Shown: positions 1 to 62,318 of the stretch, piece by piece
Position numbering within the stretch: position 1 is the first letter of the stretch
Layout of the letters: the number at the start of each line of letters is the position of its first letter
Origin: an uncultured Verrucomicrobiota bacterium
Lineage (GTDB): Bacteria; Verrucomicrobiota; Verrucomicrobiia; Limisphaerales; UBA9464
Assembly (NCBI GenBank): GCA_903916195.1
Contig: CAIWVP010000081.1
Span: 1 to 62,318, forward strand
DNA length: 62,318 nt
Direction: 5' to 3'
Program-made: the position numbers and the translations under genes
The notes under the pieces: generated by a model
Database searches by the model: none
What the model was told of the DNA's origin: nothing
The model's input: only the letters and a program-made list of their open reading frames with translations

Positions 1-1
1 A

Positions 2-1225
2 GAACGTCTCGCCGAGAACGTCCGGCTGCTCTACGTCGCGCTGACCCGCGCGCGGAACCGTTGCTACTTCGCGTGGGGCGATTTCACCAACGGCACCACC
101 GCGCCGGCCTGGCTCTTCGCGCCGCCGCCGGCCTCCGGCGTCGCGCCGATGGACGCGCTGTCCGGCGCCGCGGCTTCGGCGACCTCCGCATCTCGCAAGG
201 CGGCCGTCGACGCGCTGGCCGCGGCCGTCCCGTCGATCACCGTCTCGGCGCCGCCGGTCCCGGACGGCGCGGTCTGGGACCCGCCGGCCGGCGCCGCTCC
301 GGGACTCGCGCCGCGGACCGCCACCGCGGTCGTCCGCCGCGACTGGCGCGTGGCCAGCTTCTCCTGGCTCGCGGCCGATGCGATGGACGAAGCCCCGGAC
401 CGCGACGCCGTCGTGCCCGAGGATCCGCCGTCGCCGGTCCCGCCGGTCCCGCCGGTCCCGCCGGAACCGGGGAGCATCCACGCCTTCCCTCGCGGCACGG
501 CGGCGGGCACCTGCCTGCACCAGGTCTTCGAGCAGATCGACTTCACCAGAACGGATCCGGCCGAGCTGCCCCGCGTGGTCCGGACCGCGCTCGACCAGCA
601 CGGTCTGGACCGCTCGTTCGCGCCGGCCGTCGAGGACATGGTGACGAGGACGTTGTCGGTCCCGTTCGAAGGCGCAGGAGCCGGCCTGCGGCTCGGTGAC
701 GTCGCCCTGTCCGAGCGGCTGACCGAGCTGGAGTTCTGCTTCCCGCTCCGGCGCACCGGGCCGGAAGGGCTCCGCGCCGTGCTCGCGCGCCACGGTGCGA
801 GCCTTCCGTCGGGATTCCCCGCGGCCTCGGAACGGCTGCGGTTCGATCCGGTGGAAGGCGTGCTGCGCGGTTTCATCGACCTCGTGTTCCGCCACGAAGG
901 CCGGTGGTGGATCGTCGACTGGAAATCGAACTGGCTCGGGCCGCGCGCCGAGGACTACACGCCCGGCGCGGTCGATGCCGCGATGGCGCAGCATCTGTAC
1001 CCGTTGCAATACCTGCTCTACACCGTCGCGCTCGACCGATGGCTGGCGCTCCGCGTGCCCGGCCACGACCTCGCGCGGGATCTCGGCGGCGTGCGATATC
1101 TGTTCCTGCGCGGACTCGACCCGCGGCGTCCGGAATCCGGCGTCTTCGCCGCGCGTCTCGACCCGGCCTTGATCCGCGACCTCGGCGCGCTCCTGCTCGC
1201 GCCGACGGAAGGAGGCGGCCGATGA
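2..1225 (+). CDS. recB: RecB, exodeoxyribonuclease V beta subunit, C-terminal part (5' partial)
   Basis: This is the last 407 residues of the helicase-nuclease subunit of RecBCD, which resects DNA double-strand ends for recombination. The gene starts left of the window and is read from base 2. Residues 5-18 (ENVRLLYVALTRAR) are motif VI of superfamily 1A helicases. A variable linker with a Pro-Val-Pro tract (about residues 142-156) follows. The PD-(D/E)XK nuclease domain then shows GFIDLVF (about 290-296) and VDWKSN (about 305-310, supplying the catalytic Asp and Lys), followed by LQYLLYT, the usual Q/Y motif. The stop overlaps the recD start as ATGA, so the two are translationally coupled. 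recC is presumably upstream, outside the window. Confidence 0.93.
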   Translation, partial: ERLAENVRLLYVALTRARNRCYFAWGDFTNGTTAPAWLFAPPPASGVAPMDALSGAAASATSASRKAAVDALAAAVPSITVSAPPVPDGAVWDPPAGAAPGLAPRTATAVVRRDWRVASFSWLAADAMDEAPDRDAVVPEDPPSPVPPVPPVPPEPGSIHAFPRGTAAGTCLHQVFEQIDFTRTDPAELPRVVRTALDQHGLDRSFAPAVEDMVTRTLSVPFEGAGAGLRLGDVALSERLTELEFCFPLRRTGPEGLRAVLARHGASLPSGFPAASERLRFDPVEGVLRGFIDLVFRHEGRWWIVDWKSNWLGPRAEDYTPGAVDAAMAQHLYPLQYLLYTVALDRWLALRVPGHDLARDLGGVRYLFLRGLDPRRPESGVFAARLDPALIRDLGALLLAPTEGGGR

Positions 1226-3096
1226 ATGCTCCCGACGACCGCGCCGCACGCGCTCTCCTGCTGCGCGGGTTCCCGGAGATCGACCGGCATTTCGCGCTGT
1301 TATTGGATGACCTCGCTTCCGAGCCATCCGACGGGCTCGTCCTGGCAGCGGCCTTGGTCAGCCATCGGCGCGGACAGGGCCATACCTGTCTCGAACTTCC
1401 GCGGGTCGCCGGCGTCCGGTTGGACGAACTGGTCGAAGAAGGGGACGGATCGGGAGCGCGGCTGCCGGACCTCGCGGGATGGACCGCTTCGCTCCGAGCG
1501 AGCGGCGTGGTCGGGTCCCCCGGCGAGTACGCGCCGCTGGTGCTCGACCCGGCGCATCGGCTGTACCTGCACCGCTACTGGCGCTACGAGACCGATCTCG
1601 CGGCGGCGATCCGCGCCCGGGCCATCGCGCCGGTGGCGATCGACGGACCCCGTCTCGACGCCGATCTCGACCAACTCTTCCCTGAGCACGGCGACGGCTC
1701 CGGTCGCCAGCGCGAGGCGGTCCGGATGGCCGCGACCCGGGCTTTCAGCGTGGTCACCGGCGGTCCCGGCACGGGCAAGACCCGCACGGTGGTGTGGTTG
1801 TTGGCGGCGTTGCTCGGGCAGCAACCCGGTCGGCCGCTCCGCATCGCGCTCGCGGCCCCGACCGGCAAGGCCGCGGCGCGCATCGCCGAAGCCGTCCGCA
1901 AGGCCAAGGCCGACCTACCCGGCGATGAGGCGTCCAAAGCGCGCCTGCCGGAACAGGCGACCACGCTGCACCGCCTGCTCGGGACGGTCCCGGGTTCGTC
2001 GCGCTTCCGCCATGACGCGGCGCATCCGTTGGCGGTGGACGTCGTGGTGGTGGACGAGGCCAGCATGGTGGATGTCGCGCTGATGGCGAAGCTCTTCGCG
2101 GCCTTGCCGCCGGCCGCGCGGATCGTCCTGGTCGGCGACAAGGACCAGCTCGCCTCGGTCGAGGCCGGCAACGTGCTCGGTGAGATCTGCGCCGGCGGTC
2201 TGGCCGGCGCCGGTCATCCGCTCGCGCGCTGCCGGGTCGCGCTGGACAAGAACTGGCGCTTCGCCGACGGCGCCGGGATCCACGCGTTGGTCACCGCCGT
2301 GAACGTCGGCGACGCCGACGCGGCGCTCGGGTTGCTCCGACGCGAAGCGGACGCGGGGACGCCATCGGCGGGGACAGCCGCTGCGCGGACGGACGACTTC
2401 GCTGCCCCCGGAGGCACGGGCGCCGTGCGGTGGCGCCGGCTTCCTTCGCCGCAGCGGATACCGGATGCGTTGCTCGGGACGGTCCTCGAAGCCTTCGGCC
2501 CGGTGGTCGGCAGCCGCGATCCGGCGGCGGCGCTGGCGGCGTTGGAGCGGTTCCGCTTGCTGGCCGCGGTGCGGCGGGGGCCGTTCGGCGTGGAGAACCT
2601 CAACCGCGTCTGCGAGACGCTGCTGGACCGTGCCGGCCTGATCCGGCGTCGCGGCGAGTGGTATGCGGGCCGCCCGGTCATGGTCACCCGCAACGACCCG
2701 GGCCTCCGGCTCCACAACGGCGACGTGGGCATCGCGCTCCCCGATCCGGGCGATGCCGGCAACCTGCGGGTGTGCTTCGCCGCCGCGGACGGCTCGGTCC
2801 GCTCCTTTGCTCCGGCGCGGTTGCCCGCGCACGAGACCGCCTTCGCCATGACGGTCCACAAGAGCCAGGGCTCGGAGTTCGACCGCGTGCTGCTGGTGCT
2901 GCCCGAACGCGATTCGCCGCTGCTCACCCGAGAGCTCGTCTACACCGGGCTGACGCGCGCGCGGAGCTCGGTGGAGCTGTGGGCGGACGAACCGGTGCTG
3001 TGCGCGGCCATCGGTCGGCAGGTGCTCCGGGGCTCCGGCCTTCGCGATGCGCTCTGGGCGCCGCTCAGCGCGGATCCGTCCCGGCCGTCCGCGTGA
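1222..3096 (+). CDS. recD: RecD, exodeoxyribonuclease V alpha subunit
   Basis: This is the 5'-3' helicase subunit of RecBCD, 624 residues, close to the family's usual size. Visible superfamily 1B motifs are Walker A GGPGTGKT (about 180-187), Walker B VVDEASMVD (about 278), GDKDQLASVEAGNVLGEI (motif III), TVHKSQGSEFD (about 543) and YTGLTRARSSVEL (motif VI, about 573). The start ATG lies inside the recB stop (ATGA). An upstream open frame back to 904 is antiparallel noise over recB and was not used. The 3' end overlaps the convergent HEAT-repeat gene by about 30 bp. Confidence 0.95.
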   Translation: MNAPDDRAARALLLRGFPEIDRHFALLLDDLASEPSDGLVLAAALVSHRRGQGHTCLELPRVAGVRLDELVEEGDGSGARLPDLAGWTASLRASGVVGSPGEYAPLVLDPAHRLYLHRYWRYETDLAAAIRARAIAPVAIDGPRLDADLDQLFPEHGDGSGRQREAVRMAATRAFSVVTGGPGTGKTRTVVWLLAALLGQQPGRPLRIALAAPTGKAAARIAEAVRKAKADLPGDEASKARLPEQATTLHRLLGTVPGSSRFRHDAAHPLAVDVVVVDEASMVDVALMAKLFAALPPAARIVLVGDKDQLASVEAGNVLGEICAGGLAGAGHPLARCRVALDKNWRFADGAGIHALVTAVNVGDADAALGLLRREADAGTPSAGTAAARTDDFAAPGGTGAVRWRRLPSPQRIPDALLGTVLEAFGPVVGSRDPAAALAALERFRLLAAVRRGPFGVENLNRVCETLLDRAGLIRRRGEWYAGRPVMVTRNDPGLRLHNGDVGIALPDPGDAGNLRVCFAAADGSVRSFAPARLPAHETAFAMTVHKSQGSEFDRVLLVLPERDSPLLTRELVYTGLTRARSSVELWADEPVLCAAIGRQVLRGSGLRDALWAPLSADPSRPSA

Positions 3097-4255
3097 TCGA
3101 ACGCAGGGCCTCGTCCGCGAGCCGCCGGATGAGGACGCGGGGATCCTGGGCGACACGCCGGAGCACCGGGACCGCGTTGCTCGCCGGGGGCCCGATCTCG
3201 ATCAAGCCGCGGAGACTGAGGAGACGGAACCGTTCGAGCCGGCTCTCTGAGCCTTTCGCGAGCGCCTCGGTGATCCGGGCCGAGCAGTCACCGGTGACCC
3301 GCCAGAGCGCGAATGCGATCGGGCCGCGGTAACCCTCGCGCTTGCGGTCGGCGAACTCCTGCTCCAGACGCGGCACGGCAGCACGGGCGACCGGCCCCAG
3401 CTCTGCGTAAAGCTTGTACGGCTCGAGGTCGATCCATCCTACGGATTTGCCGTGGTTGAACTCCTGCTCGACGAGCATCGCTTCGATCGCGCGTGGGGCT
3501 TCCGAGGGCTCGATATGGCCCAAAGCATAGGCGGCCAGCGGACGGACCACCGGCGCCGGATCGGAAAGCAGCGGGATGATCGCCGCCGCATGTCCGCGGA
3601 CCTTGGGGCCGTAGCGGGCGAGGCTTCGGAGCGCGTTCGCCCGGACCGCTGCATTTCCGTTCGTCAGCGATGCCACCAGCGCGGGAAGATGGGGCGGCGG
3701 CTCTCTCCAGATTTTTGAGAAATTTCCCGACAACCCGTGGGTCGCGAACGCGTCATTGCCTCTCAAGGTCGCGACCGCATTGCTGATGATGGCCGGGTCA
3801 TGGGGCCGCATGGCGCAAAGCGCCGCGGTTCCTAGCCCTTGGCTCTCCTGGGAGGATGACAACAGGGCTTCGACATCGCGCTGTGCGGGAAGCGCTTGTT
3901 CGCCGAGCAGTATCAGCCCTCTCAAGGCGTGCCCCCGACGGGTTTCGAAGATCTGGATCGGGGAGTAGCTGTTGTCGGATGCCGTGGAACCCTGCGGCTG
4001 GAACCAATCGAAGGCCAACTGTTCTGCTTGGAGCAACGGATTGAACCGCCGCCGGATTTCCCCTCGAAAAGCCTCCACCGCGCCCGGCCCGGATGCTTCC
4101 AGTTCGGCCAAGAACACCTCGTCTTCGATGACGCCCGTGGCAAAGTTGTGGTCCAACACCCTCTCGACGTGCGGATCCTTGCGCGGGTTGAGCCAGAGCA
4201 CGAACAACGACAAAGGCAGCAGGGCCACCAGCATCCAGCGCCACGGGGATCTCAT
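3065..4255 (-). CDS. Membrane-anchored HEAT-repeat protein
   Basis: A 396-residue protein of unknown specific role. The chosen ATG gives MRSPWRWMLVALLPLSLFVL, a short basic N-terminus followed by one hydrophobic segment, so the rest is probably periplasmic and tethered. The frame is open further upstream, but that part is compositionally unlike a protein. From about residue 120 on, roughly 35-residue units with an A-L-x-x-L pattern recur (for example VRANALRSLARYGPKVRGHAAAI and VRPLAAYALGHI), typical of HEAT or PBS-lyase repeats, which serve as protein-binding scaffolds. It ends convergently over the recD stop. A second protein of similar layout lies at 59028-60347. Confidence 0.75.
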   Translation of the reverse strand: MRSPWRWMLVALLPLSLFVLWLNPRKDPHVERVLDHNFATGVIEDEVFLAELEASGPGAVEAFRGEIRRRFNPLLQAEQLAFDWFQPQGSTASDNSYSPIQIFETRRGHALRGLILLGEQALPAQRDVEALLSSSQESQGLGTAALCAMRPHDPAIISNAVATLRGNDAFATHGLSGNFSKIWREPPPHLPALVASLTNGNAAVRANALRSLARYGPKVRGHAAAIIPLLSDPAPVVRPLAAYALGHIEPSEAPRAIEAMLVEQEFNHGKSVGWIDLEPYKLYAELGPVARAAVPRLEQEFADRKREGYRGPIAFALWRVTGDCSARITEALAKGSESRLERFRLLSLRGLIEIGPPASNAVPVLRRVAQDPRVLIRRLADEALRSITRTAGTDPR

Positions 4256-4466
4256 CGCCGGAGGGAAACCCGGGTCGGAGCGCGTTCCAACCGAAAAGGC
4301 CGCCTTTCTAGGATCGCGGGTTCTCCGTTCCTCGCGATAGATCAGACCTCCCCGAAAGATGTCCGGACTTCTTCTCCGATCTCGGACCCGAGCGCCCATG
4401 GACGGACACGGCAGTCCACCGGAAGGCGTCGCAGGAAGACGCCGTGGACCGGGCCGAGCGGCAAGA

Positions 4467-4922
4467 TCACGGCAGCTCCAAGAAGGTGGTGGCCGCGGGA
4501 TGACGGCGGCGGATCCGCTTCCGGGGCACGGAGCAGACATCGCCGAGACATTGCCGGTTGGCGGCGATCCAGCGGTACAGCGCCCGAGCGAGGCCGTCCG
4601 GTCCGGGTAGCTCCGCGAGGACCGCGAACGGCCAGGCCCACCAGACCGTCCGGCCGATGGCGACCAAGGCATCGACACCGCCGAGCACCGGTCCTCCGAC
4701 GAGCAACAGCTTCATCTCGCCGGGGAGCTCGCCCGGACGCAGTCCGAGCCGTCGGCGGGCCCACTCGGTCTGCAACGCGACCGGGATGAACCCGCGGCGA
4801 CGGAGCAGCGGTCCCCATCGATGGATGGCGGCGAGGCAGACCGGGCAGAAGCCGTCGTAGAGCACCCAACCGCGTGTCGGGATCGGGGGCTCCCCGGTCA
4901 GGGCGATGGTGTCGTCTTGCAT
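4467..4922 (-). CDS. DUF393 / DCC-family thiol-disulfide oxidoreductase-like protein
   Basis: A 151-residue protein. Near residue 22 it has LYDGFCPVCLAAI, the D-x-x-C-x-x-C signature of the DCC (DUF393) family, whose two cysteines are placed as in thioredoxin-like redox proteins. A hydrophobic stretch with the family's usual tryptophans (TVWWAWPFAVL) and a C-terminal segment LARALYRWIAANRQCLGD follow. The molecular function of DUF393 proteins is not settled; a thiol redox role is inferred from the motif. It starts 21 bp after the stop of the GbsR-type regulator on the same strand, so the two are probably cotranscribed. Confidence 0.8.
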   Translation of the reverse strand: MQDDTIALTGEPPIPTRGWVLYDGFCPVCLAAIHRWGPLLRRRGFIPVALQTEWARRRLGLRPGELPGEMKLLLVGGPVLGGVDALVAIGRTVWWAWPFAVLAELPGPDGLARALYRWIAANRQCLGDVCSVPRKRIRRRHPAATTFLELP

Positions 4923-4943
4923 AAGAAGGGGAGGGGGCCGGGT

Positions 4944-5477
4944 TCAACCGCCGAGCCCGAGCAGTTTACGGAGTTTGCCGCCCATCTTGGCGGCTTTCAC
5001 CAGCGCGCTGGTCGGCCAGTCGCGGGCCTGTTCGTAGCAGCCGTGGGCGGTCTCGAAGAAGCCGTGCAGCTCGCGCAGGCGCCTCTCGCTGTGCTCGCTG
5101 GTCGCCTTGTCGTCGTGGGCCTCGGCGATGCACTCGCGCAGCACGGCGAGCGTGGGGTCGAGCTCGCGCTTCTTCCGCTCGTCCACGACCACGCGGAACA
5201 ATTCCCACACGTCGGCCATCGTCTCGAAATGGTCGCGCCGGTCGCCGGCGAGGTGGACGAGCTTCACGATGCGCCAGCCCTGGAGCTCCTTGAGGCTGGT
5301 GCTGATGTTCGAGCGGGCGACGCCCAGCGTCTCCTGGATCTGCTCGGCGTTCAGCGGCCTGGGGCTGAGGAAGAGCAGCGCGTGGACCTGCGCCACGGTG
5401 CGGTTGATGCCCCAGCGCGCCCCCATCTCGCCCCAATGGAGGATGAACTTCTGCTCGACCGGTGAAAGGTTGGTCAT
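4944..5477 (-). CDS. GbsR/MarR-family transcriptional regulator
   Basis: A winged-helix DNA-binding regulator of the GbsR branch of MarR proteins, 177 residues. The start is diagnostic: MTNLSPVEQKFILHWGEMGARWGINRTVAQVHALLFL. The recognition region is LNAEQIQETLGVARSNISTSLKELQGW (about 45-71). The C-terminal half is helical and charged, as expected for dimerisation. An in-frame ATG 18 bp upstream (5495) would add MTEITD, but it lies within a palindrome (5486-5503) that looks like an operator, so the downstream ATG is preferred. Family members often repress their own gene and an osmolyte or efflux gene. The target here is not visible; candidates are the downstream DUF393 gene and the divergent heme-protein gene at 5641. 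Confidence 0.87.
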   Translation of the reverse strand: MTNLSPVEQKFILHWGEMGARWGINRTVAQVHALLFLSPRPLNAEQIQETLGVARSNISTSLKELQGWRIVKLVHLAGDRRDHFETMADVWELFRVVVDERKKRELDPTLAVLRECIAEAHDDKATSEHSERRLRELHGFFETAHGCYEQARDWPTSALVKAAKMGGKLRKLLGLGG

Positions 5478-5485
5478 GTCTGTTA

Positions 5486-5503
5486 TTTCTGTCATTACAG
5501 AAA
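5486..5503. promoter_or_regulatory. 18-bp palindrome, candidate operator of the GbsR-type regulator
   Basis: TTTCTGTCATTACAGAAA pairs 16 of 18 positions with its own reverse complement. It lies 9-26 bp before the preferred start of the regulator gene and about 140 bp before the divergent heme-protein gene. Its AT-richness stands out in a GC-rich region. A dimeric winged-helix protein would be expected to bind such a site, which suggests autoregulation; this is inference. Confidence 0.5.
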
Positions 5504-5640
5504 CACCCGATGTGTCCGCTGTCAAACGAGGGCCGACCGGGATCCGGTCCGGTGCCGGCCATCGGCGACGTCGTGCGGAAGGGGAGGCGCTCCGACCGTC
5601 GCGCTTGCCGGGGTCTTCGTCCGTCTTGCACAGTTCGCCC

Positions 5641-8600
5641 ATGAGATCCCTGTTCCCGTCGATCTTCGCCGCTGTGGCGGTCGCGCTGACCGTCCGCGCC
5701 GCGGAGCCCAACAACCGTCCCCACGCCCCGACCGCCGAACCGTTGCCGGCGACGACCGCTCGGCCCCAGGCCGTCGCGGCGCCGGCCGCGGGCGAGCGGA
5801 TCGTCTTCATCGGCAACGGCCTCGCCGAACGCGACGTCTACTACAGCCGGCTCGAGACCGAGCTGCACCTGCGCTTCCCGGAGCAGCATCTCATCGTGCG
5901 CAACATGGGGCGCCCCGGCGACACCCCGGGATTCCGGCCGCATCCGGCCCGCGTCTCGCAATGGGCCTTCCCCGGCGCGGCGCAGTTCCATCCCGAGCTC
6001 AACTCGCATTTCGGCAAGGGCTTCTTCCCCACGCCGGACCAGTGGCTCACGCATCTGAAGGCCGACACGCTCGTCGCCTTCTTCGGCTACAACGAATCGT
6101 TCGACGGGCCGGCGCGGGTGGCGAATTTCCAGGCGGAGCTCGACGCCTTCGTCGTGCACACGCTGTCCAAGGCGTACAACGGCGCCGCGGCGCCGCGGCT
6201 CGTGCTGGTCTCGCCGCTCGCGTTCGAGGACCTCTCGGCGAAGCGCGACCTGCCCGACGGCAAGCAGGAGAACGCCAGCCTCGCGCTCTACGCCGAGGCG
6301 GTCCGCGTCGTCGCCAAGAAACACGGGCTGACCTTCGTGGATTTCTTCGGCTTCTCCCGGGCGCGCTTCGCCAAGAAGGGCCAGCCGGCGCTCACCATCA
6401 ACGGGTTCGCCCCGACCGAGGCCGGATACCAGGAGCTGGGGGCCGTGCTGGCCGACGGCGCCTTCGGCAAGACACCGCGCAAGTCCAAGACGGATGCCGC
6501 GCTGATGAACGCCGCGGTGAAGGAGAAGGACTACTTCTGGAACAACGACTACAACTTGGTGAACGGCGTCCACACGCACGGGCAGCGCTACGATCCGTTC
6601 GGCCCGCAGAACTATCCCGACGAGCTCCAGAAGACGCGCGAGATGATGGCCATCCGCGACACGCTGGTGCACGACATCGCCGCCGGCCGTGCGAAGACGG
6701 TCGCGGCTGATGATTCCAACACCCGCTCGGTCCCGGCGGTGCCGACCAACTTCAAGCGCCCGGTGGACTACGTGGACGGCGTGAAGGCCATCGAGAAGAT
6801 GACCGTGATGCCCGGCTACAAGGTCGAGCTCTTCGCCTCCGAGAAGGAGTTCCCCGACCTCAAGAAGCCGGTCCAGATGTCCTTCGACGCCCGTGGGCGC
6901 CTCTGGGTCGCCACCACGCCGGCCTATCCGCATTACAAGCCGGGCGCATCCCGGCCCGACGACAAGATCCTGATCTTCGAGGACACCGACGGCGACGGCC
7001 GCGCGGACAAGCAGACGGTCTTCGCCGACCATCTTCATCTGCCCATCGGCTTCGAGCTCGCGCCGGAAGGCGTCTACCTCTCGCAGGAGCCGAACCTCTG
7101 CCTGCTGGTGGACGACAACCACGACGACAAGGCGGACCGCATGGAGATCCTCATGCACGGGTTCGACACGCACGACACGCACCACGCGATCTCGGCCTAC
7201 AGCGCCGATGCCTCGGGCGCGTTCTACCTGCTCGAAGGCCGCTTCCTCCACAGCCAGGTGGAGACGCCCTACGGGCCGGAGCGCTGCAACGACGGCGGTG
7301 CGTGGCGCTTCGACCCGAAGCGCTTCAAGCTCGAGCGCTACATCCAGTCGGACGTGAACAACCCGTGGGGCATCGCCTTCGACGACTGGGAACAGTGCGT
7401 CCTCTCCGATGCCTCCAGCGGCGAGAACTACTGGGCTCTGCCTATCTCGGCGAAGATGCCCTACGGCGTCGAGATCCAGCGGGCCGGCGACTACGTGCCG
7501 AAGCGCTCGCGTCCGACCTCGGGCTCCGAGTTCGTGTCGTCCCGCCATTTCCCGGACGATCGGCAGGGGCAGTTCATGACCTGCAACAGCATCGGCTTCC
7601 TCGGCCTCAGTTTCGCCGCGCCGCGCGACGACGGCTCCGGCTTCACCGGCAGCCTGGCCGGCGACCTGATCAGCTCGAGCGACCCGAATTTCCGCCCGGT
7701 CGACCTGGAGTTCGCGCCCGACGGCTCGCTCTACTTCCTCGACTGGCACAACGCGTTGATCGGTCACATGCAGCACAACGCGCGCGATCCGAACCGCGAC
7801 CACGAACACGGCCGCATCTACCGCGTCACCTATCCGTCCCGTCCGCTCGTGAAACCGGCCCAGGTCGCCGGTGCCAGCGTCGCCGCCCTGCTCGAGAACC
7901 TGAAGCTGCCCGAGTACCGCACCCGCTACCGCACCCGCCGCGAGCTGCGCGCGCATCCCGCGTCGGAGGTCGTCCCGGCCGTGAAGGCATGGGCCGCCAA
8001 GCTCGACAAATCGGATCCGCGCTATGAGCACCACCTCTGCGAGGCGCTCTGGGCCACCTGGGCGCAGAACAAGCCCGACACGGGCCTGCTCATCGCCTGC
8101 CTCAACGCCCGTTCACCGCAGCCGCGCACGGTCGCCGCGCACGTCTTGCGCTACACCACGCACCAGATCCCGAACGCTGTCTCGCTCCTCCGCCAGGCGG
8201 CCAACGACCCGAACGGACGCGTCCGCCTCGAGGCCATCGTCGCGGCCTCCTGGCTCGACAACAGGGACGGCGCCAAGATCGTCCTCGATGCGCTCCGGCA
8301 TCCGATGGACAAGTGGATGAGCCCGGTCACCAAGCAGATCCTCGAGACCACGCTCAAGGACGACGTCGCCGCCCTCGCGTCGGCCGAGCCGCAGACCATC
8401 GCCGCGAACACCAACGCCCGCGACTACATCGCCGGCACCTTCAAGCTCGGTTCCGCTCCGCCCGCCGCGGACAAGCGCGACTACGGTCCGACCCGCCCGG
8501 TGGATGCCGCCGAGGCGAAGGTCTACGCGCTGGGCAAGGAGGTCTTCCACCGCGACGCGCATTGCGCCACCTGCCATCAACCCGCCGGCACCGGCACGCC

Positions 8601-8982
8601 CGGCATCTATCCGCCGCTCAACGTGCCCGGCAACCCGTGGCTGGTCGACGACGAGCGGTTGATCAAGGTCGTGCTCAAGGGGCTTTGGGGCCCGCTGGAG
8701 CTGGGCGGACAACGCCTCGGACCGACCAACGGGGTCCCGCCGATGGTCGGTTTCGCCGGCATGTTGACCGATGAGGAGGTCGCCGGGGTGATCAGCTACG
8801 TGCGCCAATCGTTCGGCAACAACCTGCCCTTCATCAAACCGGCCCAGGTCGCCAAGATCCGCGAGAAGACCAAGGCCCGGTCCGACTTTTACATGGTCGA
8901 GGAGATCATGAAAGAGCACCCGATCCCGGGCTGGGAGAAGTGGGGCAAGATGGCCCGCCCCGCCGGCGATATCTTCGAGTGA
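5641..8982 (+). CDS. Secreted SGNH-like / membrane-bound dehydrogenase-type / HEAT / cytochrome c fusion (PVC heme-binding family)
   Basis: A 1113-residue exported protein with signal peptide MRSLFPSIFAAVAVALTVRA. Domains in order: an SGNH-hydrolase-like domain (about 45-265) opening with RIVFIGNGLAERD, where the nucleophile Ser of a GDS block is absent; a beta-propeller of the Pirellula/Verrucomicrobium dehydrogenase type (about 385-740; PGYKVELFASE, QMSFDARGRLWVATTPAYPHY, DTDGDGRADKQTVFADHLHLPIGFEL); a helical HEAT-like part (about 745-920); and a C-terminal cytochrome c domain with CATCH (about 975-979). Families of this kind (TIGR02604/TIGR02603-like) are expanded in planctomycetes and verrucomicrobia and are thought to act in periplasmic oxidation of sugars or polysaccharides. 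The substrate is unknown. It is divergent from the GbsR regulator. Confidence 0.88.
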   Translation: MRSLFPSIFAAVAVALTVRAAEPNNRPHAPTAEPLPATTARPQAVAAPAAGERIVFIGNGLAERDVYYSRLETELHLRFPEQHLIVRNMGRPGDTPGFRPHPARVSQWAFPGAAQFHPELNSHFGKGFFPTPDQWLTHLKADTLVAFFGYNESFDGPARVANFQAELDAFVVHTLSKAYNGAAAPRLVLVSPLAFEDLSAKRDLPDGKQENASLALYAEAVRVVAKKHGLTFVDFFGFSRARFAKKGQPALTINGFAPTEAGYQELGAVLADGAFGKTPRKSKTDAALMNAAVKEKDYFWNNDYNLVNGVHTHGQRYDPFGPQNYPDELQKTREMMAIRDTLVHDIAAGRAKTVAADDSNTRSVPAVPTNFKRPVDYVDGVKAIEKMTVMPGYKVELFASEKEFPDLKKPVQMSFDARGRLWVATTPAYPHYKPGASRPDDKILIFEDTDGDGRADKQTVFADHLHLPIGFELAPEGVYLSQEPNLCLLVDDNHDDKADRMEILMHGFDTHDTHHAISAYSADASGAFYLLEGRFLHSQVETPYGPERCNDGGAWRFDPKRFKLERYIQSDVNNPWGIAFDDWEQCVLSDASSGENYWALPISAKMPYGVEIQRAGDYVPKRSRPTSGSEFVSSRHFPDDRQGQFMTCNSIGFLGLSFAAPRDDGSGFTGSLAGDLISSSDPNFRPVDLEFAPDGSLYFLDWHNALIGHMQHNARDPNRDHEHGRIYRVTYPSRPLVKPAQVAGASVAALLENLKLPEYRTRYRTRRELRAHPASEVVPAVKAWAAKLDKSDPRYEHHLCEALWATWAQNKPDTGLLIACLNARSPQPRTVAAHVLRYTTHQIPNAVSLLRQAANDPNGRVRLEAIVAASWLDNRDGAKIVLDALRHPMDKWMSPVTKQILETTLKDDVAALASAEPQTIAANTNARDYIAGTFKLGSAPPAADKRDYGPTRPVDAAEAKVYALGKEVFHRDAHCATCHQPAGTGTPGIYPPLNVPGNPWLVDDERLIKVVLKGLWGPLELGGQRLGPTNGVPPMVGFAGMLTDEEVAGVISYVRQSFGNNLPFIKPAQVAKIREKTKARSDFYMVEEIMKEHPIPGWEKWGKMARPAGDIFE

Positions 8983-9009
8983 CCCGAGCGGATCGCACCC
9001 GACGGTCTG

Positions 9010-9177
9010 GGGTGCGGTCCGAAGCGGCGGATCCGGCGGCGGAAGCAGCGCAGCGTCCGGATCTGCCGTATCGCGGATCCGGGATCCGCAGGCGTTGCGG
9101 CAGGTGAGCGGTCGGGCCCTGCCGACGCCCTGCCGAGTGCAACTCGGCGATACGGCAGGTTGCAAACCTGCGCTACG
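9010..9177. repeat. Hairpin-module repeat, copy A
   Basis: First of five copies of a dispersed intergenic repeat. It opens with GGGTGCGGTCCGA and closes with CTGCGCTACG. Inside are perfect short palindromes: GCGGATC-CGG-GATCCGC, GCCGAGT-GCA-ACTCGGC and GCAGGTT-GCA-AACCTGC, joined by linkers CCGTATCGC and its inverse GCGATACGG. It lies between two convergent gene ends. Short ORFs crossing it are spurious. Confidence 0.85.
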
Positions 9178-9207
9178 ATTGAGCCGAGCCGGCCGCCGAC
9201 GGGCCGG

Positions 9208-9366
9208 GGGTGCGATCCGACGCGGCGGCAGAAGGAGCGCCGAGTCGGACTCTGCCGTATCGCGGATGTGGGATCCGCAGGCCTTGCGGCAGGTGAGCGG
9301 TCGGGCCTTGCCGACGCCCTCCCGAGTGCAACTCGGCGATACGGCAGGTTGCAAACCTGCGCTACG
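9208..9366. repeat. Hairpin-module repeat, copy B
   Basis: Direct repeat of copy A, about 198 bp further on, with the same order of modules and the same GGGTGCGATC left edge. The first internal palindrome is imperfect here (GCGGAT-GTGGG-ATCCGC), while the other two are intact. It ends about 34 bp before the stop of the convergent cupredoxin-like gene. Confidence 0.85.
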
Positions 9367-9399
9367 AGCGGGCCGAGCGGATCGCCGACGGGCTGGGGG

Positions 9400-10389
9400 T
9401 CACTTGACGCCCAGCTCGAAGGTGACCGCGGCGCCCTTGCCGGCGGCGACCTCGATCTCCGCGGTGACCGTGCCGGCCTTCGCGTGGTTGGCCTCGAGCG
9501 TGTACTTCCCGGGAGGAAGGCCTTCGGGCAGGACGAACTCGCCCTTGGCGTTGGTCACGGCGAAGAACGGGTTCTCCAGCACGTGGACATACGAGGCCAT
9601 CCACGGATGGACGTTGCAGGCCAGCTTCACGCCGAGCTCGGGCTTGTCGAAGACCTTCTCGTTCACCTGGCCGGCGCTGGCCTGGGCGAAGTTGAAGCCT
9701 TTGTTGACCTTCGGCGTGGCGGCGACGTTGTGCATGAAGGGGTCGGAATTGCGGACCTTGAAGGTCTGTCCGGCCAAGACCGCGGAGACATACGGCTCGT
9801 ACATGCAGCCGACCTGGTCGATGAGCTCCGGTTCAGCGGCTTTGCCGGCGCCCGCCGGGGCGCTGACGATGCGGACCAAAGCGTAGCGGAGCCCGCCATC
9901 GGCCGCGGCGACGTAGTTGCGCGTCGTCGCGGGGGCGCCGGTGTGGGCATTGCCGCACTTCACGTCGCTCTTCACGGCGCCGATCGTTTTCTCGGCGGGC
10001 GGCGTCCCTTTGAGGACGACCTTGCCGTGGACCTTGCCGTCCGCGGTGGTTTTCACGTCGGGCGCGGCCACGGTCGCGACGGCCGCGGCGGTGGGCTTCG
10101 CCTCGGCCGGCTTGGCTTCCGGCGCCTTCTCCTCGACCTTGGCGTGGCCTTCCGCGGCATGGGCCGCCGGGGCGCCGTGCGCGCCGGGCACGGACTTGTT
10201 CACGACGACGACGCGCGGTTCGTCCTGGAGGATCGGGCGCGGACGGGGCGCGGGCTGGTGCGCGGACTCCTTCGACGGAGCGGTGGCGGCGAAGTAGATG
10301 GTGGCGACGGCCGCGAGCAGGAGCAGGGCGGCGATCAGGACCAGCAGCGGATCGGAAGCCGCGGGTTTGGAGTCAGGCGATTTCGACAT
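9400..10389 (-). CDS. Membrane-anchored cupredoxin-like / carboxypeptidase-regulatory-like domain protein
   Basis: A 329-residue protein. Residues 13-34 form one transmembrane segment (LLVLIAALLLLAAVATIYFA). A low-complexity Ala/Pro/Lys-rich spacer runs to about 115. The periplasmic domain has GKVVLKGTPP near its start, then VRNSDPFMHNVAATP and LACNVHPWMASYVHV (about 254-268). The separated His, Cys, His and Met are placed as in copper-binding cupredoxins. Close to the C-terminus, NAKGEFVLPEGLPPGKYTLE is a typical carboxypeptidase-regulatory-like beta-strand unit. Such proteins occur beside respiratory or methylamine-type redox genes, but no such partner is adjacent here. Metal binding is inferred from the motif. 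Confidence 0.72.
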   Translation of the reverse strand: MSKSPDSKPAASDPLLVLIAALLLLAAVATIYFAATAPSKESAHQPAPRPRPILQDEPRVVVVNKSVPGAHGAPAAHAAEGHAKVEEKAPEAKPAEAKPTAAAVATVAAPDVKTTADGKVHGKVVLKGTPPAEKTIGAVKSDVKCGNAHTGAPATTRNYVAAADGGLRYALVRIVSAPAGAGKAAEPELIDQVGCMYEPYVSAVLAGQTFKVRNSDPFMHNVAATPKVNKGFNFAQASAGQVNEKVFDKPELGVKLACNVHPWMASYVHVLENPFFAVTNAKGEFVLPEGLPPGKYTLEANHAKAGTVTAEIEVAAGKGAAVTFELGVK

Positions 10390-10543
10390 GGCGGGCGGGA
10401 GGATTGCCGTTGCCGTCGGAGGCGCAAGCCTCGACTCGTCCCGTGTCGGAACTCGTCTCGCGCCCGGTCTCAGCGGCCTCCGGGCGCAAGTCGGTTTCTT
10501 GCAGGGCGGTGGCGTCGACTTTGCAAGCTGGAGGCTTGCCAGC

Positions 10544-10740
10544 GATTAGCCGGGGGTTGAGCGATAGCGACACCCCCGGTGGCAGGCGAGGAGATAGGCA
10601 CCCTGGAAGGGTGCCAGACCACGACCGGGCTGACGGTTCTGCGACCCCTGCCGGGGTCGTAGCTTTGGGCCACGGTATCCGGGGGTGTCGTCGCTGCGCT
10701 CCTCGACCCCCGGCTAATGGCTGACATCGCTTCGCGATGT
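10544..10740. repeat. Cluster of palindromes in the 10390-10792 intergenic region
   Basis: The roughly 400-bp gap between two minus-strand genes holds no gene. It contains at least five stem-loops: CCGGGGGT...ACCCCCGG at 10550-10579, GGCACCCT-gga-AGGGTGCC at 10597-10615, CGACCCC-tgcc-GGGGTCG at 10642-10659, CCGGGGGT...ACCCCCGG at 10679-10713 and ACATCGC-ttc-GCGATGT at 10724-10740. The first and fourth are inverted copies of one element bounded by ATTAGCC. None has a T-tract, so they do not look like intrinsic terminators. Confidence 0.8.
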
Positions 10741-10792
10741 TCTTGGCGGATGGATAGGCTGCAAGAAACGGAGGTGCGCCCTCCCGCATCCT

Positions 10793-11890
10793 TCAGCGGC
10801 CGAGCACCTCGCGCAGCGTGGCGAGACAGCGGTTGTTCTCCGCCGGCGTGCCGACCGAGATGCGGATCCAGCCGGGCAACCGGTAGCTGCCCATCGGCCG
10901 GGTGATGACACCGCGCTTCTGCAGCTCGGCGAAGACCCTGGCGCCGTCGCCGACCTCCACGAGCACGAAGTTCGCGTGCGACTCCACGAACGCCAGCCCG
11001 AGCCGCCCGAACTCCGAATGCAGGAGGTCGAGGCCCTGGCGGTTGTTGGCCCGTGTGCCGTCGAGGTGCGCGGTGTCGTCGAGCGCGGCGAGGGCGCCGG
11101 CCTGCGCGATCGAGTTGATGTTGAAGGGCTGCCGCACCTTCTCCAGCGCGGCGACCATGTCCGGCGCGCCGATGCCGTAGCCCAGGCGGAGGCCGGCGAG
11201 GCCGAAGATCTTGGAGAACGTCCGGAGCAGGACCAGGTTCGGCCGGACCCCGCTGCGGACGAGTGCGATGGAATCCAGCGGATCCGCGAGGAACTCCACG
11301 TAGGCCTCGTCCAGCGCGATGAGCACGTGCGGCGGGACCTCGGCGAGCAGACGCGACAGGTCTTCGCGCGAGGTGAGGGTGCCGGTGGGGTTGTTCGGGT
11401 TGGCGAGGAAAAGGAGCTTGGTGCGCGGCGTCACCGCCCGGAGCAGGCCCTCCACGTCGGCGTGGAAGCCTTTGGCCGGGACGGTGACGAGCTTCGCCCC
11501 GAAGAGCGCCGCCACGATCGGGTACACCGCGAAGCAATGTTCCGAGACGAGGACCTCATCGCCGGCCCCGAGCAACGCGTGCCCGAGGAACTCGATGATC
11601 TCGTTGGAACCGGAGCCGAGCACGAGGTTCGCCGGTTCGACGCCGAGCTTGGCGGCGAGCTTGCGCTTCAGGTGGAACGAATTGCCGTCGGGATAGAGAT
11701 GGAGGTTCTTCAGCACGTCCGCCATCGCGGCCAACGCCATCGGCGAGGGCCCGAGCGGGTTCTCGTTCGATGCGAGCTTGATGATGTCGGCGGGCCGGAG
11801 ACCGTGCTCGCGGGCGACCTCGTCGATCGGTTTGCCGGGGACGTACACCGGCAGCGTGGCGAGCTGCGGGTTCAGGACGACGGAACTCAT
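10793..11890 (-). CDS. hisC: Histidinol-phosphate aminotransferase
   Basis: A PLP-dependent class I/II aminotransferase of 365 residues that converts imidazole-acetol phosphate to histidinol phosphate in histidine synthesis. Visible are KLASNENPLGPSP (about 38-50, typical of HisC), NPNNPTGT (about 163-170), LDEAYVEF and TFSKIFGLAGLRLGY, whose Lys (about 226) should carry PLP, and WIRISVGTPAENN near the end. The start MSSVVLNPQL was chosen because the longer open frame (to 12193) has no family similarity. No other his gene is close. Confusion with an aromatic aminotransferase is possible but less likely given the motif set. Confidence 0.9.
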   Translation of the reverse strand: MSSVVLNPQLATLPVYVPGKPIDEVAREHGLRPADIIKLASNENPLGPSPMALAAMADVLKNLHLYPDGNSFHLKRKLAAKLGVEPANLVLGSGSNEIIEFLGHALLGAGDEVLVSEHCFAVYPIVAALFGAKLVTVPAKGFHADVEGLLRAVTPRTKLLFLANPNNPTGTLTSREDLSRLLAEVPPHVLIALDEAYVEFLADPLDSIALVRSGVRPNLVLLRTFSKIFGLAGLRLGYGIGAPDMVAALEKVRQPFNINSIAQAGALAALDDTAHLDGTRANNRQGLDLLHSEFGRLGLAFVESHANFVLVEVGDGARVFAELQKRGVITRPMGSYRLPGWIRISVGTPAENNRCLATLREVLGR

Positions 11891-12237
11891 GGGCGGAAAG
11901 GGTGGAGGAGGAAGGCGGAGGGGTGAACCGAATTTCACAGCGAGCGAGCAAGAAGGGCTCAGCTCGACGCACCGAGAAACCACCGCTGTCCCGTCCGCGA
12001 CCATGAGACCTTCGCTGCCAGCGCGGAGGCCTTCGTCCTCATCGTCATGAGACGCATCCAGATCCGAAGCCCCGTTTGATCGAGAGCATCCCGGAGTCTC
12101 CAAACAGGCTCTCGGCAAGGAATCGTCCAGGCGCACGTTTTCCAGCGGGATCGTCGATGCCCGAACGGAGCAGCGGTATCCGGAGCGATCCACCTCTTGG
12201 CTTCATCCTTCCGCTGTCACCCCTCATCCTTGCCGGC
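11891..12237. other. Divergent intergenic region, no gene seen
   Basis: The 347 bp between the divergent hisC and NYN-nuclease genes. Open frames run through it on both strands, but none resembles a protein. It should hold both promoters, yet I see no clear -35/-10 pair, hairpin or repeat. Confidence 0.5.
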
Positions 12238-12702
12238 GTGGCGCTCGTCCGGATCCTCATCGATGGCTACAGCCTGCTGCACAACTGGCCCGAGCTGGCG
12301 CCGGGAGCGCCGCGCCATTCCGCCGCGGCCCGCGAGGCGCTGGTGGCGAAGCTCACGCAGTACCGCGACGCGACGCACACGCCGCTGACCATCATCTTCG
12401 ATGGCCAAGGCGCCGCGCCGGGCACCGCGAAGATGGCCAGCACGCGCGACGTGGAGATCCTGTTCTCGAAGGCGGGGAACACGGCCGACGACCTGATCGA
12501 GCGGGCCGCGTACCGGATGAAGGCCTATGGCGAGGTGTTGGCGGTGACCGACGACCACGCGGAGCGCGACACGGTCGTCGGCTTCGGGGGATACGCTTCC
12601 AGTTGCGCCGTGTTCATCGCGCAGGTGAAGTCGGCGCTCGACGAGCTGGACCACGACGTGCGCAGCCACAACCGGAAGGAACGGAACCGGTATCGTGGGT
12701 GA
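12238..12702 (+). CDS. YacP-like NYN-domain ribonuclease
   Basis: A 154-residue NYN (PIN-like) domain protein. Acidic motifs are well placed: RILIDGYSLLHNWPEL at the N-terminus, IIFDGQGA in the middle, then NTADDLIERAAYRM and VTDDHAERDTV, each supplying Asp residues of the metal site. The layout matches YacP/Rae1, a ribosome-associated mRNA endonuclease in Bacillus subtilis, so RNA cleavage is the likely activity. The GTG at 12238 starts directly at the first beta-strand. An ATG at 12157 would add a tail unlike the family. It is convergent with gcvH. Confidence 0.78.
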   Translation: MALVRILIDGYSLLHNWPELAPGAPRHSAAAREALVAKLTQYRDATHTPLTIIFDGQGAAPGTAKMASTRDVEILFSKAGNTADDLIERAAYRMKAYGEVLAVTDDHAERDTVVGFGGYASSCAVFIAQVKSALDELDHDVRSHNRKERNRYRG

Positions 12703-12801
12703 AGCGCTGTTCTCAGACGCGGGAAATAGGACCGAGCGACCGCAGGGACGGCTTTCCAGCGGGTTGGTGCGGGCGGCTTTTCAACCGCAGGACGCGGGCC
12801 A

Positions 12802-12844
12802 CCGGACTGGAAAGTCCGGCGGACCGGCAGGCTGGAAAGCCTGC
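12802..12844. repeat. Two adjacent GGAA-tetraloop hairpins
   Basis: CCGGACT-GGAA-AGTCCGG (12802-12819) is followed by GCAGGCT-GGAA-AGCCTGC (12827-12844). The arms are perfect and different, and the loop is the same GNRA-type tetraloop. They lie between the convergent ends of the NYN gene and gcvH. No T-tract follows on either strand. A related hairpin occurs at 58976-58993. Confidence 0.8.
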
Positions 12845-12895
12845 CCTACAACCACGCGCGATCACGCGCGACCACTCACGACCGCGCGCTGCGGC

Positions 12896-13282
12896 TCAGG
12901 CGCCGATCTGTTTCGAGTAATCGGCCGGCGTCAGCAGGGAATCGACCTCGGCGGAGGCGCTGAGGCGGACCTGGAAGAAGTGGCCGGCAGCGTAGGGAGC
13001 GGAGTTCGTGAGCGCCGGGTCCTGGCCCACGGCGTCGTTCACGGCGATGATCTCGCCGCTCACCGGCGAATAGATATCGCTCGCCGTCTTCACGGATTCG
13101 ACGACCGCGACGGCCTCGCCGGCCTTCACCTTGCGGCCGACGGCGGGCAGCTCGACGAACACCACGTCGGTCAGCTCATGCTGCGCGTGGTCGGTGATGC
13201 CCACCGTGGCCGTGTCGCCGGCGATGCGGACCCATTCATGGGATTTCGTGTAGCGGAGATCGGCGGGGACTTGCGAGCTCAT
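12896..13282 (-). CDS. gcvH: Glycine cleavage system H protein
   Basis: The lipoyl carrier of the glycine cleavage system, 128 residues, the usual size. It shuttles the aminomethyl group between the P, T and L proteins. RYTKSHEWVRI begins the fold. The lipoylated Lys lies in VVESVKTASDIYSPVSGEI (K65), and the C-terminal part (FFQVRLSASAEVDSLLTPADY) is typical. It lies 38 bp downstream of gcvT on the same strand, so the two are most likely one transcript. gcvP is not in the window. Confidence 0.95.
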   Translation of the reverse strand: MSSQVPADLRYTKSHEWVRIAGDTATVGITDHAQHELTDVVFVELPAVGRKVKAGEAVAVVESVKTASDIYSPVSGEIIAVNDAVGQDPALTNSAPYAAGHFFQVRLSASAEVDSLLTPADYSKQIGA

Positions 13283-13320
13283 GGGGGGAGAGTGTCGGAA
13301 ACAGACGGCGCGGGGGTCAA

Positions 13321-14454
13321 TCAGGCTTTGCGATAGATCGGCTTCTTCACGATCTCGGCGGCGAACCGGCGTCCGCGCACCTCGATCTCGATCTTCGTGC
13401 CCGGCACGGCGATCGCGGGAGGGACGTACCCCATCCCGATCCCGGCGCTGAGCGACGGGCTCTGGGTCCCGCTGACGACATCGCCGACCTTCTCGCCGCC
13501 GGCGAAGATGGCGTAGCCGGGCCGCGGCGGGGCGGATTTGTCGGCCATCTTGAACGCGGCGGACTTCTTCTTCACGCCGTTGGTCTTCTGGTCGAGCAGC
13601 GCGGTGCGGCCGACGAAATCGCCTTTGTCGAACGACACGAAGTAGCCGAGACCGGCCTCGATGGGCGACGTGGTCTCGTCCAGTTCGTGCCCGTAGAGCG
13701 GATAACAGACCTCCGTGCGGAGCGTGTCACGGGCGCCGAGGCCGATGGGCTGGATGCACACGGTGTGGCCGGCGGCGAGCGTGCGGGTCCAGATGTCCTC
13801 GATGATGGACGCCGGAGCGACCACCTCGAAGCCGTCTTCGCCGGTGTAGCCGGTCCGGGCGACCCAGATCCTTTGGCCGGCCTGTTCCCAGGCGCCGATC
13901 TGGTTCTTCTTCAGCGAGGAGGCGCCGTCGACCGCGGCGCCGGCGAGCGAAGGACCGGTGAACAGCAGGTCGATGAACGAGGCGACGCGCGGACCCTGGA
14001 TGGCCACCGCGCCGAGACGGCCGGAGGCGTCCTCGAAGATGACGCCCGAGCGGTGGGGCGAGCCGCAGATGCGCTCCTGCAGCCACGCGACGTCGACGTC
14101 GATCCGGCTGGCGTTGATGACGAGCAGGTACTCCATCGGCGCGATGCGGTAGACGTACAGGTCGTCGACCGTGCCGCCGCTCTCCGTGCACATCTGGCTA
14201 TACTGGCCGTCGCCGACCGCGAGTTTGCGCACGTCGTTGGTGAGCGTCTCGTTGAGGAAGCCTTCGGCGCCCGGGCCGGTGACCAGCACCTCGCCCATGT
14301 GGCAGATGTCGAAGATCCCGGCCGCGCGCCGGACGCACCGATGCTCGTCGACGATGGACGAATATTGGACGGGCATCTCCCATCCGCCGAATTCGATGAG
14401 CTTGCCGCCGAGCTTCTGATGGGCGGAGTGGAGGGGCGTGAGTTTGAGGGACAT
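13321..14454 (-). CDS. gcvT: Glycine cleavage system T protein (aminomethyltransferase)
   Basis: A 377-residue tetrahydrofolate-dependent aminomethyltransferase that makes methylene-THF and ammonia from the aminomethyl-H protein. Clear family features are LTPLHSAHQKLGGKLIEFGGWEMPVQYSSIVDEH at the start, GIFDICHMGEV, NDVRKLAVGDGQYSQM, VARTGYTGEDGFEV, IGLGARDTLRTEVCYPLYGHELDE and a C-terminal barrel with GDVVSGTQSPSLSAGIGMGYV. The start MSLKL fits the family. It lies 26 bp after an FAD reductase and 38 bp before gcvH on the minus strand. Confidence 0.95.
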   Translation of the reverse strand: MSLKLTPLHSAHQKLGGKLIEFGGWEMPVQYSSIVDEHRCVRRAAGIFDICHMGEVLVTGPGAEGFLNETLTNDVRKLAVGDGQYSQMCTESGGTVDDLYVYRIAPMEYLLVINASRIDVDVAWLQERICGSPHRSGVIFEDASGRLGAVAIQGPRVASFIDLLFTGPSLAGAAVDGASSLKKNQIGAWEQAGQRIWVARTGYTGEDGFEVVAPASIIEDIWTRTLAAGHTVCIQPIGLGARDTLRTEVCYPLYGHELDETTSPIEAGLGYFVSFDKGDFVGRTALLDQKTNGVKKKSAAFKMADKSAPPRPGYAIFAGGEKVGDVVSGTQSPSLSAGIGMGYVPPAIAVPGTKIEIEVRGRRFAAEIVKKPIYRKA

Positions 14455-14480
14455 GATCAGGGCGATGGACGACCGATGGG

Positions 14481-15203
14481 TCAGCCCCACTTCTCCAGCT
14501 TCATCTGCTCCTTCGGCAGACCGAGGTCGTGGAGCACGAGGTGCTCGATGCCGTTGACCATCTCGTTGGTGCCGCAGGCGTAGAAGACGGTTTCGGCCGG
14601 ATCCGCGACGAAGCTCTTCACCCAATCCGGGGTGATCCGGCCGCGACGGCCGGTCCAAGGATCCTCGGGAGCCAGACGCGTGCAGGTGACGTGGAACTTG
14701 AAGCGCGGGTTCTGGGCCTCCAACTCGCGGAACTCCCTCTCGAAGATGACGTCCTGGGTGGTCTTCACCGTGTAGAGGACGGTGATGCGGGTGTCCAAGT
14801 TTCGCGCCGTGGCCTCGCGGACGAATCCGCGGAACGGCGTCACGCCCGAGCCGCCGGCCACGCAGATGAGATGTTTCCCGGGCGGGTCGAAGACCGGCAA
14901 GAAGCGTCCGGCCGGCGGGATGACGACCAGTTTATCGCCGGCCTCCACCCAATCGACGATGCTGGTGCCCATCTTGCCGTCGCGCTTGACGGTGACGTCG
15001 TAGAACCCGCGGTCCAATCCCGACGAGCTGAGCGAGTAGGCCCGTTTGTACTTCGTCTTGTGGGGCCAGTAGACGGTGATGAACTGGCCGGTCTTGAAGT
15101 CGCCCGGATCGTAGCCCTCGGGCCACTTGAGGTGGACGGTCTTCACGTCCGGCAACTCCATCGTGACGGTCTCGACGAGCATCTCCGCGATAATTTTTGC
15201 CAT
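14481..15203 (-). CDS. Ferredoxin-NADP(+) reductase-type FAD oxidoreductase
   Basis: A 240-residue flavoprotein of the ferredoxin-reductase superfamily. RAYSLSSS (about 54-61) is the FAD-binding RxYS motif, GKMGTSIVDW (about 76-85) binds FAD phosphate, VAGGSGVTPFRGFVRE (about 115-130) is the nucleotide-binding loop, and FYACGTNEMVNG is the C-terminal NAD(P) segment. No cysteine cluster for a 2Fe-2S centre is present, so this is a reductase module alone. The electron partner is unknown. It sits at the head of a gcvT-gcvH run, which suggests a link to glycine cleavage or to lipoate or redox supply, but that is inference from position only. Confidence 0.85.
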   Translation of the reverse strand: MAKIIAEMLVETVTMELPDVKTVHLKWPEGYDPGDFKTGQFITVYWPHKTKYKRAYSLSSSGLDRGFYDVTVKRDGKMGTSIVDWVEAGDKLVVIPPAGRFLPVFDPPGKHLICVAGGSGVTPFRGFVREATARNLDTRITVLYTVKTTQDVIFEREFRELEAQNPRFKFHVTCTRLAPEDPWTGRRGRITPDWVKSFVADPAETVFYACGTNEMVNGIEHLVLHDLGLPKEQMKLEKWG

Positions 15204-15227
15204 GGTGGGAAAGGAAATCTGAGGGTC

Positions 15228-15290
15228 TGGCGGCGACCGCCGACCCGCGCGGATTCTGCGGGAATCGATCGGCGGCGCAAGCCGCCGATC
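15228..15290. repeat. Stem-loops between the FAD reductase and the Tat oxidoreductase
   Basis: GGCGG-cga-CCGCC near 15230 is followed by the perfect 10-bp stem GATCGGCGGC-gcaa-GCCGCCGATC (15267-15290), again with a GNRA-type loop. No T-tract follows on either strand, so it resembles the other short palindromes of the window rather than a terminator. Confidence 0.7.
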
Positions 15291-15348
15291 ACGGGGATGC
15301 GATCTGGATCGCCGGACATCTGCGGTGCGGGATGTTTCTGCGGCCTGC

Positions 15349-16644
15349 TCAAACCTTCGGTTCCCGGCCTTTGCGGTACTCGCGGCCCCAGAGGCGCTTC
15401 ATCTCGGGGGTCGCGTCCTGGATACGGCCGGTCGCCGGATCCACCGTGAGCGTGGAGCGTGTCCGATAGGCGATGTTGCCCAAGTGGCAGAGCATCGTGC
15501 TTTTCTGCCCTTCGCCGATCTCCGAGTTCAGCTTCGCGCCGTCGCGGATGGCCGCGAGGAAGTTCGTGAAGTGGGGGATGTCGCTGAACCTGCCTTTCAC
15601 CTCGCGCACCACTTTGCCATCGAGGCCGGACACCCGGTATCCCGCGCCGCTGTCGAGCGCGAGCGAGCCTTTGTCGCCGTAGAAGGTCACGAACGGATGC
15701 GCTTCCTCCTTGCGGGGCAGGCAGCTGCTCGCGTCCCAGCTCGCGCCGCAGTGGCCGAAGTCGTAGGTGGCGACGGTGGTGTCCGGCGTCTCCTGGTCAT
15801 CGTCGAAGTGGTAGCGGCCGCCGTTGACCGTCACGCGTCGTGGATGCTCCACGCCGAGGCCCCAGCGCGCGATGTCGAGCGCGTGGATGCCGTTGTTGGC
15901 CAGCTCGCCGCCGCCCCAGTGCCAGCGCCAATGCCAGTTGTAATGGATGAGGTTGTCCACGTACGGCCGCTCCGGGACCGGTCCTTGCCAGAGCCCGTAG
16001 TCGATCTCGGCGGGGACGGGCGATGGCTTGCCGCGGCCGATGGTCTTGCGGTCGGCATCGTACCAGCAACGCGCGAAGCGGACCGGACCGATCTCGCCGG
16101 ACCGGAGGCCGGCGATGGCCTCGATGACCTCCGGCACGCTGCGGCGCTGGTTGCCCATCTGCACGTGGCGGCCGTGCTTGCGCGCGGCGACGGCCATCAG
16201 ACCGGCCTCGTGGGCGTTGTGGCTGCCGGGTTTCTCCACGTAGACGTGCTTGCCGGCCGCGCAGGCGAGCAAGGTCATCGGGGCGTGCCAGAAGTTCGGC
16301 AGCGCGATCGACACGGCGTCGATCGACTTGTCGTCGAGGATGCGCCGGTAATCGCCGACCGCCCGGGGCGCCTTGCCGGATCCCGTCTCCACCGCCTTCA
16401 CGCCCTTCGCGAGGCGGCGGGAATCCACGTCGCACACCGCCGCGATCTCGGCGGTCGGGATCTTGAGATACGCCGAGATGTGGTCCATCCCGCGGCCGAG
16501 CCCCAGCACGGCGACGCGGACGCGACCGGTCCCATCCGCGGCGCGGAGCACCGCCGGCGCCTGGCGCAGCGCGAGCAAGGTGGCGAGCGTGCCGGTCGTC
16601 TGGAGGAAACGGCGACGAGGGATCGACGGGATGGGCGTCTTCAT
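15349..16644 (-). CDS. Tat-exported Gfo/Idh/MocA-family oxidoreductase
   Basis: A 431-residue NAD(P)-dependent oxidoreductase. The N-terminus [26 protein letters not shown] is a twin-arginine signal. The Rossmann fold starts at [27 protein letters not shown] ends the second strand, and the catalytic-loop signature is YVEKPGSHN (EKP). The C-terminal domain has [23 protein letters not shown] and the end [14 protein letters not shown], typical of the verrucomicrobial and planctomycete periplasmic group thought to act on sugars or cyclitols. Substrate unknown. A paralogue is at 57607-58944. The start was taken at the Met directly before the Tat motif. Confidence 0.87.
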
Positions 16645-16704
16645 GCGGTGAGAGGACGTCAGCACGCACCGGCGCGGTCAGGAACTCAAGGAAAGGATCG
16701 CGGA

Positions 16705-16932
16705 TCACCCCACCTCGGGGCGGTCGAGATGCGGTCCGGGCGGCAGCTCGTCGAAGCCCTCGAAGTCGCCCGGCGTGAGCGACCGCGACAGCTTGTGCTC
16801 CTCGTTGAACCATTGACCGAGGTCGATCAGCCGGCAGCGCTCCGAGCAGAACGGTCCCCATTTCGCGGCGAACCAATGGCCAGGCTGAGAACAGGTCGGG
16901 CACTTCACGCTGGGATTGTTGCGGTCTTCCAT
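16705..16932 (-). CDS. yacG: YacG-type zinc-binding protein (DNA gyrase inhibitor family)
   Basis: A 75-residue zinc ribbon. CPTCSQPGHWFAAKWGPFCSERCRLIDLGQW gives the four cysteines in the YacG spacing (C-x2-C ... C-x3-C), followed by the family's RLIDLGQW. In E. coli YacG binds GyrB and inhibits gyrase; the same role is inferred here. The start MEDRNNP is the Met closest to the zinc motif. An upstream in-frame Met would overlap the divergent gene region. Confidence 0.9.
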   Translation of the reverse strand: MEDRNNPSVKCPTCSQPGHWFAAKWGPFCSERCRLIDLGQWFNEEHKLSRSLTPGDFEGFDELPPGPHLDRPEVG

Positions 16933-17116
16933 GGGCGGAGGGCTTTTAGCGGGGCGCCCCCGGTTTGTCATCGGTGCCGTTGGGGTCGGTCGATCCGCGG
17001 ATGCGGCACGGCCCCAGGTTTTCTGTGTTCCTGTTCCCAGGTCCGACTTCTTCCGGCTCCGAGGCGTCGGCGGGATTCCGCTCGCCGCGTGGCCGCGGGT
17101 GCCGTGTCATCGGTCC

Positions 17117-17680
17117 GTGCTGTTGGCCTTCCACAAACCGTATGGCGTGCTCTCCCAGTTCACGCCCGACGGCTCGCCGAACCGTCCGCTCGCCGGGTTC
17201 GGGTTCCCGCCGCGTGTCTACGCGCTGGGCCGGCTGGACGCCGATTCCGAAGGGCTGCTGCTGTTCAGCGACGAGGCGGGTCTGAACACGCGGTTGCTCG
17301 ATCCGGAGCGCGGACATCCACGCACCTATTGGGCGCAGGTGGAGCGGGTCCCGGGACCCGATGCGCTCGCGCAGCTCCAGCGAGGCGTGGAGATCCAGGG
17401 CTACCGGACGCGCCCTTGCCGCGCGTGGCTGCCGGATCCGCAGCCGTCGGTGCCGCCGCGCGAACCGCCCATCCGTTATCGCAAGAACGTCCCGGACTGC
17501 TGGCTCGCGCTGGAGTTGCACGAGGGCAAGAACCGTCAGGTCCGCCGCATGACCGCCGCGGTGGGACACGCGACGCTGCGGCTCATCCGGGTGCAGATCG
17601 GGGCCTTCGCCTTGGGCGACCTCGCGGAGGGGAAATGGCGCGAACTGACGCCGACGGAACGGCGGCTGGTGTTGGCGTGA
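17117..17680 (+). CDS. RluE-type 23S rRNA pseudouridine synthase
   Basis: A pseudouridine synthase of the RsuA/RluB/E/F family, 187 residues. LLAFHKPYGVLSQF opens the fold, and YALGRLDADSEGLLLFSDEAGL holds the catalytic Asp (GRLDxxSEGLL). KTYWAQV-like HPRTYWAQVERVPG, LELHEGKNRQVRRMTAAVGHATLRLIRVQIG and a short tail follow. There is no S4 domain, as in RluE, which modifies U2457 in E. coli 23S rRNA; the exact target is inferred. The frame is open to 16916, but the upstream part has no similarity, so the GTG at 17117 is the likely start. Confidence 0.86.
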   Translation: MLLAFHKPYGVLSQFTPDGSPNRPLAGFGFPPRVYALGRLDADSEGLLLFSDEAGLNTRLLDPERGHPRTYWAQVERVPGPDALAQLQRGVEIQGYRTRPCRAWLPDPQPSVPPREPPIRYRKNVPDCWLALELHEGKNRQVRRMTAAVGHATLRLIRVQIGAFALGDLAEGKWRELTPTERRLVLA

Positions 17681-17698
17681 GATCGGGGCGGTTTTCGG

Positions 17699-17733
17699 GT
17701 CTCAGGTCTCAGGTCTCAGGTCTCAGGTCTCAC
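17699..17733. repeat. Heptanucleotide tandem repeat (GTCTCAG)
   Basis: Just under five head-to-tail copies of GTCTCAG lie in the gap between the pseudouridine synthase and Nudix genes. The copies are identical apart from the last base. It would be a slippage-prone site. Confidence 0.9.
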
Positions 17734-17782
17734 ATCGCGCGCCTGGCTTGTCCCGGTGCGCTCCGTCTGATCTTCTCTCGCC

Positions 17783-18298
17783 GTGTCTCCGTTGCCGCAC
17801 AAGATCGCCACGCTGCTGTACGCCTTCGATGAGGCGGACGACGTGCTGCTGCTCCAGCGGGCGCAGGAACCGAACCTCGGCCTCTGGTCGCCCCCCGGTG
17901 GCAAGCTCAAGACCGATCTCGGGGAATCGCCCTACGTCTGCGCCTGCCGCGAAGCCTGGGAAGAGACCGGCCTGCGCCTCGCGCCGTCGGATCTCGCGCT
18001 CACCGGCATCGTGAGCGAGCACGGGTTCCTCGGGCAGGCGCACTGGCTGATGTTCCTCTTCGAGGTCCGGCCGCGTCTGCGCGTGCTGCCGCCGCCGCAC
18101 CGTGAAGGCACGTTCGGGTTCTTCGGCCGCGCCGCGCTCGGATCGTTGGCGCTGCCGCCGACGGATCGCGAACAGATCTGGCCGCTGTTCTGGGAGCATC
18201 GCGGCGGGTTCTTCTCCGCGCACTGCCGCTGCCACGCCGGTGGAGAGAACGTGTGGACCCTCGAGGAATCGCGGCCCGGCCCGGGATCCAGGCTCTAG
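17783..18298 (+). CDS. Nudix hydrolase
   Basis: A 171-residue Nudix-fold pyrophosphohydrolase. WSPPGGKLKTDLGESPYVCACREAWEETGL holds the Nudix box (E-x7-RE-x2-EE-x-G), with two extra residues between the first Gly and the first Glu compared with the consensus. The N-terminal KIATLLYAFDEADDVLLLQRAQEPNLG resembles 8-oxo-dGTP/MutT-type members. The substrate cannot be read from the sequence. The start codon is GTG. tadA follows on the same strand 85 bp later. Confidence 0.85.
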   Translation: MSPLPHKIATLLYAFDEADDVLLLQRAQEPNLGLWSPPGGKLKTDLGESPYVCACREAWEETGLRLAPSDLALTGIVSEHGFLGQAHWLMFLFEVRPRLRVLPPPHREGTFGFFGRAALGSLALPPTDREQIWPLFWEHRGGFFSAHCRCHAGGENVWTLEESRPGPGSRL

Positions 18299-18383
18299 AA
18301 GGGGTGGACCCGATCTTCGGGCCGCCTACGAGGCGGATTTCCTTCCAGACATCGGGTCGATCCTGTCAGACCCTTCTCCATCG

Positions 18384-18857
18384 ATGAGCGACCTGGAAGC
18401 GGACGAGATGTTCATGGGCGAGGCCTTGCGACAGGCGATGCGCGCGTACGATGCCGGCGAGGTGCCGGTCGGTGCGGTCGTCGTGCGCGGCGGGAAGGTG
18501 ATCGCGCGGGCCTGGAACCAGGTGGAGATGCTCAAGGACGCCACCGCCCACGCCGAGATGCTGGCGCTGACGATGGCCGAGGACGCCGTGGGCGATTGGC
18601 GACTGACCGATTGCACGCTCTACGTGACCAAGGAGCCGTGCCCGATGTGCGCCGGAGCGCTCGTCCACTGCCGGTTGGCGCGTGTGGTCTTCGGTGCGCC
18701 GGACGCCAAGGGCGGCGCGGCCGGCGGCGCCATGAACCTGCTCCAGTTCCCCACGCTGAACCACCGATGCGACATCACTCCCGGCGTGCGCGGCGACGAA
18801 TGTGCCGGCGTCCTGAAGGCCTTCTTTGCCGAGCGCCGGGCGGAGAAGGGGGATTGA
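18384..18857 (+). CDS. tadA: tRNA-specific adenosine deaminase
   Basis: A 157-residue zinc-dependent deaminase that converts A34 to inosine in tRNA-Arg(ACG). TAHAEMLAL gives the zinc His and catalytic Glu, PCPMCAGALVHCRLARVVFG gives the PCxxC zinc cysteines, and PDAKGGAAGGAMNLL with LNHRCDITPGVRGDECAGVLKAFFAERR is the TadA-specific C-terminal part. The ATG used gives MSDLEADEMFMGEALRQA, matching the family. The upstream open frame overlaps the Nudix gene and is not coding. Confidence 0.94.
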   Translation: MSDLEADEMFMGEALRQAMRAYDAGEVPVGAVVVRGGKVIARAWNQVEMLKDATAHAEMLALTMAEDAVGDWRLTDCTLYVTKEPCPMCAGALVHCRLARVVFGAPDAKGGAAGGAMNLLQFPTLNHRCDITPGVRGDECAGVLKAFFAERRAEKGD

Positions 18858-18928
18858 TCGAGGGGCGCGCGAGACGAGCGATGCTTGCCGCGCCCGCAAG
18901 GCGTCCTACCGATGCTCTCGGAGGACCG

Positions 18929-19255
18929 TCAGCTGACGAGGAGCAGCGATACCTTCTCGCCGCTCTCGTTGCGGGCGAGCCCTTGGGCGCGGGGATCGTT
19001 CACCCGCTTGCCGTCCACGAGGAACTGATAGTGATGGCCTCCGTGACCGAGCGTGACCGAGAGCCCGAAGGAGCCGTCGTAGCCCTTCTTCATCGGATGG
19101 CTCGACGGGCTCCAGTCGTTGAAATCGCCGACGAGGAACACTTCCTTCGCCTGCGGGGCGAGGTGGATGAAATTGATGGGCTTCAACGTCGCCTTGGCCT
19201 GCAGGCGTTGCAGCGGGGAACTCGCGGGACGGAGCGGATGCATGTCGTTGACCAT
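18929..19255 (-). CDS. Small CBM48 (glycogen-binding, isoamylase-N-like) protein
   Basis: A 108-residue single-domain protein. INFIHLAPQAKEVFLVGDFNDWSPSSHPMKKGYDGSFGLSVTLGHGGHHYQFLVDGKRVNDPRA is a classic family 48 carbohydrate-binding fold, like the N-terminal domain of branching enzymes or the AMPK beta subunit. GDFNDW and YQFLVDG hold the usual ligand-facing aromatic residues. No catalytic domain is attached and no glycogen gene is adjacent, so it may be an adaptor or regulator of alpha-glucan metabolism; this is inference. The start MVNDMHPL was chosen over a longer open frame with no similarity. Confidence 0.78.
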   Translation of the reverse strand: MVNDMHPLRPASSPLQRLQAKATLKPINFIHLAPQAKEVFLVGDFNDWSPSSHPMKKGYDGSFGLSVTLGHGGHHYQFLVDGKRVNDPRAQGLARNESGEKVSLLLVS

Positions 19256-19577
19256 TGTGAACGTGTCGGTCGCGATATCGCTGTCCGGGTCGAGCGCGAC
19301 ATCGCGACGGGCTAAAAAGCCGAAGCCCGCGCGCCCCGCAAGCGGAAGTTGGCCGGCGGCCGGTTTATTTTCACCGGAGGCCCGGGACGGGGCCCGCACA
19401 AGTGCAAGTCGGTCGTTTCTGCAAGGCCTCTGCCCGTGCGCGATCCGTACGCTTTGGCTGCGATTTCCAAGGCCTGTTCCGGCGCGGCCCGGGCCTGCGG
19501 AAACCATGGCGAAGGAACGAGCCGCAACACCGGATGTCCAGCCCCCGTGGGCTCCTCGATACGACCTTGCGGTCAGG
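19256..19577. other. Gap without a recognisable gene
   Basis: About 320 bp upstream of the CBM48 gene and downstream of the cytochrome gene (both minus). Short open frames exist on both strands but show no protein family. AAAAAGCC-type and GGCCGGCGGCCGG-type short palindromes are present, but I see no convincing terminator or repeat. Confidence 0.4.
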
Positions 19578-20087
19578 TCACTTCGCGCCCTGATCGATCC
19601 AAGCGCGCACCCGACCGACCTCTTCGGCGGTCAGCGCCTTGGGCATCTTGAAACCGCCCGGACCGCCCGGACCACCCGGTCCGCCTTGAGGGCGATCGCC
19701 GCCGCCTTTGCGTTCGCCGCCGGGACCACCCGGTCCGCCGGGTCCGCCGCGGCCGGGCTTGCGCTTGGGAGGCATCGTCTTCTCCTCGTCGAGACCCGAG
19801 ATAGCGACGACGAGCGCGCTCTCCTTGCTCTTCTTGGGCACCACGACCTTGCCGTCCTCGCCGCCCTTCAGCACCGCGGCCAACGAATCGAGCCGGAGGT
19901 CGCCCTTCTGCTTGTTCTCACCGTGGCAGCCGGTGCAGGAGGCCTCGAACAAGGGTTTGATGTCCTTCTCGAAGGTCAGGCCTTTCTGGGAGGACGGAGG
20001 AGGCAGCTTGCTCAGGTCGGCATCAGCGGATGCGGAGCCGGACAGCGCGATGGCTCCGGCAAGGAACAGGAGAGAGGTGTGCTTCAT
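19578..20087 (-). CDS. Periplasmic c-type cytochrome with Gly/Pro-rich tract
   Basis: A 169-residue exported protein with signal MKHTSLLFLAGAIALSGSASA. The heme motif CTGCH lies in FEKDIKPLFEASCTGCHGENKQKGDLRLDSLAAVLKGG, the Planctomycete cytochrome C pattern (PSCyt1-like), and VVVPKKSKESALVVAISGLDEEKTMPPK is also family-typical. A tract of about 40 residues of GGPG and GGERKGGGDRP repeats interrupts the domain before ALTAEEVGRVRAWIDQGAK, which normally follows the MPP motif directly. Cytochromes of this type accompany periplasmic oxidation systems; the partner is not adjacent. Confidence 0.85.
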   Translation of the reverse strand: MKHTSLLFLAGAIALSGSASADADLSKLPPPSSQKGLTFEKDIKPLFEASCTGCHGENKQKGDLRLDSLAAVLKGGEDGKVVVPKKSKESALVVAISGLDEEKTMPPKRKPGRGGPGGPGGPGGERKGGGDRPQGGPGGPGGPGGFKMPKALTAEEVGRVRAWIDQGAK

Positions 20088-20228
20088 GGGATGATGTCAG
20101 GTGACGCGATCTTGACCGGCGGGGTGGTGGAGCGGTTACGGAGCGATTCCAGGCCGGGGCAGAGCATCGTGCGGGCGGCGGTTCCCGCTTGAGCCGGCGT
20201 CCGCCCGCCGCGATAAAGCGCGTCTCCG

Positions 20229-21509
20229 ATGAACATCTTCGAAGACCTCCAGTGGCGCGGCCTCGTGTCCGATTGCACCGATACCGAGGCGCTGCGGCAG
20301 CGGCTCGCGACGGGAGCGGTGACGCTCTACTGCGGGTTCGACCCCACGGCGGACTCGCTGCACGTCGGCAGCCTCGTGCCTTTGATCACGCTCCGGCGCT
20401 TCCAGGACGCGGGGCACATCCCCATCGCGGTCGCGGGCGGCGCGACCGGCAGCATCGGCGACCCGAGCGGCAAGACCGCCGAGCGCCAGCTGCTCACCAA
20501 GGAGAACATCGCTGCCAACGTCGCCGGCGTGCGCCCGCAGCTCGCACGGCTGCTCGATTTCACGGCCTCGCCCAACACCGCCCGTCTGGTCGACAACGCG
20601 GATTGGACGGACGGCATCAGCTTCATCGGTTTCCTGCGCGACATCGGGAAGCATTTCACGGTGAACCAGATGGTCGCCAAGGAATCCGTGCGCGCCCGGA
20701 TGGAGGACCGGGAGGTCGGCATCAGCTACACGGAGTTCAGCTACATGCTGCTCCAGGCCTTCGATTTCTACGTGCTCTGCCGCGACCAGGGCTGCGACCT
20801 GCAGATCGGCGGCTCGGACCAGTGGGGCAACATCACCGCGGGCATCGACCTCATCCGCAAGAAGCTCGGCAAACCGGCGTTCGGACTGACCTTGCCGCTG
20901 ATCACCAAGGCGGACGGCACGAAGTTCGGCAAGACCGAGTCGGGGACCGTCTGGCTCGACCCGCGCCGCACCAGCGTCTACCGCTTCTACCAGTTCTGGG
21001 TCAACGCGGACGACCGGGACGTCCTCCGCCATCTCAAGTTCTTCACCTTCCTCGGCCGCGAGGAGATCGAGGCGCTCGAAGCGCGGCACACGGCGGACCC
21101 CGGTGCGCGCGTCGCGCACAAGGCGCTGGCGAAGGCCGTCACCGACCTGCTGCACGGCGAGGCGGCGACGCTGGAGGCCGTCCGCGCGAGCGAGATCCTC
21201 TTCGGCGGCGGGCTCGACGGCATCGGCGAGGGCACGTTCGGCGACATCGTGGGCGAGGTGCCGACGAAGGACATCGAAGCCGCGAAGCTCGCCGGGCCCG
21301 GCCTGTCGCTGGTGGAGCTCTTCGTCCACGCCGGCCTCGCGCCCAGCAAAGGACAGGCGCGGAAAGATCTCGAGGGCGGCGGACTCTATCTCAACAACAT
21401 CCGCGTCACGGACATCGCGGGATCGGCCACGGCCGCCGACCTGCTGTTCGGCAAGCACCTGCTGTTGCGGAAGGGCAAACGCAACTACGTCGTCGTCACC
21501 GCGCGTTGA
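20229..21509 (+). CDS. tyrS: Tyrosyl-tRNA synthetase
   Basis: A 426-residue class I aminoacyl-tRNA synthetase that charges tRNA-Tyr. [19 protein letters not shown] carries the HIGH-like motif (HVGS), [13 protein letters not shown] is typical of bacterial Tyr[29 protein letters not shown] lines the tyrosine pocket and [13 protein letters not shown] replaces KMSKS. The C-terminal S4-like RNA-binding domain is seen in [33 protein letters not shown]. Length and start agree with the family. Confidence 0.96.
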
Positions 21510-21606
21510 AGGAGGACGTGCGTTTGGGATAGCCGGCCGTGCCTCCGCGGCATGGTTGTCCGGCGGGCCTTGGACCAACGTCATCGCATCCCGTAAAAAG
21601 AATCGT

Positions 21607-22422
21607 ATGCGCACCCCCTTCCTCCGTTCCGCCCAGCGCGGCGCATTCACGCTCATCGAGCTGTTGGTCGTCATCGCCATCATCGCGATCCTCGCGGGCA
21701 TGTTGTTGCCGGCGCTGGGCAAGGCGAAGGGCAAGGCGCTCGCGACCGCCTGCCTGAACAACCAGCGCCAGATGGGCCTCGCGACCCTCATGTATGTGGG
21801 GGACTTCAAGGCCTATCCGGGCGCGATCGACGCCCGCAACACGGTCGATGGCAAAGCCAACCCGGGATACTTCTCGTACATCTGGGTCAACCGGCTCTTC
21901 TCGCAGATGGGCACCAACCGGGCCGCGTTCTGGTGCCCGGCGAACAAGCCGGACTCGAAGTGGGACACGAACGTGAACAAGACCCTCAAGGGCCAGCTCG
22001 AGTACATCGGTTCGCCGGTCTTCTCGAAGGGCGCGGCCGCCTTCAGCTACGGCTACAACGATTGGGGGCTCCGCGCACCCGGCGCGCTGCCCCAGCTCGG
22101 CTTGGGCGGCGACATCGGCGTCGTCCCCGAGGTCCGGGAGAGCGCGGTCGTGTCGCCGAGCTCGATGATCATGTTGGCCGACAGCAAGACGGACGCCAGC
22201 TGGGACGGCAACATCGACCCCAAGGAGTCCGACCAATGGCCGGCGAAGCGCCACAACCAACGCAGCAACTTCATGTTCGCTGATGGCCATGCCGAATCCG
22301 CCCTACGCAAGGAGACCGTCAACCCGAAGAACGTCGATTGGCGGCGGCGTTGGAACAATGACAACGACCCGCACCTCGAGATCGGGAACTGGACGCCGGA
22401 CGACGGGAAATCGAAGGACTGA
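21607..22422 (+). CDS. Prepilin-type N-terminal methylation domain protein (type II pseudopilin-like)
   Basis: A 271-residue exported protein. The leader [31 protein letters not shown] is a type IV prepilin signal with Glu at +5 after cleavage before Phe. The residue at -1 is Ala, a variant seen in related phyla. The rest is an extended beta-rich domain ending with [19 protein letters not shown], the H-x9-DG-like ending common to the large verrucomicrobial and planctomycete pseudopilin families (DUF1559-like). Function is unknown. Members occur in dozens of copies per genome. The ATG directly precedes the leader. Confidence 0.85.
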
Positions 22423-22509
22423 ACGGTCGCGGTTATCTGCGGAGCAGGCGGCCGGAGTTCCGACGCCTTCGTTGCCAACGCGCCCTTCGCTTGCGAACTT
22501 CGCCGGGTC

Positions 22510-23874
22510 ATGGGTGCCCGAACCGAACTCCGAACCCTGCTCGCCAAGGCGTCGCCGTTGCGCTCCGGCGACCAGTTGGCCGGCCTTGCCGCACGGACCC
22601 AGGAGGAGCGCGTTCGGGCCCAGATGGAGCTCGCGGACACCGCGCTCCAGCGGTTCCTGGATGAACCCGTGGTGCCCTACGAGTCCGACGAGGTCACGCG
22701 GCTGATCGTCGACACGCATGACCAGGCGGCGTTCGCACCGGTCCGTGGCCTGAGCGTCGGGCAGTTCCGGGAACATCTGTTGGCCTACGGGACGGGGCCC
22801 GCCGAGCTTCGCGCCCTCGCTCCGGGCATCACGCCCGAGATGGCGGCCGCGGTGAGCAAGCTGATGGGCAACCAGGACCTCGTCCTGGTCGCGAAGAAGA
22901 TCTCGGTGGTGACGCGTTTCCGGAACACCTTGGGCCTGCCCGGGCATCTCGCGGTCCGGCTCCAGCCGAACCATCCGACCGACGACCCGCGCGCCATCGC
23001 CGCGAGCACGCTCGACGGCCTGCTCATGGGCGCCGGTGATGCGGTCATCGGGATCAACCCGGCATCGGACAACGTCGCGTCGCTCGAGCATCTCGTGAGG
23101 CTGATCGACGAGTTGGTCACGACCTACGGCATCCCGACCCAATCCTGCGTGCTCGGCCACGTGACGACGCAGATCGCCGCGATCGCGCGCGGCGTGCCGG
23201 TGGACCTCGTGTTCCAGAGCATCGCCGGGACGCAGACGGCGAACGCCAGCTTCGGCGTCGACCTCAAGCTCCTCGGCGAGGCGCGCGCGGCCGCGTTGTC
23301 GCTCAAGCGCGGCACCGTGGGCGACGACGTGATGTACTTCGAGACCGGGCAAGGCTCCTGCCTTTCGGCCGACGCGCACCACGGCGTGGACCAGCAGACA
23401 TTGGAGGCCCGGGCCTACGCGGTCGCGCGCGCCTTCTCGCCGCTGCTCGTGAACACGGTCGTCGGGTTCATCGGCCCGGAGTATCTCGCGGACGGCAAGC
23501 AGATCATCCGGGCCGGGTTGGAGGACCACTTCTGCGGCAAGCTGCTCGGCCTGCCGATGGGCTGCGACGTCTGCCACACCAACCACGCCGCCGCCGACCA
23601 GGACGACATGGATGTCTTGCTGACGCTGCTCGGCGTCGCCGGCGTGAACTACATCATGGGGGTGCCGGGAGCCGACGACATCATGCTCAGCTACCAATCC
23701 ACGAGCTTCCACGACGCGCATTATGTGCGGCAGGTGCTCGGCGCGAAGCCCGCGCCGGAGTTCGCCGCGTGGTTGGAGCGGATGGGGATCTCGGGGGCGG
23801 ACGGGAAACTGCGCGCCACCGCGGGGGATTCCGCGCTGCTCCGGCACCGGTTGCTCACCTCGTCCGCGCGCTGA
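22510..23874 (+). CDS. eutB: Ethanolamine ammonia-lyase large subunit
   Basis: The large, cobalamin-dependent catalytic subunit of ethanolamine ammonia-lyase, which converts ethanolamine to acetaldehyde and ammonia. It is 454 residues, as in E. coli. RLQPN (substrate Arg), IFQS-like LVFQSIAG, YFETGQGSCLSA (active-site Glu) and TNHAAADQDDMDVLLTLLGVAGVNYIMGVPGADDIMLSYQ align with the known barrel. The N-terminus LLAKASPLRSGDQLAGLAA fits the family start. The small subunit gene eutC is normally directly downstream, but here an amidase follows after 59 bp and no eut gene is near. Confidence 0.93.
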   Translation: MGARTELRTLLAKASPLRSGDQLAGLAARTQEERVRAQMELADTALQRFLDEPVVPYESDEVTRLIVDTHDQAAFAPVRGLSVGQFREHLLAYGTGPAELRALAPGITPEMAAAVSKLMGNQDLVLVAKKISVVTRFRNTLGLPGHLAVRLQPNHPTDDPRAIAASTLDGLLMGAGDAVIGINPASDNVASLEHLVRLIDELVTTYGIPTQSCVLGHVTTQIAAIARGVPVDLVFQSIAGTQTANASFGVDLKLLGEARAAALSLKRGTVGDDVMYFETGQGSCLSADAHHGVDQQTLEARAYAVARAFSPLLVNTVVGFIGPEYLADGKQIIRAGLEDHFCGKLLGLPMGCDVCHTNHAAADQDDMDVLLTLLGVAGVNYIMGVPGADDIMLSYQSTSFHDAHYVRQVLGAKPAPEFAAWLERMGISGADGKLRATAGDSALLRHRLLTSSAR

Positions 23875-23933
23875 AAACGCGCCGGGGTGTTTCCCGCTTG
23901 TGCGCGCCCGGGCGGTCCGCTTAATCGCGCGCC

Positions 23934-25004
<1,071 letters not shown>

Positions 25005-25049
25005 GTGTTTGCGCTTTTGCCGAGACCGGGCCGCTCACATGCTCCGCGC

Positions 25050-26015
25050 GTGAACAAACCAGTCCTCGTCACCGGCGGCGCCGGGTTCATCGGCTCGCAT
25101 CTGACGGAGCGGTTGCTCGCCGACGGAGCGTCGGTGGTGGTCATCGACGACCTGTCCACGGGCAGCTTGGACAACCTTCGCGCGGTGGCCGGCCACCCGG
25201 GCCTGCGGGTGGTCGGGTCGAAGGTCTCCGAGTTCGCCGACCTCGCCGGCCTGGTCGCCGGATGCGGCTTCATCTTCCATCTCGCGGCGGCGGTCGGCGT
25301 CGAGTTGGTGGTGAGATCCCCGATCCGCACCATCGAGACGAACCTGCGCGAGACCGAAGCGGTCCTGGCCGCGGCCGCGCCGGCAGGCGTCCCCTTGTTG
25401 CTCGCATCGACCTCGGAGGTCTACGGCAAGAGCCCGAAGATGGTGTTCAGCGAGGAGGACGACCTGTTGATCGGGCCGCCGACGCTCGGACGCTGGAGCT
25501 ACGCCTGCTCGAAGCTGATGGACGAGTTCTTGGCGCTCGCGCACATGCGGGAACGCGGCCTGCCGGTCACGATCGTCCGGCTCTTCAACACCGTCGGCCC
25601 GCGGCAGACCGGCCGGCACGGGATGGTGCTGCCCCGCTTCGTGGACGCGGCCAAGGCCGGCCGGCCGCTCCGCGTCTACGGCGACGGGTTGCAGACACGG
25701 TGCTTTTGTCATGTGGCGGACACGGTGGAAGCCTTGGTCCGGTTGCGAGCGTGCGACGCGGCCCGGGGCGAGGTCATCAACGTGGGCCACGACGAACCGG
25801 TGAGCATCCGCGAGTTGGCCGCACGGGTGATCCAGACGCTCGGGACCGGTTCGGTGGTCGAGTTCGTCAGCTACGAACAAGCCTACGCCCCCGGGTTCGA
25901 GGACATGAGGAACCGTCGCCCGGCGCTCGAGAAACTGGCCCGCCTGACGGGGTTCCGTCCGGAGCGTTCGCTCCAGGAGATCATCCAGCAGGTCGCTGCC
26001 ACCCCCTCGGTGTAG
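25050..26015 (+). CDS. NAD-dependent sugar-nucleotide epimerase/dehydratase
   Basis: An extended short-chain dehydrogenase of 321 residues acting on nucleotide sugars. PVLVTGGAGFIGSHLTERLL is the NAD-binding GxxGxxG motif, STSEVYGKS gives the catalytic Ser, YACSKLMDEFLAL the YxxxK pair, and VRLFNTVGPRQTGRHGMVLPRFV the typical substrate-side loop. The sequence is closest in layout to UDP-glucuronate decarboxylase or UDP-glucose 4-epimerase-like enzymes; the product cannot be fixed. GTG start (VNKPVLVTGG). It begins 45 bp after the amidase gene on the same strand, consistent with a cell-envelope role. Confidence 0.87.
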   Translation: MNKPVLVTGGAGFIGSHLTERLLADGASVVVIDDLSTGSLDNLRAVAGHPGLRVVGSKVSEFADLAGLVAGCGFIFHLAAAVGVELVVRSPIRTIETNLRETEAVLAAAAPAGVPLLLASTSEVYGKSPKMVFSEEDDLLIGPPTLGRWSYACSKLMDEFLALAHMRERGLPVTIVRLFNTVGPRQTGRHGMVLPRFVDAAKAGRPLRVYGDGLQTRCFCHVADTVEALVRLRACDAARGEVINVGHDEPVSIRELAARVIQTLGTGSVVEFVSYEQAYAPGFEDMRNRRPALEKLARLTGFRPERSLQEIIQQVAATPSV

Positions 26016-26077
26016 GTCTCGCAGAAGGCGGCTCCGGTCGTACCGGGTCGGCTGCCTGCCTCGCCCACCTCGCCTCC

Positions 26078-27016
26078 TCAATGCGGCCGTCGGCCCGCGG
26101 TGAGGAAGTCGAGGTAGTAGACCAAGCGGTCCTTCATCTCCTTGCGGGAGACGATGGCGTCGATCAACCCGTGCTTCTGCAGGAACTCGGCCGTCTGGAA
26201 ACCTTCGGGCAGCTCGGCTTGCGTGGTGTCCTTGATGACGCGTGCGCCGGCGAATCCGATGCCGGCCTTGGGCTCGGCGAGGATGAGGTCCCCGATGGTC
26301 GCGAAGCTGGCGATGACTCCGGCGTAGGTCGGGTCGGTCAGCACGGAGATATAAGGGAGCTTGTGCTTGGCGTGGTAGGCCAGCGCTCCGCAGGTCTTGG
26401 CCATCTGCATCAGGCTGAACATGCCCTCGTACATGCGGGCACCGCCGCTCGCCGAGATGATGACCACCGGGAGCCCCCGGTCGGTCCCGATCTCGATGAG
26501 ACGGGTGAGCTTCTCGCCGACGACCGAGCCCATGGATCCGCCGAGGAAGGAGAAATCCATCACGCCGAGCGCGACCCGGTGGTGGCCGATCCGCCCGATG
26601 CCGGTGACGACGGCGTCCTTGAGCAGCGGCGATTTCTTCCGGTTGGCGGCGAGCTTGGACTCGTAGCTGGCGGCACCGGTGAACTGGAGCACGTCGACCG
26701 CCTCCATCTGGGCATCCATCTCCTCGAACGAGCAGGTCTCGACCAAGGAGTGGATGCGTTCGCGCGACGCGATCGGGAAGTGGTGCCCGCACTTCGGGCA
26801 GACCTTCAGGTTGTCGTCCAACTCCTTGTCGTAGATGAGCTCCTCGCACTCCGGGCAGCGGATCCAGAGCCCCTCGGGCATGTCGCGTTTGCGGGACTTC
26901 GGCGAGAGCTTCGGCTTGGTCAGGAAGGTCGTCTCCGGGCTCTTCGGCGGCGGCGTGACCGCCGGCTCGACCGGGTCGGTGACGACGGATTTTTTCTTGA
27001 GGGCTCTGGAAGGCAT
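26078..27016 (-). CDS. accD: Acetyl-CoA carboxylase carboxyltransferase subunit beta
   Basis: A 312-residue subunit that transfers carboxyl groups from biotin to acetyl-CoA, the first step of fatty-acid synthesis. The zinc ribbon is CPECEELIYDKELDDNLKVCPKC (C-x2-C ... C-x2-C). The crotonase-like core has GIGRIGHHRVALGVMDFSFLGGSMGSVVGEKLTRL, SASGGARMYEGMFSLMQMAKT and DPTYAGVIASFA. A basic N-terminal extension of about 45 residues (MPSRALKKKSV) precedes the zinc motif. accA is not in the window. Confidence 0.95.
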   Translation of the reverse strand: MPSRALKKKSVVTDPVEPAVTPPPKSPETTFLTKPKLSPKSRKRDMPEGLWIRCPECEELIYDKELDDNLKVCPKCGHHFPIASRERIHSLVETCSFEEMDAQMEAVDVLQFTGAASYESKLAANRKKSPLLKDAVVTGIGRIGHHRVALGVMDFSFLGGSMGSVVGEKLTRLIEIGTDRGLPVVIISASGGARMYEGMFSLMQMAKTCGALAYHAKHKLPYISVLTDPTYAGVIASFATIGDLILAEPKAGIGFAGARVIKDTTQAELPEGFQTAEFLQKHGLIDAIVSRKEMKDRLVYYLDFLTAGRRPH

Positions 27017-27145
27017 GGACTCAGGCCGTGGTGGCGGCTTCGGCGGCAAAGGGGATAACAGGCCGGAAGGACCTTGGCCAGCGTGAGGAATCCGGAGCAG
27101 GCAAGGACCGGTCTCTCCACCGCGGCCTTGGGCGGATGCGGCCGT

Positions 27146-27880
27146 TCACAGTCCGCCGAAACGGCGGTGGCGTCGGGCGTACTCCTCGAGGGCCTCGAAG
27201 AGCTGGGCCTTCCGGAAATCCGGCCAGAGGGTCTGCGTGACCACGAATTCGGCGTAGCTGATCTGCCAGAGCAGGAAGTTGCTCACGCGCATCTCTCCGC
27301 TGGTCCGGATGAGCAGGTCGGGGTCCGGAAAATGACGGGTGTAGAGATGCTCGGCCAGCACGCGCTCGTTGACCTCGGCGGCCTCGATGGCTCCGGCCTT
27401 GACCTTGCCGGCGATGGCGCGGACGGCCTCGACGAGCTCGGTGCGGCCTCCGTAGCTCAGCGCGAGCACGAGCGTCAGGCCGTTGTTCTTGGCCAGAGCC
27501 GCCTTGGTCTTCTCGAGCTGGAGCTGCACGGCCTCGGGCAACCGCCAGATCTGCCCGATCGCCTCGAGGCGGACGTTGTTGCGGTTCAGCTCGCCGATCT
27601 CGTTCTTCAGGAACCGGGCAAGGTACTTCATCAACATGTCCACCTCGTCCTTGGGCCGGTTCCAGTTCTCGACCGAGAAGGCGTACAAGGTGAGGTACTT
27701 GATGCCGGCCTCGCCGGCGGCTCGGACGATGGCTCGGACGGATTCGACCCCGATGCGGTGGCCTTCGACGCGCGGGAGGTGCCGCTGTTTCGCCCAACGC
27801 CCGTTGCCGTCCATGATGACGGCGACATGCTGCGGCAGGTTGGCCTGCGCGGCGGGGGACAGCTTGGGTTCGGCGCTCAA
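27146..27880 (-). CDS. uppS: Isoprenyl transferase (undecaprenyl diphosphate synthase)
   Basis: A 244-residue cis-prenyltransferase that makes the C55 lipid carrier for peptidoglycan and other envelope polymers. HVAVIMDGNGRWAKQRHLPRVEGH holds the catalytic Asp and diphosphate site, YAFSVENWNRP the second conserved block, and DLLIRTSGEMRVSNFLLWQISYAEFVVT the dimer and metal region. Length is standard. It is in line with accD (downstream) and purA (upstream). Confidence 0.95.
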   Translation of the reverse strand: MSAEPKLSPAAQANLPQHVAVIMDGNGRWAKQRHLPRVEGHRIGVESVRAIVRAAGEAGIKYLTLYAFSVENWNRPKDEVDMLMKYLARFLKNEIGELNRNNVRLEAIGQIWRLPEAVQLQLEKTKAALAKNNGLTLVLALSYGGRTELVEAVRAIAGKVKAGAIEAAEVNERVLAEHLYTRHFPDPDLLIRTSGEMRVSNFLLWQISYAEFVVTQTLWPDFRKAQLFEALEEYARRHRRFGGL

Positions 27881-27965
27881 GCGAGGTCGTGGCCGTGTTC
27901 CGCGCCCACCGATCCCAAGCGGGCGCCCGGGTCGGGACCCTCCGGTCGGTCAAGGCGCGGAACGC

Positions 27966-29237
27966 TCACAGGAACATCGTCTGCTCGCGGGCGGGGCCGA
28001 CGCTGGTGATCGTCAGCCGCGCGTTGGTGAGCTGTGCGAGCGTGAGCAGATAATGCTGGCAGTTCACCGGAAGCGCATCCCAGGTCGTGATCTGTTCGGT
28101 GGATGTCTGCCAGCCCGGGAACTCCTGGAACACGGGCTCGCAGCGGGCAAGGATCTCGCAATCGGCCGGCACGTGGTCGATGATCCGACCGTCGACGCGG
28201 TACGCGGTGCAGACCTTGATGTTCTTGAGCGAATCCAGCCCGTCGACGTTGGTGATGGCGAGCTCGTCGATGCCGTTGACCATGGCGGCGTGCCGGGTGG
28301 CGACGGCGTCGAACCAGCCACAGCGGCGGGCGCGGCCGGTGGTCGCGCCGAACTCGCGTCCCATGCCGTGCAGCATGTCCGAGATCGTCGCGTCCTCGGT
28401 GGGTAGCGGTCCTTCGCCGACGCGGGTGGTGTAGGCCTTCATCACGCCGACGACGCGGTCCATGCGGTTCGGCGGGACGCCGGAACCGGTGCAGGCGCCG
28501 CCGGAGGTCGTGTTCGACGAGGTGACGAACGGATAAGTGCCGTGGTCGAGGTCCAGGAAGGTTCCTTGGGCCCCCTCGAAGAGCATGTTGGCATGCCGGC
28601 GGGTCGCCTTGTGCAGGTAGAGGACCGTGTTGGTGACGAACGGGCGCAGGCGGTCCGCGGCCTTCGTGTAGTCGGCGAGCAACGGGTCGTAATCGATCGT
28701 ATGCGCGCCGAGCGCCTTGAGCACCTCGTTGTTCTCGTCGAGACGCTCGCGGAGCTTCGCGGGGAATCGGGCGGCGTTGATGAGGTCGATGACGCGCAGG
28801 CCGACGCGCGCGGCCTTGTCGCCGTAGGTCGGGCCGATCCCGCGCTTGGTCGTGCCGATCTTGGCGTTGCCTTTGCGGACCTCGCGCTGGCCGTCGAGCT
28901 CGCGGTGCCACGGGAACACGATGTGGGCGGTCTCGGAGATGAGCAGGTTCTTGGGCGACACGGCGACACCGAGCTTTTCTAGGCCGTCGATCTCGCCGAC
29001 CAGGTTCACTGGATCGAGCACGACGCCGTTGCCGACCACGCAGATCTTGTCCGGCCGCAGGATCCCGCTGGGGATGAGGTGCAGGACATATTTGACGGGC
29101 CCGACGTAGACGGTGTGCCCGGCGTTGTTGCCGCCCTGCGTGCGGACGACGATCTCAGCCTGTTCGGTGAGGACGTCGATGATCTTGCCTTTGCCTTCGT
29201 CGCCCCATTGGGCGCCGACGAGAATCGTGTTGGCCAT
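27966..29237 (-). CDS. purA: Adenylosuccinate synthetase
   Basis: A 423-residue GTP-dependent ligase joining IMP and aspartate in AMP synthesis. VGAQWGDEGKGKIIDVLTEQAEIVVRTQGGNNAGHTVYV is the strictly conserved start, with the catalytic Asp and GDEGKGK loop. GTTKRGIGPTYGDKAARVGLRV, FEGAQGTFLDLDHGTYPFVTSSNTTSGGACTGSGVPP and RRCGWFDAV are further family blocks. A clear intrinsic terminator separates it from the gene upstream, so it has its own promoter. Confidence 0.97.
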   Translation of the reverse strand: MANTILVGAQWGDEGKGKIIDVLTEQAEIVVRTQGGNNAGHTVYVGPVKYVLHLIPSGILRPDKICVVGNGVVLDPVNLVGEIDGLEKLGVAVSPKNLLISETAHIVFPWHRELDGQREVRKGNAKIGTTKRGIGPTYGDKAARVGLRVIDLINAARFPAKLRERLDENNEVLKALGAHTIDYDPLLADYTKAADRLRPFVTNTVLYLHKATRRHANMLFEGAQGTFLDLDHGTYPFVTSSNTTSGGACTGSGVPPNRMDRVVGVMKAYTTRVGEGPLPTEDATISDMLHGMGREFGATTGRARRCGWFDAVATRHAAMVNGIDELAITNVDGLDSLKNIKVCTAYRVDGRIIDHVPADCEILARCEPVFQEFPGWQTSTEQITTWDALPVNCQHYLLTLAQLTNARLTITSVGPAREQTMFL

Positions 29238-29260
29238 GTGTGTGTGCGCGGTGCGTCGGC

Positions 29261-29292
29261 AACAAAAATGCCCCGGAGGTAAACTCGGGGCA
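29261..29292 (-). terminator. Intrinsic terminator upstream of purA
   Basis: Read on the minus strand: TGCCCCG, a 10-nt loop, CGGGGCA, then TTTTTGTT. It lies between the OB-fold gene and purA, both minus, and should stop readthrough from the former. It could also be a purA leader attenuator, though it is only about 24 bp before the purA start. Confidence 0.8.
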
Positions 29293-29354
29293 GCGGAAGC
29301 CGGTATTTACTCGGGGAACCTAGAGAGCGTCCACCCGGCGAGTCAATCGCCGCG

Positions 29355-30017
29355 TCACCGCGAGGAAACGGTCCTGGCTTGGACGAAGCGGATGAGCCCT
29401 GCCTTGCCGCCGGTGCACCTGCCTTCGACCACGACCTCGGTGCCGACGTTGGCGAACGTGACGCGCTGGTTGCCGCGTTCGCCGACGACCCGGGTGCGGT
29501 CGCCGGTGAGGTAGACCTTGCCGAAGCGGTCGTCGGGCGAGACCGCGCATTCGAGCGCCGCGGATCTCCCCGGCAACCGGAAGATGACGAGGTACGGCGC
29601 GGTGAACATGGCCTTGTCGAGCTGCGCGATGACCCCTCGGACGCGGAACTTGCGCCCGGCGTAGCGGGCTTCCGCCGCAACGGGGTCGGTCTCGTAATGG
29701 TTGAGCAGGTCGATGACGGAGACCTCGGCGCCCGGGGCGAGCGCCGGCAAGGTGCTCGCGGCCGGTGTCGGCGGCGCTTTGGCGACGGCTTGCTCGACCT
29801 CGGGCGGCACCCAGGCTGTGGGACGCTCGGGAGCGGTGATGCGGGAGCGGGCCAGTTCCGCACGAGCGGCAGCCAGTTCGCGCTCCAGGCCGGGCACCTT
29901 GGCCGCTTGGTGTTCCAGTTCAGCCAAGCGCGATCTCTCGATGGCGACCGTCTCCGCGACGGCAGGGCTTCCGCCCAAGAGGACGGCGAGCAGGAGCGGA
30001 CGGAAGGGGGATCTCAT
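29355..30017 (-). CDS. Exported OB-fold (tRNA_anti-like) protein
   Basis: A 220-residue secreted protein with signal MRSPFRPLLLAVLLGGSPAVA. A short coiled-coil-like stretch (about 28-62; LAELEHQAAKVPGLERELAAARAELA) precedes a domain with VIDLLNHYETDPVAAEARYAGRKFRVRGVI, the strand pattern of the tRNA_anti-like OB-fold family, and ends GTEVVVEGRCTGGKAGLIRF. Such domains bind nucleic acid or oligosaccharide; the ligand here is unknown. It starts just below the terminator of the TonB receptor gene. Confidence 0.75.
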   Translation of the reverse strand: MRSPFRPLLLAVLLGGSPAVAETVAIERSRLAELEHQAAKVPGLERELAAARAELARSRITAPERPTAWVPPEVEQAVAKAPPTPAASTLPALAPGAEVSVIDLLNHYETDPVAAEARYAGRKFRVRGVIAQLDKAMFTAPYLVIFRLPGRSAALECAVSPDDRFGKVYLTGDRTRVVGERGNQRVTFANVGTEVVVEGRCTGGKAGLIRFVQARTVSSR

Positions 30018-30032
30018 GGCAAGGGGTGGCAC

Positions 30033-30064
30033 GAAAAAGGCCGGCTCCGGTGACGGAGCCGGCC
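30033..30064 (-). terminator. Intrinsic terminator of the TonB receptor gene
   Basis: On the minus strand, GGCCGGCTCCG-tcac-CGGAGCCGGCC followed by TTTTTC. The perfect 11-bp GC stem with T-tract sits about 20 bp after the stop of the TonB-dependent receptor. Confidence 0.92.
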
Positions 30065-30082
30065 TGTCGTGCCGTTGGGGGC

Positions 30083-32827
30083 CTAGAACTTCTTGCTCGC
30101 CTGGACGTACCAGAAGCGACCGCGCAGGTCATGCGTGTCGCGGTCGTACTTGTCGGCGAAGGAGCCTTCGACCAGCGGCGGGCGCTCGTCGGTGACGTTC
30201 AGGACGCCGGCGGTCAGCTTGGTCTTGTCGAGCCAGCCGGAGGTGAACTTGTAGCTCGTCTGGAAGTCGAGGGTGACCTGGGCCTTGACCTCGCGGTCGA
30301 AGCCCGCGACCACGTCGTCGAGATAGGCGCCGATGTAGTTGAGCGTCGGGCCGACCTCGAAGTTGCGGTACGCCCAGAACAAGCTGGTGTTCCCCTTGAT
30401 GCGCGGCAACGAGCCGAGGCCGAACCCGGCTTCGGGCTGCGAGAAGTCGCCGAGACGGTCGCGGATGCCGCTCCCCGGGATGTTCTCCTGGTCGAAGCGG
30501 TAGAAGTACGAGAACACCGTGGTGGACGTGAAGGTCCCGGCGGTGTCGGTCGCCAGCACGTAGGAGACGCTGCCGTCGAACCCTTCGACGATGCGCTTCG
30601 ACAGGTTGAGCGTCGGAGCCGTCAAGGTGTTGTAGGTGTAGGTCGCCGGATCGTAGTTGATCAAGCTCGAATAGAGCGCCCCCGGGTTGGTGGGGCCGCC
30701 CGTGCGGTAGTTCTCGTCGATGATGAACTGGTCGACGGAACCAGCGACGTTGGACTGCTCCAAGCGGAACCAGTCGACACCGAAGGTCACCGTCTTGAGC
30801 GCCGGCGGGGTGTAGACGATGCTGGCCGTGAGGTTCTTGGCCGTGGCCGGCTTCAGGTTCGGGTTGCCCGTGTAGAACGTATCGATCTGTTCAAGGACCG
30901 GGTAGTCGTTCTCGGTGATGACGCCCTTCTTGATCAGGTCGCGACGGACCGGGTTGATGAGCTCAGGAAAGCTCTCGGCCGACGGCGTGTAGAGATCGGA
31001 GAACGCCGGTGCGGTGAACGATTCCGAGTAGGAACCGCGCAGCGCCACGGACTTGTCCGCCAACGGCTGCCACAGGAAGCCGATCTTCGGGGTGTACTGC
31101 GTCCCGAAGTCCGAGTAGTCCTCGTAACGGCCCGAGTGGTTCAGCTCGAAGTAGTTCCCGCCCGGGAAGTTGAAGTCGTTGCCCAAGATGGGGATCTTGA
31201 GCTCGTAGAACACGCCGTTGACATCGCGACCACCAGTGTAGGGCTTCGCGGAGTTGAAGCCGACGACATCGCCGTTGATGAGCGAGCCATCGGGTCGGTA
31301 GTCGCGCGTCTCTTCACGATGTTCGGCGCCGACCACGAGCTGCACCGGGCCGCCTGGAAGGTCGAACAATTCGCCGAACACCTTCCCGTCGATGGAGAAC
31401 AACCGGTCCTTCGTGAAGGTGTAGTGGTCGAGCCGGATGGCGTCGAGCACCGCCGGGCTGTTCGCTGCGTTGCCGAAGGGGTTGAACGCCGTGGCCGGGT
31501 TGGTGGAGTTGATCGCCGCCTCGAGGCCGTTGCGGCTGATGTCGTTGCCCTGGAGGTTCACGCCGTTCTGCGTGGTGTAGAGGGCCGCCGTCTCCCATCC
31601 CCAGCTGCTGTCGCCGATCTGGCCCTTGAAGCCGCCGGTGAAGCGGAAGATGTCGTAGTCGATGGAGTCGACGCGCGGCCCGAGTTCGGCCGGCCGGTAC
31701 GCCATCGTGGTGATGGGGATGCCGAACGGGTTGTACGGGTTGCTCGCCGGGATCACGATGCCGTTCGGGCTGGTGAGCGTCGTCTGGTTCGCGAACACAA
31801 TCGGCGTCGGCGCCAACTGGTTGTAGCTGTAGGACTTCGTGTAGAAGGCGTCGGTGAAGAACTTCAGGTGCTCGCCGAACAGGGCATGTTCGGCGTTGCC
31901 GAAGATGCTGTAGCGTTCGGAATCACGGATGGCCGGGGTGTATAGCGGGAACGGAAACCGGTCGGTCGTGCCGGTGTAGGCGGAGTAATCCGCGAGGCTC
32001 TTGCCGGTGGTGCCCGGCGCGCCGCGATAGACCAAGCCGCCGGCCGGGATGATGTCGGCGGGATCCGACCCCGCCGAGGTGCGCACGCGGCCCGGGTTGC
32101 TGGTGCCCGACGTGTTGTTCGGGTCGCTCAGGTCGGGCAACGAACGGTCCCGGTCGCGGCTGTACAGCGAGTTGGCCCGGTAGTAGGTGCCCCCGATGAG
32201 CACGGAGGTCTTCTCCGTCGAGGAACCGAGGATGAAGCTGTAGCGCTGCTCGGCGGCGTCGGTCGAAGTGGTGTTGCCGTAGGACGCATCGAACTCGGCA
32301 CCGTTGAAATCCTTCTTGAGGATGATGTTCACCACGCCGGCGACCGCATCGGCGCCGTACAGGGAAGAACCGCCATCTTTCAGCACCTCGATCCGCTCCA
32401 CCGCGCCGAACGGGATGGCGTTGAGGTCCTGGTTCGCCGTGCGCCGCCCGTTGACGAGCACCAAGGTGCCGCCCGGGATGCCGCGCAACGCGATCGCCGA
32501 GGTTCCGTCGCCGCCGTTGCCTTGCGAGAGGCCGTAGTTGCCGCCGCCGATCGCCGTGGGCGTCTTGCGGAGGACCTCGTCGATGGTGCGGGCACCGCTG
32601 CGTTGGATGGCCTCCGGGGTGATGATGTCGACCGGCGCGGCGGTGACCGTCTCGGCCGTCGGGATCAGCGATCCGGTGACGACCTGTTTCTTCATCTCCG
32701 TCGGGGAGGCGCCCGAGGTCGCCTGCGCGAAGAGCGCGGGCGTGGCGATGAGTTGGGCTCCTAGGCCCACTACGAGCGCGCGACGGAAGAGTTCTACGCG
32801 TCCCAGTTGGTTGGTGTGGTAGTTCAT
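30083..32827 (-). CDS. TonB-dependent outer-membrane receptor
   Basis: A 914-residue outer-membrane transporter that takes up a ligand with energy from TonB. Signal peptide followed by GASPTEMKKQVVTGSLIPTAET, a TonB-box-like start. The plug domain has PVDIITPEAIQRSGARTIDEVLRKTP, LRGIPGGTLVLVNGRRTANQD and IPFGAVERIEVLKDGGSSLYGADAVAGVVNIILKKDF. The beta-barrel ends in WYVQASKKF with terminal Phe, the BamA signal. Fe-siderophore, vitamin B12 and carbohydrate ligands are all possible and none is indicated. No TonB, ExbB or sensor gene is next to it. Confidence 0.92.
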   Translation of the reverse strand: MNYHTNQLGRVELFRRALVVGLGAQLIATPALFAQATSGASPTEMKKQVVTGSLIPTAETVTAAPVDIITPEAIQRSGARTIDEVLRKTPTAIGGGNYGLSQGNGGDGTSAIALRGIPGGTLVLVNGRRTANQDLNAIPFGAVERIEVLKDGGSSLYGADAVAGVVNIILKKDFNGAEFDASYGNTTSTDAAEQRYSFILGSSTEKTSVLIGGTYYRANSLYSRDRDRSLPDLSDPNNTSGTSNPGRVRTSAGSDPADIIPAGGLVYRGAPGTTGKSLADYSAYTGTTDRFPFPLYTPAIRDSERYSIFGNAEHALFGEHLKFFTDAFYTKSYSYNQLAPTPIVFANQTTLTSPNGIVIPASNPYNPFGIPITTMAYRPAELGPRVDSIDYDIFRFTGGFKGQIGDSSWGWETAALYTTQNGVNLQGNDISRNGLEAAINSTNPATAFNPFGNAANSPAVLDAIRLDHYTFTKDRLFSIDGKVFGELFDLPGGPVQLVVGAEHREETRDYRPDGSLINGDVVGFNSAKPYTGGRDVNGVFYELKIPILGNDFNFPGGNYFELNHSGRYEDYSDFGTQYTPKIGFLWQPLADKSVALRGSYSESFTAPAFSDLYTPSAESFPELINPVRRDLIKKGVITENDYPVLEQIDTFYTGNPNLKPATAKNLTASIVYTPPALKTVTFGVDWFRLEQSNVAGSVDQFIIDENYRTGGPTNPGALYSSLINYDPATYTYNTLTAPTLNLSKRIVEGFDGSVSYVLATDTAGTFTSTTVFSYFYRFDQENIPGSGIRDRLGDFSQPEAGFGLGSLPRIKGNTSLFWAYRNFEVGPTLNYIGAYLDDVVAGFDREVKAQVTLDFQTSYKFTSGWLDKTKLTAGVLNVTDERPPLVEGSFADKYDRDTHDLRGRFWYVQASKKF

Positions 32828-32879
32828 TTGTTGGCGTCTACTATCCCGGGTGTGGTTAGAGCGTCGGGAGATTCGTAGC

Positions 32880-32908
32880 TATAAAACGCCGAAACCCCGG
32901 GGAGACAA
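32880..32908 (-). promoter_or_regulatory. Candidate sigma70 promoter of the TonB receptor gene
   Basis: On the minus strand, TTGTCT and TTTATA are separated by 17 bp and end about 52 bp before the start codon. The AT-rich -10 contrasts with the surrounding GC-rich DNA. Matches are 4 of 6 at each hexamer, so this is a suggestion only. Confidence 0.4.
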
Positions 32909-33060
32909 GCACAATTCCGTCACCCGAACGTCGATTACTTTCGCTTGATGGGGGCCGACCGCAGGAAAGAGGCGGTTCATCGGTCCTCTTGGCCCGGTCC
33001 CGGTGCATCGGCCGCCGGTGACGGAACCGCTGTTGCCGGTTCCCCTCCGCGGGGGGGCTT

Positions 33061-33066
33061 TACAAT
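33061..33066 (+). promoter_or_regulatory. Possible -10 box of rpsO
   Basis: TACAAT in a GC-rich context, about 205 bp before rpsO. No well-spaced -35 is visible (TTGCCG lies 22 bp upstream), so confidence is low. If correct, rpsO has a long leader, as in organisms where S15 represses its own translation. Confidence 0.28.
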
Positions 33067-33238
33067 CGGCCGGCCTTTTCCTTGGTGGTTCCGCATCGTC
33101 TAGATGCCGACTTGGGAGCGATTCTCTCGGTGCCCGTTTCTTCGGGGCAACTCAGCCAACCGGGCGGCTGGAAAACAAGGCTCGACACCCCGGATGCCGT
33201 TTCCTAACGTCGGCGTCTCGATTAACGGAATACATTAC

Positions 33239-33258
33239 CGGGCGGCACGAGCTGCCCG
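33239..33258 (+). promoter_or_regulatory. Hairpin immediately before rpsO
   Basis: CGGGCGGC-acga-GCTGCCCG forms an 8-bp stem with one G-U pair, 13 nt before the rpsO start codon, where a ribosome-binding site would lie. S15 is known to regulate its own mRNA through leader structures in several phyla; the same is inferred here. Confidence 0.35.
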
Positions 33259-33271
33259 ACACCGGATCATT

Positions 33272-33529
33272 ATGCAAGAAAAGTCCAAGACCATCGGCGA
33301 GTTCAAGACGCACGACAAAGACACCGGTTCGACCGACGTCCAAGTCGCACTGCTCACGCACCGCATCAACTCGCTCTCCGAACATCTCCAGAAGAACAAC
33401 AAGGACAACAGCTCGCGCCGCGGCCTCCTCATGATGGTGAGCCAACGCCGCCGGTTGTTGAACTACCTCCAGAAGACGGACGAGGCCCGTTACAAGGCCA
33501 TCACCGCCAAGCTGAAGCTCCGTAAATGA
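33272..33529 (+). CDS. rpsO: 30S ribosomal protein S15
   Basis: An 85-residue primary 16S rRNA-binding protein of the small-subunit platform. [60 protein letters not shown] is the canonical helical core. The start [17 protein letters not shown] matches the family; the longer open frame from 33104 does not. pnp follows in the same direction, the conserved rpsO-pnp order, but a strong terminator lies between them. Confidence 0.97.
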
Positions 33530-33536
33530 ACTTTCT

Positions 33537-33568
33537 GAAGCCGGGCCCAGTGCCCGGCTTCGCTTTTT
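33537..33568 (+). terminator. Intrinsic terminator after rpsO
   Basis: A perfect 10-bp stem GAAGCCGGGC-ccagt-GCCCGGCTTC followed by GCTTTTT, starting 7 bp after the rpsO stop codon. Confidence 0.93.
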
Positions 33569-33705
33569 GGCCGGTACGGTCCCACGATGGGACCGGGATT
33601 CCGTTCGGGACGCACGCGGCGTCCATCTCCGGCCTTCCCAAAACCCCAAGCTGCGTCGCCAAGTAAACAATCGCCCGGACAGGCCCGGGAAATTTCATTG
33701 AGCTA

Positions 33706-33737
33706 CCGCCACGTCCGTAACGAAGGACAGCGGGCGG
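33706..33737 (+). promoter_or_regulatory. pnp leader stem-loop
   Basis: CCGCC and GGCGG enclose a nested GTCC/GGAC stem about 45 nt before the pnp start. A further CGGGC/GCCCG pair (33765-33787) would include the start codon. In E. coli the pnp leader folds into a hairpin processed by RNase III and used by PNPase for autocontrol; an analogous role is inferred only. Confidence 0.35.
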
Positions 33738-33780
33738 CGGCTGACTGAAGTTCCTCTGGGCCGACGGGCAAAGTCCGTAT

Positions 33781-36498
33781 ATGCCCGAGAAAATCATCAT
33801 CCCCATCGGCGGTCAGGATCTCATCATCGAGACCGGCCGCTACGCCAAGCAAGCCGACGGTTCCGTGACCGTCCAACTCGGCGAGACCATCATCCTCACC
33901 GCCGCCTGCGCCGCCTCCAAGGCCAAGCCTGGCCAGGAGTTCTTCCCGCTGACCGTCGACTACCGCGAGCGCGCCGCTGCCGCGGGCCGTTATCCCGGTG
34001 GATATTTCAAGCGCGAAGGCCGCCCTTCCGAGAAGGAGATCCTGACCTGCCGTCTGACCGACCGGCCCATCCGCCCGTTGTTCCCGAAGGGCTACTACTG
34101 CGAGGTCCAGATCCAATCGATCCTGATGTCCGCGGACGGCTCGAACGACGCCGACATCCTCTCGATCCTCGGCGCCAGCGCCGCGCTCACCGTGTCCGAC
34201 ATCCCGTGGGCCGGCCCGTTGGGCGCCCTCCGTGTCGCCCGCGTGAAGGGTGAGTTCGTCGCCAACCCGACCCACGAGCAGCAGGCCGAGTCCGATCTCG
34301 ACCTCATCTACGTCGGCAACGAGCAGGACGTGGTGATGTACGAGGGCTCGGCCAACGAGATCACTGAAGTCGACTTCATCGCCGCGCTCAAGTTCGCGCA
34401 CGAGCAGTGCCAGCCGATGATCGCGGCGCAGAAGGAGCTCCAGGCCAAGGCCGGCAAGCCCAAGCGCACCGTCAACGTCACCGTGGTGCCGGAAGAGATC
34501 CTCACCGAGGCCAAGGCCCTCGCCGGCGACCGCATCGTGCCCGCTCTCCTCACGCACCAGAAGCTGGCGCGCGAGGCCGCGGTCAAGGGCGTGTTCGACG
34601 ACGTCGGCGTCAAACTGGTCGCCAAGTTCGGGGCCGACAAGGTCACCGACTTCGTCCTCAAGGACGCCCAGTACTACATCCAGAAGGAAGCCGTCCGCGG
34701 CCTCATCCTCGATCACGGCAAGCGCCTCGACGGCCGCAGCCCCGACGCCATCCGGCCGTTGGAGAGCACCGTCGGCATCCTGCCGCGGGCCCACGGCAGC
34801 TCGATGTTCCAGCGCGGCGAGACGCAGGCGGTCTGCCTCGCGACCCTCGGCACGAGCGACGACATCCAGAACTTCGATTCCTACACCGGCGGCGAGACGA
34901 AAAAGCAGTTCATCCTGCATTACACGTTCCCGAACTTCTCCGTCGGCGAGACCGGTCGCATCATGGGGCCCGGCCGTCGCGAGATCGGCCACGGCGCGCT
35001 CGCCGAGCGTAGCGTCCGCCCGATGATCCCGCTCAAGGACTACCCGTACGCCCTGCGCGTCACCTCCGAGATCCTCGAGTCCAACGGCTCCTCGTCGATG
35101 GCCTCCGTCTGCGGCGCGACCCTCGCGCTCATGGACGCCGGCGTCCCCATGACCCGCCCGGTCGCCGGCATCAGCATCGGCATCTGCACCGAGTACGCCG
35201 CCGACCATTCCATCGCCCGCTATAGCCTGCTCACCGACATCATCGGCTGGGAGGACGCGTTCTGCGACATGGACTGCAAGATCGCCGGCACGACCGACGG
35301 CATCACCGGCTTCCAGCTCGACCTCAAGCTCAAGGGCCTCCCGCTCGCGATCATGATCGAGACCATCGAGAAGGCGCGCCTCGCCCGTCTCGAGATCCTC
35401 AAGCACATGGCCGTGACGCTGCCCGCGCCGCGCACCGAGCTGAGCAAGTATGCCCCGCGCATCGTGGTGATCAAGATCAACCCCGAGAAGATCGGCGCCC
35501 TCATCGGGCCCGGCGGCAAGAACATCAAGCGCCTGGTCGATGAGTCCGGCTGCGAGATCAACATCGAGGACGACGGCACCGTCAAGATCTTCTCGGTCTC
35601 CGCCGAAGGCATGGAGATCGCCCGCCAGGCGATCGAAGGCCTCGGTGCCGAGATCGAGATCGGCAAGATCTACAAGGGTCGCGTCGTCACGATCAAGGAG
35701 TTCGGCGCGTTCGTCGAGGTGTTGCCCGGCCAGGATGGATTGGTGCACGTCAGCGAGCTCTCCAACAAGCGAGTGGACCGGGTCGAAGACGTCATCAAGA
35801 TGGGCGATGAGATCTGGGTCAAATGCCTCGGCGTCGACGAGAAGGGCCGCGTCAAACTGTCCCGCAAGGCGGCGATGGAAGAGCGCGGTGAGATCGTCGC
35901 CAGCGGCGATGCAGCCCCGGCCGAGAGCGGCGAAGCCCGTCGCGAAGGCGGCGGCGAGGCCCGTCCGGAACGGAGCGAGCGCGGCGGCGACCGGGGTGGT
36001 CGTGGCGGCGAGCGCAGCGCCGGCGGCGAACGCGGTGGCGACCGGGGTGGTCGTGGCGGCGAGCGCGGTGGTGGCGGCGAGCGCGGCGGCGACCGGGGTG
36101 GTCGCGGCGGCGAGCGCGGCGGGGACCGCAGCGGCGCGAAGCGCGAAGGCAGCCCTGAAGACAAGGCCGCGGCCGCGTCCAAGGCGGAGCCCGGCAAGGT
36201 CTATCGTGCGAAGGTCGTCTCGATCAAGGATTTCGGCGCGTTCGTCGAGTTCTTGCCCGGTTGCGAAGGCCTCGTGCACGTCAGCGAGCTCGCCAACTTC
36301 CGCGTGAAGAAGGTCGAGGACATCGTCCAGCTCGGCGACGAGATCACCGTCAAGTGCCTCGGTGTCGACGAGAAGAACCGCGTCCGTCTCAGCCGCAAGG
36401 CCGCGATGGAAGAGCGTGAACAGCAGGAGAACGGCGGCGCTGCAGCGGCTCCGGCTCCTGAGGCTCCGGCCTCCGAGAGCCCGGCGGCGCAGGACTGA
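33781..36498 (+). CDS. pnp: Polynucleotide phosphorylase with two S1 domains
   Basis: A phosphorolytic 3'-5' exoribonuclease of 905 residues, about 200 longer than usual. Two RNase PH domains (about 10-140 and 300-530) flank the helical domain. [27 protein letters not shown] supplies the catalytic Asp and Lys residues, and [31 protein letters not shown] the phosphate-side Arg residues. The KH domain has [15 protein letters not shown] (about 575) and the first S1 domain [28 protein letters not shown] (about 630). A Gly/Arg/Glu/Asp-rich linker built from a 17-residue repeat follows, then a second near-identical S1 domain ([28 protein letters not shown], about 810) and an acidic tail. The extra S1 looks like an internal duplication. 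Confidence 0.95.
35977..36130 (+). repeat. pnp: 51-bp tandem repeat inside pnp (RGG-type linker)
   Basis: Three copies spaced 51 bp apart encode [13 protein letters not shown] followed by four variable residues. GACCGGGGTGGTCG recurs at 35989, 36040 and 36091. The array joins the two S1 domains and resembles RGG boxes of RNA-binding proteins. Confidence 0.88.
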
Positions 36499-36520
36499 TC
36501 CGTCCTGACACGATCAACAC

Positions 36521-36556
36521 GAAACGGCGGGCCTTCATCGGCTCGCCGTTTTGTTT
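36521..36556 (+). terminator. Intrinsic terminator after pnp
   Basis: AAACGGCGgGCC and GGCtCGCCGTTT pair as a 12-bp stem with one mismatch and a 6-nt loop, running into TGTTTT. It starts 22 bp after the pnp stop. Confidence 0.9.
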
Positions 36557-36770
36557 TCGCCAGGCCGCCGTAAGGCAGGGATCTACAGGCGGGTAGCCCG
36601 GCCTCCGATTCGGTGGATCGCCGACTTCGGTCCTCCGGCCCATTTCCGGTCCGGTTTCCTGCAGACTTGACTGTCCGCGATCCGCTAAAAGGTATCCATA
36701 CCGGCTGGATAGAACGGATTGCCGCGCTGTTCATTTGTCTGCTTCCGCCTTCGCCGGGTTAAAAAGCACA

Positions 36771-37090
36771 GTGAACGATAACGCGGACCGGCAGCGTCTC
36801 GCGGAATCCGTCCGTCCGGATTCCCAAGAGGCGTTCCGCGAGATCGTCCGCAGGCACTTGGCCCCTGTGCATCCGGCTGCCGTGAGGAGGGGCGTCGACC
36901 GTCACTTGGTGGCGGATCTCGCCCAAGGTGTCTTCGCCGCGCTCGCCCGGCCGGAGGATCCTCGCAAGTCCGCGCGGTGATCGCCGGCGGGTTGCATCGC
37001 ACCGCCCAGGACCTCGCGGCCTCAGGCGTCCGCACCGAGATCCGGCGACGCGCCCGGGAACACGAAACCGCCGCCCTGCGGACGTTTTTC
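36771..37090 (+). pseudogene. ECF-type RNA polymerase sigma factor remnant
   Basis: From a GTG at 36771, frame 3 encodes VNDNADRQRLAESVRPDSQEAFREIVRRHLAPVHPAAVRRGVDRHLVADLAQGVFAALARP, which matches region 2 of verrucomicrobial ECF-like sigma factors (AAF-x-ELVRRHLPLVYSAALRQ type). It stops at 36980. The next frame continues with GGLHRTAQDLAASGVRTEIRRRAREHETAALR, the block that normally follows (GWLHRTARFAAS type). Region 4 is missing. A frameshift plus truncation make this a dead gene. The rest of 36557-37297 holds nothing else I recognise apart from the mreB promoter zone. Confidence 0.72.
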
Positions 37091-37297
37091 CACGGACACC
37101 GCGTGGGTCTTCGAGATCGAGCTCCTCGGGATTCCTCTGGCGAAGGAGGAGTGACCGTAGGACACCGATGCCGGTATCTCCGTTTGTGACGCCGCCGGAC
37201 AAAGACCGCCCAGGTTACCCCCAAGTTGTTCAGGCTTTGCCTTGACCCGATTTCCTCCGCGCCGCCATCGTCCGCGCTGTGCTTTTGGGCACGCTCC

Positions 37298-38326
37298 ATG
37301 TTTGCGCAACTCAAAGGTCTCTTCTCTAACGACATCGGGATCGACCTCGGTACGGCGAACTCGCTCGTCTACGTGCGGGACCAGGGCATCGTGCTCCGGG
37401 AGCCATCCGTGGTCGCCATCCAGGCCGGCACGACCAACGTGCTGGCGGTGGGTGAAGAGGCCAAGCGCATGCTCGGGCGCACCCCGGGCAACATCGTGGC
37501 CATCCGTCCGATGAAGGACGGTGTGATCGCGGACTTCGAGATCACCGAAGCGATGCTCCGGCACTTCATCCAGAAGGTGCACCATCGGAAGCTGATCGCC
37601 CCGCGCGTCGTCGTGGCGGTGCCCAGCGGCATCACCGAGGTCGAGAAGCGCGCGGTGAAGGACTCGGCCACGCATGCCGGGGCCCGCGAGGTCTACCTCA
37701 TCGAGCAGCCCATGGCATCGGCCATCGGCGTCGGTCTCCCGGTCCACGAACCGGCCGGCAACATGATCGTGGACATCGGCGGCGGCACCTGCGAGATCGC
37801 GGTCATATCGCTCGCCGGCATCGTGTTCAGCCGGAGTGTCCGGGTGGGCGGCGATGAATTCGACGACACGATCGTCGCGCACCTGAAACGTGCACATAAT
37901 TTGATGATCGGCGAACGCACCGCCGAGGAGATCAAGATCCGTATCGGCTCCGCGGCCCCGCTCGAGCAGGAACTGACCATGGAGGTGAAAGGCCGCGATC
38001 TCGCGGCCGGTCTCCCCAAGACGGTCATCGTCCGCTCGGAAGAGATCCGCGAAGCCCTCCAGGAACCGCTTTCCAGCATCCTTGAGTCCGTCCGCATCAC
38101 CCTGGAACGCTGCCCGCCTGAGCTCTCGTCCGACCTGGTCGACCGAGGCATCATGATGGCGGGCGGTGGCGCCCTGCTCCGTAATATCGACCGGATGATC
38201 GCGAAGGAGACGGGACTTCCCGTCCACATCGCCGACGATCCGTTGACCGCGGTCTGCACGGGCACAGGGAGGGTGTTGCAGGAGCTCAGCTTCCTGAAGC
38301 GCGTCGCCTCGAGCTCGACGTCCTGA
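37298..38326 (+). CDS. mreB: Rod-shape-determining protein MreB
   Basis: A 342-residue actin-like ATPase that guides the cell-wall elongation complex at the inner membrane. [28 protein letters not shown] (phosphate 1), [21 protein letters not shown] (phosphate 2) and [17 protein letters not shown] (adenosine) are the actin-fold motifs. The N-terminus [18 protein letters not shown] is family-typical, including the amphipathic membrane-binding start. The open frame upstream (from 37226) is not conserved. First gene of the mreBCD-mrdA-rodA-rne run. Confidence 0.97.
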
Positions 38327-38369
38327 TCTCTTCGGCCCCGCGTTCGCCCCGATCGGATCGGAGCGAACT

Positions 38370-39176
38370 TTGTCCAAACGCGCACATCATCTGGCGATCG
38401 GCACCGTGGCGGTGCTCGCTTTGGTCGTCTTGAACCTGCCCCCGGCAACGGCGGGCCGGGTCAAGCTGGCTTTCGCCGGCCTGTTCCTGCCCCTTTTCGG
38501 CATCGCCGGCAGCGGCCAGTCCTTCGTTGATCGCGCCAGCTATGCGCTGTTCACCCGTTCCACGCTCATCTCGGAGGTCGAGCGCCTGGGGAAAGAGAAC
38601 GCCGACCTCCGCCTCGCCGCGCTCCAGGCCCAGGGCGCGATGACCGAGAACGCCCGTCTCCGGGCATCGCTCGGTTGGACGCCCAAGGCGCCTTGGAAGC
38701 GTCGCGCCGCCCGCGTCGTCGGACGCGAACCGACGACGTTCTGGCGCAACATCAACATCGACGTCGGCGCGCGCGACGGGATGCTGGTCAACCAAGCGGT
38801 GCTCACCGGCGACGGCCTCGTCGGGCGCATCCGCGAGGTCGGCCCCACGCAGAGCCAGGTCGCGCTCATCGGCGACCCCGATTGCGGCGTGTCGGTCATC
38901 ATCGCCGAGACGCGCGACAACGCGGTGATCCAGGAGGCCCGATCGGCCGCGATCGGCGACGGCTACGTCACGCTGCGCACGCTCCAGAACAGCCCGGAGA
39001 TCCTCGCCGGCCATCTCGTGCTCACCAGTGGTCTCGGCGGCGTCTTCCCGCGCGATATCCCGGTCGGCCGCATCGTGGACACCCGGTCGGTCGGTGGCGG
39101 CCTTTACACCGAGGCCCGCGTCAAACTCGCCGCGAATCTCAACCGCCTGGAAGAAGTCTGGGTCCTCACGCCATGA
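38370..39176 (+). CDS. mreC: Rod-shape-determining protein MreC
   Basis: A 268-residue periplasmic scaffold of the elongasome with one N-terminal membrane segment (about 8-27), then a coiled coil (about 65-95; EVERLGKENADLRLAALQAQGAMTENARL) and a beta domain with ARVVGREPTTFWRNINIDVGARDGMLVNQAVLTGDGLVGRI, the conserved MreC block. It connects MreB to PBP2 and RodA. The start codon is TTG, 43 bp after mreB; I see no better in-frame ATG. Confidence 0.93.
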   Translation: MSKRAHHLAIGTVAVLALVVLNLPPATAGRVKLAFAGLFLPLFGIAGSGQSFVDRASYALFTRSTLISEVERLGKENADLRLAALQAQGAMTENARLRASLGWTPKAPWKRRAARVVGREPTTFWRNINIDVGARDGMLVNQAVLTGDGLVGRIREVGPTQSQVALIGDPDCGVSVIIAETRDNAVIQEARSAAIGDGYVTLRTLQNSPEILAGHLVLTSGLGGVFPRDIPVGRIVDTRSVGGGLYTEARVKLAANLNRLEEVWVLTP

Positions 39177-39273
39177 AACGGACGACGATGGACATCGGAT
39201 CGAGGACGAAGGAAGGCCCCCAAGCCGTTGTAGTCGTCTCCCGGGCCGGCATCCGGCCGGGTGCCTTATCCGC

Positions 39274-39825
39274 ATGAACTGGTTGCCGAACACCCTCCTG
39301 TTCTTCGCCGCCTGGCTGGCGGTGTTCGCGCAGACGCAGTTCGCGCCGGTCGCGGGGCTGCTCGGCGCGCCGCTGTGCATCGTGCCGGCGCTGGTCGTGT
39401 ATGCCGCCTTGACGAGCAACATCGCCGTGATGACCGGGCTGGTGCTGTTCGCCGGGATGGCGATCGATTCGCTCTCCGCGAACCGGGTCGGTGTGAGCCT
39501 GCCTCCGCTCTTCGTCGTCGGGTTCCTGGTCCACGCCCGACAGCATCTCATCCTGCGCGACCAGGTCTACGCGCAGGTCTGGCTCGGGATCGGCGCCGGC
39601 TGGGCCGTGCCGCTGGGCACGCAGACGCTGCTCTCGATGGTCCGCCCGGAGCCGATCAGCGGATGGCCGACGCTCTGGCACCTGGTCTTCGGCGCCGCGC
39701 TGAACGGCGCGATGTGCCCGCTCTGCTTCGTGCTGTTCGGCCGCCTGCGCGACGCGTTCGATTACCGACCGGTGGTGGAATCCAGTTTCCGGCCGGACCG
39801 CCAGATCAAGCGAGGCAGGTCATGA
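39274..39825 (+). CDS. mreD: Rod-shape-determining protein MreD
   Basis: A 183-residue integral membrane protein with about five hydrophobic segments (WLPNTLLFFAAWLAVFAQTQ, LLGAPLCIVPALVVYAAL, VMTGLVLFAGMAIDSL, PLFVVGFLVHARQHLI, LWHLVFGAALNGAMCPLCFVLFG). Sequence is poorly conserved in this family, but size, topology and position between mreC and mrdA identify it. The start MNWLPN lies 97 bp after mreC. Confidence 0.87.
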   Translation: MNWLPNTLLFFAAWLAVFAQTQFAPVAGLLGAPLCIVPALVVYAALTSNIAVMTGLVLFAGMAIDSLSANRVGVSLPPLFVVGFLVHARQHLILRDQVYAQVWLGIGAGWAVPLGTQTLLSMVRPEPISGWPTLWHLVFGAALNGAMCPLCFVLFGRLRDAFDYRPVVESSFRPDRQIKRGRS

Positions 39826-39963
39826 AGGTCCTCGTCATGACATCGTTTCCGGGCGGCGCGCCGGTCCGGCCATGTTTGAACGGCCCCGGTTTCCGTCTGT
39901 CCATCCGCGCGTCCCGCGCGCATCCCGGCGGACAGACCCCATCGTCCGCCATCCGTTCCTGAC

Positions 39964-42009
39964 GTGCTCGTCTTCGACCAGCTCAACAAAGGAGACCGCA
40001 ACCTGCGCATCGTCGCATGGGCCATGCTGGCCGGATTCCTCGCGCTCGCGGCGCAGCTCTGGCGGCTCCAGGTCTTCTCGGCGGACCGCTACCGCGCGAC
40101 GCAGCTGACCCAGAGCTTCAAGACGGTCCGCATGCCGGCGCTGCGCGGCAAGATCCTCGACCGCCACCGGAACGAGCTGGTCGGGAACGTACCGCGGTTC
40201 CGGCTCGACCTCTACCTCCACGAACTGCGGCCGCAGTTCAAGGCGGAGTACCAGAAGATCAAGCAGCAGGTCTTGGTCGCCAAGCGGGGGGCGGTGGGCG
40301 GCGAGGCGGCGCCGGAGGAGAACTTCCTCGCGCACCTCCTCTCGAAGTTCCGCAAGCACAAGAACGCCGCGCGGTTCACCAGCGACGAGGTCGCGGCGAT
40401 GGAACGGCGCGCGCGCTTCCTCGTCGTCAGCAACACTGTCGCCGCGGTCGGCGCCCGCATGGGCCTGTCGCTGCCGCTGAACGAGGAGGCGCTCCAGCGG
40501 CATTATCTCCAGCGCCGGTTCCTCCCGCTCTCGGTGCTGCCCAACTGCACGCCGGCGCAGGTCGCGTTCGTCACCGAGCAGGGCGGGAGCATCCCGGGCG
40601 TCGCCTTGGAACAGGTCGCCGTCCGCAGTTATCCGAACGGACCTCTGGGCGTGCATCTCCTCGGTCATCTGAGGCGTGACGATGGCGAGGGCGAGGACGA
40701 CAGCTCCTTTGATTACCGTTTGCCCGACTACGTCGGCGGAATCGGCCTCGAGCAATCGTTCGACCGCGAGCTCCGCGGCGTGCCCGGCGCGAAGAGCATC
40801 CTCGTCAACAGCGCCGGTTATCGCGCGCGACAGGCCGAGGAGGTCCTCACGCCCGCGCAGCCCGGCCAGAACCTCGTGACCACCCTGGATCGCGACCTCC
40901 AGAAAGAGGTCGAGAAGGCGCTGAACTCCGTGAAGGCCGGCGACGAGCGCGGCGCGGTCGTGGTCATGGACCCTCGCAACGGCGACGTGCTCGCGATGGC
41001 CTCGGCCCCGGCGTTCAACCCGGTCGAGTTCATCGACGGCGTCAGCTCGGCCCGCTGGACCAACTTCTTCATGGCCGAGCCGTGGCGTCCGATGTTCAAC
41101 CGTGCCACCTACGGCGAATACGCCCCGGGCTCGATCTTCAAGATCATCAACGCGCTCGCGCTGCTCGAGAACGGGCTGGATCCCGCCGAACTGTTCACCG
41201 TGGGCGCTGATCCGGCCCGGCCCGGCCGCAGCGCCTATCACCTCGGTCGGCGCAAGATCGAGGACACCGCGCCGCCTGGCGAATACGATTTCCGCCGCGC
41301 CTTCATCCGGTCGAGCAACAGCTACTTCATCGACCACGGGCTCAAGCTCGGTTGGGAGAAGCTCCTCGCCATGGGGCATCATTTCGGCCTCGGCGAGCAC
41401 ACCGGCATCCGCATCGGCGAGGAGGCGGACGGCGATTTCCCCACCTTCTCCGCGGTGCAATCGGGCCGGTGGAAGCAAGGAAGCAGCCAAGGCGTCTTGG
41501 CCGATGTCAGCATCGGTCAGCAGATCACGGTCACCCCGGTCCAGATGGCCGTCATGCTCTCCACGGTGGCGAACGGCGGCAAGGTCTTCTGGCCGCGGGT
41601 CGTGGACCGGCTCGAACCTGCCGACGTCCTCTCCGAGGAGCCGACCGTCAACGTGAAGCCCGGTCAACTGCGCGACCGCATCGAGCTGCCGCAGCGCGTG
41701 TGGGACCTCGTCCGTGCCGCGATGCGCGACGACGTGCTCGACAACGAGGGCTCCGGCAAGGCGTCCCGGCTGAAAGACTTCGCGGTGTGCGGCAAGACGG
41801 GCACGGCGGAGATCAAGGGCAACGGCCGCAAGGACAAGGTGACCTGGTTCGCCAGCTTCGGGCCCTACGAGGCGCCGCGCTACGTCGTCATCGTGATGGT
41901 CGAGAGCGGCGGATCCGGCGGCGGCACCTGCGCGCCGGTGGCCAAGCAGATCTACCAGTACCTGCAAGGGCGCGAGCAGGGGACGGTGAAAGGGCTGGCG
42001 AGGAACTGA
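39964..42009 (+). CDS. mrdA: Penicillin-binding protein 2 (elongasome transpeptidase)
   Basis: A 681-residue class B PBP that crosslinks side-wall peptidoglycan together with RodA. One N-terminal membrane segment (about 17-35), then the dimerisation/pedestal domain (RGKILDRHRNELVGNVPRFRLDLYL). Transpeptidase motifs are SIFK (390-393, catalytic Ser), SSN (450-452) and KTGTAE (611-616). The insert EVAAMERRARFLVVSN to HYLQRRF is charged. GTG start. The stop is followed after one base by rodA, so the two are coupled. Confidence 0.95.
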   Translation: MLVFDQLNKGDRNLRIVAWAMLAGFLALAAQLWRLQVFSADRYRATQLTQSFKTVRMPALRGKILDRHRNELVGNVPRFRLDLYLHELRPQFKAEYQKIKQQVLVAKRGAVGGEAAPEENFLAHLLSKFRKHKNAARFTSDEVAAMERRARFLVVSNTVAAVGARMGLSLPLNEEALQRHYLQRRFLPLSVLPNCTPAQVAFVTEQGGSIPGVALEQVAVRSYPNGPLGVHLLGHLRRDDGEGEDDSSFDYRLPDYVGGIGLEQSFDRELRGVPGAKSILVNSAGYRARQAEEVLTPAQPGQNLVTTLDRDLQKEVEKALNSVKAGDERGAVVVMDPRNGDVLAMASAPAFNPVEFIDGVSSARWTNFFMAEPWRPMFNRATYGEYAPGSIFKIINALALLENGLDPAELFTVGADPARPGRSAYHLGRRKIEDTAPPGEYDFRRAFIRSSNSYFIDHGLKLGWEKLLAMGHHFGLGEHTGIRIGEEADGDFPTFSAVQSGRWKQGSSQGVLADVSIGQQITVTPVQMAVMLSTVANGGKVFWPRVVDRLEPADVLSEEPTVNVKPGQLRDRIELPQRVWDLVRAAMRDDVLDNEGSGKASRLKDFAVCGKTGTAEIKGNGRKDKVTWFASFGPYEAPRYVVIVMVESGGSGGGTCAPVAKQIYQYLQGREQGTVKGLARN

Positions 42010-42010
42010 T

Positions 42011-43216
42011 ATGTTCGCCCCCTCCCTCAACCGCCGCGAACCGCGCATCCAATGGGCGATGTGGAGCGCTGTCCTGGGGCTGATGCTCATCGGCACGGCG
42101 TTCATCTTCTCGGCGACCGGCGATTCGGACGCGGCCGCCAACCTGCCGTGGTGGCGCTACCGGGCTTTCGGACATGTGCTGGCTTCCGTCGCCGGCATCG
42201 CGGTGGTCTCCGGCCTGTGCCTCGTGGAGTACGGCCGGTTGGCGCGTTGGGCGCTCGTGGCCTACTGGGCGAGCATCGTGCTGCTCGTCTGCGTCTTCTT
42301 CTTCGGCGCGTCGCGCAACGGCGCGAAACGGTGGCTCGACCTCGGGCCGGTGCAGTTCCAGCCGAGCGAGTTCGCCAAGCTCGCGTTCCTCTTCGCCCTG
42401 GCGAACTTCCTCTCTCGCCCGGCCGACGAGCTCCGGCTGCCGGGCAACTTCCTCAAGGCGCTCGGCATGGCGCTGCTGCCGTTCGGCATCATCCTCAAGG
42501 AGCCGGACCTCGGCTCCGCCCTGGTGTTCATGCCGTCGACGCTGGTGATGATGTTCGTCGCCGGCGTGCCGCGCGCGATGCTCGGCAAGTTCATCGGCGG
42601 CGGGGCGCTGCTGGCGGCACTGGTCCTGGTGGACGTGCTCTTCGCGCCTCCCGGCTGGAAATTCGTGAAGCTCGAGGGCTACCAGAGCCGTCGGCTCCAG
42701 GTGTACTTCGGCCTCGATTTCACCCCGCGCGGCGCCACGCCGGAGCAGGCGCGGCAGGCCCGGATGCTCCAGCGCGACACCGCCATGAACGTCGACCAGG
42801 CGCTGATCTCCATCGGCTCCGGCGGCATCGTCGGCAAAGGCTGGCGCGAAGGCACCCAGCACTCGCTCGGCTTCCTGCCGCGGTTGGGTGCGCACAACGA
42901 TTTCATCTTCTCCGTGATCGCCGAGGAAAAGGGTTTCCTCGGCAGCATGACGGTCCTCGCCCTTTACGGCGTGGTGCTCTTCATGGGCATCAGGACCGCC
43001 GGCCAAGCCCGCGACCGGCTTGGCCGCATCCTCGCGACCGGAGTCGTGACGCTGCTGTCCACGCACATCTTCGTGAACATCGGCATGAACATCCGGCTGG
43101 TGCCGGTGACGGGCATCCCGCTGCCCCTGCTCAGCGCAGGAGGAACCTCAGTGCTCTGCTCCCTGGTCGCCATCGGCATCCTCCAGAACATCCATCTCTA
43201 CCGGCGTCATCACTGA
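42011..43216 (+). CDS. rodA: RodA, SEDS peptidoglycan glycosyltransferase
   Basis: A 401-residue SEDS-family lipid II polymerase with about ten membrane segments, working with PBP2 in elongation. NGAKRWLDLGPVQFQPSEFAKLAFLFALA and LKEPDLGSALVFMPSTLVMMFVAG are conserved blocks. DRDTAMN-like RDTAMNVDQALISIGSGGIVGKGWREGTQHSLGFLPRLGAHNDFIFSVIAEEKGFLG and the C-terminal GIPLPLLSAGGTSVL complete the signature. It starts one base after mrdA and ends 18 bp before the rne/rng gene. Confidence 0.96.
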   Translation: MFAPSLNRREPRIQWAMWSAVLGLMLIGTAFIFSATGDSDAAANLPWWRYRAFGHVLASVAGIAVVSGLCLVEYGRLARWALVAYWASIVLLVCVFFFGASRNGAKRWLDLGPVQFQPSEFAKLAFLFALANFLSRPADELRLPGNFLKALGMALLPFGIILKEPDLGSALVFMPSTLVMMFVAGVPRAMLGKFIGGGALLAALVLVDVLFAPPGWKFVKLEGYQSRRLQVYFGLDFTPRGATPEQARQARMLQRDTAMNVDQALISIGSGGIVGKGWREGTQHSLGFLPRLGAHNDFIFSVIAEEKGFLGSMTVLALYGVVLFMGIRTAGQARDRLGRILATGVVTLLSTHIFVNIGMNIRLVPVTGIPLPLLSAGGTSVLCSLVAIGILQNIHLYRRHH

Positions 43217-43234
43217 CGCGACTTCTCCCATCCC

Positions 43235-45229
43235 ATGAGTCAACAGACATTCAAGAAAGGCCGCGGCCCGATGCGCTTCAAACCGACGCGCGGGCTCGGC
43301 ACGCCCCAGCCCAACCTCGGGGCCGCCACCGCTCGCGCCGGCGCCATCGGCGAGAAGACCGCCGAGGACCCCCTCTTCGACCGCCGCCGCCACGAATCCG
43401 AGATCCGCCGCGCCGAGAACCTCGCCGCCGGCCTGCCCGAGGACGCCGCCGACGCGCCCGACGAGACGCAGCGTAGCAAGACCGGACGCGACCAGCGCTT
43501 CCGGCGTCCCGACCTCTCCAAGTCGCCGGAGATCACCGAGGCGGACGAGGCCTCCGAATCCGCCCCCCGCACGCCCAAGGAACGCGGGCCGCGGACCCTG
43601 ATGGAGAAGGCCAGGGCGGCGGTGAAGCACGTCGTCAAGAAGGTCAAGCAGCTCATCAAGCCGGAGCCGAAGCAGAACCTGGAGGTCATCATCAACACCG
43701 AGCCGCTCGAGACGCGCGTCGCCGTGCTCATCGAGAACAAGCTCGAGGATTTCACCGTCGAGCGGACCAACACCGAGCGCCTCGTCGGCAGCATCTACAA
43801 GGGCAAGGTCAGGAACCTCGAGGACGGCCTCAAGGCGGCCTTCGTCAACATCGGCTTCGAGAAGAACGCCTTCCTCCATTATTGGGACATCATCCCCAAC
43901 AGCTTCGACTCCAGCGTCGAGGTCGTGGAGCGCGACGGCGGCAAGGGCAAGAAGCGCGACGCCAAGCCCAAGATCACCCAGAAGGACGTGCCGAAGCTCT
44001 ACCCGGTCGGCTCCGAGATCATCGTCCAGGTGACCAAGGGCCCCATCGGCACCAAGGGCCCTCGCGTCACCACCAACCTCTCGCTCCCCGGCCGCTACCT
44101 CGTGCTCCTGCCGAACTCCGACCAGTCCGGCGTCAGCCGGAAGATCGAGGACACCGAGGAGCGCCAACGCCTCAAGAAGATCGTCCGCGAGCTCACCCTG
44201 CCCGAGGGCATGGGCGTGATCGTCCGCACCGCCGGCGAAGGCAAGCTCAAGCGCTACTTCATCCGCGACGTGGCGATGCTGCTCGAGGAATGGAAGCAGA
44301 TCCAGGAGCGCACCAAGACCCAGCCGCTCGCGACCTGCGTCTTCCAGGAGCCCGACCTCATCGAGCGCACCGTGCGCGACTTCCTCACCGAGGACGTCAC
44401 CCGCATCGTCGTGGACGACCCGAAGAAGTTCGAGGCCATCCGCGACAGCATCGCCAAGATCAGCGCGCGCTCGTCGAAGAAGGTCCACTTCTACAACGAG
44501 GCCCAGCCGCTCTTCGACCGCTACAACGTCAGCAAGCAGCTCGAGGCCGCCTTCGGCCGCCAGGTCACGCTCAAGAGCGGCGGCTACCTCATCATCGACG
44601 AGACCGAGGCGCTCGTGGCGATCGACGTCAACACCGGCAAGCACAAGGGCACCAAGGACCACGACCTCAACCTGCTCAAGGTGAACCTCGAAGCCGCCGA
44701 CGAGATCGCCCGCCAGCTCCGCCTCCGCAACATGGGCGGCATCATCGTGCTCGACTTCATCGACATGAAGTCGCGCAAGGACCAGCAGAACCTCTACCAG
44801 CGCATGAAGGAGAACCTGAAGCGCGACAAGGCCAAGACCCACGTCCTGCCGCTCTCCCAGCTCGGCCTCATGGAGATGACGCGCCAGCGCCACACCGAGT
44901 CGATCGCCGCGGCGATGTATGTGGATTGCCCGCACTGCAAGGGCCGCGGCGTGGTGAAGAGCCCGGAGAGCATGAGCGTGGAGATCCAGCGCAAGCTCAC
45001 CAGCATCATGAAGGCCCGCGTGCGCAGCGAGGACGACTTCCAGCTGCGGGTGCACTGCAACCAGGAGGTGCTCGACCGCCTGCGGACGCAGGACGAGAAG
45101 CTGCTCATCGAGCTCGAGAAGAAGTTCTTCGCGAAGCTCAGCTTCCGGCCCGAGCCGACCTACGGCAACGAGCAGTGGGCGATCTTCAACGCCATGAACA
45201 ACCAGGAGCTGGCCAAGAACCAGAACTGA
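43235..45229 (+). CDS. RNase E/G-family endoribonuclease
   Basis: A 664-residue endoribonuclease of the RNase E/G family that processes rRNA and mRNA. A charged, basic N-terminal extension of about 140 residues (RGPMRFKPTRGLG, ESAPRTPKERGPRTLMEKA) precedes the S1 domain (GSIYKGKVRNLEDGLKAAFVNIGFEKNAFLH). The catalytic DNase-I-like domain has IDVNTG (D464) and VLDFIDM (D507), and the zinc-link is CPHC (565-568). There is no long disordered C-terminal degradosome scaffold, so it is closer to RNase G in this respect. Last gene of the elongasome run and followed by a terminator; rng also sits next to mreBCD in E. coli. Confidence 0.93.
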   Translation: MSQQTFKKGRGPMRFKPTRGLGTPQPNLGAATARAGAIGEKTAEDPLFDRRRHESEIRRAENLAAGLPEDAADAPDETQRSKTGRDQRFRRPDLSKSPEITEADEASESAPRTPKERGPRTLMEKARAAVKHVVKKVKQLIKPEPKQNLEVIINTEPLETRVAVLIENKLEDFTVERTNTERLVGSIYKGKVRNLEDGLKAAFVNIGFEKNAFLHYWDIIPNSFDSSVEVVERDGGKGKKRDAKPKITQKDVPKLYPVGSEIIVQVTKGPIGTKGPRVTTNLSLPGRYLVLLPNSDQSGVSRKIEDTEERQRLKKIVRELTLPEGMGVIVRTAGEGKLKRYFIRDVAMLLEEWKQIQERTKTQPLATCVFQEPDLIERTVRDFLTEDVTRIVVDDPKKFEAIRDSIAKISARSSKKVHFYNEAQPLFDRYNVSKQLEAAFGRQVTLKSGGYLIIDETEALVAIDVNTGKHKGTKDHDLNLLKVNLEAADEIARQLRLRNMGGIIVLDFIDMKSRKDQQNLYQRMKENLKRDKAKTHVLPLSQLGLMEMTRQRHTESIAAAMYVDCPHCKGRGVVKSPESMSVEIQRKLTSIMKARVRSEDDFQLRVHCNQEVLDRLRTQDEKLLIELEKKFFAKLSFRPEPTYGNEQWAIFNAMNNQELAKNQN

Positions 45230-45248
45230 AGAGCCCGCCCCCGACCCG

Positions 45249-45277
45249 GCCGCGCCCGCCACGGGCGCGGCTTTTTT
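45249..45277 (+). terminator. Intrinsic terminator of the mreB-rne gene run
   Basis: A perfect 9-bp GC stem GCCGCGCCC-gccac-GGGCGCGGC followed by six T, about 20 bp after the rne/rng stop. Confidence 0.95.
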
Positions 45278-45514
45278 GTTCCGTCACGGAGGATGCATCG
45301 GCGGATCGGTCGGCGATGGGACCCGTGCGCCGACCTGCTGGCGCGAGGAGCCTCGGGAACGATGCCTGCGCTCTCGGTTCCCGCGGATCCATGCGAAGAT
45401 CTCCGCCTCCCGTGACGGTGGGGCGTTGTCTTCCCGCCCGTCGTGCCGGAGGCCTCGGGGGCGGGAAGACGGCTTTCGCTGGGCAGACCCGCGCCGCGCG
45501 TTCCGTCCAAGGAT

Positions 45515-47776
45515 TCAGTCGAGGCGCACGAGCGCCGTCGCGGCGGACGACGGGTCGGCTCGTTCTTCGAGCGAGGCCACGATATCCGCGGCACGGCGCA
45601 CCGCCTTGCCGTTGAAGACCTCGCGCCCGTTCGCGCGGACCACCAGCGGGCGGTCGAGGTCGAGCAACCGGTCGGAGAGCCGCAGGACCATCCCCGACGG
45701 CACCTCGCCTTCGAGCGTGATCGTGTGGTCGTCGACACGGGCGACGGTCTTCTGGCGGTCCTTGACCGGGATCTCGCCGGGGATCTGCAGCCAGTAGAAG
45801 CGGTGGTGGACGACGTCGTCCTGCTGCCACACCACTTTCTTCGGCCACGGGTCGCGATGGAACTTCGCCATCCACGGCAACGCCTCGGCGTCCTGCTTCT
45901 TCATCCAGTGGCCGAGGCCCGGATAGATCCGCGCGAAGTGCACGTACCCGCCCGGATCCGCTTGCGCCAAGCTGTCGAGATCCGCGGCACGGCTCGCGGC
46001 GATCTTGTTGCGGTTGTAGGCCGCGTCGTCACCGCCCATGAAGAGCGCGAACGGAAGGTCGCGCAGGCCGAGCAGCGAGGCCTCGTTGGGATGCCCCGCC
46101 ATCATCGCCGCGGCGGCGAAGCGGTCCGCCATGCGCGGAGCGAGCTGCCAGACGCCGTCCCCGCCGGCCGAATAGCCCATGAGATAGACCTTGTCCGGAT
46201 CGACACCCGCCAAGGCGACGTGGTCGTCGATCAGGCGCTGGAAGAGCGGGTCGATGTGGCCTTCGTGCCAGAGGTTCCACGTGTCGGTCGGCGCGCGCGG
46301 CGCGATGTAGATGCCCTCGGCCGGTTCGTAGAGACGCGATTGGTTGGTCCACTGCTGGTCGTTCACCGAAGCAGGGGCGTTGCCGCCGCCGTGCATGGAG
46401 ATCCACAGGCTCCGGCCGTTGGTCGGCGCGTCGCCGAAGGTCTTCGCCATCCACTTCAGCGTTTTGTCGCCGATGGTCAGGGCTTTCTTGTCCATCTCCT
46501 CGCGACGTCCGATGGCGAGCCGGGCCAGGCGGTCGGCGGTGATCAGATCGATGGCGCGCGCGGCCTCGGAGCGGGTCAGGGGAGCGCGCAGGGCAGGGGC
46601 GTCGGCCTTGCGCTCGTCCGGCGCGAGCTCGAGCCATTCCTCGATCGCGGCTTGGGCGGAAGTCACGGGCGCGAGGTCGGACCAGACGGCGTCGACCGTG
46701 GGATCCCCCTTGGTGAGCGCGTTGAAAGGCATCTCGCGGATCTCTTCGCCGCGCGTGAAGCGCAGCCATCCGCGCGTGCCCGGCGCCAGGCCGAAGCGCG
46801 GCATGTCGTTCAGGTCGGCCGTGCCCGTCCTGGTGTCGGCCGCGGCGCAGGCGCGGCGGACGCCGTCGAGCACGCAGACCTTGGCGGCGAGGCGGGTGCC
46901 GCCGCGGGAATCCCAGAGCCGCACGCCGAGTCTCGCGAGGGTCCCCTCGGCCGCCTTGGCCCCGGGTTTCGCGTAGCGCGCGGTGACGTTGACGGCGGCG
47001 ACCTCCTCACTTTTGCCGGCCCAGACCATCGGGAAGCCGAGGCCGTCCCGCTTCCAAGAGGTGGCGTAGATCGCATGGCGCGGGACGTCGGCCTTGGCCT
47101 GCGCCGCATCGCCGGTGAACCAGCCGCGGTCGAGCCCCGCCGCATCCGGTTCGTCCGCGCCGGTGAAGTGCCAATCGCCATCCCAGATCTCGACCCAGGT
47201 GTGGTTGCCGCGCTCGTTCGCCCACAACGGCGTGCCGACGGCGCGGGCCGGGATGCCGACCGACCGGCACGCATCGACGAGGAGGATGGAGAGCCCGGTG
47301 CAGGTGGCCTTGCCGGATTCCATGGATTCCTTGGGGCTCTGGTTCGGGCGCTTGCGTCCGGTGTTGTAGTGGACCTTCACGAGGTTGAAGAGCTGGCGGT
47401 TGAGCGCCTGGGCGGCGTCCGAGGCGGACTTGGCGTCCTTCACGATGGCGCGGGAACGGTTTATCAAGTCGGCGCGCCAAGCATCCCGCGGTTCGTCGAA
47501 GACGGCATAGGGCAGCACGTCGTTGAGGAAGATGTCCTCGGGCACCTTCGCGGCCCAGGGGAACTCGGCGCGCGCCTGGAGGGCGAGGTCGAGGTTCTCG
47601 CCGAGGAACTCCGCGGAAAGCCCGGCGCGGTCCTTCGCGGGCATGTTCTCGACGAGGAACCGGGCAGCCTTGGCCCCGGCATCGCCGTGCTTGGCGGCCG
47701 CGGCCGCGAGGAAGTCGTCCACCGGCGCGCCGAGCGCGATGCAGGCGGTGGCGAACGCGAGGAGAAGGGGGCGCAT
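45515..47776 (-). CDS. Exported transglutaminase-like / alpha-beta hydrolase fusion protein
   Basis: A 753-residue protein with a signal peptide (MRPLLLAFATACIALGA). The N-terminal half is a transglutaminase-like domain: SGKATCTGLSILLVDACRSVGIPARAV (Cys159), NHTWVEIW (His192) and WHFTGADEP (Asp208) form the triad. A central region of unknown type (about 270-370) follows. The C-terminal half is an alpha/beta-hydrolase: SLWISMHGGGNAP, VYLMGYSAGGDGVW (nucleophile Ser in GYSAGG), and LPFALFMGGDDAAYNRNK, YPGLGHWM (His). Both domains look catalytically complete. Substrate unknown; a peptide or ester in the periplasm is plausible. The upstream open frame to 47893 is not part of it. Confidence 0.8.
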   Translation of the reverse strand: MRPLLLAFATACIALGAPVDDFLAAAAAKHGDAGAKAARFLVENMPAKDRAGLSAEFLGENLDLALQARAEFPWAAKVPEDIFLNDVLPYAVFDEPRDAWRADLINRSRAIVKDAKSASDAAQALNRQLFNLVKVHYNTGRKRPNQSPKESMESGKATCTGLSILLVDACRSVGIPARAVGTPLWANERGNHTWVEIWDGDWHFTGADEPDAAGLDRGWFTGDAAQAKADVPRHAIYATSWKRDGLGFPMVWAGKSEEVAAVNVTARYAKPGAKAAEGTLARLGVRLWDSRGGTRLAAKVCVLDGVRRACAAADTRTGTADLNDMPRFGLAPGTRGWLRFTRGEEIREMPFNALTKGDPTVDAVWSDLAPVTSAQAAIEEWLELAPDERKADAPALRAPLTRSEAARAIDLITADRLARLAIGRREEMDKKALTIGDKTLKWMAKTFGDAPTNGRSLWISMHGGGNAPASVNDQQWTNQSRLYEPAEGIYIAPRAPTDTWNLWHEGHIDPLFQRLIDDHVALAGVDPDKVYLMGYSAGGDGVWQLAPRMADRFAAAAMMAGHPNEASLLGLRDLPFALFMGGDDAAYNRNKIAASRAADLDSLAQADPGGYVHFARIYPGLGHWMKKQDAEALPWMAKFHRDPWPKKVVWQQDDVVHHRFYWLQIPGEIPVKDRQKTVARVDDHTITLEGEVPSGMVLRLSDRLLDLDRPLVVRANGREVFNGKAVRRAADIVASLEERADPSSAATALVRLD

Positions 47777-47946
47777 GGGCCGACCGTGACAAACGTCCGC
47801 CGCGCAGCAACCGGCAAAATACAGGGACACGCCGGAGATCGCCCGCAGGGAGGGCCGAAGGCGGGCGCGGAACCAATCGCGAAGATGCTCCACGCGCCGG
47901 CACCGCTACGGCCACTTCCCGGCACCTCCGGCGCGGCCGGGCCAAG

Positions 47947-49185
47947 TCACTTGCCCTTCACGTCGAAGCAGTAGAGCAGCTCCTGGTCGCGGAGGTAGAG
48001 GCGCCCGCCCACGACGACGGGATGCGGCCAGATCCCGCCTTGCGGGTTCCGCTGCGTGCTCAGCGGGTCGAGCTTGAAGCGACCGTGCTCCGTCCAGCCC
48101 TTGGGCGACGCCTCGATCAGCGCGACTTCGCCGGATTTCTCGTCGAGGCAGTACAGCATGCCGTCGGCGTAGTGGATCGCGCCCTTGCCGAAGCCTTTGT
48201 GGCTCCAGATCTCCTTGCCGGTCATCAGATCCTGGCAGACCCAGCCGTTGCCGTCCGAATGGCCGTAGATGTTCCCGTCGACCCGCACCACGCCGCCGTG
48301 ATGGTTCTTCATCACCTTGTTGTTCTCGTAGACGGTCTCGACCGAGTTCCCGTCGCCGGCGATCTTCACCAGCTTGCAGCCCACGCCGTAGCCCGACGTG
48401 GCGTACACGTGGCCGGCGTGCGGGATGACCGTGGGGATGACCGCGACGCGACCGGGGAACTCGGAACGCCAGAGCACTTTCCCGGTCGCCGGATCGACGC
48501 CGAAGAACTGCTTGGTCACCAGTTGCACGACCTGCGGCTTGCCGGCCTGCTGGAAGAGCACGGGCGACGAGTACTGCGCCTCGTCGGTCAGGTCTTTCGT
48601 GCGCCAGACGACGTCGCCGGTGAGCTTGTCGAGCGCGGCCATCGTCCCCTGCGGGCCGCCGGGCGTGCAGAGCAGGTTGCCTCCGACCACGAGCGGCGAT
48701 TCGGTATAGCCCCAGCCTTGGAGCTTCCCGCCGAGGTCGGTGATGAGCGACTTCTGCCAGCGGACCTTGCCATCCTGGGTTGCCGCGCAGATGAGCAGGC
48801 CGTTGCCGCCGACGGCGTAGACGCGATCGCCGTCCACGGTGGGCGTCATGCGCGGGCCGTCGCCCCAGCCGTTCGGATATCGGGACCCGGCAGGAGCGGA
48901 CCACTCCTCCTTGCCGGTCGCGATGTCGATGGCGATGAGCAACTCCTGCTCGCCGCGCAAACCCATGGTGTAGAGGCGGCCGTCGGCGATCGAGAAGCCC
49001 GCGTAGCCGAGGCCGGCGTCCTTGAAGAGCCACACCTGTGCCGGTCCGCCGGCGGGCCAGGTCTTCAGGAGCCCGGTGTCGGGCGAATGGTCATCGCGGG
49101 CGGCGCCGCGCCATTGGGGCCAATCGGCCGCGCACAAGGAGGAGCAACCGACCAGGAGTGCACAGAGGAGGGCAGGGGTCTTCAT
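47947..49185 (-). CDS. PQQ-binding-like beta-propeller repeat protein
   Basis: A 412-residue exported protein with a signal peptide (MKTPALLCALLVGCSSLCA) directly before ADWPQWRGAARDDHSPDTGLLKTWPAGGP, the opening of the large planctomycete and verrucomicrobial PQQ-like propeller family. Blades carry the A-x-D-x-x-TGK-x-x-W docking pattern (IAIDIATGKEEW, LDKLTGDVVW, VDPATGKVLW, CQDLMTGKEIWSH). No catalytic residues of quinoprotein dehydrogenases are evident, so cofactor binding is uncertain. It is 170 bp upstream of the transglutaminase fusion, and a paralogue lies at 56307-57563. Confidence 0.85.
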   Translation of the reverse strand: MKTPALLCALLVGCSSLCAADWPQWRGAARDDHSPDTGLLKTWPAGGPAQVWLFKDAGLGYAGFSIADGRLYTMGLRGEQELLIAIDIATGKEEWSAPAGSRYPNGWGDGPRMTPTVDGDRVYAVGGNGLLICAATQDGKVRWQKSLITDLGGKLQGWGYTESPLVVGGNLLCTPGGPQGTMAALDKLTGDVVWRTKDLTDEAQYSSPVLFQQAGKPQVVQLVTKQFFGVDPATGKVLWRSEFPGRVAVIPTVIPHAGHVYATSGYGVGCKLVKIAGDGNSVETVYENNKVMKNHHGGVVRVDGNIYGHSDGNGWVCQDLMTGKEIWSHKGFGKGAIHYADGMLYCLDEKSGEVALIEASPKGWTEHGRFKLDPLSTQRNPQGGIWPHPVVVGGRLYLRDQELLYCFDVKGK

Positions 49186-49304
49186 CAGATGGGGAGTTTC
49201 GGGTTCGCGGGCAATCTGCTGACGGCGTGGCGGTCGGATTCTTCAAACGGGCAAAGTCACCCGACGCCTCGCAGGCCGGCGCGTCGGAGTCTCGGCCGAA
49301 GGAT

Positions 49305-50060
49305 TCACGGCGCAAGCCGGCGATAGAAGGTCGTCGGCTTCGGTTCGGGCTCGGTGGGCGACCAGATGCGGATGTTGTCCACCTTGCCGGTGTCGTCGAA
49401 CGACCCGAAGCCGATGTAGCCGGTGCCGAACCGCTTGTCCTCGGCGACCATGATGGGCGTCTTCATGTCGTCGAAGAACACCTTCACCGTGCCGTCGCCC
49501 GCGCGGCGCTCCAATCGGACGTGGTGCCACACACCGAGGCCCCAATTTGCTCCGGTCGTGGTCCGGTTCGCGAACTTCAGCCGTGGCGCGCCGTCCACCG
49601 CGAAGACGTTGTGGGCATGGTCGTCGCCCTTGGTGGCGATGTGCGCGTAGTAGAAATGAGACGGGTCCTGCACGCCGAAGAAGAGGCACATGTCGCGGTG
49701 CCCGTACTCCTTGCCCGTCTGGATGAGGTCGGCCTCGAGCACGAAGTCGCCGAAGACGCGGTCCGCGATGAGCGCGATGTTGAGGGGCGAGCGGAAGGCC
49801 GGCTCGTAGCGGCTCTGCTGCGCGAGTTCGAGCGCATGGCTGTTCCCGTCGGCCGAGAACTTCCACGCCGCCGGGTCCGTCATGGCGAAGCTGCGCAACG
49901 CGTCCGCGGAATCGAAATGTTGCTCGTGGACGAGCTTGTATCTGGCCGGGAGCGGCGCGGCGGCGGGCAGGTTGGGCTGGTCGGCGACGAGCGTGCCGGA
50001 AGCGGATAGGGCCGCGATGGCCAGACGGGCTCCAGGCCGGGAGAGGAATCGGGGGGTCAT
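49305..50060 (-). CDS. Exported DUF1080-like (3-keto-disaccharide hydrolase/LamG-type) protein
   Basis: A 251-residue secreted protein with signal MTPRFLSRPGARLAIAALSASG. The body is a concanavalin-like jelly roll: YKLVHEQHFDSADALRSFAMTDPAAWKFSADGNSHALEL, FGDFVLEADLIQTGKEYGHRDMCLFFGVQDPSHFYYAHIATKGD, then WHHVRLERRAGDGTVKVFFDD and IGFGSFDDTGKVDNIRIWSP, matching DUF1080-family strand order. Members act on or bind glycans, including 3-keto-sugar conversions. A link to the neighbouring propeller protein is plausible. The substrate is not evident. Confidence 0.75.
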   Translation of the reverse strand: MTPRFLSRPGARLAIAALSASGTLVADQPNLPAAAPLPARYKLVHEQHFDSADALRSFAMTDPAAWKFSADGNSHALELAQQSRYEPAFRSPLNIALIADRVFGDFVLEADLIQTGKEYGHRDMCLFFGVQDPSHFYYAHIATKGDDHAHNVFAVDGAPRLKFANRTTTGANWGLGVWHHVRLERRAGDGTVKVFFDDMKTPIMVAEDKRFGTGYIGFGSFDDTGKVDNIRIWSPTEPEPKPTTFYRRLAP

Positions 50061-50183
50061 GTGCCGACCGTCCTAATCGCTGCGCGCGGACGAGGCAAGC
50101 GCTCGGACGCAGCCCGACATGCCGGGCGCCGCGCACCACGGCGCTTCCCCCGCGGCGGGGTTCCGCTAGTGTGGCGCCCTCGC

Positions 50184-51095
50184 ATGACCGAATCGCCGAT
50201 CCCATCGCCCGCTCCGCCCGCCCCGCCCGCCGCCTATCGTTCTGGGATGGTCACCGTCGTCGGCCGCACCAACGTCGGCAAATCCACGCTCATCAACGCG
50301 CTGGTCGGCAGCAAGATCTCCATCGTCACCCCGCGTCCTCAGACCACCCGGCACCCGGTCCACGGCATCGTCCATCGCCCGGGCGGCCAGGTGATCTTCG
50401 TGGACACCCCGGGGTTCTTCCAGACGCACAAGAGCTCCTTGGTCGACTCGTTGCACCAGCGCGCGGAGCAGGCGATGCGGGGCATCGACGTCATCCTGCA
50501 TGTCGTGGACCCGGCCCGCGATGTCGGTCCCGAGAACGACATGGTCGCCACCGCCGTGAAGCGCGTGCGCCAACCGCGCATCCTGTGCATCGGCAAGTCC
50601 GACCTGCCCGAGCGGCCTTTCCGCGATGCCTGGCTCCGTTGCGGCGCCGAGGAGTACGACGCCGTGGTCGAGGCCTCGGGCCTGACCGGTGAAGGCTGCG
50701 AGGCGCTGATCGAGGTGTTGCTCGCGCGGATGCCCTTCGGGCCGCAGCTCTATCCGGACGACCAGGTCACCAACACGACGCTCGATTTCCGCGTCGCGGA
50801 GATGATCCGGGAGAAGGTCTATCTCTACACCGGCGAAGAGGTGCCCTACCGCACGCAGGTCGAGGTCGACATCGTCGAGGAGAAGACCGACGCCGAGGGC
50901 AAGCCGGTGCTCCACGTGACCGCCGCCATCGTCACGCCCAACGACCGCTATCAGCGCATGCTCATCGGCGTGGGCGCGCGCAAGGTGAAACAGATCCGCA
51001 TGGCCGCCCAGCGCGAGATCCGCCAGCAACTCGGGAAGAAGGTCGCGCTGGAACTCGACGTGATCGTGGACCGCGAGATGGAAGACCAGCGCTGA
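50184..51095 (+). CDS. era: Era-like GTPase (divergent)
   Basis: A 303-residue GTPase for 30S ribosome assembly. G1 is GRTNVGKST (27-35), G2 TTRHPVHGI, and G3 VDTPGFF. G4 reads GKSD (137-140) instead of NKxD, and G5 is the weak ASGLTGEG. The C-terminal KH domain is recognisable (LHVTAAIVTPNDRYQRMLIGVGARKVKQIRMAAQREIRQQLGKKVALELDVIV), but the GxxG loop reads GVGA. The overall order GTPase-KH and the LFxD-like FGPQLYPDDQVTN linker identify Era. The altered G4 and KH loop suggest changed nucleotide or RNA contacts. ATG start after a short Pro/Ala-rich N-terminus. Confidence 0.87.
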   Translation: MTESPIPSPAPPAPPAAYRSGMVTVVGRTNVGKSTLINALVGSKISIVTPRPQTTRHPVHGIVHRPGGQVIFVDTPGFFQTHKSSLVDSLHQRAEQAMRGIDVILHVVDPARDVGPENDMVATAVKRVRQPRILCIGKSDLPERPFRDAWLRCGAEEYDAVVEASGLTGEGCEALIEVLLARMPFGPQLYPDDQVTNTTLDFRVAEMIREKVYLYTGEEVPYRTQVEVDIVEEKTDAEGKPVLHVTAAIVTPNDRYQRMLIGVGARKVKQIRMAAQREIRQQLGKKVALELDVIVDREMEDQR

Positions 51096-51113
51096 TCCGC
51101 GGGCCGCGCCCGA

Positions 51114-51347
51114 TCAATGGGAATGCGGTTTGCCCGTGCCGCACATGCCGCAGGAGCTGGGCACGCCGGAGCAGCCGGCGTTGTCCGCGGCACCGCCGCC
51201 CGGGATGCTCGCCGCGAAGGTGGAGAACTTCTTGGAGAGCTTGGCGGAACCGCACCCGGGGCAGGGCGTGCCTTCCCAATGGCTCGAGCGCACCAGCACC
51301 TCGCTGTCGCTTCCGCAGTCGTCGCAATGGAACTCGTAGATCGGCAT
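51114..51347 (-). CDS. FmdB-family zinc ribbon protein
   Basis: A 77-residue protein. MPIYEFHCDDCGSDSEVLVRSS and CPGCGSAKLSKKFSTFAAS give the two CxxC pairs of the FmdB (CxxC_CXXC_SSSS) ribbon. The C-terminus has further cysteines and histidines (CGMCGTGKPHSH), which may bind metal. Once proposed as regulators of formamidase; the function is not established. It is convergent with era, 18 bp apart. Confidence 0.85.
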   Translation of the reverse strand: MPIYEFHCDDCGSDSEVLVRSSHWEGTPCPGCGSAKLSKKFSTFAASIPGGGAADNAGCSGVPSSCGMCGTGKPHSH

Positions 51348-51439
51348 GGGCGGGAGGTTAGCGGGTGCCCGTGTCCTCGCAAAGCCCCGCATCGGCAGGA
51401 CGTGGGACGTGGGACGCGAGAAGGACGATCGGTCCCGCG

Positions 51440-52381
51440 TCAGAACTTCTCGGGCACGCCTTCTTCGAGCACGCGCAGATGTTGGGTGAGGCGTTGCGCC
51501 TCGGCGAGCTCGCGCAGCCAGCGCTCCGGTTCGTCCATCGCCTCGAAGCTCAGCTTGAAGGTGCCGAAGTGCATCGGCACGAGCCATTCGGCGCCGAGGT
51601 CGCGGAAGGCCTTCACCGCTTCGTCGGGACCCATGTGCGTGTGACGGAACGAATCGGGGAAGTAGGCACCGATGGGCAACAGCGCGATCTCGGGACGCAT
51701 CCGTTGGCCGATCTCCTCGAAGCCTTCGAAATAGCCGGAATCGCCGGCGTGGTAGACGCGGCGCCCGTGGTGTTCGAGCACGAAGCCGCCCCAGCCGCGG
51801 TGGGCGTCGCGGAGCGTGCGCGCGCCCCAGTGCTTGCCCGGCACGAGCGTCACCTTCCAATCGCCGTGCCCGAAGGTCTCCCACCACTGCAACTCGACGA
51901 TGCGCTCGAAGCCGAGCCGCTTCGCCAGCGACCCGCAGCCCCACGGCATGACCGCGATCTTGGGCGACGGCAGCTTGCGCAGGCTCGGCTTGTGGAAGTG
52001 GTCGAAGTGGGCGTGCGTGAGCAGCACCAGATCGATCGGAGGCAGGTCCTTCACGCTCAGGCCGGGCCGCTTGAGCCGCTTCAGCAGGAAGAGCCAGTTC
52101 GCGAAGTTCGGGTCGATGATGACGTTGAGGTCGGGGAACTGGAGCAGGAACGACGCGTGGCCGATCCAGGTCAGCGCGAGCTCGGAGTCCTTCAGCACCG
52201 GGAAGCTCGGCACCTTCGTCGAACCGCTGCGCGGGGTGAAGAACGCCTTCCACACCATCTCGCGGAAGAACGTGCGCGGGTTGAAATGGTTGCTCGGCGT
52301 GAGCTCCTTGAACGACCGAGGGATCCGTCGTCGGGCAGGCCGCCCGGGTTCGGGGAGCGGAGTTCCGGGACGATGGCTCAC
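51440..52381 (-). CDS. MBL-fold metallo-hydrolase (UlaG/NAPE-PLD-like)
   Basis: A 313-residue metallo-beta-lactamase-fold hydrolase. LALTWIGHASFLLQFPDLNVIIDPNF opens the fold, LLTHAHFDHFHKPSL is the HxHxDH metal motif, WWETFGHGDWKVTLVPGKHWGAR and YHAGDSGYFEGF (metal Asp and Gly) follow, and MHFGTFKLSFE ends it. This pattern is typical of NAPE-PLD/RomA-like and UlaG-like phosphodiesterases and lactonases. No ATG fits; the GTG at 52381 (VSHRPGTPL) is the likely start. The longer open frame overlaps the transposase remnant and cannot be genuine. Confidence 0.82.
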   Translation of the reverse strand: MSHRPGTPLPEPGRPARRRIPRSFKELTPSNHFNPRTFFREMVWKAFFTPRSGSTKVPSFPVLKDSELALTWIGHASFLLQFPDLNVIIDPNFANWLFLLKRLKRPGLSVKDLPPIDLVLLTHAHFDHFHKPSLRKLPSPKIAVMPWGCGSLAKRLGFERIVELQWWETFGHGDWKVTLVPGKHWGARTLRDAHRGWGGFVLEHHGRRVYHAGDSGYFEGFEEIGQRMRPEIALLPIGAYFPDSFRHTHMGPDEAVKAFRDLGAEWLVPMHFGTFKLSFEAMDEPERWLRELAEAQRLTQHLRVLEEGVPEKF

Positions 52382-52659
52382 GGCCGGACTATGGGGGTTC
52401 CCGCGGGCCCTGCAAAGGTGGCCGACACTTTTCCCGAGAGGTGCCGAGACCGCATGGGTCGGCAAGATCGGCGAAAAGACGCGGCCGTCCCGGGGAAGAG
52501 CTTGCGCCAGGCGAAGAGCAGTCCTTCGCCCAGACCGAGTTCCTTGGAGACGACCGCCGCCGACTTGCCGCTGGCCAGCCACTTGCGGACGGCCTCGCGC
52601 TTGAAGGTTGGGTCGAACTTGCGGCGGGTCCCGGGAGGAGATTCTTTGATGCGATCCAC
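52378..52659 (-). pseudogene. IS3-type transposase OrfA remnant
   Basis: A 93-residue frame. Residues 11-55 (RRKFDPTFKREAVRKWLASGKSAAVVSKELGLGEGLLFAWRKLF) are the HTH_Tnp_1 domain of IS3-family OrfA proteins. After that the sequence loses similarity and no OrfB (rve integrase) is present. The frame overlaps the start of the MBL-fold gene by 4 bp. It lies within 52416-52867, bounded by related 15-bp inverted repeats, so it is a decayed insertion sequence. Confidence 0.75.
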
Positions 52660-52867
52660 GGTGCTCGATTCCCCTTCCTCACCGTCCGAGAAATCGAAGC
52701 AACCTCAGGGGCCGCGCGGCAGCGCGGCCCCTACCTACGATGGTAGGGACGGGCTGCCGCCCGTCCGTGATTTCTCCCCGCGTCGGCGGGATCGGCAGCG
52801 CGCCGAAGTGAGCCGCAGCCACACGGAGCACTACTCCCCGCCGCTTCCGTCGAAGTGTCCGCCACTT
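52416..52867. mobile_element. Truncated insertion-sequence remnant with inverted-repeat ends
   Basis: AGGTGGCCGACACTT (52416-52430) and the reverse complement of 52853-52867 (AAGTGGCGGACACTT) agree at 13 of 15 positions. The 452-bp segment contains most of the OrfA remnant. It also carries two hairpins: GGGGCCGCGC-ggca-GCGCGGCCCC at 52708-52731 and GGACGGGC-tgcc-GCCCGTCC at 52747-52766. OrfB is absent, so it is not autonomous. Confidence 0.55.
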
Positions 52868-52918
52868 CCAATCACAACCCCGCGGACCGGCAGCCATCGT
52901 TCCTTGGGGGCTCCAAAG

Positions 52919-52950
52919 AAAAAAGCCCGGTTCCAATGAAGGAACCGGGC
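52919..52950 (-). terminator. Intrinsic terminator of the tRNA-Gly gene
   Basis: On the minus strand, GCCCGGTTCC-ttcatt-GGAACCGGGC followed by six T, starting 10 bp after the tRNA CCA end. Confidence 0.95.
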
Positions 52951-52959
52951 AGGATAAAC

Positions 52960-53036
52960 TGGAGCGAGTGAAGGGATTCGAACCCTCGACATTCACCTTG
53001 GCAAGGTGACGCTCTACCAGGCTGAGCTACACTCGC
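52960..53036 (-). tRNA. tRNA-Gly (GCC)
   Basis: On the minus strand it begins GCGAGTG and ends CACTCGC-T-CCA, giving a 7-bp acceptor stem with CCA encoded. The D arm TAGCTCAGCCTGGTAGAGC and the T arm GAGGGTTCGAATCCCTT are standard. The anticodon stem-loop ACCTTGCCAAGGT has anticodon GCC. It has its own terminator, and an IS remnant lies just beyond it. Confidence 0.97.
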
Positions 53037-53145
53037 AATCGCCGAAGCGGGGCTCTAAATGCGAGAACGGCGGGGTGATTGCAAGCGATGTTTTTGTTCG
53101 GGACCAAAATTCGTCACCTCAGCCCCTACTGTCGACGCCTTCCGG

Positions 53146-53925
53146 CTAGACCCAACCGTTCCAACGGTAGAGGAGCCAGCCGACCTGTTCGTGCGCCCAG
53201 TAGCCGATGAGATCGAAGCCCCGGCTTCGCGGGACGACCCTCCACGAGTCCTTGCCGTCCAAGCCATCGAGGCCGAGGAATTCCGCGCCGGCGGGCATGA
53301 CGTCCAGTCCGGCCTTCCGGAAGACGGCTTCGGCGCGGGCCAAGTGGTAGCCGGAGCTGACCAGCAGGATCCGTCGCCAGCCGTGGGCGTCGGCAAGTTG
53401 TGCGGTCCGCTGGGCTTCTTCCCGCGTGTTCGCGCAGACGCCGAGCAGGTGCAGCTCGCCGACCGGCAGATGCCAGGAGCGGGCCCAAGCGGTGATCAGC
53501 TCGGAATCGGGCCGGCGCTGGCCGTCGGCTTCGTAGAAGCTGCCTCCGAGCACCAACGCCTTGGCGCGTCCGGTCCGGAGGAATTCGAGCGCGAGCAGGA
53601 TCCGGTCGCCCGCCTCGCCCACCCCGAACCGCAGCGGCGACCGCGTCGTGAAACCGTGCGCGCCGCCGAGCATGACCACGGCATCGGCTTTCTCCGGCCA
53701 ACCGCGGACCCGCGGATCGTAGGGGCGTTCCAGGCCGGCCAAGAGCCGCGCCGGGATCTGCGTCCCGCCGACCACTTGGATGAAGAGGAGCAATGTCCCG
53801 GGGAAGATCGAGGCCTTCCATCGCCGGTGGAAAAGATTCCAGAGGGTCGCTGCGAGCAACGCGGCCCAGATGACCCCGATGGGCTGCGCCAGCGCGCCCA
53901 GAGAATCGTACAACGGTTTCATCAC
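53146..53925 (-). CDS. YdcF-family (DUF218) membrane protein
   Basis: A 259-residue protein with two N-terminal hydrophobic segments (about 12-30 and 42-58), then a DUF218 domain: DAVVMLGGAHGFTTRSPLRFGVGEAGDRILLALEFLR, ALVLGGSF, NTREEAQRTAQLADAHGWRRILLVSSGYHLARAEAVFRKAGLDVMPAGAEF. The Ser-x-x-His-hydrophobic block and the ILLVSS motif are typical (SanA/YdcF/ElyC-like), a family linked to envelope integrity. The exact role is unknown. Confidence 0.84.
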   Translation of the reverse strand: MMKPLYDSLGALAQPIGVIWAALLAATLWNLFHRRWKASIFPGTLLLFIQVVGGTQIPARLLAGLERPYDPRVRGWPEKADAVVMLGGAHGFTTRSPLRFGVGEAGDRILLALEFLRTGRAKALVLGGSFYEADGQRRPDSELITAWARSWHLPVGELHLLGVCANTREEAQRTAQLADAHGWRRILLVSSGYHLARAEAVFRKAGLDVMPAGAEFLGLDGLDGKDSWRVVPRSRGFDLIGYWAHEQVGWLLYRWNGWV

Positions 53926-54557
53926 TTCCCGAAGCTAAGCCGGGACGGTGCGCCCGGCCAACCTTGTCTCGGCAGCGGCGATCCGCGGATCCTCGTGCGA
54001 GCCGGGAAGATCGCCGCCTCCAGCGGAGCCCGACGACACTCCCGCGGTACGCGGCTTGTTGGTCAACGACGGGGCGGTGTGCTCCCCGTAGACTCATCCG
54101 GATGCGACGAGAGTTTGCGGGCGTCGGAGCCGCTCCCTGGGACCCATGAAACGACCGAGACACGGTGCGTAACCGATCAAGAAGAAGCTCCACGAGGCGG
54201 CGACCGCCTTGGCCGGCGGCAAGACGGTGGCACCGGTGTCGACGAATGGCTCTGGCCGGGCGAGACCGGATTGCGAGTGGAGGGCCGGTCGGCGGACGCG
54301 TTCGCGGCGGCGATCCGGGAACTGCTCACCGATCCGGCGCGCTGCGCGTCGATGGGCGCGGCGGCGCGGCGGCGCGGAGACGATACCCGCACTTCCGTCC
54401 GGAGGCGTATGTCGGACGGCTGGTCGCGTCGTTCGAACGGGCCTTGGGGTGGGCGGCGAAGTTCGCTCCGGTCGGCCCGAGGAAGTGATCGTCGGACCGG
54501 CTGGGCGCTCCTTGCGGGCACCTCGCGCCAACTCCGCCGTCCGGTGCCGCGACCGCT
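53926..54557. other. Gene-poor stretch holding a glycosyltransferase remnant
   Basis: 632 bp upstream of the YdcF gene. Only the broken glycosyltransferase tail (see 54160-54488) is recognisable. Other open frames are shadows with no family similarity. Confidence 0.5.
54160..54488 (+). pseudogene. Group 1 glycosyltransferase C-terminal remnant
   Basis: Frame 1 encodes VDEWLWPGETGLRVEGRSADAFAAAIRELLTDPARCASMGAAARRR, the nucleotide-sugar-binding C-terminal block of GT4-type glycosyltransferases. The continuation RYPHFRPEAYVGRLVASFERAL is in another frame (+1), and upstream similarity is in a third frame. No N-terminal acceptor domain is found. At least one frameshift and truncation mark this as a dead gene. 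Confidence 0.68.
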
Positions 54558-55961
54558 TCAGCGCGTGACGGTGAAGGTGTAGTCCCAGCGGTTCGACCGC
54601 TTGTTTTTGTCCTTGGGATCCGGGCCCCGCTCGTTGGAAGGAAGCCCGCCGTCGTCGAGGCCGTCCTCTCCGAAGCTGTAGACCACATAGCCCTTGGCCA
54701 ACGCCCGGAATTTCAGCGGCTTCCCGTCCATCAGATCGATGGGCACGGCGGCGAGGAACTGCGGCACCAGTACATCGAGCGTCGGTGGCAGCGCATCGCC
54801 GTGGGCCAACCGCCAGCGTTCGACCGCCATCGCGGTCTGCGCGCAGCGGAGCGTGGTGACCGAGCGGAGCTCTTTGGCCGACGCCATTTCGAAGGCCGGC
54901 AACCCCATCCGTGACATCGGACGCAAGATGAAGCTGCTGCGCTGCGCCTGCAGGCGTCGGACTTCCCGCCCGAATCGTTCCTGCCGGTCCAACATCTCGG
55001 TGCGCGGCCGGGCGCCGGTTTCGATGAGCTCATCCATGCGGTCGAGGTAGTAGGCGCAATCGTGGCCCTTGATCCCGCTCACGATATAAAGTTGAAGGAG
55101 GCTGCCCTGGGCGAACTCCTGCCAACCGCTGGAGGCGTTGGCCGGGACACCTCCGGGTGCCGCCAACAAGGGGAGCAGCCTGCTGGCCGGCATGGTGAAG
55201 TGCTCCAGCGCCAAGCAACGTTCGCCGACAAAGGCCCGCCCGAAATGGTCCGGCGATTCGGCGAGGACGAACGCCTGCTGGAGTTGCTCCAGTTGCGGTC
55301 CGGTCAACGGGGTCCGGGAAAGCACGCCCTCGGCCCCGTCGACGGCGATGGCGTTGTCCGCGATGCGGACCAGATAGCTGATGAGCAAGGGTTCCGCTTC
55401 GAGCGACCGGGCGGCTTTGAGTGAAGCCAGCAGGGCAGTGGTCGCTTGGACCGGATCACCCGTCTCAGCGGCGAAGCGGGCTTCCAAGGTCAACATGCGG
55501 GCGGCTTGTTTGACCGGGCTGAAGTGTGTGGCGAGAGTGTTGGCTGCGCTCCGGAGATCGACCGGGTAGCGGCTGCGCGGCCGGTTCAACGCGGCGTGCA
55601 GACCGGCCAACGGCACGGCGTTGCTCGCGAGTTCCGCGCGCGCGGCGGCAAGCACCGGGGCCGGCCAAGGCACGCCTCGACGCGGATAGCCGGGGCCGAG
55701 ACCCGAGATGGGCAGATTGGTGTCGGTCACCGAACGCCAGCCGCTGATGGCTTCCAACAACGGCGGGGCGGCGTTCTCCGCGTCCGGCACCGCGGGATAG
55801 GAGGCGTCGAGCTCGGCCAAGGTCACCGGCTGTCCGGCGGCCCGATAGCGGGCGAGCCGCTGCTCCAGGTCGCCGGGTTGCCGGACACGCCAGACGATAA
55901 AGGCGGCCAACGCCGCCAAAAGCAGCGCTGCCCACCACCACCGGGCACGGGGAAGTTTCAC
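54558..55961 (-). CDS. Membrane-anchored protein of unknown function
   Basis: With the GTG at 55961 the protein has 467 residues and begins VKLPRARWWWAALLLAALAAFIVWRV, a basic start plus one transmembrane segment. The rest is helical (ALNRPRSRYPVDLRSAANTLATHF, LEARFAAETGDPVQATTALLASLKAARSL, DHFGRAFVGERCLALEHFT). It ends with MAVERWRLAHGDALPPTLDVLVPQFLAAVPIDLMDGKPLKFRALAKGYVVYSFGEDGLDDGG, the tail seen in many verrucomicrobial pseudopilin-adjacent proteins. The open frame extends to 56240, but that part reads through the hairpin repeat, so it is not used. No function can be given. Confidence 0.62.
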   Translation of the reverse strand: MKLPRARWWWAALLLAALAAFIVWRVRQPGDLEQRLARYRAAGQPVTLAELDASYPAVPDAENAAPPLLEAISGWRSVTDTNLPISGLGPGYPRRGVPWPAPVLAAARAELASNAVPLAGLHAALNRPRSRYPVDLRSAANTLATHFSPVKQAARMLTLEARFAAETGDPVQATTALLASLKAARSLEAEPLLISYLVRIADNAIAVDGAEGVLSRTPLTGPQLEQLQQAFVLAESPDHFGRAFVGERCLALEHFTMPASRLLPLLAAPGGVPANASSGWQEFAQGSLLQLYIVSGIKGHDCAYYLDRMDELIETGARPRTEMLDRQERFGREVRRLQAQRSSFILRPMSRMGLPAFEMASAKELRSVTTLRCAQTAMAVERWRLAHGDALPPTLDVLVPQFLAAVPIDLMDGKPLKFRALAKGYVVYSFGEDGLDDGGLPSNERGPDPKDKNKRSNRWDYTFTVTR

Positions 55962-56083
55962 GGCCGTAGAATCGCTCGGGCTCCAAGAAATGTCCGGCGG
56001 AATCGGGGCGCTGGACTCGCTTGGCGTGCCGGTCGTGGAAGTTCCGGTGTCACGCGTCCGCGCCAGTCCTGCCCAATCGAGCT

Positions 56084-56242
56084 GGGTGCGATCAAAAGTG
56101 GCGGACACGGCGGCGAATGTGGCGCAGAGTTGAACTCTGTCGTTTCGCGGATTTGGAATCCGCAGGCGCTGTGGCAGGCGAACGGGTGGGACTTGCCGAC
56201 GCCCCGCCGAGTTCAACTCGGCGCTACATCTGTCCGCCACTT
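56084..56242. repeat. Hairpin-module repeat, copy C
   Basis: Starts with GGGTGCGATCA, followed by AAGTGGCGGACAC. Modules: AGAGTT-GAACTCT, GCGGATT-TGG-AATCCGC and GCCGAGTT-C-AACTCGGC ending GCGCTAC. It lies between the start regions of two divergent genes (54558-55961 and 56307-57563). The inner part is a MITE-like element (separate entry). Confidence 0.85.
56096..56242. mobile_element. 147-bp MITE-like element with perfect 12-bp terminal inverted repeats
   Basis: AAGTGGCGGACA (56096-56107) and TGTCCGCCACTT (56231-56242) are exact reverse complements and bound the hairpin modules. The same ends occur around the IS remnant at 52416-52867 and, in part, at 61918. There is no coding capacity. I could not see a clear target-site duplication. 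Confidence 0.6.
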
Positions 56243-56306
56243 CCGGTCATCCCCAAGCGTGGCTGCCCTATAGCCAGCCTTCGCCGGGCCATGTAAGGTC
56301 GGGCCC

Positions 56307-57563
56307 ATGGAACTCCCCGTGGTCGCTTGCGCGCTTGTTAGCGTGATCGCATTGCCCATTTTCGCCGCGGATTGGTCGAATTGGCGCGGGCCAGACGGCT
56401 TGGGCGTCAGCGCCGACAAGGGGTTCCCGCTCGAGTGGTCGCGGAGCAAGAACGTCGCGTGGACCACCCCGGTCCCGGGCAAAGGCTCCTCGTCGCCGGT
56501 GGTCGCTGGCGACCGCGTCTACGTCACCGCGCAGACCGAGGACACCGGGATGCACGTGATGGCCTTGGACCGGAAGTCCGGCGCGGTGGTCTGGGACCGC
56601 GAGGTGGCGAAGGGCAAGGCGAAGGCGCATCAGTTCCACAACATGGCCACGCCCACGGTGGTGGCGGACCCACGGCATGTGTGGGCGCTCTTCGGCACCG
56701 GCGATCTCGCGTGCGCGGACCGCGACGGCAGGATCGTGTGGCAGCGCCAGCTCGGCAAAGAATACGGCGCCTACAACGCCAACCACGGCTACGGCTCCTC
56801 GCCCATGCTGCTCGACGGCCGTCTCTACGTGGCCTGGATGCACCAAGGGCCGTCCTATCTGCTCGCGGTGGACGCGTCCACGGGCAAGGACGTGTGGAAA
56901 AAGGACCGCGACCACGGCGCGAAGGATGAGGCGAAGGATTCCTACAGCAGCCCGCTCTTCCTGCGTTCCGGCGGACGCAGAGAGGTCGTGCTCGCCGGGG
57001 CGGGCGCGGTGGACGCGTACGACCCGGCCACCGGCGTTCAACGATGGTCTGCGAAGGGATTCGAGGTGCCGCATCCGTACGGCCGCACCATCGCGGGCGC
57101 GACCGCCGGCGAAGGCCTGGTGATCGCCGTGGCGTCGGGTTTCCAGAACCGCGGCCGCACCGTCGCGCTGCGGGCGGGCGGCGAGGGCGACGTGACCACG
57201 AGCCATCGGGCGTGGACGTTCGACAAGTTCTCGCCCGACTGCCCGACCCCGGTGATCCATCGGGGCCTGCTCTTCACCATCCGCGACGATGGCATGGCCT
57301 CCTGCGTGGACCTGAAGACGGGCGAGGCGCATTGGCAGGAGCGGTTGTTCACCGAGAACGTGAAGGTGTCGCCCGTCGCGGCGGACGGCCGCATCTACTT
57401 CACCAGCGGGCAGGGCAACTGCGCGGTGGTGAAGGCGGCGGCGAAGTTCGAGGTGCTCGCGCGCAACGAGCGGGGCGAGGAGACGCTCAGCACCCCGGCG
57501 TTGAGCAACGGGCGGATCTATCTCCGCACCGTGGCCGGCGTCGCCTGCATCGCCCAAAAGTGA
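56307..57563 (+). CDS. PQQ-binding-like beta-propeller repeat protein
   Basis: A 418-residue exported protein with a signal peptide ([20 protein letters not shown]) directly before [25 protein letters not shown], the family's usual start. Blade motifs are [48 protein letters not shown] and [12 protein letters not shown]. Paralogous to 47947-49185 and likewise without identifiable catalytic residues. It begins 64 bp after the MITE-like element and ends 43 bp before the Tat oxidoreductase gene, so the two are probably cotranscribed. Confidence 0.87.
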
Positions 57564-57606
57564 GCTTCGTACCGCCCTGTTCCTTGATTCCGAACCCGAT
57601 TCCGAC

Positions 57607-58944
57607 ATGAAGACCCAGCATCCTTCCCTCTCGCGTCGTCGTTTCCTCGGTGCCGCCACAGCGGCGGCATTGTCGTTCCCGGCCGTGCTGCGCGCGCAAT
57701 CGCCGTCGAAGAAGCTGAACCTGGCGATCATCGGCTGCGGCGGACGCGGCGCGGGTAATCTGGGCGAGGTCGCCGGCGAGAACATCGTGGCCTTGTGCGA
57801 CGTCAACTCCGACAACCTGTCGGCCGCGGCCAAACGCTTCCCGCAGGCGCGGAAGTACGCGGATTTCCGCCGGCTCTACGACGATGCCAAGGACATCGAC
57901 GCGGTGGTGGTGAGCTGCGCCGAGCACACGCACGCCTTCGCCACGCTGCCGGCGCTCCAGCTGCGCAAGCACGTGTACTGCGAGAAGCCGCTGACGCATT
58001 CCGTGTGGGAGGCGCGCGTCATCACCCGGGCCGCGGCCGAGGCGAAGGTGGCGACGCAGATGGGCACGCAGATCCACGCCGGCGAGAACTATCGCCGCGT
58101 GGTCGAACTGGTCCAGGGCGGCGCGATCGGGCCGGTGCACGAGGCCCACGTGTGGGTCGGCCGCGCGTGGGGCCTGCAATCGCCGGAGGCCGCCGCGCGC
58201 AACAAGGACATCGTGTCGGTCCTGGAGCGGCCGAAGGGATCCTCGCCGGTGCCGGCGGCGTTGGACTGGGATCTCTGGCTCGGACCGGCGCCGGAGCGTC
58301 CGTTCCACGAGGTCTATTTTCCCGGACCGAAATGGTATCGCTGGTGGGATTTCGGCGGCGGCACGATGAGCGACCTGGGCAGCCATTGGAACGACCTCCC
58401 CTTCTGGGCGCTCAAGCTGGGGCATCCGCTCACCATCGAGGCGAGCGGGCCGCCTCCGCATCCGGATCTGGCGCCGGCGTCGATGTCCGCGACCTACACC
58501 TACGGCGCGCGCGGCGCGATGCCGCCGGTGAAGCTCACCTGGTACCAGGGCGAGGAGAAACCGGGGCCGTGGCGCGAGGGCAGGATCCCGAAATGGGAGA
58601 GCGGCGTGCTCTTCGAGGGCAGCAAGGGGATGTTGCTCGCCGACTACGGCCGGCTCGCGCTGTTGCCGGAAGCGACCTTCAAGGATTTCCAGCGCCCGGC
58701 GCCGTCGATCCCGGACAGCATCGGCCATCACCAGGAATGGCTGCACGCCTGCAAGACCGGCGCGCCGACGACCTGCAGCTTCGACTACAGCGGTCCGCTC
58801 ACCGAGGCGAACCATCTCGGCAACGTCGCCTACCGCGTGGGCAAGAAGCTGCGCTGGGACCCGGTGAAGCTCGAAGCGACCGGGACGCCCGAGGCCTCGG
58901 CCTTCCTGCGGCGCGAGTACCGCAAAGGCTGGAAGCTGGCGTGA
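57607..58944 (+). CDS. Tat-exported Gfo/Idh/MocA-family oxidoreductase
   Basis: A 445-residue NAD(P)-dependent oxidoreductase with a twin-arginine signal ([22 protein letters not shown]). [19 protein letters not shown] is the NAD motif, [16 protein letters not shown] ends strand two, and [10 protein letters not shown] is the EKP catalytic-loop signature. [27 protein letters not shown] and [16 protein letters not shown] belong to the C-terminal substrate domain, and REYRKGWKL to the end. Closely resembles the enzyme at 15349-16644. Substrate unknown, most likely a sugar or inositol derivative. Confidence 0.9.
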
Positions 58945-58975
58945 CGCGGCGTCCGTTAGAGGCCCGACGCGCGGG

Positions 58976-59027
58976 GCGGACTGGAAAGTCCGCTCTCTTG
59001 GGGAGCCATCCCGGGCCAGAAGGCCCG
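58976..59027. repeat. Two short hairpins between convergent genes
   Basis: GCGGACT-GGAA-AGTCCGC (58976-58993) repeats the tetraloop type of 12802-12819, and CGGGCC-agaa-GGCCCG (59012-59027) lies 18 bp later. They sit between the stop of the Tat oxidoreductase and that of the convergent HEAT protein. A weak TCTCTT follows the first stem on the plus strand, so a terminator role there is possible. Confidence 0.7.
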
Positions 59028-60347
59028 TCACTCGCCGATCTTCGGCAGCGCGAGCTCCACGGCGTCACGGACAAACTGCTCCGGATCTTGGCGTAGCTTG
59101 CGCAACTTTGGCAAAGCGGGGCGCGCGGCGGGACCCATCACACCGAGTCGTCTCGCGGCCTCGGCGCGGACCTCCGCGTTCGGGTTAGCCAAGGCACCGG
59201 TGATCAGCGTCACTTGGGGCCAACCAGTTCCGAAGAGATCAACATCACGCATCGCGAACAGAGCAAAGTGGTTGCTGTCGCTCGCGAGGATGGCTTCCGC
59301 GGCGGCGAAACGTTGCTCGGTCGGCGGCCCTTGGATGAGATGCACCATGCGCAGGCCGTCCAATGCCGCGTATTGGTCAGGCCCTTTGCGCAACCCGACC
59401 GCGCGCAACTCGGGCACGAAGCCGGCGGCATTCACCCCTGAGCGCGCGACCAAGTTCAGTGACAGCCAACGTGTGTGTGCGTCGGTCGAATGGAACCCGA
59501 CCCGGTGCGGCTCAAGGTAAGCCGCGGTGAGCAGACCCGCCCTTCCGAGCCCCGACATCGCACCGATGACCACATTTTGGTCGGGGTCTTGAAGCGCAGG
59601 CCAAAGATTGGTCGCCAGCTCCGGGTTCTGCCGCGCGCGATCGCCAAGGACCGGAAGTATCTCGGAACGTTGATAGGCCGTGATCTTGGGCAGCAACTCG
59701 ACGAACCGCAGGGAGGTCTGATCGCCGTTCGGATCGATTGCTTGGATGGCGTCAGCGAACCGCATCGGGAAATGCTCTGCGCGCTCTAGCAGGCGGAACA
59801 GGAGCGGTAACGCAGGAGCCGCGTTCTCTTGCAGCGCTAGCAAGCCTTGGATGCCGAGGAGGGCATAGTTTTCGCGGCGTGAGCCGGCCAAGCCGATGAG
59901 CTCTGGCAAGACCGGAGTCGCGGTCTTTTTCAGGTCCCACATGATGATCGATAGCGCGGTGTTCAACCGTTGGTCCCGTCGTTTCCAACGCTTCTCAAAC
60001 GGAGACAAAAATTCGTCCAACATCACTTGGAACCATGCGGGGGATCGGCCTTTCCACTTCAGCCGCTCCCAGAAGCCGGCCTCCCATTCGGTCGGCCGAT
60101 CTTGGATGCCCCCTTTGATTGCCGGCCAAAAACGCTCATCACCGATCTGGGCGCGGACTTCGTTGGCATTCAGACGCCCAGCACTCAAGGCCGACTCGAA
60201 GATCAGTTCGAGGTCTTTGGAATCCTCCGACGGCGGTCGCCATCGGTTGAACGCCACCCAAGCGGAGATTCCGAGCGCGATCGGCACCAAGAGCAGCAGC
60301 CACCTTTTCGATGGGCGCTTGGAAAACCGTTGGAGCGACGTGGACAT
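59028..60347 (-). CDS. Membrane-anchored HEAT-repeat protein
   Basis: A 439-residue protein with a basic N-terminus and one transmembrane segment (about 16-33; WLLLLVPIALGISAWVAF), then an unknown charged region and HEAT-type helical repeats from about residue 125, for example VLPELIGLAGSRRENYALLGIQGLLAL, VVIGAMSGLGRAGLL and VRAEAARRLGVMGPAARPALPKLRKL. Same layout as 3065-4255, though sequence similarity looks limited. It starts 6 bp after the ABC ATPase gene on the same strand, which suggests cotranscription. The role is not known. Confidence 0.78.
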   Translation of the reverse strand: MSTSLQRFSKRPSKRWLLLLVPIALGISAWVAFNRWRPPSEDSKDLELIFESALSAGRLNANEVRAQIGDERFWPAIKGGIQDRPTEWEAGFWERLKWKGRSPAWFQVMLDEFLSPFEKRWKRRDQRLNTALSIIMWDLKKTATPVLPELIGLAGSRRENYALLGIQGLLALQENAAPALPLLFRLLERAEHFPMRFADAIQAIDPNGDQTSLRFVELLPKITAYQRSEILPVLGDRARQNPELATNLWPALQDPDQNVVIGAMSGLGRAGLLTAAYLEPHRVGFHSTDAHTRWLSLNLVARSGVNAAGFVPELRAVGLRKGPDQYAALDGLRMVHLIQGPPTEQRFAAAEAILASDSNHFALFAMRDVDLFGTGWPQVTLITGALANPNAEVRAEAARRLGVMGPAARPALPKLRKLRQDPEQFVRDAVELALPKIGE

Positions 60348-60353
60348 GGCTGC

Positions 60354-61844
60354 TCACCCGGCATCCACGCCGGCCATCAGCCGCATCAACGCGGGCTGTG
60401 TGGCCTCGGCGCGGGGGAGCACGCCGGCGACGTGGCCGGCGCGCATCACGAGGATGCTCCGGCTCAGGTTCATCACCTCGGGCAGCTCGCTGGAGATGAC
60501 CAGCAGCGCGAGGCCGGCGCAGGCCAGCTCGTCGAGCAGCTTGTGGATCTCCGCCTTCGCGCCGACATCCACGCCGCGCGTCGGTTCGTCCACGATGAGC
60601 ACGCCGCAATCGCGCGCGACCCATTTGGCGAGGGCGATCTTCTGCTGGTTGCCGCCGCTCAGGCCGGCGATGCCGGATTCCATCGAAGGCGTCTTCACCC
60701 GCAGGCGGTCGGCGTACTTCTGCGCCAGCGCGCGCTCCTCGCCGCGGCGGATGAAGCCGAAGCTCACCAGCTTTCCGAGCGCGGCCAGCGAGGTGTTCTC
60801 GCGGCAGTTCATCGAGAGCACGAGGCCGAGGCGTTTGCGGTCCTCCGGCAACAGCCCGAGACCGGCGGCGAGCGCGGCCTGCACGTCGCCGAGGGGAAGC
60901 TCCTGGCCGCGCACGAAGACGCGTCCTGTCGCGGCCGGATCCAGCCCGAACACCGCCTGCGCGACCTCGCTGCGGCCGGCGCCGACGAGTCCGGCGAACC
61001 CGAGCACCTCGCCCGCGCGCAGCGTGAAGCCCACGTCGCGGAACTTGCCCGGCGACGTCAGCCCCTCGACGCGCAGCATCTCCTCGCCGAGCGGACGGGA
61101 CAGGTGCGCCGGCTGGTGCGAGAGCACCTCGCGGCCGATCATCTGGTGGATCACGCGGTCCTGGTCCGTGCCGGGGATCTTCTCGGTGGCGACATGGCGG
61201 CCGTCGCGCAGCACGGTGATGGCGTCGCACAGACGGAAGATCTCCTCCATGCGGTGCGACACGTAGATCACCGTGATGCCGCGCGCCTTGAGGTCGGCGA
61301 GCAGCTTGAAGAGGTGCTCGCTCTCGGCGATGGACAGCGAGCTGGTCGGCTCGTCGAAGACGATCACCTGGGCGCCGGTGCCGACGGCGGCGGCGATCTG
61401 CACGATCTGTTCCTGTCCGGTGGAGAGCTGGCCGATCGGCTGCGCCACGTCGAACTCCGCGCCGATCTCCGCGAGCATGGCGCGGGCGCGCGCATGCATC
61501 GCGGCGCGGTCCACCCAGCCGGCCTTCGACGGCATGTCGCCGAGGCAGAGGTTCTCGGCGATGGAGAGGTTCGGGCAGAAGGCGAGTTCTTGGTGGACCA
61601 TCGCGATGCCCAAGCGGCGGGCGTGGAGCGGGTCGGTCGGCCGGATGGCCTGGCCCGCGAGGGTCAGCTCGCCGCCGTCCGCGATGTACACGCCGGCGAT
61701 GATCTTCCCGAGCGTGCTCTTGCCGGCGCCGTTCTCGCCCATGAGCGCGTGGCAGCTGCCGCGTTCGACGCTGAAGCTCACGTCGTCGAGCGCCAGCACG
61801 CCGGGGAAACGCTTGGTGATGCCGGAGAAGGTCAGGAAGGACAT
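60354..61844 (-). CDS. Sugar-type ABC transporter ATP-binding protein (RbsA/MglA-like)
   Basis: A 496-residue tandem ATPase energising a carbohydrate importer of the CUT2 family. Domain 1 has MGENGAGKSTL (Walker A), STGQEQIVQIAAA (signature-like) and VIVFDEPTSSLS (Walker B). Domain 2 has a degenerate Walker A (GLVGAGRSEVAQ), LSGGNQQKIALAKW (signature) and VLIVDEPTRGVDVGAKAEIHKLL. This asymmetry is the norm for RbsA/MglA proteins. The permease and binding protein are not in the window; they may lie beyond the right edge. ATG start at MSFLTFSGITKRF. Confidence 0.93.
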   Translation of the reverse strand: MSFLTFSGITKRFPGVLALDDVSFSVERGSCHALMGENGAGKSTLGKIIAGVYIADGGELTLAGQAIRPTDPLHARRLGIAMVHQELAFCPNLSIAENLCLGDMPSKAGWVDRAAMHARARAMLAEIGAEFDVAQPIGQLSTGQEQIVQIAAAVGTGAQVIVFDEPTSSLSIAESEHLFKLLADLKARGITVIYVSHRMEEIFRLCDAITVLRDGRHVATEKIPGTDQDRVIHQMIGREVLSHQPAHLSRPLGEEMLRVEGLTSPGKFRDVGFTLRAGEVLGFAGLVGAGRSEVAQAVFGLDPAATGRVFVRGQELPLGDVQAALAAGLGLLPEDRKRLGLVLSMNCRENTSLAALGKLVSFGFIRRGEERALAQKYADRLRVKTPSMESGIAGLSGGNQQKIALAKWVARDCGVLIVDEPTRGVDVGAKAEIHKLLDELACAGLALLVISSELPEVMNLSRSILVMRAGHVAGVLPRAEATQPALMRLMAGVDAG

Positions 61845-61905
61845 GGGATGGTCGGCGCTAGGTCTAGCCCGGTGCCGGACCGGAGGGAAGCCGCCAAGTG
61901 ACGCT

Positions 61906-62080
61906 GGGTGCGATCGGAGGTGGCGGACACGATGGGCATTTGTAGCGCCGAGTTGAACTCTGCTGTATCGCGGATTTGGAATCCGCAGGCGCTGTGGCAG
62001 GTGAGCGCGTCGGAATCGGCGCAGCCCTGCCGAGTGCAACTCGGCGATACAGCAGGTTTCAAACCTGCGCTACGTCCGCC
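61906..62080. repeat. Hairpin-module repeat, copy D
   Basis: Starts GGGTGCGATCGG, then AGGTGGCGGACAC (matching the MITE end) and GTAGCGC. Modules: CCGAGTT-GAACTCTG (imperfect), GCGGATT-TGG-AATCCGC, GCCGAGT-GCA-ACTCGGC and GCAGGTTT-C-AAACCTGC, ending GCGCTACGTCCGCC. The last 118 bp are identical to copy E. Confidence 0.88.
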
Positions 62081-62165
62081 CGATACGCCCTCCCGCTATG
62101 TCTGCCCGCCAGTCCAAATCGCTCTCTCCGGCAGCGTCACGACGACCGTGACCCGCTCAGTACGC

Positions 62166-62318
62166 GGGTGCGATCGGACGTAGCGCCGAGTTGCACCCGG
62201 CTGTATCGCGGATTTGGAATCCGCAGGCGCTGTGGCAGGTGAGCGCGTCGGAATCGGCGCAGCCCTGCCGAGTGCAACTCGGCGATACAGCAGGTTTCAA
62301 ACCTGCGCTACGTCCGCC
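62166..62318. repeat. Hairpin-module repeat, copy E (reaches the window end)
   Basis: Direct repeat of copy D, about 260 bp to the right. GGGTGCGATCGGAC runs straight into GTAGCGC, so the GTGGCGGACAC segment of copy D is missing. From CTGTATCGC at 62201 it is identical to copy D for 118 bp. The first module GCCGAGT-TGC-ACCCGGC has one mismatch. No gene is seen in 61845-62318. Confidence 0.86.

Follow-up and report, generated by a model that had tools for sequence, protein, structure and literature searches.

The element at positions 56084-56254 of the window, which holds the hairpin repeat (the whole 62,318-nucleotide stretch analysed here, from an uncultured Verrucomicrobiota bacterium) is, with a probability of about 0.9, a MITE of an ISKra4-family IS (prokaryotic Mutator-like, p-MULT 4) with a RAYT-type REP cluster inside. 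Sequence comparison shows the ends of the element, target duplications, an unoccupied site, a preferred kind of target, an IS whose ends are of the same kind and a cargo that also exists independently. Action of the transposase in trans, past or present, is plausible, and we infer that the element captured the REP cluster and not the other way round. The genome of the window (G000) comprises 4,388,266 bases (4.39 Mb); G003, G002 and G004 are congeners.

The window element and its parts are as follows.

56084-56254, no strand: complete non-autonomous MITE of class A (REP cargo), 171 bp; terminal repeats on both sides, alignment with 15 other class-A elements, unoccupied site in G003
56084-56107, + strand: left terminal inverted repeat GGGTGCGATCAAAAGTGGCGGACA; family motif at 167 places in G000, control 0
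56231-56254, - strand: right terminal inverted repeat, reading TGTCCGCCACTTCCGGTCATCCCC on the + strand
56119-56141, + strand: REP hairpin 1, tag and then palindrome; the tag is GTGG in the window copy and GTAG in many copies
56147-56163, no strand: inner perfect hairpin GCGGATT-TGG-AATCCGC
56206-56227, - strand: REP hairpin in opposite orientation, with CTAC at its end
56255-56263, no strand: right target-site copy AAGCGTGGC, which runs on without a break in the unoccupied site of G003

A sequence-only reading of the window had placed the hairpin repeat at 56096-56242, inside a MITE with exact 12-bp ends. Those ends are confirmed (56096-56107 on the + strand, 56231-56242 on the - strand), and the 24-bp repeats, the duplications and the empty site bear out the MITE; the limits of the element are wider, at 56084-56254. 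Each 12-bp end makes up the inner half of a longer terminal inverted repeat of 24 bp, GGGTGCGATCRGAAGTGGCGGACA, whose two arms are complementary at 18 of 24 positions in the window copy. Class-A elements usually measure 190-196 bp, and the window element is a shortened relative with three hairpins left, the fourth hairpin of other copies being missing. The 147-nt stretch from one 12-bp end to the other folds at -49.7 kcal/mol, compared with -29.1 +/- 2.7 for its shuffles (z -7.5).

The ends belong to a large family. The 12-mer occurs 44 times in G000 (reversed control, 1), and GTGCGATCNGAAGTGGCGGACA with up to 3 mismatches is found at 167 places (reversed control, 0), counts far above chance expectation; individual positions were listed for part of these 167 places and likewise for part of the ends found across the order. 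The G000 stretches examined hold 46 facing end pairs within 700 bp, 38 of them shorter than 400 bp; the 8 pairs of at least 400 bp were excluded from the duplication and promoter tests. From loci of G000, G003 and G018 we obtained 179 distinct end contexts, 166 of which lead into interiors matching a complete MITE: 95 of class A (mostly the hairpin repeat), 48 of class B and 23 mixed others; the remaining 13 were unassigned. Ends therefore lead to interiors other than class A in 71 of the 179 contexts. Class letters were set by length and best BLAST hit, so that some short elements of other kinds, few in number, are counted under A, and C is heterogeneous.

Ends with at most 2 mismatches were found 111 times in G000, 16 times in G003 and once in G018 among 58 genomes including the window's own. 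Across the order they are present in 16 of 320 genomes, nine of these outside the window's family, with a maximum of 37 ends in G116; the reversed control was found in 3 of the 320, one match each. Single matches within the window's own family (G018, G303, G306, G313, G315) look like chance or coding sequence. An exact-pattern scan of a genome-contig collection, in which the window's genome is perhaps not included, returned one archaeal match, which we read as chance. At C5:45900-47232 of G000, two inward-facing ends about 1.3 kb apart enclose a gene that resembles bioB in its motifs. No matching duplication was seen by eye at this pair; the ends are thus probably two separate elements, and we rejected the pair as a single element on account of the missing duplication and the enclosed gene.

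The element has the hallmarks of transposition. Among the 38 facing pairs from G000, 13 are flanked by direct repeats of 7-10 bp with at most 1 mismatch (score at least 5.5). When the right flanks were shuffled 1000 times, the number of such pairs averaged 0.5 and never exceeded 4; 25 pairs have no duplication at this threshold. Typical duplications are 8 or 9 bp long (e.g., CCTCCCGA on C91 and CCGATGGCC on C103), and in other families exact 9-bp duplications flank 3 of 4 complete elements. At the window copy itself the duplication is indistinct (score 0.6, none clean), its left target-site copy, ahead of 56084, having diverged. An empty site in a relative, already thought of in the sequence-only reading, exists on G003 C236, where the flanks of the element abut: window 54560-56079 (89%) and 56252-57563 (94%) are joined with 8 bp shared and nothing between. 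This suggests that the target of the window insertion was AAGCGTGGC, or CCCAAGCG if the boundary is shifted by four bases. Given 167 ends against a control of 0, the flanking direct repeats and the unoccupied site in G003, the window element is a real MITE.

The best candidate owner of these ends is likely an ISKra4-family IS. As described in the available part of the survey of this group by Guerillot et al. 2014 (PMC3942029), its members have terminal repeats of 18-39 bp with a terminal C, duplications of 8 or 9 bp and a -35 box at about 16 bp, which some ISs of the group have on both sides. The MITE family shares terminal repeats of 24 bp (GGG...CCC), the duplications given above and a peak of -35 similarity at offset 16 in four flank sets, and the same kind of ends flank a transposase that matches ISKra4. 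The latter lies in G112, from another family of the order (f37): a 1,444-bp IS (L282) with ends GGGTGCGACCTGAAGTGGCGGTCA ... TGACCGCCACTTCCAGTCGCACCC, both 21/24 identical to the MITE consensus, and one uninterrupted frame of 469 codons. This frame matches NF033572, the NCBIfam ISKra4 transposase, over nearly its whole length with E 5.6e-42, at 144 bits, under the NCBI curated cut-off of 205. The next-best profiles are ISLre2 and ISH6, which the accessible text of PMC3942029 places in the same superfamily as ISKra4. A Pfam search with the transposase gave no match. Since the score is under the curated cut-off and Pfam yields no match, the family name rests on the best match together with the traits. 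No target duplication of the G112 IS was seen by eye. On plasmids, 19 records hold relatives of its transposase, all below 60% identity and several annotated as ISKra4 family transposase; the best is from Opitutaceae bacterium TAV5 (42% over 79%, annotated as hypothetical).

Parts of related transposases stand beside such ends elsewhere, among others at L276 and L270. They were found in G281 and G113, and on G000 C184 a 53-residue piece adjoins a degenerate end (64% identity, E 2e-12). The last 25-28 residues are weakly matched in elements on C183 of G000 (E ~0.03) and on C275 (E 0.001) and C324 (E 0.007) of G003, and in class B the C-terminal tail can be made out by eye. The G000 loci that were read revealed no intact ISKra4 transposase gene. 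Two other transposase types were considered as owners and rejected. IS256 (PF00872) has no match in G000 or G003. DDE_Tnp_1 (PF01609) has 6 matches in G000 and 3 in G003, and no MITE-type ends lie within about 1.5 kb at 7 of these 9 loci, nor at the loci inspected in other congeners.

The elements share a target preference at promoters. In some elements of the ISKra4 group, about 16 bp separate the junction from a -35 box, which may lie to either side, as stated in the consulted part of PMC3942029. For 76 flanks of 38 G000 elements, we found the highest mean similarity to TTGACA at offset 16, with 2.20 of 6 bases matching; the best of 300 shuffled flank sets reached 1.83 of 6 at any offset. 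At least 4 of 6 bases match at this offset in 14 of the 76 flanks, compared with 0-6 at other offsets. Offset 16 was again the top in unpaired G000 ends (1.83 over 96 flanks, all-offset mean 1.33), in G003 (2.33, 30 flanks, which may be orthologous to G000 flanks) and in other families (2.67, 33 flanks, which are independent); these further sets excluded L173, 13 congener loci and L277-L280. The -10 signal at the corresponding offset, 39, is faint and differs between sets: it is marginally top in both G000 sets and not in G003 or other families.

The window element sits between two divergent genes, and on its downstream side it faces the following features.

56271-56299, + strand: weak predicted promoter, with TAGCCA (4/6 to TTGACA), a 17-bp spacer and TAAGGT (3/6 to TATAAT)
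56307-57563, + strand: PQQ/beta-propeller protein gene downstream of the element (PF13360, E 3.6e-29)

The hexamer TAGCCA (56271-56276) lies 16 bp outside the end of the element, matching the family-wide peak. On the other side, the longest mechanical frame of the gene at 54558-56240 (- strand) begins inside the MITE, with residues like SAELNSA...RIPNPR; its first ~50 residues are thus probably a repeat-derived artefact, and the true start likely lies downstream.

The cargo is a repeat of its own kind. Its interior order in class A is GTAG-hairpin, hairpin, hairpin, hairpin-CTAC, and it has the marks of REPs: GTAG-tagged palindromes, inverted pairs and many copies. Three REP cores lie on both sides of a RAYT-like gene (L157, G000 C176:24538-25822), which scores 79.1 bits against NF047646, where the cut-off is 80; a neighbouring reading frame presumably encodes a MoxR-type ATPase. 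No end with up to 7 mismatches was found at this locus; at up to 8 mismatches, two of its cores have no end and one scores 8, the threshold, on one side. The cores recovered in G002 (7/7, 9 stretches) and G004 (1/1, 2 stretches) have no end at up to 8 mismatches either. At least one end accompanies 51 of 56 cores in G000 and 3 of 4 in G003, against a background of 1 in 336 stretches of 83 bases; cores with both ends are counted too low where the copy is shortened, as in the window element. Of the cores in G000, 5 were scored as having no end, 3 of them at contig ends and 2 on the RAYT side. Because cores without ends occur in G002, in G004 and beside the RAYT-like gene, the hairpin repeat is an independent REPIN-like element, which is enclosed by ISKra4-type ends in G000 and G003. 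The sequence-only reading had considered that the 12-bp ends might occur in every repeat copy and on no IS, as part of the repeat itself; we find instead cores that lack them, ends that lead to other interiors and an IS that carries them.

Further copies lie in the window itself.

61906-62318, + strand: copy D, with a left end at 61906-61929 and two tandem REP cores at 61943-62074 and 62181-62312, up to the contig end
9010-9366, + strand: two further degenerate class-A copies in tandem

Copy D keeps its left end and a partial right end, as had been read from the sequence, from 61906 onward, and homology to G003 C328 stops at 61901, just ahead of it. Tandem arrays of REP cores with a period of ~235-238 bp are found at C155:8680-9510, C67:13646-14252 and C206:25035-25401 of G000 and at window 61943-62312. 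In units past the first, the left end is reduced to about GGGTGCGATCGGAC, a hint that the arrays arose by a different amplification route.

Class-A copies are mostly uniform. Sixteen aligned copies, from which 5 of 21 elements of unsettled orientation were excluded, have the same arrangement and junctions in 14 cases, those on C206 and C67 being without part of the left arm. This uniformity is best explained by one founding event followed by amplification of the MITE, and it weighs against preferential insertion of REPINs into pre-existing ISKra4 MITEs, with the palindrome as target and no amplification as cargo. The latter remains a minority reading, one that we consider unlikely, with some encouragement from REP dimers known inside long palindromes of two species, as the available part of PMC3733652 describes. 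Insertion of a REPIN into a MITE could nevertheless have been the founding event of each lineage. Across 54 pairs in the 16 class-A copies, covariation comprised 14 compensatory, 41 one-sided and 39 broken cells, which is weak evidence because the copies are related.

Far less probable is a reading in which the unit and its ends together form a RAYT-driven REP/REPIN or TIR element (TIRYT type) that moves as single-stranded DNA and leaves no target duplication. The core is GTAG-tagged and palindromic and flanks a RAYT gene, and long repeats flanking RAYTs have been published (PMC3733652, in the part available). Yet the ends also flank an ISKra4-type transposase and interiors without this core, and they are missing, at up to 7 mismatches, from the RAYT locus. 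Target duplications and the -35 spacing, both observed here, are not expected of IS200/IS605-type transposition.

We give almost no credence to the idea that the local IS3-type element is the source of the ends and mobilises the hairpin repeat in trans. The sequence-only reading had proposed this from a 13/15 inverted match that brackets an OrfA remnant, and the match does exist (52416-52430 / 52853-52867), within the following features.

52498-52707, - strand: IS3-type OrfA remnant (PF01527, E 8.2e-10), whose left end TGAGGTTGCTTCGATTTCTC abuts the class-B MITE
52708-52879, no strand: half of a class-B MITE, with an end at 52856-52879 and an interior as in class-B elements elsewhere
52743-52766: GTAG-tagged hairpin in the class-B MITE half
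52416-52430, + strand: host sequence resembling the inverted repeat by chance (13/15), with one base different at the IS-free syntenic site on G003 C381

Neither arm of the bracket is an IS end. G003 C381 has the left arm at the corresponding place and lacks both the IS remnant and the MITE half; the left arm is therefore host DNA. The right arm ends the class-B MITE, whose interior is identical in kind at many places and carries a GTAG hairpin different from that of class A; a match of G003 C222 to the window ends at 52707. Five OrfA-type copies were found in G000, and whatever their flank they begin alike at TGAGGTTGCTTCGATTTCTC, either unchanged or altered at a few bases. These left ends (TGAGG(T/G)TGGCTTC-like, TGAGGTTGCTTC-like) differ from the 12-bp MITE ends, and OrfA-bearing copies with the latter, which the sequence-only reading had suggested looking for, did not turn up among the five. 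The one rve-domain locus found, C74:4070-4306, has no MITE-type end in the stretch around it (L032, C74:3311-6502); an end on the same contig, at C74:7011-7032, lies about 2 kb from the OrfA, away from the IS left end. Movement of the hairpin repeat in trans by an IS stays plausible, as an IS with these ends exists, and what falls is the IS3-type donor.

IS3 fragments and MITEs are repeatedly nested in G000; at C61:10802-11181, for instance, a mixed-class MITE has an IS3-type left end (TGAGGTTGCTTCG...) inside. Near the class-B MITE half lies a tRNA gene (52963-53036, - strand), which was the only Rfam match in 45000-62318.

Hairpin-bearing MITEs are also found in other families of the order. 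G116 (f37) has 174-bp elements with the same kind of ends, exact 9-bp duplications and hairpins with a sequence of their own; two of these elements were read fully, and the hairpins bear GTAG tags in one and are degenerate in the other. In G112, from the same family and a different genus, a 259-bp element has the duplication TGGTGAATC and a GTAGCCCAC(A/G)GC pair. GTAG hairpins unlike those of the window element are thus found in MITEs from two genera of f37. A 251-bp element of G158 (f52) has hairpins without a tag and no clear duplication.

We propose that, in the window element, a REPIN-like REP cluster (GTAG-hairpin ... hairpin-CTAC) replaces the transposase gene as the interior of an ISKra4-type element, and that an ISKra4-type transposase, perhaps now lost here, would recognise the 24-bp ends in trans. 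Insertion would have duplicated 8-9 bp of the target and left the element about 16 bp upstream of a -35 box; in the window, the site lies between divergent genes, and the weak -35-like hexamer in front of the PQQ-protein gene follows after 16 bp. The short derivatives that spread may have held REP hairpins in at least two families. Present-day movement and an effect on neighbouring promoters are conceivable extensions of this model. Since the ends are those of a family that inserts upstream of promoters, the REP hairpins appear to be carried there by an unrelated transposase. We also raise, tentatively and at less than even odds, a broader scenario: that ISKra4-type MITEs in the order repeatedly took up unrelated GTAG REPINs and delivered their hairpins 16 bp upstream of -35 boxes, as a two-transposase mobile unit by which promoters are seeded with hairpins.

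REP dimers set in longer palindromes are already known, from A. variabilis and H. neapolitanus, genera that we take to be Anabaena and Halothiobacillus. There, as here, REP pairs lie regularly within an outer inverted repeat (PMC3733652). Those palindromes were not found without REPs, and the available part of that paper mentions no transposase, donor or duplications for them, whereas the ends described here carry other interiors, duplicate their target and have an IS. With GTAG REPs/REPINs and RAYTs as presented in the portions consulted of PMC3733652 and PMC3116915, the cargo shares GTAG/CTAC hairpins in opposite orientation and RAYT-flanking copies; it differs in having four hairpins per unit (three in the window), DDE-type ends and target duplications. 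REP hairpins are reported mostly downstream of genes in the same portion of PMC3733652. Like ISKra4-group elements, those described here have ends of similar length with terminal G/C, 8-9-bp duplications and a preferred insertion site, with a -35-like box about 16 bp away to either side (PMC3942029, in part). The window element differs from that group in being non-autonomous, 171 bp long and filled with REP hairpins, and the words "MITE" and "miniature" are absent from the available text of PMC3942029. Other bacterial MITEs, such as MITEAba12 (PMC6382973, in part), are likewise short and noncoding, with terminal repeats and a target duplication; the cargo here is a second mobile repeat family. 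We found no report of REPINs as cargo of ISKra4 MITEs in the literature searched, by titles and the beginnings of abstracts.

These results assign an orphan repeat family to a known family of DDE transposases through several independent traits. They suggest that one mobile repeat, a REPIN, can ride in another, a MITE, and they predict where its hairpins land. If such association is recurrent, it would suggest an explanation of REP hairpins upstream of promoters and would provide a natural series for testing the effect of a promoter-proximal hairpin on transcription.
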